A model generated the notes under the pieces. The model saw only the letters and a list, made by a program, of their open reading frames with translations, was not told where the DNA came from and did no database searches. Of a DNA stretch of 64,000 nucleotides, positions 1 through 64,000 are shown piece by piece. The stretch lies in assembly GCF_003254295.1 (NCBI RefSeq), contig NZ_QKZO01000004.1, positions 186,001 to 250,000 on the forward strand, written 5' to 3'. A program made the translations under genes and the position numbers. Source of the DNA: Rhodobacter capsulatus (GTDB taxonomy: Bacteria; Pseudomonadota; Alphaproteobacteria; Rhodobacterales; Rhodobacteraceae). The first letter of the stretch is position 1; the number at the start of each line of letters is the position of its first letter.

Positions 1-85
1 CACGCCCGCGCGGATCGCGCAAAACGCCACCGCCCCGCGCCTTGCCGTGCCGCCGACGATCCGCAAACCCGGGGGGCGGCGATGA
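1..85 (+). CDS. hupU: Regulatory hydrogenase small subunit HupU, C-terminal end (partial)
   Basis: Only the last 27 codons are in the window. Read from base 2 the frame is open to a TGA at 83-85 and ends ...PPTIRKPGGRR. The stop overlaps the hupV ATG (ATGA). The identity rests on position directly before hupV and on the known R. capsulatus order hupTUV; the fragment itself carries no diagnostic motif. HupU would be the Fe-S small subunit of the cytoplasmic H2 sensor that controls the HupT kinase. Confidence 0.75.
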   Translation, partial: TPARIAQNATAPRLAVPPTIRKPGGRR

Positions 86-1512
86 GCGACAGGCCGCGGC
101 TGGTCGTCGGCCCGTTCAACCGGGTCGAGGGCGATCTGGAAGTGCATCTCGATCTGGCCGGGGGGCGGGTGGCCGCGGCCCGGGTCAACAGCCCGCTGTA
201 CCGCGGCTTCGAGCGCATGCTGGAGGGGCGCGACCCCAGCGACGCGCTGACGCTGACGCCGCGGATCTGCGGCATCTGCTCGATCTCGCAATCGGCTGCC
301 GCCGCGCGGGCGCTGGGCGCGGCGATGGGGCTTTCGCCGACCGACCAGGGCGCGCGGCTGGCCGCGCTCATTCATGCGGTCGAGAATGTCTCGGACCATC
401 TGGTGCATTTCAACCTGTTCTTCATGCCCGATTTCACCCGGCCCTGTTACGCCGCCCGGCCGTGGTATCCGCGCGCCGTCGCGCGCTTTGCCGCGATCGA
501 GGGGCAGGCGGCCCGGGCGGCGATTGCGGCGCGTTCGGGGCTGATGCACATTCTGGGGCTGGTGGCGGGGAAATGGCCGCATACATTGGCGCTGCAACCG
601 GGCGGTGTCACCCGCACGCCCGGCCCGCGCGAGGTGCTGCGCATTCAGACCGAGCTGCGGATGTTCCGCAAGCATCTGGAAACGCAGGTTTTCGGCGGGC
701 GGCTTGAAGATTTCGCCGCGCTTGCCACGGTCGCCGATCTGATGCGCTGGGATCGCGGCGATGCCGGGCTTTTTGTGGAGATCGCCGCCGATCTGGACCT
801 CGACCGGCTTGGCCGCGGCGCCGGGCGCTATCTGAGTTTCGGCGCCTATCCGCTGGCCGAGGGGCATGGCTTCGCCCCCGGTCTTTGGCAGGCGGGCGCG
901 GTCACGGCGCCCGACATGGCGACGATTGCCGAAGACCTCAGCCATGCCTGGATGCTGGGCGGCACGGCGCATCCCTTTGACGGCGTCACCCGCCCCGACG
1001 AGACGATGCGCGCGGGCGCCTACAGCTGGTGCAAGGCGCCGCGGCTGGAGGGCGCGCCGGTCGAGGTGGGGGCGCTGGCGCGGCAGCTGATCGACGGTCA
1101 TCCGCTGGCGGTTCAGTTGGCGGGCGGCGGCGTGCTGGCGCGGGTCGCCGGGCGGCTGCTGGAGCTGGCGCGGACGCAGTTTCTGATGGAGGGCTGGGCG
1201 GCGGCGCTCGATCCCGGCGCGGTCTTCATGGTGCAGGGCCGAATGCCCGAGGCGGGCGCGGGCGCCGGGCTCGTCGAGGCGGCGCGGGGAAGTCTGGGCC
1301 ATTGGCTGCGCATCGAGGGCGGCAAGATCGCGTCTTACCAGATCATCGCGCCGACGACCTGGAACTTTTCCCCCCGCGATGCGCGGGGCGTGCCCGGGCC
1401 TTTGGAGGCGGCGCTGGTCGGCGCCCCGGTCGCGCCCGGCGAGGACAGTCCGGTTTCGGTGCAGCATGTCGTGCGCAGTTTCGATCCCTGCATGGTCTGC
1501 ACCGTGCATTGA
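82..1512 (+). CDS. hupV: Regulatory (H2-sensing) [NiFe] hydrogenase large subunit HupV
   Basis: Large subunit of the sensor hydrogenase, 476 aa. The N-terminal nickel ligands lie in RICGIC at residues 61-66 and the C-terminal ligands in DPCMVC at about 468-473. The protein ends at the conserved His of that motif (476), with no cleavable tail. That is the known hallmark of HupV/HoxC sensors, which need no endopeptidase, and contrasts with HupL here, which has a 15-residue tail. It has no signal or membrane segment and should be cytoplasmic. In the known system, H2 bound by HupUV alters the HupT kinase, which acts on HupR (encoded at 13079). The start ATG overlaps the hupU stop, suggesting translational coupling. 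Confidence 0.96.
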   Translation: MSDRPRLVVGPFNRVEGDLEVHLDLAGGRVAAARVNSPLYRGFERMLEGRDPSDALTLTPRICGICSISQSAAAARALGAAMGLSPTDQGARLAALIHAVENVSDHLVHFNLFFMPDFTRPCYAARPWYPRAVARFAAIEGQAARAAIAARSGLMHILGLVAGKWPHTLALQPGGVTRTPGPREVLRIQTELRMFRKHLETQVFGGRLEDFAALATVADLMRWDRGDAGLFVEIAADLDLDRLGRGAGRYLSFGAYPLAEGHGFAPGLWQAGAVTAPDMATIAEDLSHAWMLGGTAHPFDGVTRPDETMRAGAYSWCKAPRLEGAPVEVGALARQLIDGHPLAVQLAGGGVLARVAGRLLELARTQFLMEGWAAALDPGAVFMVQGRMPEAGAGAGLVEAARGSLGHWLRIEGGKIASYQIIAPTTWNFSPRDARGVPGPLEAALVGAPVAPGEDSPVSVQHVVRSFDPCMVCTVH

Positions 1513-1517
1513 GCGCG

Positions 1518-1564
1518 GTGGGGGCTCTGCCCCCACACCCCCGAGGTATTTGAGGCAAGATGAA
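1518..1564 (+). repeat. GC-hairpin repeat element, copy 1, in the hupV-hypF gap
   Basis: A perfect 8-bp hairpin (GTGGGGGC, loop TCT, GCCCCCAC; 1518-1536) is followed by a tail reading CCCGAGGTATTTGAGGC then AAGATGAA. It fills the whole gap between hupV and hypF, and its tail runs directly into the hypF start. The same hairpin-plus-tail layout occurs at 15983, 31609, 33655, 41471 and 61991. I recall similar elements being common between Rhodobacterales genes, but I cannot cite a name for the family. Confidence 0.75.
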
Positions 1565-3784
1565 ATGCAGGCTTGGCAGATCAGGGTGCGCGGACAGGTG
1601 CAAGGCGTGGGGTTTCGGCCCTTCGTCTGGCAATTGGCGCAGGCGCGCGGGCTGCGCGGGGTGGTGCTGAACGATGCCGAGGGGGTGCTGATCCGGGTCG
1701 CGGGAGATCTGGGCGATTTCGCCGCGGCCTTGCGGGATCAGGCGCCGCCCTTGGCGCGGGTCGATGCGGTCGAGGTTGTCGCGGCGGTCTTTGACGATCT
1801 GCCCGAGGGGTTTCGGATCGGCGCCTCGGGGGGCGCGGGGGCCGAGACGCGGGTGACGCCCGATGCCGCGACCTGTCCGGCCTGTCTGGCGGAGATCCGG
1901 GGGGAGGGGCGGCGGCGCGGCTATGCCTTCACCAACTGCACCCATTGCGGGCCGCGGTTTTCCATTCTGCAAAGCCTGCCCTATGACCGCGCCCGCACGA
2001 CGATGGCGCGGTTCGAGATGTGCCCGGCCTGCCGGGCCGAATACGAAGACCCCGCCGACCGGCGCTTTCACGCCCAGCCGATCGCCTGTCCCGATTGCGG
2101 GCCGCGGCTCTGGCTGGAACTGGGCGGGGCAGAGCTGCCGGGCGATGCGATCGCGCAGGCCGCCGCGCGGTTGCAGGCCGGGGAAATCCTTGCGGTGAAA
2201 GGGCTTGGCGGCTTTCATCTGGCCTGCGATGCCGGCAATGCCGAAGCCGTCGACCGGCTGCGCGCAAGGAAGCACCGCCCGGCCAAGCCCTTTGCGCTGA
2301 TGGCGCGCGAAGCCGATCTGGCGCGCATCGTTTCGGTCAGCCCCGCGGCCCTTGCGGCGCTGCGCGATCCCGCGGCGCCGATCGTCTTGATGCCCGCGCG
2401 GGGCGCGCTGCCCGAGACCCTTGCCCCCGACATGACGGAACTTGGGGTGATGCTGCCCTATACGCCGTTGCATCATCTGCTGCTGGATGCGTTCGGCGGT
2501 GTGCTGGTGATGACCAGCGGCAACCTCTCGGGCGCGCCGCAGGTGATCGGCAACGATGAGGCGCGCGAAAAACTCTCCGCCTTTGCCGATGCTTTCCTGA
2601 TGCATGATCGCGACATTGCGCGGCGGCTGGATGACTCGGTCTTGCGGGCCGATCCGCCGATGGTGCTGCGCCGGGCGCGCGGGCAGGTGCCCGGCACGCT
2701 GCCGCTGCCGCCCGGGTTTGAGACCGCGCCGCAGGTTGTCGCCTATGGCGGGCAGATGAAGGCGGCGCTGTGTCTGATCAAGACCGGCCAGGCGCTTTTG
2801 GGCCATCATCTGGGCGCGTTGGACGAGGCGCTGACCTGGGAGGCCTTCGTTCAGGCCGATGCCGATTATGCGGCGCTTTTCGACCATCACCCGCAGGCCG
2901 TGGCCGTTGATCTGCACCCCGAGTTCCGCGCCAGCCGCCACGGTGCCGCCCGGGCCGGGCGGCTTGGCGTGCCGCTGATCGCAGTGCAGCACCATCACGC
3001 CCATCTGGCCGCCTGTCTGGGCGAAAACCTCTGGCCGAAGGACGGCGGCAAGGTGGCGGCGATCGTGCTCGACGGGCTTGGCCTTGGGCCTGACGGCACG
3101 GTCTGGGGGGGCGAGCTGCTGCTGGGCGATTACGCGGGTTTCGAGCGCATCGCCTGGCTGAAGCCCGCGCCCCTCATCGGCGGCGACCGGGCGCAGAGCG
3201 AGCCCTGGCGCAATGCGCTGGTGCGGCTGGATGCGGCGGGGCTGCCGGATCTGGCCGACCGGTTCTTCCGCGAAGCGCCGCGCGATCTGGCCCGGCAGAT
3301 GGCGGCCAAGGGGATCAACGCGCCGCTGTCGTCTTCTGCCGGGCGGCTTTTCGATGCCGTCGCCGCCTGTCTCGGCATCTGCCCGATGCGCCAAAGCTAC
3401 GAGGGCGAGGCGGCGATGCGGCTGGAATCACTTGCTGCCGAGACCGGTCCGGTGCTGGATCTGCCGGTCCTTGCGGGCGCAATCGACCCGGCGCCGCTGT
3501 TTCAACTTCTGGCGGCAGGCGAACGCCCCGACCACGTCGCCCATGCGCTGCACGCCAGCCTTGCGCAGGCTTTTGCCGCTGAGGCCGTGGCGCTGATCGA
3601 CAGCGGACGGGCCGCGGCGGTGGCGCTGACGGGCGGCTGTTTTCAGAATTCCAGAATTGCAACCATGACGCGGAAAATCCTTGCCGATCAAAGGATTCTG
3701 ACGCAGTGCAGCATCCCGGCCAATGATGGCGGGCTGGCGCTGGGTCAGGCCCTTGTCGCGGCGGCAAAATTGGAAAGCTTCTGA
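1565..3784 (+). CDS. hypF: Carbamoyltransferase HypF, [NiFe] hydrogenase maturation
   Basis: HypF converts carbamoyl phosphate to a carbamoyl adenylate and transfers the carbamoyl group to HypE, the first step in making the cyanide ligands of the active-site iron. The 739-aa protein shows the family's domains in order: acylphosphatase (RGQVQGVGFRPF, about 7-18), two zinc-finger-like CxxC pairs (about 105-180), a YrdC-like domain, and a C-terminal Kae1-like domain with the metal motif VQHHHAH. The ATG at 1565 is chosen because the protein then begins at the acylphosphatase domain; the frame is open further upstream into hupV but without homology. A second ATG at 1560 lies out of frame. The 3' end carries a palindrome that may serve hupS. 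Confidence 0.96.
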   Translation: MQAWQIRVRGQVQGVGFRPFVWQLAQARGLRGVVLNDAEGVLIRVAGDLGDFAAALRDQAPPLARVDAVEVVAAVFDDLPEGFRIGASGGAGAETRVTPDAATCPACLAEIRGEGRRRGYAFTNCTHCGPRFSILQSLPYDRARTTMARFEMCPACRAEYEDPADRRFHAQPIACPDCGPRLWLELGGAELPGDAIAQAAARLQAGEILAVKGLGGFHLACDAGNAEAVDRLRARKHRPAKPFALMAREADLARIVSVSPAALAALRDPAAPIVLMPARGALPETLAPDMTELGVMLPYTPLHHLLLDAFGGVLVMTSGNLSGAPQVIGNDEAREKLSAFADAFLMHDRDIARRLDDSVLRADPPMVLRRARGQVPGTLPLPPGFETAPQVVAYGGQMKAALCLIKTGQALLGHHLGALDEALTWEAFVQADADYAALFDHHPQAVAVDLHPEFRASRHGAARAGRLGVPLIAVQHHHAHLAACLGENLWPKDGGKVAAIVLDGLGLGPDGTVWGGELLLGDYAGFERIAWLKPAPLIGGDRAQSEPWRNALVRLDAAGLPDLADRFFREAPRDLARQMAAKGINAPLSSSAGRLFDAVAACLGICPMRQSYEGEAAMRLESLAAETGPVLDLPVLAGAIDPAPLFQLLAAGERPDHVAHALHASLAQAFAAEAVALIDSGRAAAVALTGGCFQNSRIATMTRKILADQRILTQCSIPANDGGLALGQALVAAAKLESF
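3676..3697. promoter_or_regulatory. Candidate HupR-binding site inside the 3' end of hypF
   Basis: TTG-N5-CAA (3681-3691), the pattern reported for HupR binding upstream of R. capsulatus hupS, is nested in a longer inverted repeat with perfect 7-bp arms AATCCTT (3676-3682) and AAGGATT (3691-3697). It lies about 290 bp upstream of the hupS start, within hypF codons. The arms make it a better candidate than the bare TTG-N5-CAA at 3849. Binding here is inferred. Confidence 0.5.
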
Positions 3785-3802
3785 TCGAAGTGGAAATGGA
3801 AT

Positions 3803-3859
3803 CGATCAAATTCCTTTCGGATTTTTTGCGTGACAAAATCACACACCCTTGAAAGGCAA
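3803..3859 (+). promoter_or_regulatory. AT-rich hupS upstream region with second TTG-N5-CAA and IHF-like site
   Basis: The 199-bp hypF-hupS gap is the most AT-rich part of the cluster. It holds ATCAA followed by T/C-rich sequence (3803-3815, a partial IHF consensus; IHF is known to assist HupR at this promoter) and a TTG-AAAGG-CAA at 3849-3859. A weak -10-like CAAAAT is at 3834-3839. I see no convincing sigma-54 -24/-12 element, which fits the reported sigma-70 dependence. The transcription start cannot be fixed from sequence. Confidence 0.45.
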
Positions 3860-3983
3860 GGAAAAATTTTTCTGCGACAATTTGCCGTTTCTCATTGGCG
3901 GAAACCGGCCCAACCATGAGAATTCCACTCTACCCATGGGCGGCCGAGGAGGTCACGGACGTCACAAGGCAAGGGAGGGACAA

Positions 3984-5060
3984 TTGTCGGACATCGAAAC
4001 TTTCTATGACGTGATGCGGCGTCAGGGGATCACCCGGCGCAGTTTCATGAAGTTCTGTTCGCTCACCGCGGCAGCCTTGGGTCTTGGCCCCTCCTTCGTG
4101 CCGAAAATCGCCGAAGCCATGGAGACGAAGCCGCGCACGCCGGTCGTCTGGGTGCACGGGCTGGAATGCACCTGCTGTTCGGAAAGCTTCATCCGCTCGG
4201 CGCATCCGCTGGCCAAGGATGTCGTGCTGTCGATGATCTCGCTCGATTACGACGACACGCTGATGGCCGCCGCGGGGCATGCCGCCGAAGCGGCCTTCGA
4301 GGAAACCATCGCCAAATACAAGGGCAACTACATCCTGGCCGTCGAGGGCAACCCGCCGCTCAATGAAGACGGGATGTTCTGCATCACCGGCGGCAAGCCC
4401 TTTGTCGAGAAGCTGCGCCACGCCGCGGAAGGGGCCAAGGCGATCATCAGCTGGGGCGCCTGCGCATCCTATGGCTGCGTGCAGGCCGCGGCGCCGAACC
4501 CGACCCGGGCGACGCCGGTGCACAAGGTGATCACCGACAAGCCGATCATCAAGGTCCCGGGCTGCCCGCCGATCGCCGAGGTGATGACCGGCGTCATCAC
4601 CTACATGCTGACCTTCGACCGGATGCCGGAACTGGACCGTCAGGGCCGCCCGGCAATGTTCTACAGCCAGCGCATCCACGACAAATGCTACCGCCGCCCG
4701 CATTTCGACGCGGGCCAGTTCGTCGAACACTGGGACGACGAAAACGCGCGCAAGGGCTATTGCCTTTACAAGATGGGCTGCAAGGGCCCGACCACCTACA
4801 ACGCCTGTTCGACCGTGCGCTGGAACGGCGGCGTCAGCTTTCCGATCCAGTCCGGCCATGGCTGCATCGGCTGTTCCGAGGACGGGTTCTGGGATCAGGG
4901 CAGCTTCTATGACCGGCTGACCACGATCAAGCAATTCGGCATCGAGGCCACCGCCGACAAGATCGGCTGGACCGCCACCGGCCTTGTGGGCGCCGGTGTC
5001 GCCGCGCATGCCGCGGTCTCCGTGCTCAAGCGGGCGCAGAAAAAGAACGAGGAGGCGTAA
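3984..5060 (+). CDS. hupS: Uptake [NiFe] hydrogenase small subunit HupS precursor
   Basis: Electron-transfer subunit carrying the Fe-S clusters of the membrane-bound H2 uptake enzyme. The TTG at 3984 follows an excellent AGGGAGGGA ribosome site (3972-3980) and gives 358 aa. The N-terminus bears the twin-arginine motif RRSFMK (18-23) and a hydrophobic stretch, so the folded HupSL dimer would leave by the Tat pathway. Mature-part motifs include ECTCC (61-65) for the proximal cluster and several further cysteines toward the C-terminus ([25 protein letters not shown]). A hydrophobic C-terminal helix ending [10 protein letters not shown] would anchor it in the membrane beside HupC. An in-frame ATG at 4014 lies inside the signal sequence and lacks a comparable ribosome site. 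Confidence 0.95.
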
Positions 5061-5063
5061 GCC

Positions 5064-6857
<1,794 letters not shown>

Positions 6858-6866
6858 GGGGATGCC

Positions 6867-7655
6867 ATGAAGGGAGTTTCCGACGAAAGGATCAATGCCC
6901 CCGTCCGTGGCCCGGATGAAATCTTCGAGGCCTCGCGACTGACCGGCGACGCCACCCGCGAAGACCTTGAAAGCATCCGGCGGCGCACCTCCGTCTATGT
7001 CTACGAGGCGCCGGTGCGGGTCTGGCACTGGGTCAATGCGCTGGCGATCACCATTCTGGTGGTCACCGGCTATCTCATCGCCTCGCCGCTGCCCTCGATG
7101 CAGATCGGCGAGGCCACCGACCAGTTCGTGATGGGCTACATCCGCTTTGCCCATTTCGCCGCCGGGGTGGTGATGTCGGTGGGCTTTTTCGGCCGCATCT
7201 ACTGGGCTTTCGTGGGCAACCGCCACGCCTGGCAGATGTTCTACATCCCGATCTTCAACAAGCGCTACTGGAAGGAATTCGTCTTCGAGCTGCGCTGGTA
7301 TTTCTTCCTGGAAGAAGAGCCGAAGAAATACATCGGCCACAACCCGTTGGCGCATGCGGCGATGTTCACCTTCATCACGCTGGGCATCACCTTCATGATG
7401 ATCACCGGCTGGGCGCTTTATGCCGAAGGCGCCGGGCAGGGCGGCGTGACCGACAGCCTGTTCGGCTGGGTGCTGGGCTATGTGCAAAACAGCCAGCGGC
7501 TGCACACTTTGCACCATCTGGGCATGTGGGCGATCGTGATCTTCGCGATCATCCATATCTACGCCGCCGTCCGCGAAGACGTGATGAGCCGTCAGTCGAT
7601 GGTCTCGACGATGATCTCGGGGCACCGGACCTTCAAGGACGACCGGATCGAGTGA
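6867..7655 (+). CDS. hupC: Hydrogenase cytochrome b subunit HupC
   Basis: Di-heme membrane cytochrome b that accepts electrons from HupS and passes them to the quinone pool; also the membrane anchor. The 262-aa protein has a soluble N-terminal arm of about 50 residues, then about four hydrophobic segments with conserved heme-ligand histidines (for example VWHWVNAL, FAHFAAG, LHHLGMW, IHIYAA). It follows hupL by 9 bases with an AGGGGG ribosome site and is the last gene before a strong terminator, so hupSLC forms the structural unit. Confidence 0.96.
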   Translation: MKGVSDERINAPVRGPDEIFEASRLTGDATREDLESIRRRTSVYVYEAPVRVWHWVNALAITILVVTGYLIASPLPSMQIGEATDQFVMGYIRFAHFAAGVVMSVGFFGRIYWAFVGNRHAWQMFYIPIFNKRYWKEFVFELRWYFFLEEEPKKYIGHNPLAHAAMFTFITLGITFMMITGWALYAEGAGQGGVTDSLFGWVLGYVQNSQRLHTLHHLGMWAIVIFAIIHIYAAVREDVMSRQSMVSTMISGHRTFKDDRIE

Positions 7656-7672
7656 CCCCGACCAGGGGCGGA

Positions 7673-7706
7673 ACCGGGCGCAGAAGGCTCTGCGCCCGGT
7701 TTTTTG
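7673..7706 (+). terminator. Rho-independent terminator after hupSLC
   Basis: A perfect 12-bp stem (ACCGGGCGCAGA / TCTGCGCCCGGT, 7673-7684 and 7689-7700) with loop AGGC runs into a T tract (7700-7705). It would end or attenuate hupSLC transcription ahead of hupD. The following 150 bp is AT-rich at first (7701-7770) and could hold a separate promoter for the accessory genes, though I see no clear -35/-10 pair. Confidence 0.9.
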
Positions 7707-7858
7707 TGGAAATAGTTCTTCCAAATACATCATAAAACTGGTAAGAAAGTTTCCGAAATTCGCGATGTTCCGACTCTCTTGCCGGGTTTTGCCGGTCTGG
7801 GGGCTGGATCATCATCGGGGCCGAGCGCCCGCGCGAGCCACGGTCTAGGGAGGGAACC

Positions 7859-8491
7859 ATGCCAGCATTCACACCTGAACGGGTGCTCGTTCTGGGCATC
7901 GGCAATGTGCTTTGGGCCGACGAGGGCTTCGGCGTGCGCTGCGTCGAGCGGATGGCCGAAACCCATGCGCTGCCCGCCAATGTCCGGCTGCTCGATGGCG
8001 GCACGCAGGGGCTTTACCTGCTGCCGTTTCTGGAAGAGGCCGAGGCGCTGATCGTCTTTGACGCGGTCGATTTCGGCCTTGCGCCGGGCAGGCTGCTCAC
8101 CCTGCGCGACGGCGATGTTCCCGCCTTCATGGGCGCGAAAAAGATGAGCCTGCATCAGACCGGCTTTCAGGACGTGATCGCGACGGCGCAACTGATGGGC
8201 TATTGCCCCGCGCATATGACGCTGATCGGCTGCCAGCCGGTCGAGCTGGAAGATTACGGCGGCTCCCTGCGCCCGGCCGTGGCGGAACAGGTCGATCCTG
8301 CGATCGCCGAGGCGGTGCGCGAGCTGCGCGCCTGGGGGATCGAGGTGGGCAAGGGCGCGACGATCAGCAATGATCTGCTCGATCCCTCGCTTTCCCGCGA
8401 TGTCTATGAGCGCGGCCGCCCCACCGAGGACGAGGCCTGCCGGATCGGCGATCACCGCTTCTTCCCCTCGGCCGCCAAGGTCCGCGCCTGA
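7859..8491 (+). CDS. hupD: Hydrogenase maturation endopeptidase HupD
   Basis: HybD/HyaD-family protease, 210 aa, that recognises nickel in the HupL precursor and cuts off its C-terminal tail after the last metal-ligand motif. The nickel-sensing acids are visible in [14 protein letters not shown] near the N-terminus and FDAVDFG in the middle; a conserved His is in [10 protein letters not shown]. It starts after a GGAGGGAACC ribosome site, about 200 bp past the hupC stop and beyond the terminator, and its TGA overlaps the hupF ATG by one base. HupV, lacking a tail, would not be a substrate. Confidence 0.96.
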
Positions 8492-8811
8492 TGTGCGTCG
8501 GCATTCCCGTGCAACTGCTGTCGGTCGATGGCATCCGCGGTGACGTGATCGAGGACGGCCGTCCGGGCCTTGTCGATCTGTCGCTCACCCCCGAGGCGCG
8601 GCCCGGCGACTGGGTTCTGGCCTTTCTCGGCGCCGCCCGCGAGGTGCTGACGCCCGAGGCCGCCGCGCAGATCACCGCCGCCCTTGCCGGGCTGCGGTCG
8701 CTGATGGCGGGCGGCGATCTTGGCGATGCCTTCGCCGATCTCGAAGCCCGTTCGCCCCAGCTTCCCCCCCATCTTCAAGCCGCGCTTGACGCCGGCAAGA
8801 CCCGCGCCTGA
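8491..8811 (+). CDS. hupF: HypC-family hydrogenase chaperone HupF
   Basis: A 106-aa OB-fold chaperone starting MCVGIPVQL. The N-terminal Cys2 is the residue HypC-family proteins use to hold the iron cofactor and contact the large subunit. HupF is a paralogue of HypC (14557) with a longer C-terminus ([16 protein letters not shown]). It is thought to protect HupL during assembly, including under oxygen; that role comes from work in other bacteria and is not visible here. It overlaps hupD by one base. Confidence 0.94.
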
Positions 8812-8818
8812 GGTTCCG

Positions 8819-9235
8819 ATGCACGACTTCCCCATGCCCGACACCGCGCCGCCCTCGGGCAAGATCCATCCGCTGGTGGCGCGGCTGACCACCGATTTCG
8901 GCTGGCCGCGGCTCGACAATGCGCATGACCTGCGCGAATTCACCACCCGGCCGGGGGCGCATTGCCTCTTCGTGCCGGGCGACGGCGCGCGCAATCTGGA
9001 AACCCCCGATGCCGCCGTGGTGCTGCCCGAACTGCGCCAGGCCTTCCAGAACGCCTTTGACTGCGCCGTGGTCGGCGACGGCATCGAGACCGAGCTGCGC
9101 GAGACGACGCGGGTTCTGAAAACCCCCTCGTTCCTGTTCTTCCGCGACGGCGACTTTCTGGGCGGCATCGAGAAGATCCGCGACTGGGACGATTACATCG
9201 CCCGCACCTCTCATATCCTTGCCGCGAAAGGCTGA
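8819..9235 (+). CDS. hupG: HyaE-family hydrogenase assembly protein HupG
   Basis: 138-aa protein of the HyaE/HupG family, with a thioredoxin-like fold by family knowledge. It has no CxxC redox motif, so it probably acts as a chaperone for the HupS Tat precursor and not as a thiol oxidoreductase. The ATG at 8819 is chosen because it follows the hupF stop by 7 bases and gives a family-sized product; the frame is open further upstream inside hupF. The next gene starts 3 bases after its stop. Confidence 0.9.
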   Translation: MHDFPMPDTAPPSGKIHPLVARLTTDFGWPRLDNAHDLREFTTRPGAHCLFVPGDGARNLETPDAAVVLPELRQAFQNAFDCAVVGDGIETELRETTRVLKTPSFLFFRDGDFLGGIEKIRDWDDYIARTSHILAAKG

Positions 9236-9238
9236 GCC

Positions 9239-10066
9239 ATGGTCTCGAATTTCCACCTGCCCCCCGTCGGTTTCGGCCCCGGCTCGCAGAGCGACGAGGA
9301 CGAGGAACTGGGCTACATGCAGCTGCCCTCCGGCATGCGGACCTATGCGGCGCATCTGCCCGAGGTCGAGGATACGTCTTCCGTGGCCCCGGCGCTGAAG
9401 CTGCTCTCCGACATCGCCGCGGCGGCCGAGGCCTGCGTGCAGGGCGGCATGGCCAGCTTTGAGCTGGCGGGGCTTGATGCGCAAAACCGCGCGCTGATTG
9501 CGGAAACCATGGGGCAGGGCGAGGTCGCGATGAAGATCCGCGGCATCCCGGCGCTGATGGTGCAGGAATCGGTCTTTGCCGGGGTCTGGTCGGTGGCGGC
9601 CGCGGGCGTCGACCGGATCGAGGTGGGGGCGGTGCCCGCCGCGGCGCTGTCGCGCGCTTTCGAGCCCTTCCGCAAGGGTCAGACCGCGCTGCCGCCGCTG
9701 GCGGACGGGGTGGTGAACGCCCCGGCGCTGATCGCGGAACTTTTCGACAAATCCGCGGCTTATGTCGGCGGCGCGGCCGATGTCATCAACCTGACGCTCT
9801 TGCCGCATACGGAAGAAGACCTGACGCTGCTGGACACCATGCTGGGCGAGGGCGCGGTGACGATCCTGTCGCGCGGCTATGGCAATTGCCGGATCACCGC
9901 GACGGCGACGCCGCATGTCTGGCGCGTGCAGTTCTACAATTCGACCGATGCGCTGATCCTTGACACGATCGAGGTGACGACGATGCCCGAGGTGGCGCTC
10001 GCCGCGCGCGAAGATCTGGAGGATTCGGCGGACCGCATCCGCGAAGTGCTGGAGGCGATCCGTTGA
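9239..10066 (+). CDS. hupH: HyaF-family hydrogenase assembly protein HupH
   Basis: 275-aa member of the HyaF/HupH family, required for full uptake hydrogenase maturation in several proteobacteria; its chemistry is unknown. The N-terminus is acidic (SDEDEELGYMQLP) and there is no signal peptide or membrane helix. A late segment (TILSRGYGNCRITATATPHVWRV read in parts) carries the family's conserved GYGNCR. Its TGA is nested in the TTGA that also holds the hupJ start, so the two are probably coupled. Confidence 0.9.
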   Translation: MVSNFHLPPVGFGPGSQSDEDEELGYMQLPSGMRTYAAHLPEVEDTSSVAPALKLLSDIAAAAEACVQGGMASFELAGLDAQNRALIAETMGQGEVAMKIRGIPALMVQESVFAGVWSVAAAGVDRIEVGAVPAAALSRAFEPFRKGQTALPPLADGVVNAPALIAELFDKSAAYVGGAADVINLTLLPHTEEDLTLLDTMLGEGAVTILSRGYGNCRITATATPHVWRVQFYNSTDALILDTIEVTTMPEVALAAREDLEDSADRIREVLEAIR

Positions 10067-10911
10067 GCGGGCCGTTGAGCGGGGAAAATGCGCCCCGCGC
10101 CGGGTTCGAGGGGTCGTATCTGGGTGCCAATGACCGGATTTCCGATCTGGCGATCATGGAATGCAAGATCTGCTGGACGCCCTATGATCCGGCCTCGGGC
10201 GACGAGTTCCGCCAGGTTCTGCCCGGCACGCCCTTCACCCACCTGCCCGAGGACTGGCACTGCCCGAATTGCGATGCGCCGAAAGCGCAGTTCATCGTGC
10301 AAAGCGACCCCGGCGCCCCCGCGTTGCTGGAACAGAACCGCATTGATGCGCAGGTGTCGGCGCTGGTCGCCGATTTCCGCGAGATCTGGCATGCGAAAAT
10401 GCGCGACGTGCCGCTGGTGAACAAGGCTTTGTCGATCGAAGCCGTGGGCTTTCGCAGCCACGAAGGGCGCGGCCTTGGCGTGCTCGTCAGCCCCTGGTTC
10501 ATGAACCTGATCCAGCTGCCCGCCGAGGGCGAGGATTGGTCGGGCCTGATTCCGGGCGCCAAGGAAGACCTGGAATTCCCCTCGGGCATCTATGAATTCA
10601 TCCACAACCGGCGCGAGATGGTGGGCGGCTACAAGGCCTGCTCGCTTTATCCGACGATGGGCGATTTCCAGACCCAGATGCAGGCGGTCGATCTGGCGCG
10701 GGCGGTGATGATCGAACTCTTCAAAGCGGAAAACCGCGCCGAGACCGACCGGGCGGCGGAAATCCGCGCCACCCGCACGGCGGAACTGGCGGCGCTTGAG
10801 GCGGCCGCGGCCGAGGCGGCCGAGACTGCCGCCCGAGCCGAGGCGCTGGCGCAACCGACGCGGCGGCGGCTGATCTCGGCGGGGCTTGCGGGCGAGGGCG
10901 AGACGGAATGA
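10063..10911 (+). CDS. hupJ: HupJ: rubredoxin domain fused to hydrogenase assembly domain
   Basis: 282 aa. Residues about 30-80 are a rubredoxin: CKIC and, after the loop, CPNC give the four iron ligands. The rest matches the HupJ/HybE assembly family (VPLVNKALSIEAVGF, LGVLVSPWFMN, KACSLYPTM), followed by an Ala/Glu-rich helical tail. In many bacteria these are two genes (hupI and hupJ); here they are one, as known for R. capsulatus. The start is a TTG at 10063 overlapping the hupH stop; a second TTG 12 bases on, inside a duplicated CGTTGAGCGG, is equally possible. A role in Fe-S assembly of HupS under oxygen is inferred from other systems. Confidence 0.92.
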   Translation: MSGPLSGENAPRAGFEGSYLGANDRISDLAIMECKICWTPYDPASGDEFRQVLPGTPFTHLPEDWHCPNCDAPKAQFIVQSDPGAPALLEQNRIDAQVSALVADFREIWHAKMRDVPLVNKALSIEAVGFRSHEGRGLGVLVSPWFMNLIQLPAEGEDWSGLIPGAKEDLEFPSGIYEFIHNRREMVGGYKACSLYPTMGDFQTQMQAVDLARAVMIELFKAENRAETDRAAEIRATRTAELAALEAAAAEAAETAARAEALAQPTRRRLISAGLAGEGETE

Positions 10912-11792
10912 GCGCGGCGCTGGGCATCGTGCTGCGTCCCGAGGGGGCGCGGCTGGCGGTCAACCTGACCCCGCCCGATCCCTTGCCGGTGGCGGCGCTG
11001 CTGCTGGGCAGACCGCCCGAAGAGGTGGCAGAGCTGCTGCCGCGGCTCTTCAATCTGTGCGGCGCGGCGCAGGGCCATGCGGCGCGGCTGGCGCTGGGGC
11101 TGGCGGCGGACGAGACGCCGTCGCGCCGCGAGATCCTGCGCGATCATCTGGCGAAGCTCTGCCTGATCTGGCCGAAGCTGCTGGGCCTTGCCCCGCAGCC
11201 CTTGCCCGATCATTGGGCCGAGGGTGGCGCGGCGCTGCAACACTGGCTGTGGGGCGGGGCGAAACCCGGTGATCTGTGGCCGTTCCTGACCTCGGGGCAG
11301 GGGGTGGCACCGCTTCTGGCATCGCTGGGCCATGCCTTTGCGCCGGGCGAGGCGGTGGCGGTCCTGCCCCCGCTCACCGATCCCATGGCCTTGACGGCGC
11401 AGGAAAATTCCCCCGCCGGACGGGTGGCCGATGATCCGCTGATGCGCCAGGCCGAGGCGCGGTTCGGCCGGGGCCCATTTTGGCGCGCGCTGGGCCGGGT
11501 CGTCGATCTGCATGCTCTGGCGCTGGCGCCGCTGGCCGCAGCAACGCCGCGGCCGGGGCTGGCGCTGGTGGCGGCGGCGCGCGGCACCTATGCGCTGTCG
11601 GCCCGGGCCGAGGCGGGGATGGTCACGGCGCTTTCCCGCGTCACCCCCACCGATCACCTGCTGGCCCCGGGCGGCGCGCTGACGCTGTCGCTGGCCAACT
11701 TGCCCGCTGCCAAGGCCGGTCTGGCGGTTTTGGTCATCGACATTCTCGACCCCTGTGTGGCAGTCTCGCTGCAGGAGCTGGCGCATGCATGA
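10908..11792 (+). CDS. hupK: HupK, decayed large-subunit-like assembly scaffold
   Basis: 294-aa protein of the HupK family, known to resemble hydrogenase large subunits. Remnants of both metal motifs can be seen: [12 protein letters not shown] where large subunits have RICGxC..TH, and [11 protein letters not shown] near the C-terminus where they have DPCxxCxxH. Each has kept one cysteine, so it cannot hold the full Ni-Fe site. A scaffold role for the Fe(CN)2CO group is the usual proposal. It overlaps hupJ by 4 bases and hypA by 8. Confidence 0.9.
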
Positions 11793-12126
11793 AATGTCGA
11801 TCGTCGAGGGGATTCGCACGGCGATCGAGGAGTCTGCCCGCGCCAACGGGTTTTCAAAGGTGACGCGGGTGCGGCTCGAGATCGGGCGGCTGGCGGGGGT
11901 GGAGCGCGCGGCGCTGGACTTCGCCTTCGACGTGGTGCTGCGCGGATCTTTGGCCGAGGGGGCAGAGGTGCAGATTTTCGACATTCCGGGGCAGGCCGCG
12001 TGCTTTGACTGCGGAAAAACTGTCGAAATCGATCATCGGCTGGATATCTGCCCGCAGTGCGGCGGCACGCGGCTTCTGGTGCAGGGCGGTGACGAGATGC
12101 GGATCAAGGATTTGGAGGTGCTCTGA
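11785..12126 (+). CDS. hypA: Nickel insertion protein HypA
   Basis: 113-aa nickel metallochaperone. It starts MHEMSIVEG, supplying the N-terminal amine/His2 nickel ligands, and has a structural zinc site in CFDC and CPQC (about 73-95). The ATG at 11785, within the end of hupK, is chosen because His2 is essential in the family; the frame extends upstream but has no homology there. It works with HypB to load nickel into the HupL and HupV precursors. The last base overlaps the hypB ATG. Confidence 0.96.
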
Positions 12127-13079
12127 TGTGCACGGTATGCGGCTGTGGCGGTCACAGCGTCGAGGACCAGTTCAAGGATCATCTGAAGAAGACCGGCAAG
12201 GACGCGGCGCACAAGCCCGCCCCCTTTGCCGTGCTGGCCGAGCCGCAGGGCCCCCACAGCCATGCGCACAGCCACAGCCACGCCGCCGGTCACGGCGCCG
12301 AGGCCGACAGCGATCACCCGCATGCGCATGGTCACGATCACGGCCATTCCCATGGCGCTTGCGCCCATGACATCCATCTGGGCCATGGCCCGGCGGGCAC
12401 CGAAGTGCCCGGCATGAGCCAGGCGCGGCTGATCGAGATCGAGGCCGACATCTTGTCGAAAAACAACCAATACGCGGCGCGAAACCGGGCCGCACTGGCA
12501 CAAAAGAGCATTTTTGCAACCAACCTCGTCTCCTCGCCCGGCTCGGGCAAGACCACGCTGCTGGTGCGGACGATCGAGATGCTGGGCGCGCAGCCTCTTG
12601 CGGTGATCGAGGGCGATCAGCAGACGACGAATGACGCCGACCGCATCCGCGCCACCGGGGCGGCGGCCATTCAGGTCAATACCGGCAAGGGCTGCCATCT
12701 GGACGGGGCGATGGTTGAACAGGCGCTGGCGCATCTGCCGCTGCCCGAGGGCGCGCTTTTGTTCATCGAAAACGTCGGCAATCTGGTCTGCCCGGCCGCC
12801 TTCGATCTGGGCGAGGATGCCAAGGTGGCGATCCTGTCCGTCACCGAGGGCGAGGACAAGCCCCTGAAATACCCCGACATGTTTGCCGCGGCGGGGCTGG
12901 CGATCCTCAACAAGGTCGATCTGGCGCCCTATTGCGACGTCGATCTGGATCTTTACGAGGCCAATATCCGCCGGGTGAATCCGCACATCGAAGTCTTGCG
13001 TGTCTCGGCGCGCACCGGCGAGGGCATGGCGGCCTGGATCGACTGGCTCGGCGCGGGTCTGGCGCGGAAGGCGCGGTGA
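12126..13079 (+). CDS. hypB: Nickel-storing GTPase HypB
   Basis: 317-aa GTPase driving nickel delivery. The N-terminus has the CTVCGCG high-affinity nickel motif, then a His-rich stretch (about residues 38-85, repeated HSHAHSHSH-like and [10 protein letters not shown]) that would store nickel. The GTPase domain has the P-loop [10 protein letters not shown], the metal-site region GKGCHLD and NKVDLAP as the base-recognition motif. It is long compared with HypB proteins lacking the His region. The final TGA overlaps the hupR ATG. Confidence 0.97.
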
Positions 13080-14557
13080 TGGCTGCCACGGCCCCCGCGA
13101 TCCTTCTGGTCGATGACGAGCCGCATTCGCTGGCGGCGATGAAGCTGGCGCTGGAAGACGATTTCGACGTGCTGACCGCGCAGGGCGCCGAGGCGGCGAT
13201 CGCCATTCTGGAAGAGGAATGGGTGCAGGTCATCATCTGCGACCAGCGCATGCCCGGCCGCACCGGCGTCGATTTCCTGACCGAGGTGCGCGAGCGCTGG
13301 CCCGAAACCGTGCGCATCATCATCACCGGCTATACCGACAGCGCCTCGATGATGGCGGCGATCAACGATGCGGGCATCCATCAGTTCCTGACCAAGCCCT
13401 GGCATCCCGAGCAGCTTTTGTCCTCGGCGCGCAATGCGGCGCGGATGTTCACCCTGGCGCGGGAAAACGAGCGGCTCTCGCTGGAGATGCGGCTGTTGAA
13501 CTCGACCTCGGAAAGCCGGGTCGAGAAGCGCCGCCGCGCGTTGCGCGAGGGGATGGGGTTCGAGACGATCCTGCGCACGCCGAATTCCGCGATGAATGCG
13601 GCCATTGCGCTGGCGCGGCAATTTGCCAGTTTCGACGTGCCGGTGCTTTTGCGCGGCGAACCGGGCTCCGGGCGGGCGCAGCTGGCGCGGGCGATGCATT
13701 ACGTGTCGCTGCGTTCGGACAAGCCGTTTTACGAGCTGAACCTGGCCGGTCTGCCCGAGGATCTGGCGATGATCGAGCTCTTCGGCGCGCGCCGCGGCGT
13801 GCTGCCCGGCGGCGTGGCGAAGATCGGTCTGGCGCAAAAGGCCGACCGCGGCACTTTGTTTGTCGCCGGGGTCGAGGCGGCCAGCCCGGCGCTGCAGCTG
13901 GCGTTGTTGCGGATGCTGGCCGATGGCGCGATCACGCCGCTCGGCGGGCAGGAAACCGCCTCGACCAACCTGCGGCTGATCACTGGCGCGGCAGCCGATC
14001 TGCGCGCGATGGTGGCCGAGGGGCGGTTTCGCGCCGATCTTTACTATGCGCTGTCGGCGGGGGAAATCGCGCTGCCGCCCTTGCGGGCGCGGCGCGGCGA
14101 TGTCGCGGTTCTGGCGCAATCGATGCTGGCCGAGGCGGCGGTGCGGCATGGCAAGCAGGCGCTGGGCTTCGACGCGGCCGCGCTCGAGTTTCTGGAAAAC
14201 TACGACTGGCCCGGCAACCTGCGGGAATTGCACAATGAAGTCACGCGGATGCTGATTTTCGCGCAGGACAATGTGCTCGGCGCCGAGCTGATTTCGCGCC
14301 ACATCCTGCAGGCCGCGCCCTCGGACAGCGGCGCCGACCGCTCGGCCGAGGAGGTGATGACGGCGGATGGCACGCTCAAGGATCGCATCGAGCTGATCGA
14401 GATGCGGATCCTGCGCGAGACGCTGACCCGCAACCGCTGGAACAAGAGCCGGGCGGCGGCGGAGCTGGGGCTGAGCCGGGTCGGCCTGCGCGCGAAGCTT
14501 GACCGCTACGGCATCGAGCATCCGGCGGGCCGGGTGCAGGAAGAGGAGGAAGACTGA
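13079..14557 (+). CDS. hupR: Response regulator HupR controlling hupSLC
   Basis: 492-aa NtrC-type regulator, partner of the HupT kinase. Domains: receiver (about 7-125, phospho-acceptor Asp at about 55 in ICDQRMPG, switch Thr in ITGYTD, Lys in LTKPW), a linker helix, a degenerate AAA+ domain and a C-terminal Fis-type helix-turn-helix ([17 protein letters not shown]). The AAA+ P-loop reads GEPGSGR (193-199), Arg replacing the usual Lys, and the sigma-54 GAFTGA loop is GVLPGG (240-245). This fits reports that HupR works with sigma-70 and is active unphosphorylated. The start overlaps the hypB stop; an upstream in-frame extension lies in hypB. Confidence 0.97.
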
Positions 14558-14847
14558 TGTGTCTGGGGATTCCGGGGCAGATCGTGGCGATCACCGACGC
14601 CGGTCGGATGATGGCCTTGGCCGATGTGTCGGGGGTGCAGCGCGAGGTGAACGTGGCCTGCGTGGCCGAGGGTCCGCTTGACGCGCTGCTGGGGCATTGG
14701 GCGCTGATCCATGTCGGTTTCGCGATGAGCCTGATTGACGAGGCGGAGGCCGCGCGGACTTTGGAGGCCTTGCGCGATCTGGGCGAGGCGCAGGAGACGC
14801 TGGCGCAAATCGCCGAGGGCGCCGCGGCGCTGGAGGGGCGGGGATGA
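14557..14847 (+). CDS. hypC: Hydrogenase maturation chaperone HypC
   Basis: 96-aa small chaperone starting MCLGIPGQI; Cys2 carries the iron cofactor between the HypD complex and the large-subunit precursor. It is a paralogue of HupF (8491). It starts on the last base of hupR and overlaps hypD by 4 bases, consistent with equimolar production of the HypC-HypD complex. Confidence 0.96.
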   Translation: MCLGIPGQIVAITDAGRMMALADVSGVQREVNVACVAEGPLDALLGHWALIHVGFAMSLIDEAEAARTLEALRDLGEAQETLAQIAEGAAALEGRG

Positions 14848-15977
14848 AATTCGCCTCGGAATTTCGCGATCCCGCGCTGGCGAAGGGGCTTTTGGCCGAG
14901 ATCGCCCGGCTGGCCGGGCAGATCGGCGCGACGGCGGAAAAGCCCGTCCATATCATGGAGATCTGCGGCGGGCATACGCATTCGATCTTTCGCTACGGGC
15001 TCGACAAGCTCATTCATCCCGGCATCGAATTCATCCACGGGCCGGGCTGTCCGGTCTGCGTGCTGCCCCGCGCGCGGGTGGATGAATGCATCGAGATCGC
15101 CCGGCGCCCCGAGGTGATCTTTTGCACCTTCGGCGATGCGATGCGGGTTCCGGGCTCGAAACTGTCGCTCTTGCAGGCCAAGGCGGCGGGGGCGGATATC
15201 CGCATGGTCTATTCGCCCTTGGATGCGCTGGAACTGGCCCGGCGCAACCCCGGGCGCGAGGTGGTGTTCTTCGGGCTGGGCTTCGAGACGACGACGCCCT
15301 CGACCGCGCTCGCGATCCAGCAGGCGGCGCGCGAGGGGCTGGCGAATTTCAGTGTCTTTTGCAACCATATCACCGTGCCCGAGCCGATCAGGGCGCTGCT
15401 TGACGACCCTTACATGCGGCTCGATGGCTTCATCGGGCCGGGCCATGTCTCGATGGTGATCGGCATTCATCCCTATGATTTCATTGCACAAGACTATGGC
15501 AAGCCGCTGGTTGTCGCGGGGTTCGAGCCGACCGATCTTCTGCAGTCGGTGCTGATGGTGCTGCGCCAGATCGCGCAAGGCCGGGCGGCGGTGGAAAACC
15601 AATATGCCCGCGTCGTGCCCGAACATGGAAACAAGGTCTCGCTGGCGGCGATCGCCGATGTCTACGAGCGGCGGCCGTCGTTCGAATGGCGGGGGCTGGG
15701 GGAGATCGACGCCTCGGGGCTGCGGATCCGGGCGGCCTATCGCGCCCATGATGCCGAGGAGAAATTCGGCGTGGGTTATGCGGGCCAGCGCGCCGAGGTG
15801 GCGGAGGCCGAGGGCTGTGCCTGTGGCGCGGTGATGACGGGGCGGATGAAACCCGTCGCCTGTGCGCAATTCGGCAAGGGCTGCACGCCCGAGATGCCGC
15901 TGGGCGCCTTGATGGTGAGTTCGGAAGGGGCCTGTGCGGCCTACTGGCAATATGGCGGGGCGCGGGCGGCGGAGTAG
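14844..15977 (+). CDS. hypD: Fe-S scaffold HypD for Fe(CN)2CO assembly
   Basis: 377-aa scaffold on which iron receives CN and CO ligands. Family motifs are all present: CGGHTHSI, GPGCPVCVLP (the central redox cysteines), GFETTTPS, and the C-terminal [4Fe-4S] cysteines in CACGAVMTGRMKP...CAQFGKGCTPE. The C-terminus EGACAAYW is typical. It is followed by a 154-bp hairpin-rich spacer before hypE, the longest gap within the hup-hyp cluster downstream of hupD. Confidence 0.97.
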   Translation: MKFASEFRDPALAKGLLAEIARLAGQIGATAEKPVHIMEICGGHTHSIFRYGLDKLIHPGIEFIHGPGCPVCVLPRARVDECIEIARRPEVIFCTFGDAMRVPGSKLSLLQAKAAGADIRMVYSPLDALELARRNPGREVVFFGLGFETTTPSTALAIQQAAREGLANFSVFCNHITVPEPIRALLDDPYMRLDGFIGPGHVSMVIGIHPYDFIAQDYGKPLVVAGFEPTDLLQSVLMVLRQIAQGRAAVENQYARVVPEHGNKVSLAAIADVYERRPSFEWRGLGEIDASGLRIRAAYRAHDAEEKFGVGYAGQRAEVAEAEGCACGAVMTGRMKPVACAQFGKGCTPEMPLGALMVSSEGACAAYWQYGGARAAE

Positions 15978-15982
15978 GTTTC

Positions 15983-16130
15983 GGGGGCGTCGCCCCCGAC
16001 CCGGCGGGGGGCTGCCGCCCCCCGCACCCCCCGCCCCAACCGGGGGGAGGCCTCGCCTCCCCCCGGGCCCCCCACCGACCGGGGGAGATGCGATCTCCCC
16101 CGGACCCCTGCGAAATCTGGAGCAAGATGA
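15983..16130 (+). repeat. Four-hairpin GC array ending in the hypE start (repeat element, copy 6)
   Basis: The hypD-hypE gap holds four successive perfect hairpins, each of a different word: GGGGGCG/GCCCCC, GGGGGGC/GCCCCCC, GGGGGGAGGC/GCCTCCCCCC and CGGGGGAGAT/ATCTCCCCCG. It ends in a tail CCCTGCGAAATCTGG then AGCAAGATGAG that resembles the tail at 1540-1563. The hypE ATG follows at once. Such structure could pause RNA polymerase, stabilise mRNA ends or reduce hypE expression; no role can be read from sequence. Confidence 0.7.
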
Positions 16131-16131
16131 G

Positions 16132-17154
16132 ATGGCGTTGAGAGATGAGCGGGTGACGCTGGCCCATGGCGGTGGCGGCAAGGCGATGCGGGATCTGATC
16201 GAGGAGGTCTTCACCTCGGTCTTTCAGCCGCCGGGGATGGAGGATCAGGCGCGGCTGACCGAGGCGGCGCTGGCCGAGCCCGGCGCGCGGCTGGCCTTTA
16301 CCACCGACAGCTATGTGGTGACGCCGGTCGAATTTCCGGGCGGTGACATCGGCAAGATCGCGGTCTGCGGCACGGTCAATGATCTGGCCGTGGGCGGCGC
16401 GCGGCCGCTGTGGCTGTCGGCCGCCTTCATCCTCGAGGAGGGAACCGAGGTGGCGCTGTTGCGCCGGATCGTCGCCACGATGGCGCGCGAGGCGGAAGCG
16501 GCCGGGGTGCGGATCGTCACCGGCGACACCAAGGTCGTGGGGCGCGGCGCCTGTGATGGCGTCTTCGTCACCACCGCGGGGGTGGGCGTGATCCCTGCGG
16601 GGCGCGAGATCGCGGCGGGGCGGGTGCGGCCGGGCGATGTGGCGATCGTCAATGGCGTGCTGGGCGATCACGGCGCGACGATTCTGGCGGCGCGGGGCGA
16701 TCTGGCGCTGCGCTCCGACATCGAGAGCGATTGCGCGGCGCTGGGCCATCTGATGGCCGATGTGATCGCGGCGGCGCCGGGGATCCGCGCGGCGCGGGAT
16801 TTGACCCGGGGCGGCCTTGCCTCGGCGCTGAATGAAATCGCGCAGACGGCGGGCTGCGGCATCGTGATCGAGGAAACCGCGCTGCCGCTGCGCCCCGAGG
16901 TGGTGGGCCTGTGCGAGATCCTGGGGCTGGACCCGCTTTATCTGGCGAACGAGGGGCGGCTGGTGGTTTTCGTGCCCGAGACCGAGGCCGCCGCGGCGCT
17001 CGCGGCGATGCGGGCGCGACCCGAGGGCGCGGGGGCTTGCGTCGTCGGGCGGGCGGTGGCAGACCACGCGGGACAGGTGCGGATGCGCACGGCCTTTGGC
17101 GGGGCAAGGATCGTCGACATGCTGGTGGGTGAGCAGTTGCCGCGGATTTGTTGA
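16132..17154 (+). CDS. hypE: Cyanide-ligand synthase HypE
   Basis: 340-aa ATP-dependent dehydratase that turns the carbamoyl group received from HypF on its C-terminal Cys into thiocyanate. It ends LPRIC, the invariant acceptor cysteine. The N-terminus ALRDERVTLAHGGGGKAM carries the family's glycine motif; FTTDSYVVTP and GTVNDLAVGGA are the PurM-like ATP-binding signatures. The ATG at 16132 is chosen because family homology begins there and GGAG lies about 9 bases upstream; the open frame upstream runs through the hairpin array. An overlapping ATG at 16127 opens only a four-codon frame. Confidence 0.96.
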   Translation: MALRDERVTLAHGGGGKAMRDLIEEVFTSVFQPPGMEDQARLTEAALAEPGARLAFTTDSYVVTPVEFPGGDIGKIAVCGTVNDLAVGGARPLWLSAAFILEEGTEVALLRRIVATMAREAEAAGVRIVTGDTKVVGRGACDGVFVTTAGVGVIPAGREIAAGRVRPGDVAIVNGVLGDHGATILAARGDLALRSDIESDCAALGHLMADVIAAAPGIRAARDLTRGGLASALNEIAQTAGCGIVIEETALPLRPEVVGLCEILGLDPLYLANEGRLVVFVPETEAAAALAAMRARPEGAGACVVGRAVADHAGQVRMRTAFGGARIVDMLVGEQLPRIC

Positions 17155-17327
17155 GCGGCGGGCCGGGGCGGCGGGCGCTGCGCCGGAGGCAGATCGAAAG
17201 ACGTTGCAGCGAGGGGCCGAAGGCCTCTCATTCGAGGAAAATTTGTTGGTTTCGCAGGGTCTTCGCAGAAAGCGAAGGCGCTCGGATCCGGCGAAGACGC
17301 AAGGGCGGGGCCCGGAAAGGAGCGATC

Positions 17328-20300
17328 ATGATGGACGTTCCTGCGCCAGAGACGGACATGCAGAGCGTGCCGGGGGCCGAGGTTTCGGCTGCGCCGGGAC
17401 CGCGGGCGGTGGTGGCCATCGGCGCCTCGGCCGGGGGGCTTGACGCGCTCGAGCGGCTTTTCGACGGGCTGCCGGCCGATACCGGCGCGGCCTATGTGGT
17501 GATCCAGCACCTCTCGCCCGACCACAAGTCGATCATGGCCTCGCTGCTGGCGCGGCATACGCGGATGCCGGTCGTCACCGTCGAGGACGAGATGGAACTG
17601 GCCGCCGACACGGTGTTTCTGATCCCGCCCGCGACGATCATGACGCTGGAGGGGCGGCATCTGCGGCTGGCGCCCAAGGATCGGCGCGTGCTGTCCTTGC
17701 CGATCGACGCGTTCTTTTCCTCGATGGCGGCGGGCTTTGGCAGCCGCGCGGTGGCGGTGGTGCTGTCGGGCACCGGCTCGGACGGCACCCGCGGCGTCGG
17801 TGCCGTGCATGCGGCGGGCGGCGTCGCCATCGCGCAAGACCCGCGCGACGCACGCTTTGACGGCATGCCGCGTTCGGCCATCGCGACGGGCTTCATCGAT
17901 TCCGCGCTGGGCATCGAGCGGATCGGCCCCTGGATCGCCGATTATCTGATCCGCCGGCCGCGGCTGGGGCAGCTGACCGGGGCCGAACGTCCCGATGCCG
18001 CGACGGGGGTGGCGGTGGATGATGACCGCGTCGCCGTGGGGCAGTTCGACGGGCTCGAACCGGCCGAGGCTTTGGGCCGGATCGTCGAGATCCTGTCGCT
18101 CTCGGGCGAGGTCAATTTTCTGGATTACAAGCCCGGCACGGTGCAGCGCCGGATCGAGCGGCGGATGGGCGTGCGGCAGGTGCCGGACCTGACCTCCTAT
18201 CTGGAACTGCTGACGCATGACCGCACCGAACTGGCCTGCCTGCGCCGGGAAATGCTGATCCCGGTCACCTCGTTCTTCCGCGACCCGGAGTCCTTTGCCG
18301 AACTGGCCGAAAAGGTCATCGACCCGCTGGTGGCGCAGGCCGCGGTGGGCTCGACGTTGCGGGTCTGGACGGCGGGCTGCGCGACGGGCGAGGAAGCCTA
18401 TACGCTGGCGATGCTGTTCTTTGACGCCTTCGAGCGTGCCGGGCGCTGGCCGACGCTGAAGATCTTTGCCACCGATGTCGAGCCGGTGAACATCGAGACG
18501 GCGGCGGCCGGGTTCTTCCCCGAAACCATCGCCGCCGATCTGCCGACGACCTTTCTGGAACGTTTCTTCACCACCCGCGGCGGCCAATACACGATCCGCC
18601 CCGAAATCCGGCAAACCATCGTTTTCGCCCGTCACAACCTGCTGTCGGACCCGCCCTTCACCCGGATGGATCTGGTCACCTGCCGCAACACGCTGATCTA
18701 TTTCCGCCCCGAGGCGCAGGAACGCGCGCTGCGGCGGATGCATTATGCGCTGCGCACCGGGGGCTATCTGTTCCTCGGCGGCTCCGAGGCGCTGGTGCAG
18801 GTGCAGGACGATTTTTCCGTGATGTCGGCGCGGCACCGGATCTGGCAGGCGCTGCGCCCGGGCGCAGCGCCGCTGACCGACCGTCGCGCCGGGCTTTACG
18901 TCACGCCGCGCCCGCCGCGCACGCGGGCCGACAATGCGCCGCTCACCGCGGTCGAGCGCGGCTTTGCCACGCTCTCGCGCAGCTATGCGCCGCCGCCCGC
19001 GCTTTTGGTCAACAGCCACCACGAGATCCTGCATTCCTATGGCGAGGTCAGCCGCTTCATGCAGATGCGCGAAGGCGCCGCCTCGCTGGAGATCGGCCGG
19101 ATGCTGGTCGAGCCGCTTCTGCCCGTCGCCTCGGCGCTGCTGTTCAAATCGGCGCGGCTGGGCGAGGAGGCGGCCTCGGATTCGATCCCGCTGGCTGAAG
19201 GGGTGATCGGCCCCGATCCGACCCGGCTGCGGCTGCGGGTCATGCCGGTCAAGCAGGGCGCCGACAGCGACGAGGGGCGGCTTTACATCCTCGCCTTCGA
19301 ACCCGACGAAGGCGTCGATGACGGCATTTCCGGCATCGACATCGACCGCGAGGTCGGCGCGCGGATCGAGATGCTGGAAGCCGAGCTGGCGATGACGCGC
19401 GAAAGCCTGCAGGCGATGATCGAGGAGCTGGAAACCTCGAACGAGGAATTGCAGGCGACGAACGAGGAGATGATGGCCTCGAACGAGGAGCTGCAATCGG
19501 CGAACGAGGAATTGCAGTCGGTCAACGAGGAGCTGAACTCGCTCAATGCGGAATATCAGGAAAAGATCGACCTTCTGAACCGCTCGAATGCCGATCTGGA
19601 CAGCCTGACCGAGATCATGGCGATGAGCACGATCTTTGTCGACAGCGAGCTGACGGTGACGCGGTTCAGCCCCGACGCGGCCGAGCTGTTCCGCATCCGC
19701 GATGTCGATGTCGGCCGCCCGCTCGGCGATCTGACGCATCGGCTGGATTATCCGGCGCTGCTCGATGATCTGCGCCGCACGCTGCAGGGCCAGTCGCGCA
19801 CCGAGCGCGAGGTCTCGGGGCTGAACGGGCGGCATTATCTGGTGCGGATGCTGCCTTACCGGGTGCCGTCCTCCTCGGCGCAGGGCGCGGTGGTGACCTT
19901 TGTCGACATCACCCAGACCCGCAATCTGCAGCTTTTGCAGGCGGTGATCGACGGGCTGGCGGAACATGTGGCGGTGCTGGACGGGCAGGGCGACATTCTG
20001 CTGGTGAACGCCGCCTGGACCCGGTTTGCGACCGACAATGGCGATCCGGCGCTGGCCCATACCGGGGTCGGCACGAATTACGTCGGCCGCTGCGACATCG
20101 GCGAGGGGGCGGTCGATTCGAGCTATGCGAAACGCGCGGTCGAGGGGATCCGCAGCGTCCTGACCGGCAAGCAGCGGCATTTCACCATGGAATATCCCTG
20201 CGATGCGCCGGGTCTGCCGCGCTGGTTCGTGATGCATGCGCGCCCGCTCGATGGCGCCCGCGGCGGCGCCGTGGTCAGCCATATCGAGATCACCCGCTGG

Positions 20301-20390
20301 CACAGCCAGACCGAGGCCCAGGGCGCGGCCGGATCTGCTGGACCCGAACCGGATGCGCCCGAAGCGGATGGGGGGGCGCCGCGCGCATGA
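17328..20390 (+). CDS. CheB-CheR-PAS fusion chemosensory protein
   Basis: 1020-aa cytoplasmic fusion. Residues about 25-215 are a CheB methylesterase with the apparent triad Ser34 (GASAGG), His61 (IQHLSPDH) and Asp152 (GSDGT), but no receiver domain. About 235-500 is a CheR methyltransferase ([10 protein letters not shown] near 350; [14 protein letters not shown]). Then comes a heptad-rich coiled coil (about 682-748, repeated NEELQ) and two PAS domains. There is no kinase domain, so this is the shorter relative of CheB-CheR-PAS-histidine-kinase proteins. The start ATG has AAAGGAG nearby. The stop overlaps the next gene (ATGA). No chemoreceptor gene is nearby; the methylation substrate is unknown. 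Confidence 0.88.
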
Positions 20391-23074
20391 GGCCCTCGGC
20401 CGGAATGATCGATGCCGATCTGGCGGGGGGCTTCGGCCACGATCTGGTGACGCTGACCGAACTGCAGTTCCGTCAGGTCGCGGCGGCGCTGACGGCGGCC
20501 GGTCTTGATGACACGGTGCTTCTGGTCTTCAACCGGCTGCGTCTGGGCGTCGTGGAACAGGCCGCCGCGCTGGGTCAGCTGATCGAGGAGGGGGCGCGCC
20601 AGCAAGCCGATCTGGAGGCGGTGCACAAGCTCCTGCGCGACGCCCCGGTGCCGATCCTCAGCATCGATGCGACGCTGGGCCTGCATTATTCGAACGAGGC
20701 GGCGCGGCGGTTTCTGGGCGAGAGCTTCGAGCAGAACGGCGGCGCGGCGCTGCGCCGGGCGCTGACGCGGCCGCAGATCGGGCGGTTGTCGGCGGCGCTG
20801 GCGCAGCCCTGCGAGCCGACGGCGCCCGGGCGCGATCTGACCCTGGTCTTCAGCCCGGCGCCGGGGCAGCCGCGGACGGCGCAGGCCACGCTGTTGCGGG
20901 CGCGCAAGCCGCAGGCCGGGACGGCGGGGCTGTGGTGGCTGATGTTGCTGCCCGAAGCCGGGACCGGACCGGCGCTGGCGCAGGCGGGCGCGGATCTGCG
21001 GCGGCTGTTGCTCGACACGTTCCCCGACCCGGTCAGCGTCACCGATGCCGACGGCCGGATCAGCCTGGCGAACCGGGCCTTCCTGCGCGCCAACGGCCGC
21101 AGCGAGGCCGAGGTGATCGGCCAGCTGCCGCAGGATTTCCTGCCGCTGATCGAGGCCTTGCACGGGGCGCAGCTGGATGCCCGGGTGCGCAAGACGCAAA
21201 GCGGGATCACGCTGGAACAGACGCGGCAGCGCCCGGCCGACGGGCGCGTGACGCCGTCCGGGGCGGAGACGACGGGCGGATGGGAGCGGCTGCGCACGGA
21301 AAAGACGCCGCTTTTCGACGATTTCGGCGCTGTTGTCGGCGTCGTGACCCGCAGCCATGACGTGACCGAGGAGGTCCGGGCCCGCGAGCTGGCCGAGATG
21401 GTCTTTGACCAGTCCTCGGAGGCGATCGTGCTGACCGATCCCGATCTGCGGATCCTGCGTGCCAATGTCGCTTTCGAACAGGTGGCGGGCTTTGGCCAGG
21501 CGCGGCTGGTCGGGCGGCTCCTGGAGGGGCTTTGGGGCGCGATGGCCGCTCCGGGTCTGGGGGCCTTGCCCGAGGCGGCCGGGCCGCAGGAGGCCTGGCT
21601 GGCCGAGCTGCAGGCGCGGGGGATCTGGCGCGGCGAGGCGGTGTTGCGCTCCTCCGAGGGCAAGTCGGTGATCTGCTGGAGCCGGATCACCCGTCTGGCC
21701 GATGCCTCGGGGCGGGTGCTGGGCCATGTGGCGATGTTCTCCGACCTGACGCCGCTGCGGCAGGCCCAGGCGGACAATCTGCGGCTGGCGAATTACGACC
21801 TGCTGACCGGCCTGCCGAACCGCAACCTGCTGGGCGAGCGGATCGACGGCTGGATCGATCTGGCGGCGCGCAGCGGGCGCGGCTTTGCGGTGCTGTTCAT
21901 CGATCTTGACCAGTTCAAGGCGGTCAATGACACGCTGGGCCACGAGACCGGCGACATGCTGCTGTCGGCGGTGGCGCAAAGGCTGCGGATCGGCACCGGG
22001 GCGGATCATTTCATCGCCCGGATCGGCGGCGACGAATTCGTGCTGCTTCTGGGCGACACCGGCGCCGAGGCGGCGCAGCGGCAGGCGCTGGCGCTGCTCG
22101 AGGCGCTGGCGGTGCCGATCGACCTGCCGGGGCTGCATCAGTATCGCCCGGCGGCGACGGTGGGGATCGCCTGTTTCGGCGCCCATGGCGAAAGCCGCGA
22201 CGCGCTGTTGCGCAATGCCGATCTGGCGATGTACGCGGGCAAGATGAGCCGCCGCACGGTGATGCTGTACGAGCCGCAGATGGGGGTCGAGGCGGCGCGG
22301 GAGCTGGATTTGCGCAATGCGCTGGCGGGCGCGGTCGAGCGCGGCGAGATGGTGTTGCAGTTCCAGCCGCTCTTCGCGCTGGCCGACCGGGGCCTGCGCG
22401 GCTGCGAGGCGCTGATCCGCTGGAACCGGCCCGGCCGCGGCCTGATCCCCCCGGGGGATTTCCTGCCCGTCGCGCAGCGGGCGGGGCTGATGCCGGCACT
22501 TGACCGCTGGGTCTTTGCCGAGGCGACGCGGACGTTGTGCCGCTGGCGCAAGTCCGGGCTGGTGGGGGCGGACTGGCTGATGTCGATCAACCAGACCGCC
22601 GCCGATCTGGTCGCGCCCGACTGGGCCGAGGCGCTGACGGGCTGTGCGGGCTGCGCCTGCGCCTGCAGCGGGCTGCAGATCGAACTGACCGAGGATCAGC
22701 TGGCCGACCGGGTTCCGGGCGCGGTCGAGGCTTTGGGGCGGCTGCGCGCGCGCGGGCTGCGGCTGGCGATTGACGATTTCGGCACCGGCTATTCCTGTCT
22801 CGCCTATCTGGCGCGGCTGCCGGTCTCGATGCTGAAGATCGACGCGCATTTCGTGCGCGGCATCGAGGCGGACCGCAATGCCCGGCTGATCGTCGAGGCG
22901 ATCACCGGGCTGGCGCGGCGTTTCGGCTATGCGACGCTCGCCGAGGGGATCGAGACCGAGGCCGAGGCGGCGACGCTGGCGGCGATGGGCTGCGACATGG
23001 GGCAGGGGTTCCTGCTGTCGCCGCCGCTGGCCCGTGCCGCCTTCGAGGCGCGGTTCCTGCGTCCGGCGGCCTAG
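20387..23074 (+). CDS. PAS-GGDEF-EAL cyclic-di-GMP turnover protein
   Basis: 895-aa protein with an N-terminal helical region, three PAS-like domains (about 80-190, 205-320, 335-455), a GGDEF domain (motif 547-551, intact) and an EAL domain (EAL 674-676; ELTED, DDFGTGYS, KID and AEGIETE all present). Both c-di-GMP synthesis and hydrolysis motifs look complete. The usual RxxD inhibitory site before GGDEF is absent: the sequence there is GADHFIARIGGDEF. No transmembrane helix or signal is seen. The start overlaps the CheB-CheR-PAS stop by 4 bases, so the pair is probably one signalling unit; an in-frame ATG at 20405 is an alternative. Confidence 0.9.
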   Translation: MRPSAGMIDADLAGGFGHDLVTLTELQFRQVAAALTAAGLDDTVLLVFNRLRLGVVEQAAALGQLIEEGARQQADLEAVHKLLRDAPVPILSIDATLGLHYSNEAARRFLGESFEQNGGAALRRALTRPQIGRLSAALAQPCEPTAPGRDLTLVFSPAPGQPRTAQATLLRARKPQAGTAGLWWLMLLPEAGTGPALAQAGADLRRLLLDTFPDPVSVTDADGRISLANRAFLRANGRSEAEVIGQLPQDFLPLIEALHGAQLDARVRKTQSGITLEQTRQRPADGRVTPSGAETTGGWERLRTEKTPLFDDFGAVVGVVTRSHDVTEEVRARELAEMVFDQSSEAIVLTDPDLRILRANVAFEQVAGFGQARLVGRLLEGLWGAMAAPGLGALPEAAGPQEAWLAELQARGIWRGEAVLRSSEGKSVICWSRITRLADASGRVLGHVAMFSDLTPLRQAQADNLRLANYDLLTGLPNRNLLGERIDGWIDLAARSGRGFAVLFIDLDQFKAVNDTLGHETGDMLLSAVAQRLRIGTGADHFIARIGGDEFVLLLGDTGAEAAQRQALALLEALAVPIDLPGLHQYRPAATVGIACFGAHGESRDALLRNADLAMYAGKMSRRTVMLYEPQMGVEAARELDLRNALAGAVERGEMVLQFQPLFALADRGLRGCEALIRWNRPGRGLIPPGDFLPVAQRAGLMPALDRWVFAEATRTLCRWRKSGLVGADWLMSINQTAADLVAPDWAEALTGCAGCACACSGLQIELTEDQLADRVPGAVEALGRLRARGLRLAIDDFGTGYSCLAYLARLPVSMLKIDAHFVRGIEADRNARLIVEAITGLARRFGYATLAEGIETEAEAATLAAMGCDMGQGFLLSPPLARAAFEARFLRPAA

Positions 23075-23173
23075 GCCCCCCTTTCGTCCCCAGTCTTTTC
23101 GTCCCCTGTCCTTTCGTTGCGGCCGCCCTATCCTTGGGACAGTTGCAAATCCCGGCCCGAAAGGAGCAAGATC

Positions 23174-23386
23174 ATGTCGAACCTGCCGCCCTCGCCGCTT
23201 GGCACCTCGAAGAATTACCTGATCGCGATCGGCGTGGCCCTGGCCTTGGGCGGGTTCGAGTTCTTCGGCATCTGGCGCCATGAGGAACGCGCCAAGGCCC
23301 AGGCCGCCGCCGCCGCCACTGCCGCCGCGACGGCGAAACCGGCGCCCGCCAGATCCGCTCCCGCCAATTCGGCGCCTGCGAACTGA
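23174..23386 (+). CDS. Small single-pass membrane protein, unknown function
   Basis: 70 aa. After a short polar start (SNLPPSPLGTSKN) there is one hydrophobic segment (about residues 14-31, YLIAIGVALALGGFEFFGI), then a charged stretch WRHEERAKA and an Ala/Pro-rich tail. A clear AAAGGAG ribosome site (23160-23166) sits 7 bases before the ATG, which supports translation. I do not recognise it. It lies between the GGDEF-EAL gene and the end of sqr, and could be the last gene of the signalling unit or stand alone. Confidence 0.6.
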   Translation: MSNLPPSPLGTSKNYLIAIGVALALGGFEFFGIWRHEERAKAQAAAAATAAATAKPAPARSAPANSAPAN

Positions 23387-23396
23387 CGGTAAGCAA

Positions 23397-23420
23397 ACAG
23401 GCGCGGTGTCCCGCGCCTGT
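23397..23420 (-). terminator. Hairpin between convergent genes, probable sqr terminator
   Basis: A perfect 10-bp stem ACAGGCGCGG / CCGCGCCTGT with loop TGTC. On the - strand it is followed by TTTGCTTACC, a modest T-rich run, so it fits termination of sqr best; on the + strand the downstream sequence is C-rich. Confidence 0.6.
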
Positions 23421-23454
23421 CCCTCGCCTCCGTGACAAGGGGAGCGGGGCGAGC

Positions 23455-24738
23455 TTACCCCTTCTTCACGGCCTTGAGCTTGTCGATGCCCAGAAGCTTC
23501 ATCGCGGCCTTTTCGTAGAAGGTCTCGGAGGTGCCGCGGCGCAGCTTGTGCATGAAATAGCGCTCGAAGCCCTCCTTGGCCCAATGAACCCATCTGCCCT
23601 GGCTCGACCAGTTCACGTTGCGCGGCGGGATCTGCGGCTGTGCGACGAAGGCGATGCCCTTGTCGCCGAAATCCGCCAGACAGATGGCGTTCCAGCTGCC
23701 GACCTCGTCGGGCTCAAGGCCGCGCACGATCCGGCCGATGTTGTGGGCGGTGGCGGTGACCATGCTTTCGATCATGAAGCCGGTCTTCGGCACGCCGCAG
23801 GGCACCGGCGTCGGCCCGACCGGCGGGATCGCCACGCAGACCCCCACCGCGAAGACATTCTTGAAGGTCGGGTTCTGCTGGTGCTGGTCGACGATGACGA
23901 AGCCGCGCGGATTGACCAGCCCCTCGATCCCCATCAGCGCCTTGATGCCGCGAAAGGCGGGCAGCATCATCGCATAGCCGAAGGGCAGCTCTTTCTCGGG
24001 CTTCACCGTGCCGTCCTCGGTCACCTCCTCGACCACCATCTTGCCTTTCTCGACGCGCTTGATCCGGGTCGAGGTCATCCATTTGATGTGCTTGTCGCGC
24101 AGGTTGCCTTCCAGCAGTCCCTTGGTGTCGCCCACCCCGTCCAGCCCCAGATGCCCGACATAGGGCTCCGAGGTGACGAAGGTCATCGGCACCTTGTCGC
24201 GGATCTTGCGCTTGCGCAGCGCGGTGTCGAGGATGAAGGTGAATTCGTAAGCCGGGCCGAAGCAGCTGGCGCCTTGCGCCGCGCCGATGAGGATCGGGCC
24301 GGGGTTTTCGCAAAACCGGTCAAAGGCCGCTCCTGCCGCCTCGGCATGGTCGATATGGCAGATCGACTGGGTGTGGCCCTCGGGGCCGAAGCCCTCGATC
24401 TCGTCGAAGGCCAGTTCCGGGCCGGTGGCGATGACGATCTGGTCATAACTGACCGACTGGCCGTTCTCCAGCTCGACCCGGTTTTCGGCCGGATGCAGGC
24501 GTTTCGCCGCCACCGGGATGAAGTCGATGTTCTTCCTGGCCATCGTCGGTGCCAGATCGACGGTGATCTCCTTGCGGTCGCGCCAGCCCACCGCCACCCA
24601 GGGGTTCGAGGGCACGAAGTGATACATCGGGTCCTTGGTGATGACGGTGACCTTGTCTTCCTTGCGCACCTGTTCGCGCAACTCGTACGCCATGATGGCA
24701 CCGCCCAAACCGGCGCCCAGAACCACGATATGAGCCAT
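23455..24738 (-). CDS. sqr: Sulfide:quinone oxidoreductase
   Basis: 427-aa membrane-associated flavoprotein that oxidises sulfide to polysulfur and reduces quinone, feeding electrons to the photosynthetic chain. The N-terminal FAD motif VLGAGLGGAIMAYEL is clear. Redox cysteines fall at exactly 127 (SICHID), 159 (ASCFGP) and 353 (AICLAD), the positions shown to be essential in the R. capsulatus enzyme. There is no Sec signal; membrane attachment is by the C-terminal amphipathic region. The ribosome site GGAGGGA precedes the ATG. It is a single-gene unit convergent with the small membrane protein gene. Confidence 0.97.
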   Translation of the reverse strand: MAHIVVLGAGLGGAIMAYELREQVRKEDKVTVITKDPMYHFVPSNPWVAVGWRDRKEITVDLAPTMARKNIDFIPVAAKRLHPAENRVELENGQSVSYDQIVIATGPELAFDEIEGFGPEGHTQSICHIDHAEAAGAAFDRFCENPGPILIGAAQGASCFGPAYEFTFILDTALRKRKIRDKVPMTFVTSEPYVGHLGLDGVGDTKGLLEGNLRDKHIKWMTSTRIKRVEKGKMVVEEVTEDGTVKPEKELPFGYAMMLPAFRGIKALMGIEGLVNPRGFVIVDQHQQNPTFKNVFAVGVCVAIPPVGPTPVPCGVPKTGFMIESMVTATAHNIGRIVRGLEPDEVGSWNAICLADFGDKGIAFVAQPQIPPRNVNWSSQGRWVHWAKEGFERYFMHKLRRGTSETFYEKAAMKLLGIDKLKAVKKG

Positions 24739-24781
24739 ATGTCCCTCCCCGAACTGGCTGTCGGGCCGCAGCCCTCAGATG

Positions 24782-24814
24782 CATATATGGGAATATGAAA
24801 GTATGACCTGTCAA
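24782..24814 (-). promoter_or_regulatory. sqr promoter with 8-bp-periodic candidate operator
   Basis: On the - strand a perfect -35 TTGACA (24814-24809) lies about 75 bp before the sqr ATG; no good -10 sits at 17-18 bp. On the + strand the segment just downstream of it (24785-24805) holds ATATG, ATATG and GTATG spaced exactly 8 bp apart, and the first two also form a CATAT-N6-ATATG dyad (24782-24797). sqr is known to be repressed by persulfide-sensing SqrR in R. capsulatus. That this is the SqrR operator is inference from position. Confidence 0.55.
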
Positions 24815-24843
24815 GCGGGAAGATCGCGCCCGCGGAACCGGCG

Positions 24844-24874
24844 AAAAAGAAAGGGGCGGACAAGCGTCCGCCCC
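24844..24874 (-). terminator. Terminator after the nucleoside transporter genes
   Basis: Stem GTCCGCCCC / GGGGCGGAC style, 9 bp perfect (24853-24861 with 24866-24874), loop of 4. On the - strand it is followed by TTTCTTTTTC, a good U-rich tail, 28 bases past the end of the binding-protein gene. Confidence 0.85.
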
Positions 24875-24901
24875 ACAACCTTAGCATGAATTTGCGTCAG
24901 G

Positions 24902-25984
24902 TCACTTCGGCATTTCGGCCGAGATGCCTTCGACGAAGAAGTTCAGACCGGCCAGCTCGGCATCTTCGGGGGTCTTGCCCTCGGCCAGCCAGTCCGAGCC
25001 GTCCTGCTTCTTCAGCGGGCCGGTGAACGGGTGATAGGAGCCGTCGGAGATCTTCGCGATCAGCGCCTCGGCCTCGGCCTTCACTTCGGCCGGCACGGCC
25101 GAGGTGATCTCGCCGATGCCCACCATGCCGGTGCCGATGCCGCCCCAGGTGCCTTCGGATTTCCAGTTGCCATCGACCAGCGCTTGGGCGCGCTTGATGT
25201 AATAGGGCGCCCAGTTGTCGATCGTCGAGGAGATGCGCGGGCTGGGCTTGAAGGCTTCCATGTCCGAGGCCTGCCCGAAGGTGAAGACCGTGCCCGCTTC
25301 CTGCGCCTTCGCCTGCGGCGCGGTCGAATCGGTGTGCTGCAGGATGAAATCGCAGCCCTCGGCGATCAGCGCGGCGGCGGCGTCGGCCTCTTTCGCCGGG
25401 TCGAACCAGCTGTAGGCCCAGACCACCTTGATCTCGACATCCGGGTTCACCTTTTTCGCGTGGATATAGGCGGCGTTGATGCCCTGAATGACCTCGGGGA
25501 TCGGGAACGACCCGATATAGCCGATCTTGTTCGTCTTCGTCATCCGGCCCGCGATCGTGCCCTGCACGGCGCGGCCTTCGTAGAAGCGCGCGTCATAGGT
25601 GGCGAGGTTCTCGGCGCGCTTGTAGCCGGTGGCGTGTTCGAATTTCACGTTCGGGAATTTCGCGGCCACGTTCACCGTCGCATCCATGAAGCCGAACGAG
25701 GTCGCGAAGATCAGCTGGTTGCCCTCCAGCGCCAGCTGGGTCAGGGCGCGTTCGGCATCCGGACCTTCGGGCACGTTCTCGATGAAGGAGGTGACGACCT
25801 TGCCGCCCAGCGCCGTTTCCATTTCGCGGCGGGCGACGTCATGCTGATACGACCAGCCCATGTCGCCCACCGGGCCGACATAGATGAAGCCGATCTTGAT
25901 CGGATCGGCGGCGGCCACCGGCAGGCCGACGGCGGCAAGCGTCGCGGTGGCGGCGGTGGTCTTCAGGAAGGATCTGCGGTCCAT
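24902..25984 (-). CDS. BMP-family (nucleoside-type) ABC transporter substrate-binding protein
   Basis: 360-aa periplasmic binding protein of the basic membrane protein/PnrA superfamily. The N-terminus MDRRSFLKTTAA with a following hydrophobic stretch ending AVAAA is a twin-arginine-type signal; there is no lipobox cysteine. KIGFIYVGPVGDMGWSYQHD and the FATSFGFMD / IGYIGSFPIPEVIQGINA segments are typical of the family. It is the last gene of the xdhABC-transporter unit, 39 bases after the second permease. A purine nucleoside or base substrate is inferred from the adjoining xanthine dehydrogenase genes. Confidence 0.9.
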   Translation of the reverse strand: MDRRSFLKTTAATATLAAVGLPVAAADPIKIGFIYVGPVGDMGWSYQHDVARREMETALGGKVVTSFIENVPEGPDAERALTQLALEGNQLIFATSFGFMDATVNVAAKFPNVKFEHATGYKRAENLATYDARFYEGRAVQGTIAGRMTKTNKIGYIGSFPIPEVIQGINAAYIHAKKVNPDVEIKVVWAYSWFDPAKEADAAAALIAEGCDFILQHTDSTAPQAKAQEAGTVFTFGQASDMEAFKPSPRISSTIDNWAPYYIKRAQALVDGNWKSEGTWGGIGTGMVGIGEITSAVPAEVKAEAEALIAKISDGSYHPFTGPLKKQDGSDWLAEGKTPEDAELAGLNFFVEGISAEMPK

Positions 25985-26023
25985 TTGAGCTTCCTTTTTG
26001 CGGGCGGATGCCCGGGTTTGGCC

Positions 26024-26953
26024 TCAGCTCGAGGCGTGGAACGACCGCCCCAGCGCCGCCGGCGCGGCCGGTGCCCCGTGGCGGTGGGTTGCGGACAGGA
26101 TCACCAGCACCAGCACGGTGATCACATAGGGCGCCATGGTCAGGAAATGCACCGGGATCGCATAGCCCGCCGCCTGCAGCTGCAGCTGCAGCGCGGTGAT
26201 GCCGCCGAACATATAGGCGCCGATCAGCACGCGTTCGGCCCGCCAGCTGGCGAAAACGACGATGGCCAGCGCGATCCAGCCCGCCCCCGCGGTCATCCCC
26301 TCGGTCCATTGCGGCACCCGCACGAGGGACAGGTAAGCGCCGCCAAGGCCCGCCAGCGCGCCGCCAAAGGCCAGCGCGGCACAGCGCAGGGCGATGACGC
26401 GGTAGCCCAGCGCATGGGCGGCATCGTGGTTCTCGCCCACCGCGCGCAGGATCAGCCCAAGGCGGGCATATTTCAGGAACGCCCAGACCCCGGCCACCAG
26501 CGCGAGCGAGACATAGACCATCCAGTCATGACCAAAGAGGATCGGGCCGATCACCGGCAGATCGGCCAGCGGCCCGAAGGGCATCTTGCCGGTCGGCGGC
26601 GGGCGCACGCCCTCGAAGCCCTTGCCGACAAGGGCGGAAAGACCCAGCCCGAACAGCGTCAGCGCCAGGCCGGTGGCGGTCTGGTTCGACAGGAAAACCT
26701 GCGTCAGCAGGGCGAAAAGGCAGGCCAGAAGCGCCCCCGCCAGCGCGCCGCCCGCAAAGCCCAGCACCGGGCTGCCGGTGGTGACGGCCATGGCAAAGCC
26801 CGCGACGGCGCCGACGATCATCATCCCCTCGACGCCGAGGTTCAGCACGCCTGCCTTTTCCGCCACCAGCTCGCCCGTCGCCGCGAGAAGAACCGGCGTC
26901 GAGGCCGCCATCAGCGCCGCGATCAGGGTGACGATATCGATGCCGCCAATCAT
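26024..26953 (-). CDS. ABC transporter permease (BMP/nucleoside family), second
   Basis: 309-aa multi-pass membrane protein of the branched-chain/ribose-type permease family. It contains the characteristic LVAEKAGVLNLGVEGMM near residue 30, then about eight further hydrophobic segments. Its ATG overlaps the stop of the first permease gene by 4 bases (ATGA), which sets the start; the frame continues upstream inside that gene but is a shadow. With the first permease it would form the heterodimeric channel. Confidence 0.9.
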   Translation of the reverse strand: MIGGIDIVTLIAALMAASTPVLLAATGELVAEKAGVLNLGVEGMMIVGAVAGFAMAVTTGSPVLGFAGGALAGALLACLFALLTQVFLSNQTATGLALTLFGLGLSALVGKGFEGVRPPPTGKMPFGPLADLPVIGPILFGHDWMVYVSLALVAGVWAFLKYARLGLILRAVGENHDAAHALGYRVIALRCAALAFGGALAGLGGAYLSLVRVPQWTEGMTAGAGWIALAIVVFASWRAERVLIGAYMFGGITALQLQLQAAGYAIPVHFLTMAPYVITVLVLVILSATHRHGAPAAPAALGRSFHASS

Positions 26954-28029
26954 TTCGAGCCCTTTCCGACGCGCAGACGGTACTGCGTGAGCAGGTCGAA
27001 TCCCAAGAGGAAAAACAACAACATGCCCTGGAACACCTGAATCGCCGCGGTGGGCAGGCCGAGCATCAGCTGCGCCATGTCGCCGCCGATATAGGTGAGC
27101 GCCATCAAAAGGCCCGCCAGCAGGATGCCGATCGCGTTCAGCCGCCCCAGAAAGGCGACGATGATCGCGGTGAAGCCATAGCCCGCGTTGAAACTGTCGG
27201 TGATCTGACCCGAGGGGCCCGCCACTTCGAACATCCCCGCAAGCCCCGCCAGTGCGCCCGAAAGCCCCAGACAGAACATCACCAGTTTCGCGGGCAGCAC
27301 GCCTGCGAACCGCGCCGCTCGCGGCGCCTCGCCCGCGACGCGGATGCGAAAGCCCGCGATATGGCGGCTCATCAGCACATAGGTGGCGATGACCGCGACA
27401 AAGGCCGCGACCACGCCCCAATGCATGCCGGTGCCCGCGATCAGTTCGGGGTTATGCGCGGACGGATATTGCTGCAGGTTGCGCGAGCCCGGAAAGCCGT
27501 AGCCCTCGGGGTTCTTCAGCGGGCCAAAGGCCGCCCAGGCCAGAAAGCTCTGCGCCACATAGACGAGCATCAAGGACACAAGGATTTCCGAGGTGCCGAA
27601 CAGCACCCGCAGCACCGCCGGGATCATCCCCCAGATCCAGCCGCCAAGCGCGCCCGCCACCACCATCGCCGGGAAAAGCCAGTGGCTTTCTGCGGGAAAG
27701 GCGGCAAGGGCGACCGAGGCCCCGGCCAGCGCACCGATGATATATTGCCCCTCGGCGCCGATGTTCCAGATCCCCGCGCGGAAGCCCACGGCAAGCCCCG
27801 CCGCAATCAGGATCAAGGGCCCCGCCTTGACCAGCAGTTGGCCGCGGAAATAGGCGGCATTCGGGCCGAAGAGCGGGTCGTAAAAGATCACCTTGATCGC
27901 GGCGACCGGATCCTTGCCCAGAATGGCGAAGAGAACCCCGCCCGCGATCATCGTCGCGATGACCGCCAGAACCGGCGTGGTGAAGGACCAGAACCGCGAG
28001 GGCATCGGGCGTTTGACAAGCGTGATCAC
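26950..28029 (-). CDS. ABC transporter permease (BMP/nucleoside family), first
   Basis: 359-aa permease with a short basic N-terminus then about eight to nine hydrophobic segments. GIWNIGAEGQYIIGALAG is the family's conserved cytoplasmic loop region, matching the LNLGVEG loop of its partner. It overlaps the ATPase gene by 4 bases and the second permease by 4 bases, so the importer subunits are probably translated in a coupled way. Confidence 0.9.
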   Translation of the reverse strand: MITLVKRPMPSRFWSFTTPVLAVIATMIAGGVLFAILGKDPVAAIKVIFYDPLFGPNAAYFRGQLLVKAGPLILIAAGLAVGFRAGIWNIGAEGQYIIGALAGASVALAAFPAESHWLFPAMVVAGALGGWIWGMIPAVLRVLFGTSEILVSLMLVYVAQSFLAWAAFGPLKNPEGYGFPGSRNLQQYPSAHNPELIAGTGMHWGVVAAFVAVIATYVLMSRHIAGFRIRVAGEAPRAARFAGVLPAKLVMFCLGLSGALAGLAGMFEVAGPSGQITDSFNAGYGFTAIIVAFLGRLNAIGILLAGLLMALTYIGGDMAQLMLGLPTAAIQVFQGMLLFFLLGFDLLTQYRLRVGKGSK

Positions 28030-29543
28030 AGCGCCGCCTCCTGCATGCCATGGGCGCCGCCCAGCATCAGCCCGATCTCTTCCATCGTCAGCCCCTCGGT
28101 CGGGCGCGGGTCCGACAGCCGCCCCTCGTTCAACGCGCAGAAGCGATCGGCGATTTCCATAAGCTCGTCAAGGTCTTGGCTGATCACGATCACCGCCGCG
28201 CCCTTTGCGGCCAGATCCAGCAGCGCTTGCCGGATCGCCGCGGCGGCGGCGGCATCGACGCCCCAGGTGGGCTGGTTCACCACCAGAACCTCGGGCGCCT
28301 GCAGCACCTCGCGGCCGATGACGAATTTCTGCAGATTGCCGCCCGACAGCGCCCGCGCCGCCACATGCGGCCCGGGCGTGCGGACGTCAAAGCCCTTGAT
28401 CACCTCCTCGGCAAAGCGCCGTGCCGCGCCCATGTTCAAAAACCCGTTGCGCGTCAGGGGCCTGCGCACGGTGCCGGTGAGGATCGCGTTTTCCGTCAGG
28501 CTCAGGTTCGGCACGGCGGCATGGCCCAGCCGCTCCTCGGGCGCCGCCAGAAGCCCCAGACGGCGGCGGTCGTTCGGCCCCAGATCGGAAATGTCCTGCC
28601 CGTGCAGGCTGACCGTGCCCGGCCCCGAGGGGCGCTCGCCCGAAAGCGTCGCCAGCAATTCCTCCTGCCCGTTGCCCGCGACGCCGCCGATGCCCAGCAC
28701 CTCGCCCGCCGCAAGGGTGAAACAGACGTCTTTCAGCGCCGGGCCGAATTGCGTCATCGGCGGCAGGTTCAGGTGATCGACCTCAAGGATCACCGCGCCG
28801 CTTTTCCGCCCGGCCCGGTCGGTCGCGGCGAATTCGCCCCCCACCATCAGCTCGGCCAGCTCGCGCGCCGATTTTTCCCGGGGCATGCAGCTGGCCACCA
28901 CCTTGCCGCCGCGCAGGATCGTCGCGCCGTCGCAGAGGCTGCGGATTTCCTCCAGCTTGTGGCTGATATAAAGGATCGCCGTGCCCTCGGCCGCCAGCTT
29001 GCGCAGGGTGTGAAACAGGATCTCGACCTCTTGCGGCGTGAGCACCGAGGTCGGTTCGTCCATGATCAGAAGCTTCGGATCCTGCAGCAGGCAGCGGATG
29101 ATCTCGACCCGCTGGCGTTCCCCCGCCGAGAGATCGCCAACGATCCGCGCCGGATCCAGCGGCAGGCCGTAAGCCGCGGAGATCGCGCGGATCCGCTCCG
29201 CCAGATCGCGCATCGGCGGCGGATTTTCCATGCCAAGGGCAACGTTTTCCGCGACGTTCAGCGCCTCGAACAGCGAGAAATGCTGAAACACCATCGCCAC
29301 GCCCGCGGCGCGCGCGGCGCGCGGCTCGGCAGGCGTATAGGGGCGGCCCGAAAGTTCCATCCGCCCGGCGTCGGGCTTCACCAGCCCGTAAATCATCTTC
29401 ACCAGCGTCGATTTGCCCGCGCCGTTTTCGCCCAAAAGCGCATGCACCTTGCCCGGCGCGACCTCGAAACCCACCCCGTCGTTCGCCACGACCCCGGGAT
29501 AGGCCTTGGTCAGGCCCTCGATCTTGAGCAGCGACCCTGTCAC
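28026..29543 (-). CDS. ABC transporter ATP-binding protein (BMP/nucleoside family)
   Basis: 505-aa protein with two fused nucleotide-binding domains. The first has a full Walker A (GENGAGKST), signature LSAGERQRVEI and Walker B LLIMDEPT. The second has a degenerate Walker A (GVAGNGQEE) with signature LSGGNLQK, and ends its Walker B region with LVVNQPTWGVD, as usual for sugar/nucleoside importers of this type. The start is taken as GTG at 29543 because it overlaps the xdhC stop (GTGA) and family homology (LLKIEGLTKAYPG) begins there. Confidence 0.9.
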   Translation of the reverse strand: MTGSLLKIEGLTKAYPGVVANDGVGFEVAPGKVHALLGENGAGKSTLVKMIYGLVKPDAGRMELSGRPYTPAEPRAARAAGVAMVFQHFSLFEALNVAENVALGMENPPPMRDLAERIRAISAAYGLPLDPARIVGDLSAGERQRVEIIRCLLQDPKLLIMDEPTSVLTPQEVEILFHTLRKLAAEGTAILYISHKLEEIRSLCDGATILRGGKVVASCMPREKSARELAELMVGGEFAATDRAGRKSGAVILEVDHLNLPPMTQFGPALKDVCFTLAAGEVLGIGGVAGNGQEELLATLSGERPSGPGTVSLHGQDISDLGPNDRRRLGLLAAPEERLGHAAVPNLSLTENAILTGTVRRPLTRNGFLNMGAARRFAEEVIKGFDVRTPGPHVAARALSGGNLQKFVIGREVLQAPEVLVVNQPTWGVDAAAAAAIRQALLDLAAKGAAVIVISQDLDELMEIADRFCALNEGRLSDPRPTEGLTMEEIGLMLGGAHGMQEAAL

Positions 29544-30478
29544 CCGGTCTGTCCTTCCGTGTTGACGGTCAGCCCGGCATGGCCGACCCGCTCTCTCAGT
29601 AGCGCGGCGGCGACGGAAATCGCAATGGCCTGCGGCTCCTTTCCCAATGCAGGATCGCCTATCGGGCAGGCAATGCGCGAAATTTGCGCGTGGGCGTGCC
29701 CCAGATCGCGCAGGCGGCGCTGGAATCTTGACCATTTGGTCTGCGAACCGATCAACCCGCAGGCAGCAAAGCCGTGGCGCAGAACCCGGTGGCACAACTC
29801 GAGGTCGAGCGCATGCGAGAAGGTCAGGATCAGATGGTGTGCTGACCTTGCGGCAAGCGGCACCAGATCGGCGGGATTTTCGGCAATGACCGGGGTGACT
29901 GCGTCGGGAATCGCCGCGGGGAATCGGCTTTCGTCGATATCGGCCCAGCGGATCGACCAGTGGGGCAGGGGGGCGAGCGTGGAGACCAGCGCGCGCCCGA
30001 CATGACCCGCGCCCCAGATCCACAGCTCCTGCGCCGGGGGGGTGAGCGGCTCGATCAACCAGCCGTCGAGCAGCAGCGGCGGGGCTTCGCCGCTGTTGCG
30101 CGCCCGGCTCAGCGCGCGCTGCACCGAAAGCGGCATCGCGGGGCGGGTCAGGGGGCGGGCATGAAACGGCCCCTCGATCCGCGTCAGAGTTGCGGCGTCC
30201 AGCGGTTCGAAGGCCAGCGTCACCGCGCCACCGCAGCATTGACCCAGCGCCGGGCCCAGCGGAAAGCGGCGCAGGGCGGGGGCGCGCAGGCTGCGGGCGA
30301 TGGTGATCGCCTCGGCCTCCAGCGTGCCGCCGCCGATCGTGCCTTGCATGTGATCCGGCCAGACCCGCATCTCGGCGCCGACCTCGCGCGGGGTCGAGCC
30401 TTTCGTCTCGACCACCAGCACCCGGACAAAGGGCCCCTTGGCCGCCGCCTGCGCAAGTCCTTGAAGATCAAGGCTCAT
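29540..30478 (-). CDS. xdhC: XdhC, molybdenum cofactor insertion chaperone for xanthine dehydrogenase
   Basis: 312-aa protein of the XdhC/CoxI family that binds the molybdenum cofactor, helps sulfurate it and hands it to XdhB; it is not part of the final enzyme. Visible family motifs are GSTPREVGAEM, GTIGGGTLEAEA, GQCCGGAV and the Rossmann-like IWGAGHVGRALV. It overlaps xdhB by 4 bases and the ATPase gene by 4 bases. The extent of the open frame and the known R. capsulatus xdhABC order support the call. Confidence 0.95.
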   Translation of the reverse strand: MSLDLQGLAQAAAKGPFVRVLVVETKGSTPREVGAEMRVWPDHMQGTIGGGTLEAEAITIARSLRAPALRRFPLGPALGQCCGGAVTLAFEPLDAATLTRIEGPFHARPLTRPAMPLSVQRALSRARNSGEAPPLLLDGWLIEPLTPPAQELWIWGAGHVGRALVSTLAPLPHWSIRWADIDESRFPAAIPDAVTPVIAENPADLVPLAARSAHHLILTFSHALDLELCHRVLRHGFAACGLIGSQTKWSRFQRRLRDLGHAHAQISRIACPIGDPALGKEPQAIAISVAAALLRERVGHAGLTVNTEGQTG

Positions 30479-32808
30479 GCCCGGCCCTCGGCGCGGCGCA
30501 CGGCGGCCAGCACCGCTTCGGGCGTGGCGGGCGCCTGCAGGTCAGGCCAATGCGGCCCGCAGGCGGCGCAGGCGTCATTCAGCGCCAGAAAGGCCGAAAT
30601 GCCCAGCAGGAAGGGCGGTTCGCCCACGGCTTTCGAGCGAAAGATCGTGTCCTCGCGGTTCGGCTGGTCCCACAGCGCGACATTGAAGATGCGCGGGCGG
30701 TCGGAAAAGGCCGGGATCTTGTAGGTCGAGGGCGCATGGGTCATCAGCCGCCCGCGCTGATCCCAGACCAGTTCCTCGGTCGTCAGCCAGCCCGCGCCCT
30801 GCACATAGGCGCCCTCGATCTGCCCGATATCCAGCGCCGGGTTCAGGCTGGCCCCGGCATCGTGCAGGATATCGGTGCGCAGGATGCGGTTTTCGCCGGT
30901 CAGCCGGTCGATCACCACCTCGGTGATCGCAGCGCCATAGGCGAAATACAAAAACGGCCGCCCCTGACCGCGCAGCCGGTCCCAGGACAGCTTGGGCGTC
31001 GCATAAAACCCTGTCGCAGAAAGGGAAATCCGTGCCATATAGGCCGCCGCGACGGTCTCGGCAAAGCTCCAGCGCTTGCCCTGCGCCCGCACCTGCCCGG
31101 CGTCGAAAACCACCTCGGGCTCCGCGCAACCCTCGCGCGCAGCGACAAAACCGGCCAGCCGCCCGCGCAGGATCTCGCAGGCGTCCTTCACCGCCATGCC
31201 GTTCATGTCGGCGCCCGAAGAGGCCGCGGTGGCCGAGGTATTGGGCACTTTCGACGTATCGGTCGCGGTGACCCGCACCTGCGCGGCATCAATGCCCAGC
31301 ACCGCCGCCGCCACCTGCACCATCTTCGCATGCAGCCCCTGACCCATCTCGGTGCCGCCATGATTGAGCGCCACCGAGCCATCGGTATAGATCTGCACCA
31401 GCGCGCCGGCCTGATTGAGATGGGTCAGCGTGAAGGAAATCCCGAATTTCACCGGCGAAAGTGCAATACCCCGCGCCAAGGTTCGATTTCTGCTATTCCA
31501 CTCCGCAATTTCGGCCTTTCGCGCCACAAAATCCGCAGATTTCTGCAGGCGCGCGACCAGCTCTGTCAGGACGCAATCCGCCACTTCCTGGCCGTAATGC
31601 GTCGTCTGCTTTTTCTTGGTTTCACTACGCTCGGGGGGGCTCGGGGGGGCAGACAGCCCCCCCGCTTCTGGTGCATCATAGAAATTCAGTGCCCGCAACT
31701 CGGCCGGATCCCGGCCCATCCTCCGCGCCAGATGCTCGATCGCGCGTTCCATGCCCAGCGCGCCTTGCGGTCCGCCAAAGCCGCGAAAGGCGGTGTTCGA
31801 TTGCGTGTTCGTCCGCAGCCGGTGGCTTTCGATGCGCAGCGCGGGGACGAAATAGCTGCCATCGGCATGCAGCATCGCGCGGTCGCAGACCGGCAGGCTC
31901 AGATCCGCCGACCAGCCGCAGCGCGCCAGATGCAGGAAATCGGCGCCCACCAGCTTGCCCGAAGCATCCGCGCCGATCCGGTAGCGGATGCGGAAATCAT
32001 GCCGTTTCCCGGTGATCACCATGTCGTCGTCGCGGTCATAGCGCATCTTGCAGGGCCGCCCGGTCTCCTGTGCCGCCACCGCGCAGGCGATGGCCAGGTG
32101 ATTGCCCTGACTTTCCTTGCCGCCAAAGCCGCCGCCCATCCGCCGCATCTCGACCCGCACATCGTGGAACGCCAGCCCCAAAGCATGCGCCACCTTGTGC
32201 TGGATCTCCGACGGATGCTGGCTCGAACACTGGATCACCACCCCGCTTTCCGAAGGCAGGGCCAGCGCCGCCTGACCTTCGAGGTAGAAATGCTCCTGCC
32301 CGCCGATCTCGACCATGCCTTCGACCAGATGCGCGGCCCCCGCCAGGGCGGTTTCGACATCGCCGCGCGCCCAGATCACCGGCCCGGCCTCGAACCGGCT
32401 ATTGGCCGCAAGTGCCTGATCAAGCGTCAGAACCGCCGGGCGCGGCGCATAGATGACGCGCGCCTTGCGGGCAGCGATCCGCGCCGCGCGGTGGCTGGTG
32501 GCGGCGACCAGAAAGATCGGCTGGCCGATGAAATGCACCTCGCCCGTCGCCAGAACGGGTTCCGGGCTGGGCGCGGGCGAGGCATTGTTGTCATGCGGCA
32601 GATCGGCTGCCGTGAAGACGGCCACCACACCGGGGCTTTGCCGCACCGGGTCCAGATCCAGCGCGGTGATCGCGGCAAAGGCCTCGGTCGACAGGCCAAA
32701 GGCCAGATGCAGCGTGGTCGCGGGGCAGGGCAGGTCGTCAAGGTAACGCGCCTGCCCGGTCACATGCGCCCGCGCCGAGTCGTGCGGCAGCGGCTTGCCA
32801 ACGCTCAT
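30475..32808 (-). CDS. xdhB: Xanthine dehydrogenase molybdopterin subunit XdhB
   Basis: 777-aa catalytic subunit binding the molybdenum cofactor. The catalytic base in [10 protein letters not shown] falls exactly at residue 730, matching Glu730 of the R. capsulatus enzyme. Substrate and cofactor regions such as [20 protein letters not shown] and [11 protein letters not shown] are intact. Residues about 382-399 ([17 protein letters not shown]) are encoded by a copy of the GC-hairpin repeat and form a low-complexity insert. It overlaps xdhA by 4 bases. The active enzyme is an (XdhA-XdhB)2 heterotetramer oxidising hypoxanthine and xanthine to urate. Confidence 0.97.
31609..31664 (-). repeat. GC-hairpin repeat element inside xdhB (copy 5)
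   Basis: Reading the - strand there is a 9-bp hairpin (CGGGGGGGC / GCCCCCCCG, loop TGTCT; 31642-31664), then a second GCCCCCCCGA copy and a tail GCGTAGTGAAACCAAG then AAAAAG. This resembles the tails at 41471 and 61991. It is in frame and codes for about 18 residues of XdhB. The loop TGTCT is the same as in the copy within xdhA. Confidence 0.65.
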
Positions 32809-34193
32809 GGCGTCACCTCCAGCACCGAGACGGGCAGGCCCGCGCGGTCGCGGACATAGCGCAAGGCCATCGCCTGCGCCGCATTCATCCGATAGGCGGC
32901 CGAGGCGCGCATGTCGGAAAGCGGCGTGAAATCGCGCTCCAGCAGCGGCAGCGCCGCGGCGATCGTGTCTTCGTTGAAATCCTGCCCGATCAGCGCCGCT
33001 TCGAAGGCTGCGGCCCGTTTCGGGATCCCCGCCATGCCGCCGAATGCCACGCGCGCAGTTTCAATTATCGAACCTTTCAGGGTCAGATTGAAGCATCCGC
33101 AGACCGCAGAAATGTCCTGATCGAACCTTTTCGACAATTTGTAGCAGCGCAGACCCGGCGCGGATTTCGGTAGGGTGACGCTTTCGACGAACTCGCCCGG
33201 ACGCCGGTCCTGCTTGCGGTAATCGAGGAAGAAAGCCTCAAGGGGCATCGTGCGGCGTTCGGCGCCGCGCCGGAGTGTCAGGCTTGCCCCCAGCGCGATC
33301 AGCGCCGGCGGGCCGTCGCCGATCGGCGAGCCGTTGGCGATGTTGCCGCCGATCGTCGCCACCTGCCGCACCTGTTCCGAAGCGAAGCGGCGCAACAGAT
33401 CCGCCAGCGCCGGATGCGGCCCCTCGGCCCAGGCGCGCAGGGCGGCGATGGTGACCCCCGCGCCGATCACGACCCCATCAGCGGTCTCTCGGATCTGCGC
33501 CAAGTCCTTGCAATGGCTGAGAAACGCCACCTCGGGCAGGTCGCGCAGCGCTTTCGTCACCCAGAGGCTGACATCGGTTCCGCCCGCGATCAGCGTTGCC
33601 TCGGGATGGGCGAGATACCATGCGGCCAGCGCATCCCCGGTTTCGGGCAGGACCGCGGGGGCTGTCTGCCCCCGCACGCCCGAGGATATTTCCGCCAAAG
33701 TGAAAAGGGCATCGGCTTGCAGCCACTCGGCGGGCGGTTCCGCTTCGGCGGCTTCGGCGGCGCGCAGGATCGGCGCGTAGCCGGTGCAGCGGCAGAGGTT
33801 GCCCGCCAGAAAGTCGTCGTAATCCCGGCGGCCTTGGCCATGCGCCGCGGCCATCGAGACAACGAAACCGGGGGTGCAAAAGCCGCATTGGCTGCCGTGA
33901 TGGTCGATCATCGCCTGTTGCACCGGGTGCAGGCGGCCGTCCGGCGCGGCGATCCCCTCGACGGTGCGCAGCGCCTTGCCCGCGATCTGCGGCAGCATCA
34001 TCAGGCAGGCATTGACGGCGCGGGGGCCTGCCGCGTCGGTCACCATCACCGTGCAGGCGCCGCAATCGCCCTCGTTGCAGCCCTCCTTGGTGCCGGTCAG
34101 ACCCTCGGCGCGCAGCCAGTCCAGCAGGCTTTGCGTCGGATCCCCGATCCGCAACCGCCGGGTTTCTCCATTGAGAAGAAACGCAATTTCCAT
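32805..34193 (-). CDS. xdhA: Xanthine dehydrogenase Fe-S/FAD subunit XdhA
   Basis: 462-aa electron-transfer subunit. The first [2Fe-2S] cluster uses Cys39, Cys44 and Cys47 (CNEGDCGAC) plus a later Cys; the second uses QCGFC and CRC. The FAD domain follows with [11 protein letters not shown] and [14 protein letters not shown]. Between them, residues about 163-180 ([15 protein letters not shown]) are encoded by a repeat-element copy. The start MEIAFLLNG at 34193 matches the known protein; the open frame upstream is spurious. It leads a - strand unit of seven genes ending with the nucleoside importer. Confidence 0.97.
33655..33706 (+). repeat. GC-hairpin repeat element inside xdhA (copy 2)
   Basis: An 8-bp hairpin GCGGGGGC / GCCCCCGC with loop TGTCT (33655-33675) is followed by the tail GCCCGAGGATATTTCC then GCCAAAGTGAAAA. 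It runs antisense to xdhA and stays in frame, coding for the inter-domain linker. Its tail is the closest match to copy 1 at 1537-1564. Confidence 0.75.
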
Positions 34194-34353
34194 GGCGTCT
34201 TCCGCCGCGATACCGGTTTCCGGCCTCCCCCGCCCGATGCGGCGTAGAGCGGGGGGCTTTCCTGCAATCAGCTTTGCGCAGGGGGGACGCTCTGGCAAGG
34301 ATTTCGGGCGGCGGGGGGCTGAAAATGCACCGCATGGTCAATTATTGGGCGGC

Positions 34354-34382
34354 TTGCCCCGCCCCTTTGCTGCCCGTAGTCT
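34354..34382 (+). promoter_or_regulatory. dnaE promoter, probably giving a leaderless mRNA
   Basis: TTGCCC (34354-34359), 17 bp, TAGTCT (34377-34382), then exactly 6 nt to the dnaE ATG. No Shine-Dalgarno sequence precedes the ATG. With a start about 7 nt past the -10, transcription would begin at the A of ATG. A short ATGC-ACC-GCAT dyad at 34325-34335 lies between this promoter and xdhA and could be an operator for either side. Confidence 0.6.
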
Positions 34383-34388
34383 GCGGCA

Positions 34389-37300
34389 ATGCGTGATCCC
34401 CGATTCATCCACCTGCGCGTGCACACCGAATATTCGCTGCTTGAGGGCGCGGTTCCGGTGAAGAAGCTGATCAAGCTTTGCGACGCGATGAACATGCCCG
34501 CCGTTGCGGTGACCGACACCAATGCGATGTTCGCGGCGCTGGAATTTTCCGTTCTGGCGCAAGGGGCTGGGCTGCAACCGATCGTCGGCTGCCAGGTCTC
34601 GGTCGCCTATGAGGTCGCGGCGCCCGGCGAGCGGCCGCGTCTGCCCGCGCCGGTCGTGCTGCTCGCGCAGAACGAAGCGGGCTACATGAACCTGATGAAG
34701 CTCTCGTCCTGTCTTTACGTCGACAAGGGCGGGCAGCTGCCGCAGGTGACGCTTGAAGATCTGGAGGCCCATGCCGAAGGGCTGATCTGCCTTTCGGGCG
34801 GGGCCGAAGGGCCGGTGGGCAAGCTTTTGCAGCAGTCTCAGGCGGGCAAGGCGCGGTTGTTGATGGAGCGGTTGGCGGCCTGTTACCCGACCCGGCTTTA
34901 TGTCGAGCTGCAGCGCCATCCGGGCGAGGGCGGTCAGCTGACCGAGGGCGAGCGGATGACCGAGCGGCCCTTTGTCGAAATGGCCTATGACCTCGGCCTG
35001 CCGCTGGTGGCCACGAATGACGTCTACTTTCCAAAATCCGACATGTACGAGGCGCATGATGCGATGATCTGCATCGCCGAGGGCGCCTATGTCGATCAGA
35101 TCGAGCCGCGTCGCCGCCTGACGCCGCAGCATTATCTGAAAACCGAGGCCGAGATGGCCGCCCTTTTTGCCGATCTGCCCGAGGCGCTTGAAAACACGGT
35201 CGAAATCGCCAAACGTTGCGCCTTTGCCGCGTTCAAGCGCAAGCCGATCCTGCCGCGCTTCGCCGATGACGAGGTGGAGGAATTGCGCCGTCAGGCCTGG
35301 GAGGGGCTGCGCGCAAGGCTCGCCGTGATCCCCCATGCGGTGCCGGTGGCCGAATACGAAGAAAGATTGAAATTCGAACTTGGCATCATCGAGCAGATGG
35401 GCTTTCCCGGCTACTTCCTGATCGTGGCCGACTTCATCAAATGGGGCAAGTCGCAGGGGATTCCGGTGGGTCCGGGGCGGGGCTCGGGGGCGGGCTCGCT
35501 GGTCGCCTATGCGCTGACGATCACCGACCTTGACCCGTTGCGCTACTCGCTTCTGTTCGAACGCTTCCTCAACCCCGAGCGGGTCTCGATGCCCGACTTC
35601 GACATCGACTTCTGCATGGATCGCCGCGAGGAGGTGATCAAATATGTGCAGGGCAAATATGGCCGCGACAAGGTGGGGCAGATCATCACCTTCGGCGCGC
35701 TTCTGTCGAAGGCCGCGGTGCGCGACGTCGGCCGCGTCTTGCAGATGTCTTACGGACATGTCGACAAATTGTCGAAAATGATCCCGGTCGAAGGGGTGAA
35801 GCCGGTCTCGATCGAGAAGGCGCTGGCCGACGAGCCGCGCCTGCGCGAGGCGGCGAAATCCGAAGAGGTGGTGGCGCGGCTGCTGAACTATGCGCAGGCG
35901 ATCGAGGGGCTGTTGCGCAATGCCTCGACCCATGCCGCCGGTGTGGTGATTGGCGACCGGCCGCTGGATGCTTTGGTGCCGCTGTATCAGGACCCGCGCT
36001 CCGACATGCCCGCGACCCAGTTCAACATGAAATGGGTCGAACAGGCGGGGCTGGTGAAGTTCGACTTTCTGGGGCTCAAGACGCTGACGGTCATCCAGAA
36101 CGCCGTCAACCTGATTTTGAAATCCGGCCGTCCGCTGCATGTAAACCCTTTGGGGGAAACACTTTATACGCCCGCCGAGGGGGCCGCGAACGAGATCAAC
36201 CTGATCCCGATCGACGACGCGAAGACCTACGAGCTTTACGCCGCGGCGAAGACGGTCGCGGTGTTCCAGGTCGAATCCACCGGCATGATGGATGCGCTGC
36301 GGCGGATGAAACCGACCTGCATCGAGGATATCGTGGCGCTGGTGGCGCTCTATCGTCCCGGCCCGATGGAGAACATTCCGACCTATTGCGAGGTGAAACA
36401 CGGGCAACGGCCGCTCGAATCGCTGCATGTGACCATCGACCCGATCCTGAAAGAGACGCAGGGCATCATCGTTTATCAGGAACAGGTGATGCAGATCGCG
36501 CAGGTCATGGGGGGCTACAGCCTTGGCGGCGCCGACCTTTTGCGCCGCGCGATGGGGAAAAAGATCGCCGAGGAAATGGCGAAGGAGCGCCCGAAATTCA
36601 TCGAAGGCGCCAAGGCCACGCATGGCATCGAGGCGAAAAAGGCGGGCGAAGTCTTTGATCTGCTTGAGAAATTCGCGAACTACGGGTTCAACAAATCGCA
36701 CGCCGCCGCCTATGCGATCGTGTCTTACCAGACCGCCTGGTTGAAGGCGAACCACCCCGTCGAATTCATGGCGGGGGTGATGAACTGCGATATCCATCTG
36801 ACCGACAAGCTCGCCATTTACACCGCCGAGGCGCGGCGGGGGCTGGGGATCGAGGTGGTTCCGCCCTGCGTGAACCGCTCGCTCGCCACCTTTGATGTCG
36901 TCGATCAGAAGCTGATCTATGCGCTGGGCGCTTTGAAAAATGTCGGCGTCGAGGCCATGCGGCTGATCGAAAAATCCCGTGAGGACAAGCCCTTCCGCGA
37001 TCTGGTCGAGTTTGCGCGGCGCTGTGACCTCAAGCGGATCGGCAAGCGGCCGCTGGAGATGCTGGCGCGGGCCGGGGCCTTCGACAAGCTTGATCCGAAC
37101 CGCAAACGCGTGTTCGAGAGCCTCGAATCGCTGATGGCCTGGTCGGCGGCGGTGGCCGAGGCGAAAGCCTCGGCGCAGGTCTCGCTGTTTGGCGAGGCGG
37201 GCGACGATCTGCCGCCGCCGCGGCTGGCCGATACCGACGACTGGTTGCCGGGCGAACGTCTGGCCGAGGAGCACAAGGCCATCGGCTTTTATCTCTCGGG

Positions 37301-37898
37301 CCATCCGCTCGATGACTATCTGCCTGCTTTAAAACGCAAAAAAGTGCTGACCCTGGCCGAGGTCACGGCCAAGGCGCTGGGGCAGGGGCCTTTCATCGGC
37401 AAAATCGCGGGGCAGGTGGCGGCGCGGTCTGAACGCAAATCCGCCAAGGGCAACCGCTTTGCCTTCGTCTCGCTGTCCGACCCCACCGGGCCTTACGAGG
37501 TCACGGTCTTTTCCGACACGCTCGAAACCTGCCGCGCGCATCTGGAGCCCGGGCTGGCGGTGGTGCTGACGGTCAAGGTCGATGTCGAGGGCGAGACGGT
37601 GAAGATGCTGTGCCAGACTGCGGCGCCGATCGACACCGTGGCCAGCGATGCCGGGGCCGGATCGGGGCTGCTGATCCACCTTGAAACGCCCGAGGCGGTC
37701 TCCTCGGTGGCTGCACTTTTCGAACGTATCGCCGCCGAAGGGCGGGTGAAATCGCGCGGACAAGTGACCTTTTCCGTCTTCGACCCGGAAAAGCGTCGCC
37801 GCTACCAGATCACCGCCGGACGCGAGCTGCCGGTGAACCCGCAGGTCAAGGGCGCGCTGCGCAGCCTGCGCGGTGTCGTGCAGGTCGAAGAGGTCTGA
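34389..37898 (+). CDS. dnaE: DNA polymerase III alpha subunit
   Basis: Replicative polymerase catalytic subunit, 1169 aa, the usual DnaE1 length. The PHP domain starts at HLRVHTEYSLLEGAV; the polymerase acids are in PDFDIDF (Asp403 and Asp405) and VKFDFLGLKTL; GPGRGSGAGSLVAYAL is the conserved nucleotide-binding region. An OB-fold and C-terminal clamp/tau-binding part follow. It is a single gene on this strand, convergent with slyX. Confidence 0.98.
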   Translation: MRDPRFIHLRVHTEYSLLEGAVPVKKLIKLCDAMNMPAVAVTDTNAMFAALEFSVLAQGAGLQPIVGCQVSVAYEVAAPGERPRLPAPVVLLAQNEAGYMNLMKLSSCLYVDKGGQLPQVTLEDLEAHAEGLICLSGGAEGPVGKLLQQSQAGKARLLMERLAACYPTRLYVELQRHPGEGGQLTEGERMTERPFVEMAYDLGLPLVATNDVYFPKSDMYEAHDAMICIAEGAYVDQIEPRRRLTPQHYLKTEAEMAALFADLPEALENTVEIAKRCAFAAFKRKPILPRFADDEVEELRRQAWEGLRARLAVIPHAVPVAEYEERLKFELGIIEQMGFPGYFLIVADFIKWGKSQGIPVGPGRGSGAGSLVAYALTITDLDPLRYSLLFERFLNPERVSMPDFDIDFCMDRREEVIKYVQGKYGRDKVGQIITFGALLSKAAVRDVGRVLQMSYGHVDKLSKMIPVEGVKPVSIEKALADEPRLREAAKSEEVVARLLNYAQAIEGLLRNASTHAAGVVIGDRPLDALVPLYQDPRSDMPATQFNMKWVEQAGLVKFDFLGLKTLTVIQNAVNLILKSGRPLHVNPLGETLYTPAEGAANEINLIPIDDAKTYELYAAAKTVAVFQVESTGMMDALRRMKPTCIEDIVALVALYRPGPMENIPTYCEVKHGQRPLESLHVTIDPILKETQGIIVYQEQVMQIAQVMGGYSLGGADLLRRAMGKKIAEEMAKERPKFIEGAKATHGIEAKKAGEVFDLLEKFANYGFNKSHAAAYAIVSYQTAWLKANHPVEFMAGVMNCDIHLTDKLAIYTAEARRGLGIEVVPPCVNRSLATFDVVDQKLIYALGALKNVGVEAMRLIEKSREDKPFRDLVEFARRCDLKRIGKRPLEMLARAGAFDKLDPNRKRVFESLESLMAWSAAVAEAKASAQVSLFGEAGDDLPPPRLADTDDWLPGERLAEEHKAIGFYLSGHPLDDYLPALKRKKVLTLAEVTAKALGQGPFIGKIAGQVAARSERKSAKGNRFAFVSLSDPTGPYEVTVFSDTLETCRAHLEPGLAVVLTVKVDVEGETVKMLCQTAAPIDTVASDAGAGSGLLIHLETPEAVSSVAALFERIAAEGRVKSRGQVTFSVFDPEKRRRYQITAGRELPVNPQVKGALRSLRGVVQVEEV

Positions 37899-37904
37899 GC
37901 CCGC

Positions 37905-38111
37905 TCACCAATGCGGCGGCTTCTGATCCGCCAGCGGGATCGCCCCGCCTGCGGCAAATTCGCGCTCGGCCTCGCGCTCCATCAACAGCCCCAGAAGCCG
38001 CGACATCCGCGCGATCTCGCGGCCCTGCGCCGCCAGAACGTCGCTGAGTTCGTCCACGGTCTTGCGCAGATGCGCCAGTTCTTCCTCGGCGCGCTCGATC
38101 CTGTCGCTCAT
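37905..38111 (-). CDS. slyX: SlyX family protein
   Basis: 68-aa coiled-coil protein ([18 protein letters not shown], heptad pattern) ending PPHW, as is typical of SlyX. Function is not established. The ATG at 38111 has an AGAGGG ribosome site on the - strand; an upstream ATG at 38144 would add 11 residues without family support. It sits tail-to-tail with dnaE and head-to-head with hisS. Confidence 0.85.
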
Positions 38112-38184
38112 TTGCCCTCTCGTGCTTGCCGGGGTGGCCCCCATCCGCTACACCCTCGCCCGAGAAACGATCGGGTGCAAGACC

Positions 38185-39684
38185 ATGTCCAGCGAGAAGA
38201 AACCGCGCCGTCCGAAGGCCGAGACGCCCAAGGGGTTCCGCGACTATTTCGGCGCCGAGGTGACCGAGAGGGCCGCGATGCTCGCCACCATCGCCGAGGT
38301 CTACCGCGCGCATGGCTTTGATCCGCTGGAAACCTCGGCCGTGGAAACGGTCGAGGCGCTGGGGAAGTTCCTGCCCGATGTCGACCGCCCGAACGAGGGC
38401 GTCTTTGCCTGGCAGGACGAGGGCGGCGACTGGCTCGCGCTGCGCTACGACATGACGGCGCCCTTGGCCCGCGTCGCGGCGCAGTTCCGCAACGACCTGC
38501 CCAGCCCCTATCGGCGCTACACGATGGGCCCGGTCTGGCGCAACGAAAAGCCCGGTCCGGGGCGGTTTCGTCAGTTTTATCAATGCGATGCGGATACGGT
38601 CGGGGCGGCCTCGGTCGCCGCGGATGCCGAGATCTGCGGCATGCTTTCGGACGCTCTGGAGGCCGTGGGCATTCCGCGCGGCGATTATGTGGTGCGGGTG
38701 AACAACCGCAAGGTGCTGAACGGCGTGATGGAAGTGGCGGGGGTGCTGGACCCCTCCGACCCGGATCGCTTCGCCGAGGAACGCGGCATCGTGCTGCGCG
38801 CCATCGACAAGTTCGACAAGTTCGGCGAGGCGGGCGTGCGCGCGCTGATGGGCAAGGGTCGGCTGGACGAGTCGGGCGATTTCACCAAGGGCGCGGGGCT
38901 TTCTGATGCTCAGGCCGATGTGGTGATGGGCTTCATGGCGGCCAAACGCGACACCGGCGCCGCCACGGCCGCGCGTTTGCGCGAGCTGGTTGCGGGCTCG
39001 GCGCTCGGCGCGGCAGGCGTTGATGAACTTGAATTCATTGCGCAAATCCTTGACGGGCAGGGCTATGGCCCGGACCGGATCGTGATCGACCCCTCGGTCG
39101 TGCGCGGCCTTGGCTATTACACCGGCCCGGTTTTCGAAGCCGAGCTGACCTTTGAAATCCTGGACGAAAAGGGCCGCAAGCGCAGCTTCGGCTCGGTCGC
39201 GGGCGGCGGGCGCTATGATGATCTGGTGAAACGTTTCACCGGGCAGGAAGTGCCCGCGACCGGCGTTTCGATCGGCGTCGACCGGCTTTTGGCGGCGCTG
39301 CGCGCCAAGGGGCGGATCGGCGGCACGGCGCAGGGGCCGGTCGTCGTCACCGTGATGGATCGCGACCGGATGGGCGACTATCTCGCCATGGCCGCGACGC
39401 TGCGCCGGGCGGGGATCCGGGCCGAGGTCTATCTGGGCAATCCGAAAAATTTCGGCAACCAGCTCAAATATGCCGACAAGCGGCAAAGCCCGGTGGCGAT
39501 CATCCAGGGCGCCGACGAGGCCGCCCGCGGTGTCGTGCAGATCAAGGACCTGATCCTGGGCGCCAAGATCGCGGCTTCTGCCAGTGTTGAAGAATGGAGA
39601 GCGCAACCGGCGCAATTCGAGGTTTCGACCGGGGAAATGGTTGCAAAAGTGCAAGAGGTTCTTGCGCGCTACGGGGTGAAGTGA
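38185..39684 (+). CDS. hisS: Histidyl-tRNA synthetase
   Basis: Class II synthetase charging tRNA-His, 499 aa. Motif 2 region [22 protein letters not shown] is seen in parts, the histidine motifs [10 protein letters not shown] and the C-terminal anticodon-binding region are present. The start [13 protein letters not shown] is chosen because the substrate domain (KGFRDYFG) follows; no strong Shine-Dalgarno is seen. Its TGA overlaps the hisZ ATG, joining charging and biosynthesis genes for histidine. Confidence 0.96.
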
Positions 39685-40754
39685 TGGCATCCAAGGCCGA
39701 GGCGCGATCCGTCGGGCAGCGGCTTCTGGCCGCTTTCGAGGCTGCGGGGGCGGTGGAAGTCACCCCCGACATCCTGCAACCGGCCGAGGCTTTGCTTGAC
39801 CTTTACGGCGAGGACATCCGCGCCCGCGCCTATGTCACCGCCGATCCCCTGCGCGGCGAGATGATGGCGCGCCCCGATTTCACCGTGCCCGTGGTGCAGG
39901 CCCATATGGCCGAGGGGGCGGAACCCGCCCGTTACGCCTATATGGGCGAGGTCTTCCGCAAGCAGGATCATCGCGGCAGCGCCCGCGTGGCCGAGTATTT
40001 TCAGGCAGGCTACGAGATCTTTGACCGCGAAGACCCCGAAGCCGCCGATGCCGAGGTTTTCGCGCTTTTCGCCAAACTTCTGAAACCGCTCGATCTGTCC
40101 GCCACCATCGGCGATATCGGCCTGTTGCGTGCGGCGGTCGGGGGGCTTGATACCCTGCCTGCGCGCAAGGCGGCGCTGGCCCGGCACATCTGGCGCCCGC
40201 AGCGCTTTCATCGGCTGATGGAGCGCTATGCGGGGCTGAGCCCGGTGCCGGAAAGCCGCGCCGCGCTGCTTTTGGGGGCGCGCTCTGACGCCCCCTGGAT
40301 CGGGCTGCGCGCGCCTGAGGAAATGGCCGCCCGCATCGCCGTGCTGCAGGCCGATGCCGAAACCGCGCCGATTGCCGCCGCGGATGTGGCCCGGCTTGAT
40401 GCGCTCTTCGCGCTGCGCTGCACCGCCGACCGGGCGCCCGCGCAGCTCAACGATCTTGGTATCGCGGCGCTGGCCCCGGCCATCACCCGGCTGGAACGGC
40501 GGCTGGCGGCGCTGGACGCGCGCGGCATCGACCTGACGGCGCTCGCCTTCGAAGCCAGCCACGGCCGCGCCACGATGGAATATTACGACGGTTTCGTCTT
40601 CAGCTTCGAGACCGCCGATCCGGGCTTTCCGCCGATCGCCTCGGGTGGGCGCTATGACGCGCTGACCCGGGTGCTGGGCGGCGGGCGCGCGATCCCGGCG
40701 GTGGGCGGCGTGATCCGTCCGGGCCTTGTCGCAGATCTCGGGGGGCTTGCATGA
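39684..40754 (+). CDS. hisZ: ATP phosphoribosyltransferase regulatory subunit HisZ
   Basis: 356-aa HisS paralogue without the anticodon-binding domain and without aminoacylation capacity by family knowledge. It activates and gives histidine feedback control to the short HisG next to it. Synthetase-like remnants are visible (RPDFTVPVV, GEVFRKQDHRG, FSFETADPGFPPIASGGRYD). The start overlaps the hisS stop (TGATG) and the stop overlaps hisG by 4 bases. Confidence 0.95.
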   Translation: MASKAEARSVGQRLLAAFEAAGAVEVTPDILQPAEALLDLYGEDIRARAYVTADPLRGEMMARPDFTVPVVQAHMAEGAEPARYAYMGEVFRKQDHRGSARVAEYFQAGYEIFDREDPEAADAEVFALFAKLLKPLDLSATIGDIGLLRAAVGGLDTLPARKAALARHIWRPQRFHRLMERYAGLSPVPESRAALLLGARSDAPWIGLRAPEEMAARIAVLQADAETAPIAAADVARLDALFALRCTADRAPAQLNDLGIAALAPAITRLERRLAALDARGIDLTALAFEASHGRATMEYYDGFVFSFETADPGFPPIASGGRYDALTRVLGGGRAIPAVGGVIRPGLVADLGGLA

Positions 40755-41458
40755 GCGCGATCAAACTCGGTGTGCCCTCCAAGGGGCGGCTGATGGAGCA
40801 ATGCTTCGACTGGTTTGCCGCGCGCGGGCTGCGGCTCAAGCGCACCGGGTCAGACCGCGAATATGCGGGCGCGGTCGAGGGCGCGGAAGCCGTTGAACTT
40901 GTTCTGCTTTCGGCAGGCGAAATCCCGCGCGAGCTGGCCGCGGGGCGCATTCATCTGGGCGTCACCGGCTCGGATCTGGTGCGTGAGAAACTGGCCGATT
41001 GGGAAACCCAGGTCGCCGATCTGGCGCCGATGGGCTTTGGCCATGCCGATCTGATCATCGCCGTGCCCGCCTGTTGGGCCGATGTCGACACGCTCGAAGA
41101 CCTCGATGCCGTGGCGCATGCCTTTCGCGCCGCGCATGGGCAGCGGCTGCGGATCGCGACGAAATATCATCGGCTCTTGCGCGAGTTTCTGGCGCGCGAG
41201 GGCGTGGCCGACTGGCAGTCGGTCGACAGTCAGGGCGCGACCGAGGGCACGGTGAAGAACCTCACCGCCGAGGCGGTGGCCGACATCACTTCCTCGGGCG
41301 AGACCTTGCGCGCCAATCACCTGAGGATCCTGTCGGACGGGCTGATCCACCAAAGCCAGGCGACGCTTTTTGCGGCGCGGGCGGCCGATTGGACCGGGCT
41401 GGAGACCCCCTTTGCGGCGCTGTGCGCGCAGCTTGGCGTGAACGCGCCGAAGCTCTGA
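40751..41458 (+). CDS. hisG: ATP phosphoribosyltransferase, short form HisG
   Basis: First enzyme of histidine biosynthesis (ATP + PRPP). At 235 aa it is the short form lacking the C-terminal regulatory domain, which needs HisZ, encoded just upstream. Motifs LGVPSKGRLMEQ at the N-terminus, GVTGSDLVRE and the PRPP-binding VDSQGATEGTVKN are clear. It is followed by a repeat element that could terminate the unit. Confidence 0.96.
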   Translation: MSAIKLGVPSKGRLMEQCFDWFAARGLRLKRTGSDREYAGAVEGAEAVELVLLSAGEIPRELAAGRIHLGVTGSDLVREKLADWETQVADLAPMGFGHADLIIAVPACWADVDTLEDLDAVAHAFRAAHGQRLRIATKYHRLLREFLAREGVADWQSVDSQGATEGTVKNLTAEAVADITSSGETLRANHLRILSDGLIHQSQATLFAARAADWTGLETPFAALCAQLGVNAPKL

Positions 41459-41470
41459 AAAGACCCCGGC

Positions 41471-41532
41471 TTTTACCTTGGGACAAATATCCCGGGGGGG
41501 AGGCCGCAGGCCGAGGGGGGCAGCGCCCCCCG
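41471..41532 (-). repeat. GC-hairpin repeat element between hisG and a convergent gene (copy 3)
   Basis: On the - strand: hairpin GGGGGGC / GCCCCCC (41515-41531, loop of 3), a smaller GGCC/GGCC hairpin (41502-41512), then the tail CCCGGGATATTTGTCCCAAG and GTAAAA. It ends 3 bases before the stop of the convergent dehydrogenase gene. It may act as a two-way terminator. Confidence 0.7.
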
Positions 41533-41535
41533 CCC

Positions 41536-42474
41536 TCAGTAACCGCGGGCGCGATCGACCAGATGCAGCGGCACTTCGCCCGCCTCGAAACGGCGGATGT
41601 TTTCCGCAATCCCCCGCGCGGCCGAGGCGGGGCGGGTTTCCGCCGCGATATGCGGGGTGACGGTGACTTTCGGATGCGCCCAATAGGGATGTTCGGGCGG
41701 CAGCGGTTCCACCCGGAACACATCCAGCGTCGCATGGCCGATCTGTCCGGTCTCCAGCGCCGCCAGAAGCGCGGCATCGTCAATCAGCGTGCCGCGGCCG
41801 GGGTTCAGGATCACCGCGCCGCGGGGCAGCAGCGCCAGCGTTGTCGCGTTCAGAAGGTCGGTCGTCTCGGGCGTGTTCGGCAGCACGGTGACGAGGATTT
41901 CGGCGCGCGAGAGCGCCTCGCGCAGCCCCTCGGCCCCCGCAAGACAGGTGATCCCGGGCAGGATCTTCGGCGTCCGGCTCCAGCCCGTCACCTTGAAGCC
42001 CAGCGCCGCAAGCGTCGTCGCACAGGCGCCACCCAGGGCGCCAAGGCCCAGTACCACGACCGAGCGATCTTGCGCCAAGGGCGGCACATGCCCCGCCTGC
42101 CGCCAGATACCGTCTTGATGCGACAGGAAAAAGTCGATGTTCAGATGGGCGCGCAGCACATGGCCCGTCACCCATTCGACCATGCCGCGTTCGAGCCCCT
42201 GATCGACCATCCGGCACAAGGGCTGCGTCAGCGTGGGGTTGCCCACGACGCGTTCCACCCCGGCCCAAAGGCTCAGCACCGCTTTCGTGCGGGTATAGGC
42301 GGTGAAATCCTGCACCGGGCCGCGCGGGCTGTAGACGATGTAATCGACCGATCCCGGATCGACCGGCGGCAGCACCAGCCGCGCGGCGAGGCCCGCTTCG
42401 GCCAGGGCGGCGGTCAGCGCCCCCTCATAGGCGGGCCAATTCTCGATCCGGTCGGCGAAAAGGACGGTCAGCAT
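41536..42474 (-). CDS. D-2-hydroxyacid dehydrogenase, glyoxylate/hydroxypyruvate reductase A-like
   Basis: 312-aa NAD(P)-dependent reductase. The Rossmann motif is VLGLGALGG and the catalytic parts are NPGRGTLIDD (Arg), the Glu in VEPLPPEHPYW and His in VTPHIAAETRP. Length and the C-terminal layout fit the GhrA subgroup that reduces glyoxylate and hydroxypyruvate; the real substrate is not shown by sequence. The ATG is 3 bases after the rodA stop, so it may be cotranscribed with the cell-shape genes. Confidence 0.85.
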   Translation of the reverse strand: MLTVLFADRIENWPAYEGALTAALAEAGLAARLVLPPVDPGSVDYIVYSPRGPVQDFTAYTRTKAVLSLWAGVERVVGNPTLTQPLCRMVDQGLERGMVEWVTGHVLRAHLNIDFFLSHQDGIWRQAGHVPPLAQDRSVVVLGLGALGGACATTLAALGFKVTGWSRTPKILPGITCLAGAEGLREALSRAEILVTVLPNTPETTDLLNATTLALLPRGAVILNPGRGTLIDDAALLAALETGQIGHATLDVFRVEPLPPEHPYWAHPKVTVTPHIAAETRPASAARGIAENIRRFEAGEVPLHLVDRARGY

Positions 42475-42477
42475 GAT

Positions 42478-43617
42478 TTACCTCGGTCGGTGGACATGGG
42501 CGCTTTGCACAAGGCCGAAGGCGGCCAGAAGGATCATCATCGCGGTGCCGCCATAGCTGACCATCGGCAGCGGCACCCCCACCACCGGCATCAGCCCCAT
42601 CACCATTCCCATGTTGATGGCGAAGAAGAAAAAGAACGTCCCCGCGACGCCGAGCGAGACGAGCGAGGCATAGCGGTCCTTGGTCGAGAGCGCGGTATAG
42701 GTGGCGAAGGCGATGATGCCGACATAAAGCGACAAGAGCCCAAAGGCGCCGATGAAGCCGAATTCCTCGGCCAGCGTGGTGAAGATGAAGTCGGTGTGCT
42801 TTTCCGGCAGGAAGTTCAGATGGCTTTGCGTGCCCTGCATGTAGCCCCGCCCCGACCAGCCGCCCGAGCCCAGCGCAATCTGTGCCTGCATGATGTTGTA
42901 GCCCGCGCCCAAGGGATCGGCGGATGGGTCCAGGAAAGTGTCGATGCGCTTGAACTGATAGTCATGCAGCAGCTGCCACGAGGTGCCGCGGCTTTCCAGC
43001 ACCGCCGCCACCAGCCCCACGACCAGCGCGATGATGGTGCCGAAATACCAAAGGCTGACCCCGGCCGCGAACATCACGAAACCGCCGCCCAAGGTCAGCA
43101 TCACCGCCGTGCCAAGGTCGGGCTGGGTCAGCACGAGGAATGTCGGCATCAGGATCAGCGCCACCGGCAGCGCCACCCAGATCGGGCTGGAGACCTTTTC
43201 GGCGGGCAGCCAGTCGTAATAGGCCGCCAAAAGCATCACCAGACCGATCTTCATGATCTCCGAAGGTTGCAGCCGCAGGGGGCCAAGATCGAGCCAGCGC
43301 TGCGCCCCCATCCCGATATCGCCGACGAATTCCACCGCCAGAAGCAGCAACAGCGCGATCGTGTAGATCACCCCCGAGACGTTGCGCCAGAACCAGATCG
43401 GCGTCAGCCCGACCGCGATCATCGCCACCAGACCGACGCCGAAGCGCTTCATCTGCGGCTCGGCCCAGGTCTCGACGTTGCCCCCGGCGACGGAATAGAG
43501 CATCAGAAAGCCGGTCCCCGCCACCGCGGTCAAAAGAAAGATCAGCGGCCAGTTCAGGAACAGGATCTTCGTCGGCCCGGAGGGGATCGTCTTGAGGTTG
43601 TTTTCAAGGTAACTCAT
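42478..43617 (-). CDS. rodA: Peptidoglycan glycosyltransferase RodA
   Basis: 379-aa SEDS-family polymerase with about ten membrane helices, making glycan strands for cell elongation with PBP2. Signature regions FVLTQPDLGTAVML, EKHTDFIFTTLAEEFGF and PMVSYGGTAM are present. It follows mrdA by 9 bases and is the fifth gene of the elongasome unit. Confidence 0.96.
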   Translation of the reverse strand: MSYLENNLKTIPSGPTKILFLNWPLIFLLTAVAGTGFLMLYSVAGGNVETWAEPQMKRFGVGLVAMIAVGLTPIWFWRNVSGVIYTIALLLLLAVEFVGDIGMGAQRWLDLGPLRLQPSEIMKIGLVMLLAAYYDWLPAEKVSSPIWVALPVALILMPTFLVLTQPDLGTAVMLTLGGGFVMFAAGVSLWYFGTIIALVVGLVAAVLESRGTSWQLLHDYQFKRIDTFLDPSADPLGAGYNIMQAQIALGSGGWSGRGYMQGTQSHLNFLPEKHTDFIFTTLAEEFGFIGAFGLLSLYVGIIAFATYTALSTKDRYASLVSLGVAGTFFFFFAINMGMVMGLMPVVGVPLPMVSYGGTAMMILLAAFGLVQSAHVHRPR

Positions 43618-43626
43618 CGCGCCCCC

Positions 43627-45564
43627 TCAGGCCCGGCCACGGGTCGGCGCGGCGAAATGCGCCGGATCGATCAGGTCCAGCCCCTCGAAGCGGCTTTTCA
43701 CCGTCTCGCGCTGCGCCGCCGGATAGGCGGCCAGAGGCGGCAGCCCGCCCGCCAGCGCGAACAGCAGGATGTCGCGCGCGATCGGCGCCGCCGCCGACGA
43801 GCCGCCGCCGCCATGTTCGACGATCAGCGCCACCGCATATTTCGGATCGGCCACCGGGGCGAAGCAGACGAAGAGCGCATGGTCGCGCTGCTCCCAGGGC
43901 ACGGCCTTGTTGTTGACCACGGCCGAGCGCACCTGCGAGGTGCCGGTCTTGCCTGCCATAAGCCAGTCCTGCAAGACGACCTTCGATCCGCCCGCGGTCC
44001 CGTGCGAGCCGTTCACGACGGCCCACATGCCGCGCCGCGCCACGGCCAGATGCGCCGGATCGATGTCGAGCTTCGGCGCCTCGGGGGCGGGCACCTCGAC
44101 CCCGTTGCGCGCCCGCACCAGCCGCGGCACCACCGCCCGGCCCGAGGCGACGCGCGACACCATCACGGCCAGCTGCAACGGCGAGGCAAGCACGTAACCC
44201 TGCCCGATCGAGGCGTTGATCGTGTCGCCGATCAGCCAGTCCTTGCCGTGCCGCTTCAGCTTCCAGTCCTTCGTCGGCGCATTGCCCTCGGCCACCGCCG
44301 ACATCGGCAGGTCATGCTTGACGCCGATGCCGAGCCGCTTCGCCATCGCCGCGATCGCCTCGATGCCGACGCGCTGCGAGACCTCGTAGTAATAGGTGTC
44401 GCAGCTTTGCTCGAGACTGTAGACCGCATTCACCCGGCCATGGCCCGAATGTTTCCAGCAGCCGAAGCGCCGCCCGCCCACGGTCATGTAGCCCGGGCAA
44501 TAGACGGTCTCCTCGGGGCTGACGACCCCGGCTTCGAGCGCGGCGAGCAGCGTCACCAGCTTGAAGGTCGAGCCGGGCGGATAGACGCCCTGCACCGTCT
44601 TGTCGGCCAGCGGCCGGTGGTCGTTTTCCATCAGCGCGCCGTAATCGGCGCCGGAAATCCCGCGCACGAACAAGTTCGGATCAAAGGACGGCGCCGAGGC
44701 GATCGCCATGATGTCGCCGTTCGTCACATCCATCACCACCGCGGCCGCACTTTCCCCGGCCAGCCGCTGCAGCGCGAAATTCTGCAGCCGCGCATCCAGT
44801 GTCAGCTGCAAGGCCACGCCCGGATCGCCCTCGCGGCGGCTGAGTTCGCGCATCTCGCGCCCGGCCGAATTCACCTCGACCCGGCGCTGCCCGGCGGTGC
44901 CGCGCAGCTCGTCTTCCAGTTTCGCCTCGATCCCCGACTTGCCCAGCTGGAAGCGCGGGATGCGCAGCAGCGGATCGGGGTTTTCCAGCTTCGACAGGTC
45001 GTAATCCGACACCGGCCCGACATAGCCCAGCACATGCGCGAAATCGGGCCCATGCGGGTAATGCCGCGACAGGCCGACCTCGGGGGTCACGCCGGGCAGG
45101 GCGGGGGTGTTGATCGAGACCGAACAGAATTCCTCCCAGCTCAGCCGGTCGGCGATGGTGATCGGCGCATTCGGCGGACGGCGGGCGATCTCCGTCAGCA
45201 GCTCCCCGGCCTCCGCATCGGTCATCGGGATCAGCTGGCGCAGCGCGGCCAGTTCCCCCGGCACGTCCTCGGCATCCTCGCGCGTCATCGTCACGCGGTA
45301 ATTCTGTTCGTTGCCCGCCACAAGCAGGCCGTTGCGGTCATAGATCAGCCCGCGCGCGGGCGGGATCAGCCGGATCTTGATCGAATTGCCATCCGCCAGC
45401 ATGCGGAATTCATCGGCGCGTTCCAGCTGCATGTGCCGCATCCGCAGCCCGAGCGCCGCCACCATCGCCACTTGCGCGCCGCCCAGCATCAGCGCGCGGC
45501 GGGTGATCGTCGTGCGGCTGGCCTGCGCACTGGCCTGGCTGCGCCGTCTGAGCCCCTTCAGCAT
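43627..45564 (-). CDS. mrdA: Penicillin-binding protein 2 (elongation transpeptidase)
   Basis: 645-aa class B PBP that cross-links peptidoglycan with RodA. One N-terminal membrane helix (ALMLGGAQVAMVAALGL) follows a basic start. The active site STFK is in YPPGSTFKLV, the second motif is SCD (EQSCDTYY) and the third is KTG (MAGKTGTSQ). The ATG at 45564 (MLKGLRRRSQ) gives the usual topology; further upstream the frame overlaps mreD. Confidence 0.95.
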   Translation of the reverse strand: MLKGLRRRSQASAQASRTTITRRALMLGGAQVAMVAALGLRMRHMQLERADEFRMLADGNSIKIRLIPPARGLIYDRNGLLVAGNEQNYRVTMTREDAEDVPGELAALRQLIPMTDAEAGELLTEIARRPPNAPITIADRLSWEEFCSVSINTPALPGVTPEVGLSRHYPHGPDFAHVLGYVGPVSDYDLSKLENPDPLLRIPRFQLGKSGIEAKLEDELRGTAGQRRVEVNSAGREMRELSRREGDPGVALQLTLDARLQNFALQRLAGESAAAVVMDVTNGDIMAIASAPSFDPNLFVRGISGADYGALMENDHRPLADKTVQGVYPPGSTFKLVTLLAALEAGVVSPEETVYCPGYMTVGGRRFGCWKHSGHGRVNAVYSLEQSCDTYYYEVSQRVGIEAIAAMAKRLGIGVKHDLPMSAVAEGNAPTKDWKLKRHGKDWLIGDTINASIGQGYVLASPLQLAVMVSRVASGRAVVPRLVRARNGVEVPAPEAPKLDIDPAHLAVARRGMWAVVNGSHGTAGGSKVVLQDWLMAGKTGTSQVRSAVVNNKAVPWEQRDHALFVCFAPVADPKYAVALIVEHGGGGSSAAAPIARDILLFALAGGLPPLAAYPAAQRETVKSRFEGLDLIDPAHFAAPTRGRA

Positions 45565-45580
45565 CTTGCCGCCCCCCCGT

Positions 45581-46120
45581 TCACAACGGCCGCCCGAGGT
45601 CGTCGACCTCGCCCGGCGCGGCGCGGCGCAGCCCGAAGGCCAGCGCCGACAGCGCCACGACGAAAGGATAGGCGACAAAGGTCGCCAGCATGCGCAAAAC
45701 TTCGCGACCGAGCGGCGGTTGCTCGACCATGACCAGGCCCAGGATGAAGCGGTTCGCCAGCAGCATCCCCACCATCACCGAGCCGATCAGCACCGCTTCC
45801 AGCACGAAGGGCAGATCGCGCGAGCTTTCCTCGCGCGCGCGCAGGAATTCGGTGCCGCCCAGAACGATCAGCGTCCAAAGCCCGATCGGGCGCCAATAGA
45901 TGAAATCTTCCAGCAGGAAGGCCACGACGATCAGCGCTGCGGGCAGGTAATCGGGGCGGCGCATCACCCAGGCCAGCGTCAGCGCCAGCGTCAGGTCCGG
46001 GCCCGGAAACCCGTCCGAGACCGGGTTGATCGGCAGCATCCGCAAAAACAGGATGATCAGCACCAGGCCAAGATAAAGCGCCGCATGCGCCAGCCGGCGC
46101 GAGGTGACGGGGTCAACCAT
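45581..46120 (-). CDS. mreD: Rod shape-determining protein MreD
   Basis: 179-aa integral membrane protein with about five hydrophobic segments, the MreD size. It bridges MreC and the peptidoglycan synthases. The start ATG (MVDPVTSRRLAH) lies 8 bases inside the end of mreC. Sequence is weakly conserved in this family, so the call leans on topology and the mreBCD order. Confidence 0.9.
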   Translation of the reverse strand: MVDPVTSRRLAHAALYLGLVLIILFLRMLPINPVSDGFPGPDLTLALTLAWVMRRPDYLPAALIVVAFLLEDFIYWRPIGLWTLIVLGGTEFLRAREESSRDLPFVLEAVLIGSVMVGMLLANRFILGLVMVEQPPLGREVLRMLATFVAYPFVVALSALAFGLRRAAPGEVDDLGRPL

Positions 46121-47012
46121 CCTCGCCCCCGGAGGCGGCGGGGGGCAGGGGCTCGATGGCGGGCGGCGGCACGAGCGGGCCGACGTCCTTGATCCGCTCG
46201 GCCGGATGCGAGCGCAGGACGCGCAGGAAATCAAGGCGTTGGTAATCGGCGGCCAGAAGCACGCGCAACCGGCGGTCCTGCCCCTGCACGACCTGGCCGA
46301 CCAGCAGCCCGGCCGGGAACACCCCGCCATCGCCCGAGGTCACGACCCGGTCGCCCGGCCGCACCAGATCGGGGTTTTCGAGGAAATCGAGCGGCGGCAG
46401 GGTCGAATTGTCGCCCGCCAGCAGCGCGCGCTGCCCGGCGGGCTGGATCGTCACCGGCACGCGCGACGCGGTATCGGTCAGCAGAACCACCCGGCTTGTC
46501 GTCTTGCCGACGCCGGAAATGCGGCCCACCAGCCCCAGCCCGTCCATCGTCGCCCAGCCGTCGACGATGCCATCGCGCGAGCCGACGTTGAGCAGCACCG
46601 ATTGCCGGAACGGGCTGCCGCTGTCGGCCAGCACCACCCCCGAAACCGAGGTCAGCTTCGGATCCAGCCGCACCTGGTTTTGCGCCAGCAGCTTGGCGTT
46701 TTGCTGCTCCAGCTGCACCGCCGCCTCCTTCCACGCCTTCATCTGCTGAAGTTCACGGCGAAGCTCTTGATTTTGTTCGTAAATGCGGGCGTAGCTTTGA
46801 AAGCCCTCGACCATGCCAAGCGCCTTCGTCACCGGCACCATCGCCCAGTCGAAGGTCGGCACGAAACGGTCGACAAAGGTCGAGCGCAAGCGCTCGACCC
46901 GCGGGCCGTCGATGCGCCACAAAAGGAAAGAAAGGGCAAGCCCGACCGCCAGCACCGCAATCAGGATGCGGCGCAGCGGTCCGGCATAGTCCTCGTCGCG
47001 GTCTCGTGCCAC
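46113..47012 (-). CDS. mreC: Rod shape-determining protein MreC
   Basis: 299 aa: a short cytoplasmic start, one membrane helix (ILIAVLAVGLALSFLLW), a coiled coil (YEQNQELRRELQQMKAW) and a beta-barrel periplasmic domain with SGVVLADSGSPFRQSVLLN and GRISGVGKTTSRVVL. It links cytoplasmic MreB to the wall enzymes. It lies 36 bases after mreB. Confidence 0.95.
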   Translation of the reverse strand: MARDRDEDYAGPLRRILIAVLAVGLALSFLLWRIDGPRVERLRSTFVDRFVPTFDWAMVPVTKALGMVEGFQSYARIYEQNQELRRELQQMKAWKEAAVQLEQQNAKLLAQNQVRLDPKLTSVSGVVLADSGSPFRQSVLLNVGSRDGIVDGWATMDGLGLVGRISGVGKTTSRVVLLTDTASRVPVTIQPAGQRALLAGDNSTLPPLDFLENPDLVRPGDRVVTSGDGGVFPAGLLVGQVVQGQDRRLRVLLAADYQRLDFLRVLRSHPAERIKDVGPLVPPPAIEPLPPAASGGEDG

Positions 47013-47048
47013 GCAAGCCTCCGGTCACGACTGGAACTGGGCAGGGCC

Positions 47049-49401
<2,353 letters not shown>

Positions 49402-49550
49402 GGGCGCTCCTCTCGTTGTTGCTTGTTCGAAAATGGGGGTTGAGACCCCGGGTGCAAGAAAAATCGACCCTTGGCCCGTCGTTTTCGCGACTCTGGCGCC
49501 GATTGCATCTGCGGCGGCCCCGGGCCATGGTGCGCGAAAGGAGATGCCCG

Positions 49551-50036
49551 ATGATCCGCCCCGCCACCCCCGCCGATGTTCCGGCCATTCTTGGCTTCTG
49601 GAATCCGCTGATCGAAACCGCCACCGTGGGCTTCTCGCCGACGCCGCATACGGTCGAGAGCCTGACCGCGCAGATCGCCGCCCGGCAGGCCGACGACCGC
49701 GCCTTTCTGGTGGCCGAGATCGGCGGCGCGGTGGCGGGCTTTGCCAGCTATGACCAGTTCCGCAAGGGGCTTGGCTATGCGCGCTCGATGGAACACACGA
49801 TCATCCTGTCCGAGGCGTCGCGGGGGCAGGGCGTCGGCCGGGCGTTGATGGCGGCGATCGAGGACCATGCCCGCGCGCGGAGCGCGCATCTGATGGTGGC
49901 GGGGGTGTCGGCGGAAAACCCGGCCGGTCTGCGCTTTCACGCCGCGGTGGGCTATGCCGAGGCCGGGCGGATCGCCGGGGCCGGATACAAATTCGGCCGT
50001 TTTATCGACCTTGTGCTGATGCAAAAGCTGCTCTGA
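49551..50036 (+). CDS. GNAT-family acetyltransferase (phosphinothricin/MnaT type)
   Basis: 161-aa N-acetyltransferase. The acetyl-CoA motif is SRGQGVGRALMAAIEDHA, and the C-terminal GLRFHAAVGYAEAGRI and KFGRFIDLVLMQ are typical of the group acting on phosphinothricin or methionine sulfone-like amino acids. The substrate is unproven. The ATG at 49551 follows AAAGGAG by 7 bases; a second ATG at 49544 is out of frame. It is divergent from nhaA. Confidence 0.85.
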   Translation: MIRPATPADVPAILGFWNPLIETATVGFSPTPHTVESLTAQIAARQADDRAFLVAEIGGAVAGFASYDQFRKGLGYARSMEHTIILSEASRGQGVGRALMAAIEDHARARSAHLMVAGVSAENPAGLRFHAAVGYAEAGRIAGAGYKFGRFIDLVLMQKLL

Positions 50037-50041
50037 CCGTT

Positions 50042-50047
50042 TAGACT
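50042..50047 (+). promoter_or_regulatory. -10-like hexamer exactly 6 nt before the TerB-DnaJ gene
   Basis: TAGACT, then GGCGCC, then ATG. No Shine-Dalgarno is present and no clear -35 lies at 17 bp. The spacing equals that at dnaE and at 51805, suggesting a leaderless transcript. Confidence 0.4.
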
Positions 50048-50053
50048 GGCGCC

Positions 50054-50758
50054 ATGGACAAGCCGCTTTCCCTTTGGGCCCGCATTGGCGAGGCGCTTTC
50101 GGCTCTCGCCCGGGGCGAGGGGCTTTCGGCGGTTTTCGACCATCTGAAAACCCCGCCCGAACGCACCGTCGCCTTCACCATCGCGGTGATCGCGCTGGGC
50201 GCCAAGATGGCCAAGGCCGATGGCCGCGTCACCCGCGACGAGGTGACGGCCTTTCGCCGCGTCTTCGTGATCCCGCCCGAGGAAGAACAGAATGCCGCCC
50301 GCGTCTTCGACATGGCGCGGACCGATGTGGCGGGCTTTGACGCCTATGCGCGCAAGATCGTGGCGATGTTCGGCCCCGGCGCGCCGGTGCTGCAGGATCT
50401 GCTGGAAGGGCTTTTCACCATCGCGCTGGCCGATGGCGAATATCACGACAACGAGGATGCCTTCCTGCGCGAGGTCTCCGCGATCTTCGGGCTGGACGAG
50501 GCCTGTTTCCGCTCGATCCGCGCGACTTATGTGGCCGATGCCGCGCCCGATCCCTGGTCGGTGCTGGAACTGGCGCCGGGATCGGATCTGGCGGCGGCGC
50601 GGGCGCGCTGGAAGGCGATGGTGCGCGAGGCCCATCCGGATCGTGCGATGGCGCGCGGCCTGCCGCCCGAGGCGGTGAAACTGGCCGAGGAGCGGATCAT
50701 CGCGCTCAACCGCGCCTGGGCAGAAATTTCGGCCGGGGCGAAACAGGCGGCGCTCTGA
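50054..50758 (+). CDS. TerB-like/DnaJ-domain protein (DjlA-like)
   Basis: 234 aa. The N-terminal two thirds is a TerB/DjlA-type helical domain (AVIALGAKMAKADGRVTRDEV and LFTIALADGEYHDNEDAFL, the acidic metal-binding-like repeats). The C-terminus is a J domain with the HPD signature (REAHPDRAMARG) that would stimulate DnaK. Unlike E. coli DjlA there is no membrane helix at the start. It overlaps the next gene by one base. Client is unknown. Confidence 0.8.
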   Translation: MDKPLSLWARIGEALSALARGEGLSAVFDHLKTPPERTVAFTIAVIALGAKMAKADGRVTRDEVTAFRRVFVIPPEEEQNAARVFDMARTDVAGFDAYARKIVAMFGPGAPVLQDLLEGLFTIALADGEYHDNEDAFLREVSAIFGLDEACFRSIRATYVADAAPDPWSVLELAPGSDLAAARARWKAMVREAHPDRAMARGLPPEAVKLAEERIIALNRAWAEISAGAKQAAL

Positions 50759-51786
50759 TGCGGATCGCCTGTTACAATGTCGAATGGTTCACCGCGCTTT
50801 TTGACCGGCGCGGGCGGATTCTGGAAGATGCGGGGGAGTCCGGGCGGTATGGCGTGACCCGGGCCGAGCAGCTGGGCGCGCTTGGCATCGTTTTCACCGC
50901 GCTGGACGCCGATTGCATCGTCATCGTCGAGGCCCCCGACGACAACACCCGCCGCAAGACCGTGCCGATGCTGGAAGCCTTTGCGGCGAAATTCGGGCTG
51001 CGGCAGCGGCGCGCGGTGATGGGCTTTGCCAATGACACGCAGCAGGAAATCGCCGCGCTTTATGACCCCGAAGTGCTGCGCCTGTCGCATGATCCCGCCG
51101 AGGGCAGCGCCACCGCGCCGCGGTTTGATCGGTCGCTGAAGATCGATCTCGATGTCGATGACCGGCTGGATACGGTGCGGTTTTCGAAACCGCCGCTGGA
51201 AGTGCAGCTGGAGGTTCTGACCGGCCCCGCGGCGGGCAGGCGGCTGCGGCTGATCGGGGTGCATCTGAAATCGAAGGCGCCGCATGGGGCGAATGATCCG
51301 GCCGCCGAGGTGCGGCTGGGGATCGAGAACCGCCGCAAGCAGCTGGCGCAATGTCTGTGGCTGCGCCGTCGGGTCGACGACGTTCTGGACGCGGGCGAAA
51401 GCCTGATCGTGCTGGGCGATTTCAACGACGGGCCCGGGCTGGACGAATACGAGGCGCTGTTCGGCCGTTCGGGGCTTGAAATCGTGCTGGGCACCGGCGG
51501 GCCGCCCGCGCGGCAGCTGCATGACCCGCATGCAAGGCTGCCGCGCGGCAAGACGACGGCGCTGCCCGCCTCGGCGCGGTTCTTCATCCCCGAGCCGCCG
51601 CCGGGGCGGTTCTTGTCGGCGATGCTGGATTATATCGCGCTTTCGCCCGATCTGTGCGCGCATGCACCGAAATGGCGGATCTGGCATCCGTTTGACGATC
51701 CTGGCTGTTATCAGCTGGCGGACCTGCGCGAGGCCTTGCTGCAGGCCTCGGATCATTTTCCGGTCTCGGTGGATTTGGCGCTTTGA
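50758..51786 (+). CDS. Endonuclease/exonuclease/phosphatase-family protein
   Basis: 342-aa cytoplasmic EEP-fold hydrolase. Catalytic parts visible are CYNVEWF at the N-terminus (Asn), GVHLKSKAPHG (His), VLGDFNDGPG (metal Asp/Asn) and SDHFPVSVDL at the end (Asp-His). EIAALYDPEVL also fits the fold. Nuclease versus phosphodiesterase or phosphatase cannot be decided from sequence. It starts on the last base of the TerB-DnaJ gene. Confidence 0.8.
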   Translation: MRIACYNVEWFTALFDRRGRILEDAGESGRYGVTRAEQLGALGIVFTALDADCIVIVEAPDDNTRRKTVPMLEAFAAKFGLRQRRAVMGFANDTQQEIAALYDPEVLRLSHDPAEGSATAPRFDRSLKIDLDVDDRLDTVRFSKPPLEVQLEVLTGPAAGRRLRLIGVHLKSKAPHGANDPAAEVRLGIENRRKQLAQCLWLRRRVDDVLDAGESLIVLGDFNDGPGLDEYEALFGRSGLEIVLGTGGPPARQLHDPHARLPRGKTTALPASARFFIPEPPPGRFLSAMLDYIALSPDLCAHAPKWRIWHPFDDPGCYQLADLREALLQASDHFPVSVDLAL

Positions 51787-51792
51787 GGCGCT

Positions 51793-51798
51793 TATATT
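51793..51798 (+). promoter_or_regulatory. -10-like hexamer exactly 6 nt before the proline-rich gene
   Basis: TATATT, then GGCGGC, then ATG. No Shine-Dalgarno; TTGGCG at 51775-51780 is too close (12 bp) to be an ideal -35. Same 6-nt geometry as dnaE. Confidence 0.45.
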
Positions 51799-51804
51799 GG
51801 CGGC

Positions 51805-52260
51805 ATGAAACCGCAACCGCTTCTTTTGGCCTCTGCCGCGCTCGCCCTTGCTTTGGGCGGCTGGTTCGTCTGGGCCGAGGAGGCGCCGCAACCCGTGCCG
51901 CCCCCCGTGCCGCCCCCGGTGGCGGAGGTGCCCGCGCCGAGCCCGCGCGATGACATGGCGGCGGGCAAGTCACTGGTGGAGCGGGGCGCGGACATGTTCC
52001 TGCGCGGGCTGCTTGAGGAAATGGCGCCCCAGATCGAGGACATGCAAAAGGGCTTGGGCGAAGCCGCCGACAAGCTTGGGCCGAAGCTGCGCGAGATCCT
52101 GGCGCTGATCGACGATGTGCGGAACTATCAGGCGCCCGAGCGGCTGCCGAACGGCGATATCGTGATCCGCCGCCTGCCGGATGCGCCGAAGCCGCCGCCC
52201 TTGCCCGCGCCCGATGACCGGGCGAAGCCGGCGATGCCGGGGCCGGTGACGGATCTGTAG
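51805..52260 (+). CDS. Proline-rich exported protein of unknown function
   Basis: 151 aa. An N-terminal signal or anchor (LLLASAALALALGGWFVWAEEA) is followed by a run of proline and valine (about 28-45), an amphipathic helical core (LRGLLEEMAPQIEDMQ, KLREILALIDDVRNY), a short strand-like LPNGDIVIRRL and a second proline-rich tail. I recall similar Rhodobacterales proteins being labelled as AAA+ ATPase, but there is no Walker motif here, so that label would be wrong. Probably periplasmic or inner-membrane anchored. Confidence 0.7.
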   Translation: MKPQPLLLASAALALALGGWFVWAEEAPQPVPPPVPPPVAEVPAPSPRDDMAAGKSLVERGADMFLRGLLEEMAPQIEDMQKGLGEAADKLGPKLREILALIDDVRNYQAPERLPNGDIVIRRLPDAPKPPPLPAPDDRAKPAMPGPVTDL

Positions 52261-52290
52261 CCCGTTTGCCGCGAAGGATCGGGCGGAACA

Positions 52291-52485
52291 GGAAAGGCAT
52301 TGCCTTTCCCCGCCCGTGGCACAGCGGCGGTGACAAGACCGTTTCCGCAAGCGTGACAGAGGGCAGCGCCCGGCCCGGCGGGCGAGAAGCGCCCGCCATG
52401 GGCGGGGCGGGCGCTGCCCGAGTGCCTGAAGCACTCGGGGGTCACGGGACCATGTCAAGGCGTGGCGAAGGCGATGGCCTTCGCC
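52291..52485. repeat. Array of nested GC-rich hairpins between convergent genes
   Basis: The 237-bp gap between the proline-rich gene and ppx has no convincing ORF and holds at least five perfect inverted repeats. These are GGAAAGGC/GCCTTTCC (52291-52309); a 12-bp pair GGGCAGCGCCCG/CGGGCGCTGCCC (52361-52372, 52408-52419) enclosing GGCGGGC/GCCCGCC (52377-52397); CCCGAGTGC/GCACTCGGG (52417-52439); and GGCGAAGGC/GCCTTCGCC (52464-52485). There is no T tract. It could be a two-way terminator or a structured RNA. Confidence 0.7.
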
Positions 52486-52497
52486 AAATCGGCCGCC

Positions 52498-54051
52498 TCA
52501 GCCCGGCAGCACCACCATCGGCGTGGCCTTCATCGCCGCGGCCAGCGCGGCGAACCGGGCCTCGGCCACCTCGCCGAAAAGCCCCGCGCCGCGTTTCGTC
52601 AGCCGCAGCTCGATCGCATTCGTCGTCGCGTTGTAGTCCAGCTCCCCGGCATCGCCCGGATCCTGGATCGAAAACATCGCGCCAAAGCGCATCGCCTTGC
52701 CCAGGATCTCCGCCTCGCGCAGCTGTTCGGGCGACAGCAGCGAGAAGAGCGGCTCGAACCGGCTGCCTGCGCGCGAATTCTTGTAGCGATGCAGCAGAGA
52801 CACCCCCAGAAACACCCGTTCGGGATGGCTCAGCGCCGCCATGTTGGCGCGGGTGACATTGTCGAAACAGGCTTCGGCGCGGTAATCGGGATGGGTGCGC
52901 CAGGTGGTGTCATGAAGCAGGCAGGCCGCCCGGATCAGCCGGTAGCGCTTGGGCGAGACCTCGCCGAAGAGCGGCTGGATGAAGGCATGCAGCCGCTTGC
53001 CGAAGCCCGGCAGCCGCGACATCGTGCGTTCGGCATGGCGACAGGCCTCGATCAGGGGATCGCGCGCCCGCAGCTTGTCGGGCATCTTTTCGTAGAGCAG
53101 CCCCTCGCGGATGCCATAGGAGGAAACGTCGATTTCCCTGGGCTTGAAGGTCTCGATCAGCTCGCGCAGCACCATCGCGGCCAAGGGCACCAGCTCCATT
53201 CGCGCTTCCGAGGTGCCGGTCTTCGCGCGCAGCGCCGCCATGTCCTGCTTGGCCACCCAGTCGAGCGTTTTCAACAGGTTCTCCGGATCCATCCGGTATT
53301 CGTGCAAGACCAGCAGCGGATAGTTGCGCCGTTCCATGTCCAGCCGCGCAATCGCCCGCCACGAGCCGCCGACCAGATAGAGCCGCTCATGGCCCAGCCC
53401 GACCGCGGCGGCCAGCTTCGCCATGTGTTCGCGGATATGCGCGGTCAGCTCCTTGCGGCCGCCCTTGACCTGCTGCAGCCGGAACGGACCGAGCGGCGAA
53501 GTCGCCCGCGCGCCCACCTTGCCGCCGCCCAGAACCGCCAGTTCCATCGAGTTTCCGCCGATGTCGCAGATGATCCCCTGCGCCTCGGGCCAGCCGACCA
53601 GCACGCCCTGCGCCGAAAGCCGCGCCTCCTCGGCGCCGTCGATCACATGCAGCCTGAGGCCGGTTTCCTGCTCGACCTGCTTTTGAAACGCCGGGCCGTC
53701 CTTGGCTTCGCGCACCGCGGCGGTGGCGACGCAGGTCAGCGGCCCGATCTCCATGCCCTTGGCCAGAAGCGCAAAGCGCTTCAGCGCCGCCAGCGCCCGG
53801 GCGCGGCCCTTCGGGAACAGCATCCCGGTTTCCGCCAGCCCCTGACCCAGCCCCGCCATCACCTTTTCGTTGTAGAAATAGGCGGGCGAGCGGGCGGCGC
53901 CGTCAAAGACCACCATCCGCACCGAGTTCGAGCCGACATCGACGACGCCGACGCGCGAGAGCGCCCGCGCGGACGGGTCATCGAAAAGCTCGCGCCCGAA
54001 AGGATCCCAGTCCTCGTTGTCCGAGTGCGGGGCAACGGTCTTTGCGATCAT
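52498..54051 (-). CDS. ppx: Exopolyphosphatase / guanosine pentaphosphatase family protein
   Basis: 517-aa Ppx/GppA enzyme releasing phosphate from polyphosphate ends or pppGpp. The phosphate-binding motifs VVDVGSNSVRMVVFDG (about 34) and CDIGGNSMELAVLGGG are intact, and a C-terminal HD-like domain (HDTTWRTHPDYRAE) follows. It lies 36 bases after ppk on the same strand, pairing synthesis and breakdown of polyphosphate. Confidence 0.92.
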   Translation of the reverse strand: MIAKTVAPHSDNEDWDPFGRELFDDPSARALSRVGVVDVGSNSVRMVVFDGAARSPAYFYNEKVMAGLGQGLAETGMLFPKGRARALAALKRFALLAKGMEIGPLTCVATAAVREAKDGPAFQKQVEQETGLRLHVIDGAEEARLSAQGVLVGWPEAQGIICDIGGNSMELAVLGGGKVGARATSPLGPFRLQQVKGGRKELTAHIREHMAKLAAAVGLGHERLYLVGGSWRAIARLDMERRNYPLLVLHEYRMDPENLLKTLDWVAKQDMAALRAKTGTSEARMELVPLAAMVLRELIETFKPREIDVSSYGIREGLLYEKMPDKLRARDPLIEACRHAERTMSRLPGFGKRLHAFIQPLFGEVSPKRYRLIRAACLLHDTTWRTHPDYRAEACFDNVTRANMAALSHPERVFLGVSLLHRYKNSRAGSRFEPLFSLLSPEQLREAEILGKAMRFGAMFSIQDPGDAGELDYNATTNAIELRLTKRGAGLFGEVAEARFAALAAAMKATPMVVLPG

Positions 54052-54076
54052 CGGGCAGCCTGCTGAGTCGTTACGG

Positions 54077-54092
54077 TGTGAGCGATATCACG
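54077..54092. promoter_or_regulatory. CRP-like dyad at the ppk-ppx junction
   Basis: TGTGA-GCGATA-TCACG matches the TGTGA-N6-TCACA pattern of CRP-family sites at 9 of 10 positions. It overlaps the ppk stop codon (54088-54090) and lies about 26-41 bp upstream of the ppx ATG. It could drive separate ppx control, or be chance. Confidence 0.35.
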
Positions 54093-56262
54093 CTATCGTG
54101 TCCAGGGGGGAATGGGCAAGGGCAGGAACGTCCTTTGCCCCCGCCGAGCCCCGCCCCGAGAGCGACGGATTTTCCATGAAGTAATGATGGCAGGAAAAAA
54201 GCTCTTTCCCTTCAGGCAGATGGCGGGTGTAGTGACCGTCGGGGCCCAAAAGCCAGCTTTGCGCCGTATCGGCCATGTTCGCGGTCATGATCTGGCCCAC
54301 GATCTGCGCCTTCACCGTCTCGTTCTTCGCCTCGACCAGGGTTTCGACCCGCCGCGTCAGGTTGCGGCCCATCCAGTCGGCCGAGGACATGAAGACCCGC
54401 GCCTGATCCGAGGGCAGGCCGTGGCCATTGCCGAAACAGACGATGCGGGAATGTTCCAGGAACCGCCCGACGATGGATTTGACCCGGATGTTTTCCGACA
54501 GGCCCTTGATGCCGGGCCGCACGCCGCAGATGCCGCGGGTGACGATCGAGATCTTCACCCCGGCATTCGAGGCGGCATAAAGCGCGTCGATCACCTCGGG
54601 GTCGATCAGGCTGTTCATCTTTGCCCAGATCTCGGCCGGGCGCCCGGCTTTGGCATGGTCGATCTCGGCGGCGATCAGCTCCAGCAGCCGCGGCTTGAGC
54701 GTGATCGGCGAGATCGCGAGGTTTTCCAACCCCGCGGGCTGCACATAGCCCGAGAGATAATTGAAGACCTTGGTCGCGTCACGGCCCAGCTGCGCATCGC
54801 AGGTGAAGAAGCTCAGATCGGTATAGATCCGCGCGGTGATCGGGTGGTAGTTGCCGGTGCCATAATGCGTGTAGGTGACCAGCGCATCGCCCTCGCGCCG
54901 CACCACGGTCGAGATTTTCGCATGGGTTTTCAGATGCATGAAGCCATAGACCACATGCGCCCCGGAGCGTTCGAGCCGCCGCGACTGGCGGATGTTCGCC
55001 GCCTCGTCGAACCGCGCCTTCAACTCCACCAGTGCGGTCACCGACTTGCCCGCCTCGGCCGCCTCGCACAGGGCATCCACCACGGGGCTGTCCTTGGAGG
55101 TGCGGTAGAGCGTCTGCTTGATCGCCAGCACGTTCGGGTCATGCGCCGCCTGATTGAGGAAGCGGATCACCAGATCGAAGGTCTCGTAGGGGTGATGCAG
55201 CAGGATGTCTTTCTGCCGGATCGCCGCGAACATGTCGCCCGCGTGATCCTCGACCCGTTCGGGCACGCGCGGGGAAAACGGCGGCCAAAGCAGGTCGGGG
55301 CGGCTTGAGAGCACCAGCTGCGACAGATCGGCGATGCCGAGCAGGCCCTTGACCTCGACCACCGCATCGGGGGCGACCTGCAATTCGTCCATGATCAGAC
55401 GGCGCAGCGCCTCGGGGGCGCCCGCCGAGATCTTCAGCCGGATCACCTGACCGCGGCGACGGCGTTTCAGCGCGGTTTCGAACTCGCGCACCAGATCTTC
55501 GGCCTCGTCCTCGACCTCAAGATCGCTGTCGCGCAGCACCCGGAAGGCGCAATGGCCGGTGTCGGCATAGCCGGGGAAAAGCATCCCCAGATGCAGCAAA
55601 AGCAATTCTTCGAGCGGCAGGAAGCGGGCCTCGCCGGGCAGGCGCACGAAGCGGGCGATCTGCTGCGGGATCGGCAGCAGCGCCTGCATCCGGCGCTTGT
55701 CGATCTCGCGTTCCAGTTCCAGCGCCAGACAGAAGCCGGTGTTCGGAATGAAGGGGAAGGGGTGGGCCGGGTCGATCGCCAAGGGCGAGAGCACCGGGAA
55801 GACATTGGCCAGAAAATGCTCGGACAGAAAGGCGCGGTCGCGGGCGTTGATCTTGGTGCGGGTCAGCAGCTGGATGCCCTCGGTCTCCATCTCGCGGCGC
55901 AGCCGGTTGAAGGTGATCTGCTGCGTTTCCATCAGCTTGCGCGCATCGGCGTTGATCAGCACCAGCTGTTCCGCCGGTGTCAGCCCGTCATCCGAGGGCA
56001 CGACGTTGCGTTCGCGCACCAGCTCCATCAGCCCGGCGACGCGGACGGTGTAGAATTCGTCCAGATTGTTGGCCGAGATCGACAGGAAGCGCAGCCGTTC
56101 CAGAAGCGGCACGCGCGGATTTTCCGCCTCTTCCAGAACCCGCCAGTTGAAGGCGAGCCAGCTCAATTCCCGGTTGAAGAACCGCTTTGGCCCGGTGCGT
56201 TCTTCGTCCGGGATGGTGACGGGGGCGGGGTAGGGGGCGGAGAGGAAATCGGCGAGTGTCAT
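54088..56262 (-). CDS. ppk: Polyphosphate kinase
   Basis: 724-aa Ppk1 making polyphosphate reversibly from ATP. N-domain starts at [19 protein letters not shown], the standard opening. The phospho-accepting His lies in [19 protein letters not shown], and [22 protein letters not shown]-type and [12 protein letters not shown] regions are typical of the catalytic PLD-like domains. It is transcribed after hda (47 bases) and before ppx. Confidence 0.96.
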
Positions 56263-56309
56263 GGGGCGCTTATGCTTTTCGATTGTGACGGCGCGATGAC
56301 AGTTTGGCT

Positions 56310-56987
56310 TCAGCCTTGCAGCCTGTCCAGCACTTCGGCGGCCATCGCACGGGTAATTGCGCGGCCCTCGGCCAAAGCCCTTGCGTCAAGCGCCTCCACC
56401 ACCGCCCGCGCGGTGCCCAGCGCGCGTTCCATCCGCAAGACCAGCCAGTCGATCAGGCTTTGCGGCACCGTCAGCTGCCGGTCGGCGAAAAGCTTGACCA
56501 GCACGGCGGCCAGCAGCGCCTCGTCGGGCGGCGCGATGCGGACCGATTGCGTCGCATCAAGGCGGCTTTTCAGATCGGGCAGCGCCACGCCCCAGTCGCG
56601 CGGCGGGGTGGGCGCGGTGATCAGGCAGCGCCCGCCCTCGGCCGCGGTCAGGTTCAGCAGGTGAAACAGCGCCTGTTCCGCCGCCGCCCGCCCGGCCAGA
56701 TGCTGCGCATCCTCGATCACCACGGCGCCGGTCGCGGCCAGATCGGCCACCGCCTCGGGGCGCAGATCGGCGGCGGGGCGGATCACCGCGCCGCGCTCGG
56801 ACGCCCAGATCGCCGCCAGATGGCTTTTGCCCGCGCCCTCGGGGCCCAGAAGCAGCATCCGGCCCTGCGCCCAGGTTTCGGGCGCATCAAGTAGGCTCAA
56901 GGCCAGCGCATTGGCCGGGGCGACGAAGAAATCCTCGCGTCCTTCGGCGACGCGCACCGGCAGCGGCAGGGGCAACTGGCGGGTCAT
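56310..56987 (-). CDS. hda: DnaA-related regulatory protein Hda
   Basis: 225-aa AAA+ protein resembling the DnaA ATPase domain, thought to promote hydrolysis of DnaA-ATP with the sliding clamp. N-terminal QLPLPLPV is the clamp-binding motif typical of Hda. The P-loop is [12 protein letters not shown] and the Walker [10 protein letters not shown]. The ATG at 56987 is 1 base after the stop region of the upstream membrane protein; the longer frame is inside that gene. Confidence 0.9.
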
Positions 56988-56988
56988 G

Positions 56989-58092
56989 TCAGGCCTTGGT
57001 CTCGGTGGCGTCGGAGAGCGTCGTCGGCGTATCGTCCAGCCCGGCAAGGCCGCGGTACAGCCGCCCCTGCCGGTAATGATCGATCGCGAAGCGGATCAGC
57101 ACGCCGATCACCGCCGAGACCGGCACCGCGACCAGCATGCCGACAAAGCCGAAAAGCGTGCCAAAGGCGGAGAGCGCGAAGATCAGCCACAGCGGATGCA
57201 GCCCCACCGAATTGCCGACCAGCCGCGGGGTGATCACGTTGCCTTCCAGAAACTGGCCGATGGCGAAGATCCCGGCGACAAGGCCGATCGACATCCAGTC
57301 GCCCCAGAATTGAAACAGCGCCAGCCCGATCGCCAGCGCGCCGCCGACCAGCGCGCCGACATAGGGAATGAAGGTCAGCGCCCCGGCGATGGCGCCTGCG
57401 AGCAGACCGAAGCTCAGCCCCGCCGCCATCAGCGCGGCGGCATAGAACGCGCCCAGAATCAGGCAGACCGAGACCTGCCCGCGCACGAAGCCCGACAGCA
57501 CCCGGTCGATGTCGCGGCCCAGCTGCCGGATCGTCGGCGCATGGTCGAGCGGCAGAAGCGTGTTGATCTGCGCCACCATCCGGTCCCAGTCGAGCAGCAT
57601 GTAAAAGGTCACCACCGGCACGACGACGAGGAAGACCACCGCATTCACCAGCGTCATCGCCGAGGACAGGATCCCCTGCGCCAGTTCCCCGCCGCGCGCC
57701 TTGATCGCATTGCCGAGGCTGGTCAGCGATTCATTGATGATCGAGCCATGTTCCATCATCGAGGGGAAGGTGGAGGTCAGAAACCCCTGCAATCTGGTGG
57801 CGATGACCGGGGCGGTCTCGACCAGACCGATGAGCTGGCGCACCAGAAGCGGCGCCACGGCCAGCGCCAGAATGACGATGCCCAGCGTGGCGATCAGCGC
57901 GATGGTGGTGGTGGCCAGCGCCCGGCTCAGCCCCAGCCGCTCCAGCCGGTCGGCCAGCGGATCGAGGAAATAGGCGATGGCGCCGCCCACCAGAAAGGGC
58001 AAGAGCACGTCGCCCAGTTTCCAAAGCACCAGAACAAACACCGCGGCCGTGAGGCCCCAGATGGTGATTTGACTGCGAACCGGCAGGGCCAT
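56989..58092 (-). CDS. PerM/AI-2E-family membrane protein
   Basis: 367-aa protein with about eight hydrophobic segments and the family's central amphipathic region. GALTFIPYVGALVGG and EGNVITPRLVGNSVGLHPLWLIFAL are the conserved PerM/YdgG motifs. Members have been proposed as exporters or permeases; substrate is unknown. It is just upstream of hda on the same strand, an arrangement common in alphaproteobacteria. Confidence 0.88.
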   Translation of the reverse strand: MALPVRSQITIWGLTAAVFVLVLWKLGDVLLPFLVGGAIAYFLDPLADRLERLGLSRALATTTIALIATLGIVILALAVAPLLVRQLIGLVETAPVIATRLQGFLTSTFPSMMEHGSIINESLTSLGNAIKARGGELAQGILSSAMTLVNAVVFLVVVPVVTFYMLLDWDRMVAQINTLLPLDHAPTIRQLGRDIDRVLSGFVRGQVSVCLILGAFYAAALMAAGLSFGLLAGAIAGALTFIPYVGALVGGALAIGLALFQFWGDWMSIGLVAGIFAIGQFLEGNVITPRLVGNSVGLHPLWLIFALSAFGTLFGFVGMLVAVPVSAVIGVLIRFAIDHYRQGRLYRGLAGLDDTPTTLSDATETKA

Positions 58093-58190
58093 GCGCCTCT
58101 CCTTGCGAGTACCGGGGCAAAATCGGGGTTTTGCGGCCCGGTTGCAAGGGCCGATGCGGTGAAAACTAGGCCGGATCAGCGGCCGAGGTC

Positions 58191-58263
58191 AGAGGGCGCC
58201 CCGGCGCCCTCTGGCGCCGACGTCGGGGGCGCCCCGGCGCCTCAGGCGCCGACGTCGGGGGCG
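58191..58263. repeat. Tandem GC-rich 32-34 bp unit overlapping a gene end
   Basis: A perfect hairpin AGAGGGCGCC/GGCGCCCTCT (58191-58212) begins two tandem copies of a unit containing GGGCGCCCCGGCGCC, then GGCGCCGACGTCG. The 19-bp repeat GGCGCCGACGTCGGGGGCG occurs at 58213-58231 and 58245-58263. The second copy covers the stop and last codons of the 87-residue gene on the - strand. Confidence 0.75.
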
Positions 58264-58505
58264 ATCGTCATTTCGGCGGTGCCGGGGCCGGGATAGCGGA
58301 AGGCCATGCGCAGAAGCGGCGGCGGCGACATCCGTTCAAGCTTGCGGAATTTCACCGCAAAGCCAAGGCTTTCCAGATGCGCCATCATTTCGGCGCCGTG
58401 TTCGGGCGTGCCGCCGATCTGGCGCAGCTCGATGATGCGGATGCCGCGCAGATGGTGGCGCAGCCGGGCGTGGTCGCTTTCGATCAAAAAGGGCACATGG
58501 GTCAT
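58242..58505 (-). CDS. Small protein of unknown function
   Basis: 87 aa, soluble, no signal. Segments HHLRGIRIIELRQIGG and HGAEMMAHLESLGFAVKF look like a beta-alpha-beta mini-fold. I do not recognise it. The last residues, APDVGA and the stop, are encoded by the tandem GC repeat, so the natural C-terminus may differ among strains. Coding is supported by frame length and by sensible amino-acid composition, not by homology. Confidence 0.55.
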   Translation of the reverse strand: MTHVPFLIESDHARLRHHLRGIRIIELRQIGGTPEHGAEMMAHLESLGFAVKFRKLERMSPPPLLRMAFRYPGPGTAEMTIAPDVGA

Positions 58506-58607
58506 GGCTGCAGCATGGCAAGGGACATGCCCGGCGCCAACTGGTTTTTTCGTGACGGGGCAATCCCGCGCGGGCTGTTGCCGATCCGACGCGGCGCCCG
58601 GGCGGGG

Positions 58608-59519
58608 CTAAAGGATCCCGGCATGGCGGATGTCCTCGGCGGCGAAATCGATCAGCGCCCGCAGCTTGCGCGGCAACACCCGGCCTTCCAGATAGACCGC
58701 GCTGACCGGGCTGGGCGGGCTGTCGAACCCGGTCAGCACCGGCACCAGCGCCCCCGTCTCCAGCGCGCCGCAGACCGCGAACCGCGGCGCATGGGCGATG
58801 CCAAGGCCCGCGATTGCCAGTTCGGCCGCCGCCCGCGCCGAATTGACGTGAAACCGGCCCTGCACCGTGACCTCCCGCACCGCCCCCTCCCGCAGCGCGC
58901 CGCCCGCATGGAACTGCCAGCGCCGCGGCAGCTGCCGGTTGGTGTCGACGATGCAATCATGCCGCACCAGATCCTCGGGCTGCGCGGGCGTGCCATGCGC
59001 GGCCAGATAGGCGGGGCTCGCCACCACCACGGTCCGGCTTTCGCCCAGCCGCCGCGCCTTCAGCGACAGCATGTCCGAGCGGCCGATGCGAAAGGCGACA
59101 TCGATCCCGTCGCGCGCCAGATCGACGAAACGGTCGCTCAGCCGCAGATCGAAATGCAACCCCGGATGCGCCGCGGCGAACCGCGCCAGCATGCCGCCCA
59201 CATAGATCTCGCCCAGCGTCACCGGCGCCGAAAGCCGGATCACCCCGGAAAACCCGCGCGAGCCCTCGGAGACCCCCGCCAGAAGATCGTCGAGATCATC
59301 GAGCAGCGCCGGCGCCCGGGCCAGAAGATCCGCCCCCGCGGGCGTCAGACCGACGCGCCGCGTGGTGCGCTGCAACAGCCGCACGCCCAGCCGCGCCTCC
59401 AGCTCCGCGACATATTTCGAGGTCAGCCGGTTCGACACCCCCAGCTGATCGGCGGCGGCGGTGAAAGACCCGGTCTGCGCCGTGGCGACAAAGGCCCGCA
59501 ATTCCTCGGTGATGTCCAT
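58608..59519 (-). CDS. LysR-family transcriptional regulator
   Basis: 303 aa. N-terminal winged helix-turn-helix (GSFTAAADQLGVSNRLTSKYVAELEARLG in parts, residues about 16-45) and a periplasmic-binding-like effector domain (LRLSAPVTLGEIYVGG). The subgroup resembles CrgA/YhjC-type regulators. It is divergent from the DoxX and dioxygenase genes, the usual layout for a LysR regulator and its targets; effector unknown. Confidence 0.9.
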   Translation of the reverse strand: MDITEELRAFVATAQTGSFTAAADQLGVSNRLTSKYVAELEARLGVRLLQRTTRRVGLTPAGADLLARAPALLDDLDDLLAGVSEGSRGFSGVIRLSAPVTLGEIYVGGMLARFAAAHPGLHFDLRLSDRFVDLARDGIDVAFRIGRSDMLSLKARRLGESRTVVVASPAYLAAHGTPAQPEDLVRHDCIVDTNRQLPRRWQFHAGGALREGAVREVTVQGRFHVNSARAAAELAIAGLGIAHAPRFAVCGALETGALVPVLTGFDSPPSPVSAVYLEGRVLPRKLRALIDFAAEDIRHAGIL

Positions 59520-59531
59520 CCGGTCCCCATT

Positions 59532-59600
59532 CGGAACAAATCAGGGATAGTCATTCCGGATATTCGCCATTTTGTGCGGGGTGCGCAAGGCCTATTCCGG
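59532..59600. promoter_or_regulatory. Candidate LysR operators in the divergent LysR-DoxX gap
   Basis: ATTCCGG occurs at 59553-59559 and 59594-59600, 41 bp apart (about four helical turns), and CGGAA at 59532-59536 makes an inverted CGGAA-N17-TTCCG pair with the first copy. Spaced sites of this kind suit LysR tetramers. Assignment is by position only. Confidence 0.35.
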
Positions 59601-59645
59601 TTGCAGCAAGGCCGCGTCGGGCGGCCCCGAACAGGAGTTTTCCAG

Positions 59646-60071
59646 ATGACCACGCCCCCCGCCGCCGCCGATTATGCCGCCACGCTGTTGCGCCTCACCT
59701 CAGGCGTGACCTTCCTTGCCCATGGGCTGCTCAAGGTGACGGTGTTCACCACCCCGGGCACGGTGGGCTATTTCGAAAGCCTCGGCCTGCCGGGCGCCTT
59801 TGCCTATCTGACGATCCTGGCCGAGCTGGGCGGCGGGCTGGCGCTGGTGCTGGGCGTCGCCACGCGGGCGGTGGCGCTGGCGCTGATCCCGGTGCTGCTG
59901 GGCGCGGTCTGGGTGCATGCGGGCAACGGCTGGCTGTTCTCGGGCACCGGCGGCGGCTGGGAATTCCCGCTGTTCTGGGCGATGATCCAGCTGGTGATCG
60001 CGCTTTTGGGGGCAGGGGCCTTTGCGCTGCGCCTGCCCGGTCTGAGCCGCCGCCTTGGCATCTTCGCCTGA
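59646..60071 (+). CDS. DoxX-family membrane protein
   Basis: 141 aa with four hydrophobic segments, the DoxX layout (TFLAHGLLKVTVF, AYLTILAELGGGLALVLG, ALIPVLLGAVWVHAG, LFWAMIQLVIALLGAGAF). DoxX-type proteins are linked to quinone- or thiol-related redox stress responses; the exact role is unclear. The ATG has CAGGAG 9 bases upstream. It precedes the dioxygenase gene by 56 bases and faces the LysR gene. Confidence 0.85.
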   Translation: MTTPPAAADYAATLLRLTSGVTFLAHGLLKVTVFTTPGTVGYFESLGLPGAFAYLTILAELGGGLALVLGVATRAVALALIPVLLGAVWVHAGNGWLFSGTGGGWEFPLFWAMIQLVIALLGAGAFALRLPGLSRRLGIFA

Positions 60072-60127
60072 CCGCCCCTCATCGCCCGCGGCCCAGACCC
60101 GCGGGCGGTCCGCACAAGGAGAAAGCC

Positions 60128-60958
60128 ATGCACCCCGTCTCCTCTCTCTCGGCCCTGCGCGACCGCTTCGCGCCCTCGGACCGGATGCCGTTGGTCTTTC
60201 TGGGCCACGGCAGCCCGATGAACGCGATCGAGGACACGGCCAACAGCCGTGCCTGGACCGCGCTCGGCCGCAGCCTGCCGCGGCCGAAAGCGATCCTGGT
60301 CGTCTCGGCGCATTGGATGACGCGGGGCACGACGCTCGTCGATGTCTCGGCGCTGCCGCGCACGATCCATGATTTCTACGGCTTCCCGCAGGCGCTCTTC
60401 GATCAGCGCTATCCGGCCCCGGGCGCTCCGGCGCTGGCGCGCGAGGTGGTCTCGCTTCTGGCCAGCCACCGGGCCGCGGGCGACGAGACCTGGGGGCTTG
60501 ATCACGGCGCCTGGACGGTGCTGAAATACCTTTACCCCGAGGCCGACGTGCCGGTGTTTCAGGTCTCGATCGATATGGGCCGCGATCTGGCCCATCAGCT
60601 CGCCATCGGCCGCACCCTGTCAGAGCTGCGCAACCGCGGCGTGCTAATCCTCGGCTCGGGCAATGTGGTGCACAACCTGCGCGCGGTGAGCTGGGGCGAT
60701 GACGCGAAACCCCTTGATTTCGCACAGGACTTCGATGCGCTGTTCACCGGTCGGCTGACCGATCGCGATTTCGCGGCACTTGCCGACCGCGCCGGGCTGG
60801 GGCCGCTTTTGCAGCAGGCTCATCCGAGCCTCGATCACTACCTGCCGACGCTGACCATCGCGGGCGCCTCGGATGCGGGCGACGATCTGACCTTTCTGAC
60901 CGAGACGATCGATCTGGGCGCGATCTCGATGCGCTCCTTCGTCTTTCACCCGCGCTGA
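60128..60958 (+). CDS. DODA-type extradiol dioxygenase (YgiD-like)
   Basis: 276-aa LigB-like enzyme. The metal-binding histidines appear in FLGHGSPMNA, VVSAHWM and GSGNVVHNL, and the late HPSLDHYLP is conserved. E. coli YgiD opens the ring of DOPA; the substrate here is unproven. The AAGGAGAAAGCC ribosome site precedes the ATG. With DoxX it forms a two-gene unit likely under the divergent LysR regulator, a combination seen in many proteobacteria. Confidence 0.88.
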   Translation: MHPVSSLSALRDRFAPSDRMPLVFLGHGSPMNAIEDTANSRAWTALGRSLPRPKAILVVSAHWMTRGTTLVDVSALPRTIHDFYGFPQALFDQRYPAPGAPALAREVVSLLASHRAAGDETWGLDHGAWTVLKYLYPEADVPVFQVSIDMGRDLAHQLAIGRTLSELRNRGVLILGSGNVVHNLRAVSWGDDAKPLDFAQDFDALFTGRLTDRDFAALADRAGLGPLLQQAHPSLDHYLPTLTIAGASDAGDDLTFLTETIDLGAISMRSFVFHPR

Positions 60959-60962
60959 GCGC

Positions 60963-61931
<969 letters not shown>

Positions 61932-61990
61932 TCACGCGCCCGCGCAACCCCGTTTTCGCCGCCGCCGCCCCTTTGCCGCAATCCCGGTTT

Positions 61991-62059
61991 TCCTTGGCGC
62001 AAATACGCCCGGGGGTGCGGGGGCGGAGCCCCCGCGGGTCGCCCCGGCCCTGCCGGGGC
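61991..62059 (-). repeat. GC-hairpin repeat element between ldh and ftsW (copy 4)
   Basis: On the - strand: GCCCCGGC/GCCGGGGC hairpin (62041-62059), GCGGGGGC/GCCCCCGC hairpin (62017-62035, loop of 3), then the tail CCCGGGCGTATTTGCGCC and AAGGAAAA. The rest of the 293-bp gap between divergent ldh and ftsW shows no ORF that I can support. Confidence 0.75.
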
Positions 62060-62185
62060 GAAAGCCTCCCCGCGCTGCGGCCCGGCAAAAGCTCTGGTCA
62101 GAAGGGGCGACTTGGGCTAAAGTCGGCGCCAAGACCCGATAATCGGGCGTTTCTCGGCAGATCAGGCAAACGAGCGGTTTTCGCG

Positions 62186-63355
62186 ATGACGGAAATGGTT
62201 TTCGGCACCGTCCCCTTGCGGGCGACGGATCCCGTGCTTCCACGCTGGTGGCGCACGATCGACAAATGGGCGCTGACCGCGGTCTTCGCGCTCTTTGGCG
62301 TCGGCATGCTTCTGGGCCTTGCAGCCTCGGTGCCGCTTGCCGAAAAGAACGGGCTTGAACCCTTCTATTACGTCAAGCGCCAGGCGCTGTTCGGCGGCGT
62401 CGGCCTTGTCGTGATGGTCGCGCTTTCGATGATGAGCCCGCAGCAGGTCCGCCGCATCGGCGTCGTGGGTTTCGCGCTCGCCTTCCTCACCCTGATGGCG
62501 CTGCCGGTGATCGGCACCGATTTCGGCAAGGGCGCGGTACGCTGGATCTCGCTCGGCTTCGCCTCGTTCCAGCCCTCGGAATTCCTCAAGCCCGGCTTCG
62601 TCATCGTCTCGGCCTGGTTCATGGCCGCCGCGCTGGAAGTGGCGGGCCCGCCCGGGCGGCTTTACTCCTTCTGCCTCACCGCGCTGATCGTCGTCACGCT
62701 CGCGCTGCAGCCGGACTTCGGCCAGGCCTCGCTGATCCTCTTCTCCTGGATGGTGATGTATTTCGTCTCCGGCGCGCCGATCCTGCCGCTGGTCGCGGCG
62801 GGCGGGCTGTCCGTCGCGGGCGGGGTCATGGCCTACAACATGTCCGAACACGTCGCGCGCCGGATCAACGGCTTTCTTTCGGCCGAGGTCGATCCGCGCA
62901 CCCAGATCGGCTATGCCACGAACGCGATCCAGGAGGGTGGCTTCTTCGGCGTCGGCGTCGGCGAGGGTTCGGTGAAATGGTCGCTGCCCGACGCCCATAC
63001 CGATTTCATCGTCGCCGTCGCGGCCGAGGAATACGGCCTTGTCCTCGTTTTGGGCATCATCGCGCTTTATGCCGTCGTCGTGCTGCGCTCGCTCAGCCGG
63101 ATGATGGCCGAACGCGACCCCTTCGCGCGGATCGCGGGCACCGGCCTTGCCTTCGCCTTCGGCGTGCAGGCGCTGATCAACATGGGCGTGGCGGTGCGGC
63201 TTTTGCCCGCCAAGGGCATGACGCTGCCCTTCGTCAGCTATGGCGGCTCCTCGGTGATCGCCTCGGGCATTGCGCTCGGCTTCCTGCTCGCGCTCACCCG
63301 CACCCGGCCGCAAAACGAGATCGCCCGGATTCTCGGCAATCGTCCCGCCGCCTGA
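62186..63355 (+). CDS. ftsW: Division-specific peptidoglycan glycosyltransferase FtsW
   Basis: 389-aa SEDS protein with about ten membrane helices, polymerising septal glycan with FtsI. Signature regions [32 protein letters not shown] and [15 protein letters not shown] are intact. The following murG gene identifies it as FtsW of the division cluster; RodA is encoded at 42478. The ATG at 62186 or the in-frame ATG at 62195 are both possible; the longer frame is unsupported. Confidence 0.95.
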
Positions 63356-63366
63356 GGGAGGGTGAC

Positions 63367-64000
63367 ATGGATCACGCGAAACCGCCTCTGCTTCTGATCG
63401 CTGCCGGGGGGACCGGGGGGCATATGTTCCCGGCTCAGGCGCTGGCGGAGGCGATGGTCCGCCGCGGCTGGCGGGTGAAGCTTTCGACCGATGCCCGCGG
63501 CGCCCGCTATGCCGGGGCCTTTCCGGCGCAGGTGCCGGTGGAACAGGTGGCCTCGGCCACCTTTGCCCGTGGCGGCGTGCTGGCGAAACTGGCCGTGCCG
63601 TTCCGGCTGGCGGGGGGGATGGTTTCGGCGATCGCCCGCAATCTGCTGGACCGGCCCGCCGTCGTCGTGGGCTTTGGCGGCTATCCGACGATCCCGGCGC
63701 TCGCCTCGGCGCTGGCTCTGGGCGTGCCGCGCGCGATCCATGAACAAAACGGCGTGATGGGCAAGGTCAACCGCGTCTTTGCCCGCCGCGTCCATGCCTT
63801 TGCCTGCGGCACCTGGCCCACCGACCTGCCGCCCGGCGTGCAGGGCACTCCGACCGGCAACCCGGTCCGCGCCGCCGTCGTCGAACGCGCGGGCGCCCCC
63901 TATATTCCGCCGGGCGATTACCCGATGTCGGTGCTGGTGATCGGCGGCTCGCAGGGGGCGCGGATCCTCTCGGACCTTGTTCCCGCCGCCTTTGCCGCGC
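63367..64000 (+). CDS. murG: MurG, UDP-GlcNAc transferase for lipid II (partial, cut by window end)
   Basis: The first 211 codons are present and the frame is open at the window edge. The N-terminal [23 protein letters not shown] is the diagnostic G-loop of Mur[25 protein letters not shown] and [13 protein letters not shown] follow in the right order. The enzyme adds GlcNAc to lipid I at the inner face of the membrane. It starts 12 bases after the ftsW stop with GGGAGGGTG upstream. Confidence 0.96.

Follow-up and report, generated by a model that had tools for sequence, protein, structure and literature searches.

A CheB-CheR fusion with a tandem Glu-Glu coil adjoins a GGDEF-EAL gene in Rhodobacter capsulatus: a candidate self-adapting sensor for c-di-GMP turnover

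Several described systems come close to the gene pair reported here. The pair differs from the adaptation of chemoreceptors (MCPs) by CheR and CheB in lacking an MCP signalling domain, CheW and CheA, in carrying the enzymes and their putative sites in one chain, and in departing from the upstream half of the fuller methylation-site consensus. In Wsp-type chemosensory pathways, CheR/CheB-type methylation is linked with c-di-GMP through a diguanylate cyclase output; the set that marks Wsp/ACF systems, an MCP, CheW, CheA and a receiver-GGDEF protein encoded together, was not found here, and the pair has neither a receptor, CheW or CheA alongside it nor a receiver-GGDEF. CheB-CheR-coil-PAS-histidine kinase fusions, exemplified by an Azospirillum CheR/CheB fusion reportedly tied to cysts and chemotaxis, have the same parts in the same order as the CheB-CheR protein described here (P0001 or CheBR; CheB, CheR, a coil of Glu-Glu (EE) heptads and mostly PAS_10), whereas P0001 lacks the C-terminal histidine kinase, has an extra PAS domain (PASb) and would take its output from a separate GGDEF-EAL gene. 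The product of that gene, P0002, aligns over residues 182-882 with DosP, and differs from DosP-like PAS-GGDEF-EAL enzymes in having three PAS domains and in its coupling to CheBR. A precedent for methylation of a sensor's signaling helix is RsbK/RsbM of Bacillus cereus, in which RsbM is of the CheR type. RsbM, an operon-encoded methyltransferase, is reported to methylate the signaling helix of the sensor kinase RsbK (PMC4574943). RsbM is a separate protein with a sigma-B output, and RsbK/RsbM has none of the paired methylesterase, the fusion and the site array of CheBR; in CheBR the helix shares one chain with esterase and transferase, and the proposed output is c-di-GMP turnover. In the openly accessible literature we found no report that the coil of CheB-CheR fusions is methylated or that such fusions pair with GGDEF-EAL proteins, and no paper that names what their transferase and esterase act on.

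The pair lies in a 64,000-nucleotide stretch of Rhodobacter capsulatus DNA (contig NZ_QKZO01000004.1, positions 186,001 to 250,000; hereafter the window), and its features are collected in Table 1. A sequence-only reading of this DNA had placed both ORFs correctly and had described a 4-base overlap with the gene for a three-PAS GGDEF-EAL protein, which the sequence and Pfam bore out; the overlap suggests translational coupling. An AAAGGAG stretch is located 5 bases 5' of the cheBR ATG. A longer frame of cheBR begins with TTG at 17148. The HypE gene ends 173 bp before cheBR, and a gene of presumed sulfide:quinone reductase type (23455-24738, - strand; match far under the NCBIfam cut-off) lies downstream, in agreement with the earlier remark that genes for H2 and sulfide use adjoin the pair. 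A promoter and terminator scan of 17000-23500 gave nothing above shuffled sequences, apart from a single weak promoter-like site on the opposite strand.

Table 1. Features of the cheBR/P0002 pair and its upstream context (window positions).
Feature	Position	Strand	Basis
cheBR (P0001), CheB-CheR-PAS-like-coil-PAS-PAS, 1020 aa	17328..20390	+	ORF, Pfam
CheB methylesterase domain (CheB_methylest), residues 29-201, Ser34/His61/Asp152 kept, no receiver	17412..17930	+	Pfam, alignment
CheR methyltransferase, residues 259-504, GEEA motif kept	18102..18839	+	Pfam (separate matches, CheR_N 259-298 and CheR 313-504), alignment
Predicted PAS-like domain, residues 541-660	18948..19307	+	AlphaFold2 secondary structure; no match among Pfam families shown
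Single long helix (coil), residues 672-764	19341..19619	+	AlphaFold2 model; most conserved segment
Six EE pairs of the coil	19422..19544	+	invariant in 32 sequences; consensus from PMC1079850
PAS_10, residues 757-862	19596..19913	+	Pfam
Second PAS (PASb), residues 869-991, defines two-PAS clade	19932..20300	+	Pfam (PAS/PAS_4 from 869), AlphaFold2 model
ATGA, cheBR stop / P0002 start overlap, 4 bases	20387..20390	+	sequence
P0002, PAS-PAS-PAS-GGDEF-EAL protein, 895 aa	20387..23074	+	ORF, Pfam
GGDEF domain of P0002, residues 468-623, motif intact	21788..22255	+	Pfam, alignment
EAL domain of P0002, residues 644-880, catalytic residues kept	22316..23026	+	Pfam, alignment; residue roles presumed
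Hydrogenase (hup/hyp) cluster, directly upstream, context, outside the pair	82..17154	+	Pfam/NCBIfam of scanned ORFs; some gene names presumed

P0001 combines both catalytic domains, with their motifs kept, in one chain with a tandem EE-heptad coil followed by PAS_10, the feature found here to mark the fusion family. Receiver, HisKA, HATPase and HWE domains gave no match among the best 25 of 43 Pfam families. An AlphaFold2 model of P0001 (mean pLDDT 75.5) showed the coil as one unbroken helix and PAS-like strands and helices at about residues 541-660; because of this fold, P0001 probably has three PAS-like domains. The CheB-CheR fusion, the long coil and the lack of a kinase and of a CheB receiver, all noted earlier, were upheld, whereas the earlier count of two PAS domains was probably one short. 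The CheB residues Ser34, His61 and Asp152, which we take to be the catalytic triad, and the GEEA motif of CheR were invariant in 32 two-PAS members. The CheR part aligned with CheR structures, best by sequence with 5ftw from Bacillus subtilis, and Foldseek placed parts of the model near the PAS structures of DosP, NifL, PpsR and FixL, a likeness that does not settle the cofactor. P0002, with three PAS stretches by Pfam, retains both its GGDEF motif and its EAL catalytic residues, the latter (in roles that we presume) aligning with chain 5m3c, a GGDEF-EAL protein, and it is predicted to be bifunctional. Read by eye, its GGDEF sequence has no RxxD motif, which we take to be the inhibitory site of such domains.

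The earlier reading had suggested that the two architectures might recur as neighbours, and that lack of conservation outside the species would count against a joint system. Six exact P0001 peptides, one of them (QATNEEMM) from the coil, were used to scan a collection of 84,980 species genomes and gave 42 loci, the closest named record being R. capsulatus SP108 (98%; the nearest records were possibly left out). Two-PAS loci were present in Rhodobacter, Phaeovulum, Phycocomes, several Burkholderiales, Azonexus/Azoarcus, Thiocapsa, Ectothiorhodospira and Thiorhodospira. A GGDEF/EAL gene lay within 200 bp of the two-PAS CheBR gene in 30 of 35 loci from the alpha, beta and gamma classes, a set that counts related species repeatedly (five Rhodobacter and eight Ectothiorhodospira loci); a kinase gene took this place in two, and neither was present in three. 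These 35 loci have at least 1 kb downstream, include L196 and L218 from other searches and leave out the window itself. The counts of neighbouring output genes omit loci with less than 1 kb downstream, as well as any CheB+CheR ORF that has under two EExx[ASTG] sites in tandem (one dropped, the split gene L201). The kinase neighbour of L093 was confirmed by Pfam, and that of L104 was called by BLAST alone. The partner is convergent in Ectothiorhodospira and elsewhere mostly on the same strand, touching or overlapping; ORFs were the longest non-overlapping frames from a script, as opposed to annotated genes, and the overlaps are upper bounds because longest frames were used. Of 12 kinase-less loci in the Ectothiorhodospiraceae set, seven had a GGDEF/EAL gene within 200 bp, six of the seven being one-PAS only. 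Within the genus, a CheBR orthologue was found in 7 of 18 genomes (80-98% identity in the six other than the window's), adjoined by a GGDEF-EAL orthologue in six of the seven; R. maris (L078) has CheBR without this partner.

The neighbourhood is thus conserved far beyond the species. A joint methylation/c-di-GMP system, as a functional unit, is well supported by this co-occurrence together with the natural fusions described below, and a physical complex of CheBR and P0002, the other part of the earlier claim, is likely because of the overlapping genes and the fusions. In a FastTree analysis of 73 GGDEF-EAL domains, the genes beside two-PAS CheBR fell into 10 pure groups, some with weak supports; only 19 domains carried the unpaired label, of which L103 and L116 are really CheBR-linked. 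A single origin of the partners was set aside on account of these groups, and several recruitments are likely. Simple regular expressions found the motifs kept in most neighbour or fusion GGDEF-EAL proteins; by these expressions the cyclase motif was not found in three and read SGDEF in four, and other motifs were missed in some.

Outputs were also compared across the phylum. A profile of the coil plus PAS_10 (A2) matched 175 of 398 sampled genomes, many weakly, which makes CheB-CheR fusions common. Eighty regions were sampled, 60 down the list of strong matches (several skipped) and 20 chosen to include odd matches. Of 31 CheBR proteins without a cis output, 17 had a kinase or GGDEF/EAL gene no more than 200 bp away (12 kinase and five GGDEF/EAL), as against 1 of 31 with a cis kinase (Fisher p = 9.1e-6); for GGDEF/EAL alone the difference was not significant (5/31 versus 1/31, p = 0.2). 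Four kinase sequences served as BLAST queries for calling kinases in cis or next door. In the control set, from Rhodobacteraceae, no output gene adjoined kinase-bearing CheBR (0/12), and a kinase gene lay next door in 3 of 6 kinase-less cases. Single-chain CheB-CheR-coil-GGDEF-EAL fusions were found at L108, L206, L272 and L280, the last three from the phylum sample; L108, from a Geobacteraceae MAG, reads CheB-CheR-coil-PAS_10-PAS-GGDEF-EAL. Judged by these architectures, the window pair is one case of a modular rule, in which one CheBR cassette is joined to exchangeable outputs. The rule has exceptions: many CheBR have their output in cis or next door, but 14 of the 31 output-less CheBR genes of the phylum sample had neither kind of output gene within 200 bp.

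The coil is the part of the protein that changes least. Identity between the window protein and 26 beta and gamma homologues was 78% in the coil, 62% in CheB, 60% in CheR and 51% and 47% in the PAS domains. The constraint acts on the protein, because five homologues had 15-29 synonymous codon changes in 60 coil codons. Residues 699-740 comprise six EE[LM]xxx(N) heptads, in which all six EE pairs and six Asn residues (705, 712, 719, 726, 733 and 740) were invariant in 32 sequences. With Leu/Met at d and Asn at a, the Glu pair would fall on b and c. The f position of coils is normally free; here it (position 4 after the first Glu) was Ser, Ala or Thr in 99% of 805 heptads, a likeness to chemoreceptor methylation sites. 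At least four EE pairs spaced by seven were present in 155 of 159 distinct CheB-CheR ORFs. The four with shorter runs were at a locus end (L015), in a split gene (L201), at a contig end (L208) and in one true exception, L217, in which CheB and CheR are present, yet only two tandem EE pairs.

The sites were compared with the chemoreceptor methylation-site consensus given in PMC1079850. EExxA[ST] was exact in two of the six sites of the window protein and EExx[ASTG][ASTG] in four, and 36 of 65 CheBR had two or more tandem [EQ][EQ]xxA[ST]. The fuller Alexander-Zhulin consensus, [ASTG][ASTG]xx[EQ][EQ]xx[ASTG][ASTG] as given in PMC6829392, failed upstream of the EE pair, where the window protein has Q, E or M four residues ahead of the first Glu. 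We propose that the array forms putative chemoreceptor-like methylation sites acted on by the protein's own CheR and CheB; the tandem Glu pattern may instead serve coil packing or dimer specificity. The coil as a methylation substrate is consistent with several kinds of sequence evidence and is new to the literature searched.

The EE array is almost wholly confined to CheB-CheR proteins. At least four tandem EExx[ASTG] sites were found in 65 of 65 CheBR, 0 of 775 other ORFs (with the truncated CheBR L103 set aside), 0 of 11 MCP ORFs and 1 of 53 GGDEF/EAL ORFs. The last, L116, is a contig-cut CheBR-type fusion; among the 840 ORFs of other classes, runs of four or more such sites occurred only in L103 and L116, both contig-cut and of CheBR type. 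The locus sets are biased to coil-bearing proteins because the scan peptide QATNEEMM and profiles A1 and A2 include the coil, and a search with full-length P0001 is less coil-biased. In 149 Rhodobacterales genomes, a search with the coil alone gave 64 genes, 61 of them CheB-CheR fusions, and it found all 61 fusion places among the matches listed by the full-length search. The three remaining genes were a CheR-less relative (L163) and two hybrid kinases beside cheR genes (L161 and L162).

Relatives without CheR retained little of the array: L163 and L216 have one EE pair each, as does L203, which starts inside the coil; L204 and L205, which start in or after the coil, were excluded as uninformative. 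A PAS_10 search of the 149 genomes for such relatives gave one clear case, G020. The absence of the array from CheR-less relatives may reflect general decay. The EE-heptad kinases beside cheR, considered as support for the array as a CheR substrate, were dropped, since kinases without nearby cheR match the consensus at least as well: L162 has an EExx[ASTG] run of 0 and L161 two fitting sites, whereas L210 has three with no CheR or CheB gene in about 3 kb on either side. L209, a hybrid kinase at a contig end, has two.

Our estimate is a probability of about 0.48 for the reading in which the pair couples a self-adapting sensor to c-di-GMP turnover. In the scheme that we infer, the PAS domains of CheBR would sense a cytoplasmic cue (redox, a gas or a small ligand), and the attached CheR and CheB would respectively methylate and demethylate the Glu-Glu sites of the coil, in cis or across a dimer. 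Coil methylation would tune the PAS signal and allow it to adapt or be remembered. By direct contact, the coil and C-terminal PAS domains would relay this state to P0002, the product of the overlapping gene, so that the state of CheBR would set whether c-di-GMP is made or degraded. More tentatively, and at somewhat less than even odds for the whole proposal, CheB-CheR fusions in general may be self-contained adaptation modules, with transferase, esterase and their own tandem site array in one chain, that provide chemoreceptor-like memory without a chemoreceptor and act through interchangeable outputs (a kinase in cis, a kinase or GGDEF-EAL protein next door, or a fused GGDEF-EAL); the pair would be the c-di-GMP version, under adaptive, methylation-dependent control. 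A cis array, if true, would explain why CheB-CheR fusions exist, sensory adaptation by reversible methylation would extend beyond chemoreceptors, and c-di-GMP signalling would gain a molecular memory.

The pair could cooperate in another way, with CheR and CheB modifying MCPs in trans and the coil, a conserved signaling helix, doing no more than link sensor to output. Such helices are a known theme, and the CheR and CheB domains resemble the receptor enzymes by sequence. The genome holds 14 MCP-domain genes, 5 of the 11 MCP ORFs carry a tandem pair of E[EQ]xx[ASTG][ASTG]-type sites, and of 144 CheBR genes two, both from Ectothiorhodospira mobilis (L101 and L114), have an MCP-domain ORF no more than 200 bp away, while six more have one elsewhere in the locus. 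Against this, no MCP ORF occurs in the loci of the other 136 genes. The window is on contig C4, and the CheW-domain genes (CheA/CheW) of the genome are confined to contigs C2 and C12, where two further CheR genes adjoin CheW domains; the nearest MCP-domain gene is about 24 kb upstream of the pair, outside the window, and the earlier statement that no chemoreceptor or CheA gene is near therefore holds. A plain linker coil also poorly explains the invariant EE pairs and the 99% Ser/Ala/Thr at an exposed position, and we consider modification in trans unlikely. The text of PMC1592074, on signaling helices, contains no CheB or CheR term. The sequence-only reading had named the partner, or soluble receptors, as possible methylation targets, and the overlapping genes and fusions do put the GGDEF-EAL protein or its PAS linkers within reach of a CheR/CheB switch. 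This is not favoured, as the MCP-like row of sites is in the CheBR coil itself and the GGDEF-EAL partners lack it, the one exception in 53 being the contig-cut L116; moreover, what the kinase-output versions have in common is the coil rather than a partner. Methylation of the partner is left with a slim chance.

Alternatively, catalysis might be irrelevant, with CheB and CheR as a scaffold, c-di-GMP controlled by a PAS-PAS complex and coil methylation playing no part. A receiver is the usual control of CheB, and this receiver-less CheB is without it, as a scaffold might be; however, the CheB and CheR motifs are kept through the alpha, beta and gamma classes and both domains are better conserved than the PAS domains, making a scaffold quite improbable. 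We regard it as very improbable that the pair is a hydrogenase-associated regulator specific to the hup/hyp cluster, in H2 or redox signalling, rather than the self-adapting sensor proposed above. The remaining two-PAS loci showed no hyp/hup match in their flanks, which extended to at most 10 kb and in some loci were far shorter, and 7 of the 14 genus genomes with HupL have no CheBR. A hydrogenase-specific function was rejected on these grounds, as outside Rhodobacter only one MAG showed the association. The earlier suggestion of a link with H2 genes, which does not hold generally, stands within the genus as a lead, not a rule: in each of the five named Rhodobacter loci hypE immediately precedes the pair, and HupL is present in all 7 genus genomes with CheBR. 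In the MAG, a betaproteobacterial one (L095), the pair is preceded by hypDE, a formyltransferase-like ORF, probably HoxX-like, and a HupR-like regulator.

The organization of the CheB-CheR fusion (CheBR) differed among loci from other genomes. At L201 it was split, the CheB-CheR and coil-PAS_10 parts being encoded by two ORFs with approximately 1.9 kb between them, and at L206 REC-CheB-CheR-coil-(PAS)-GGDEF-EAL formed a single 1675-residue chain in which the CheB receiver was retained. In Ectothiorhodospira mobilis (L101 and L114), an MCP-domain ORF was located no more than 200 bp from the CheBR gene, in addition to the GGDEF-EAL neighbor. In L095, a betaproteobacterial MAG, a formyltransferase-like (HoxX-like) ORF was located upstream of the CheBR pair, as was a HupR-like sigma-54 regulator.

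PASb, the second PAS domain of the window CheBR protein, was also found in separate proteins at L192, L193, and L197-L199; those of L192 and L198 were histidine kinases according to Pfam. At L192 and L193, the gene of the separate protein was convergent with a kinase-bearing CheBR gene. Coils with EE heptads were present in hybrid kinases of L161, L162, and L210; the first two adjoined separate cheR genes (and cheB at one of them), whereas the L210 kinase did not.

The genome carrying the window also encodes, outside it, a nearly full-length paralogue of the PAS-PAS-PAS-GGDEF-EAL protein P0002 (52% identity over residues 33-891), with an MCP gene and a further GGDEF-EAL gene nearby. Within the window, rubredoxin and HybE-type chaperone domains were combined in a single ORF, and a small ORF of approximately 70 codons was located between the P0002 gene and the SQR-type gene. 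Inspected by eye, the product of this small ORF has one likely membrane segment and an Ala/Pro-rich tail.

Coordinates of the ORFs and regions described (C4, contig carrying the window)
Location	Feature	Coordinates	Strand
Window	Rubredoxin-HybE ORF	10063-10911	
Window	Small ORF	23175-23387	+
G000:C4	P0002 paralogue	879-3473	
G000:C4	MCP gene	5743-6231	
G000:C4	GGDEF-EAL gene	6406-7830	
L095	Region with HoxX-like ORF and HupR-like regulator	5216-12871	
L192	Separate PASb protein	10310-13426	
L193	Separate PASb protein	6241-9327	
L201	CheB-CheR ORF	219-2075	
L201	Coil-PAS_10 ORF	4014-5651	
L206	Single-chain fusion	2647-7674
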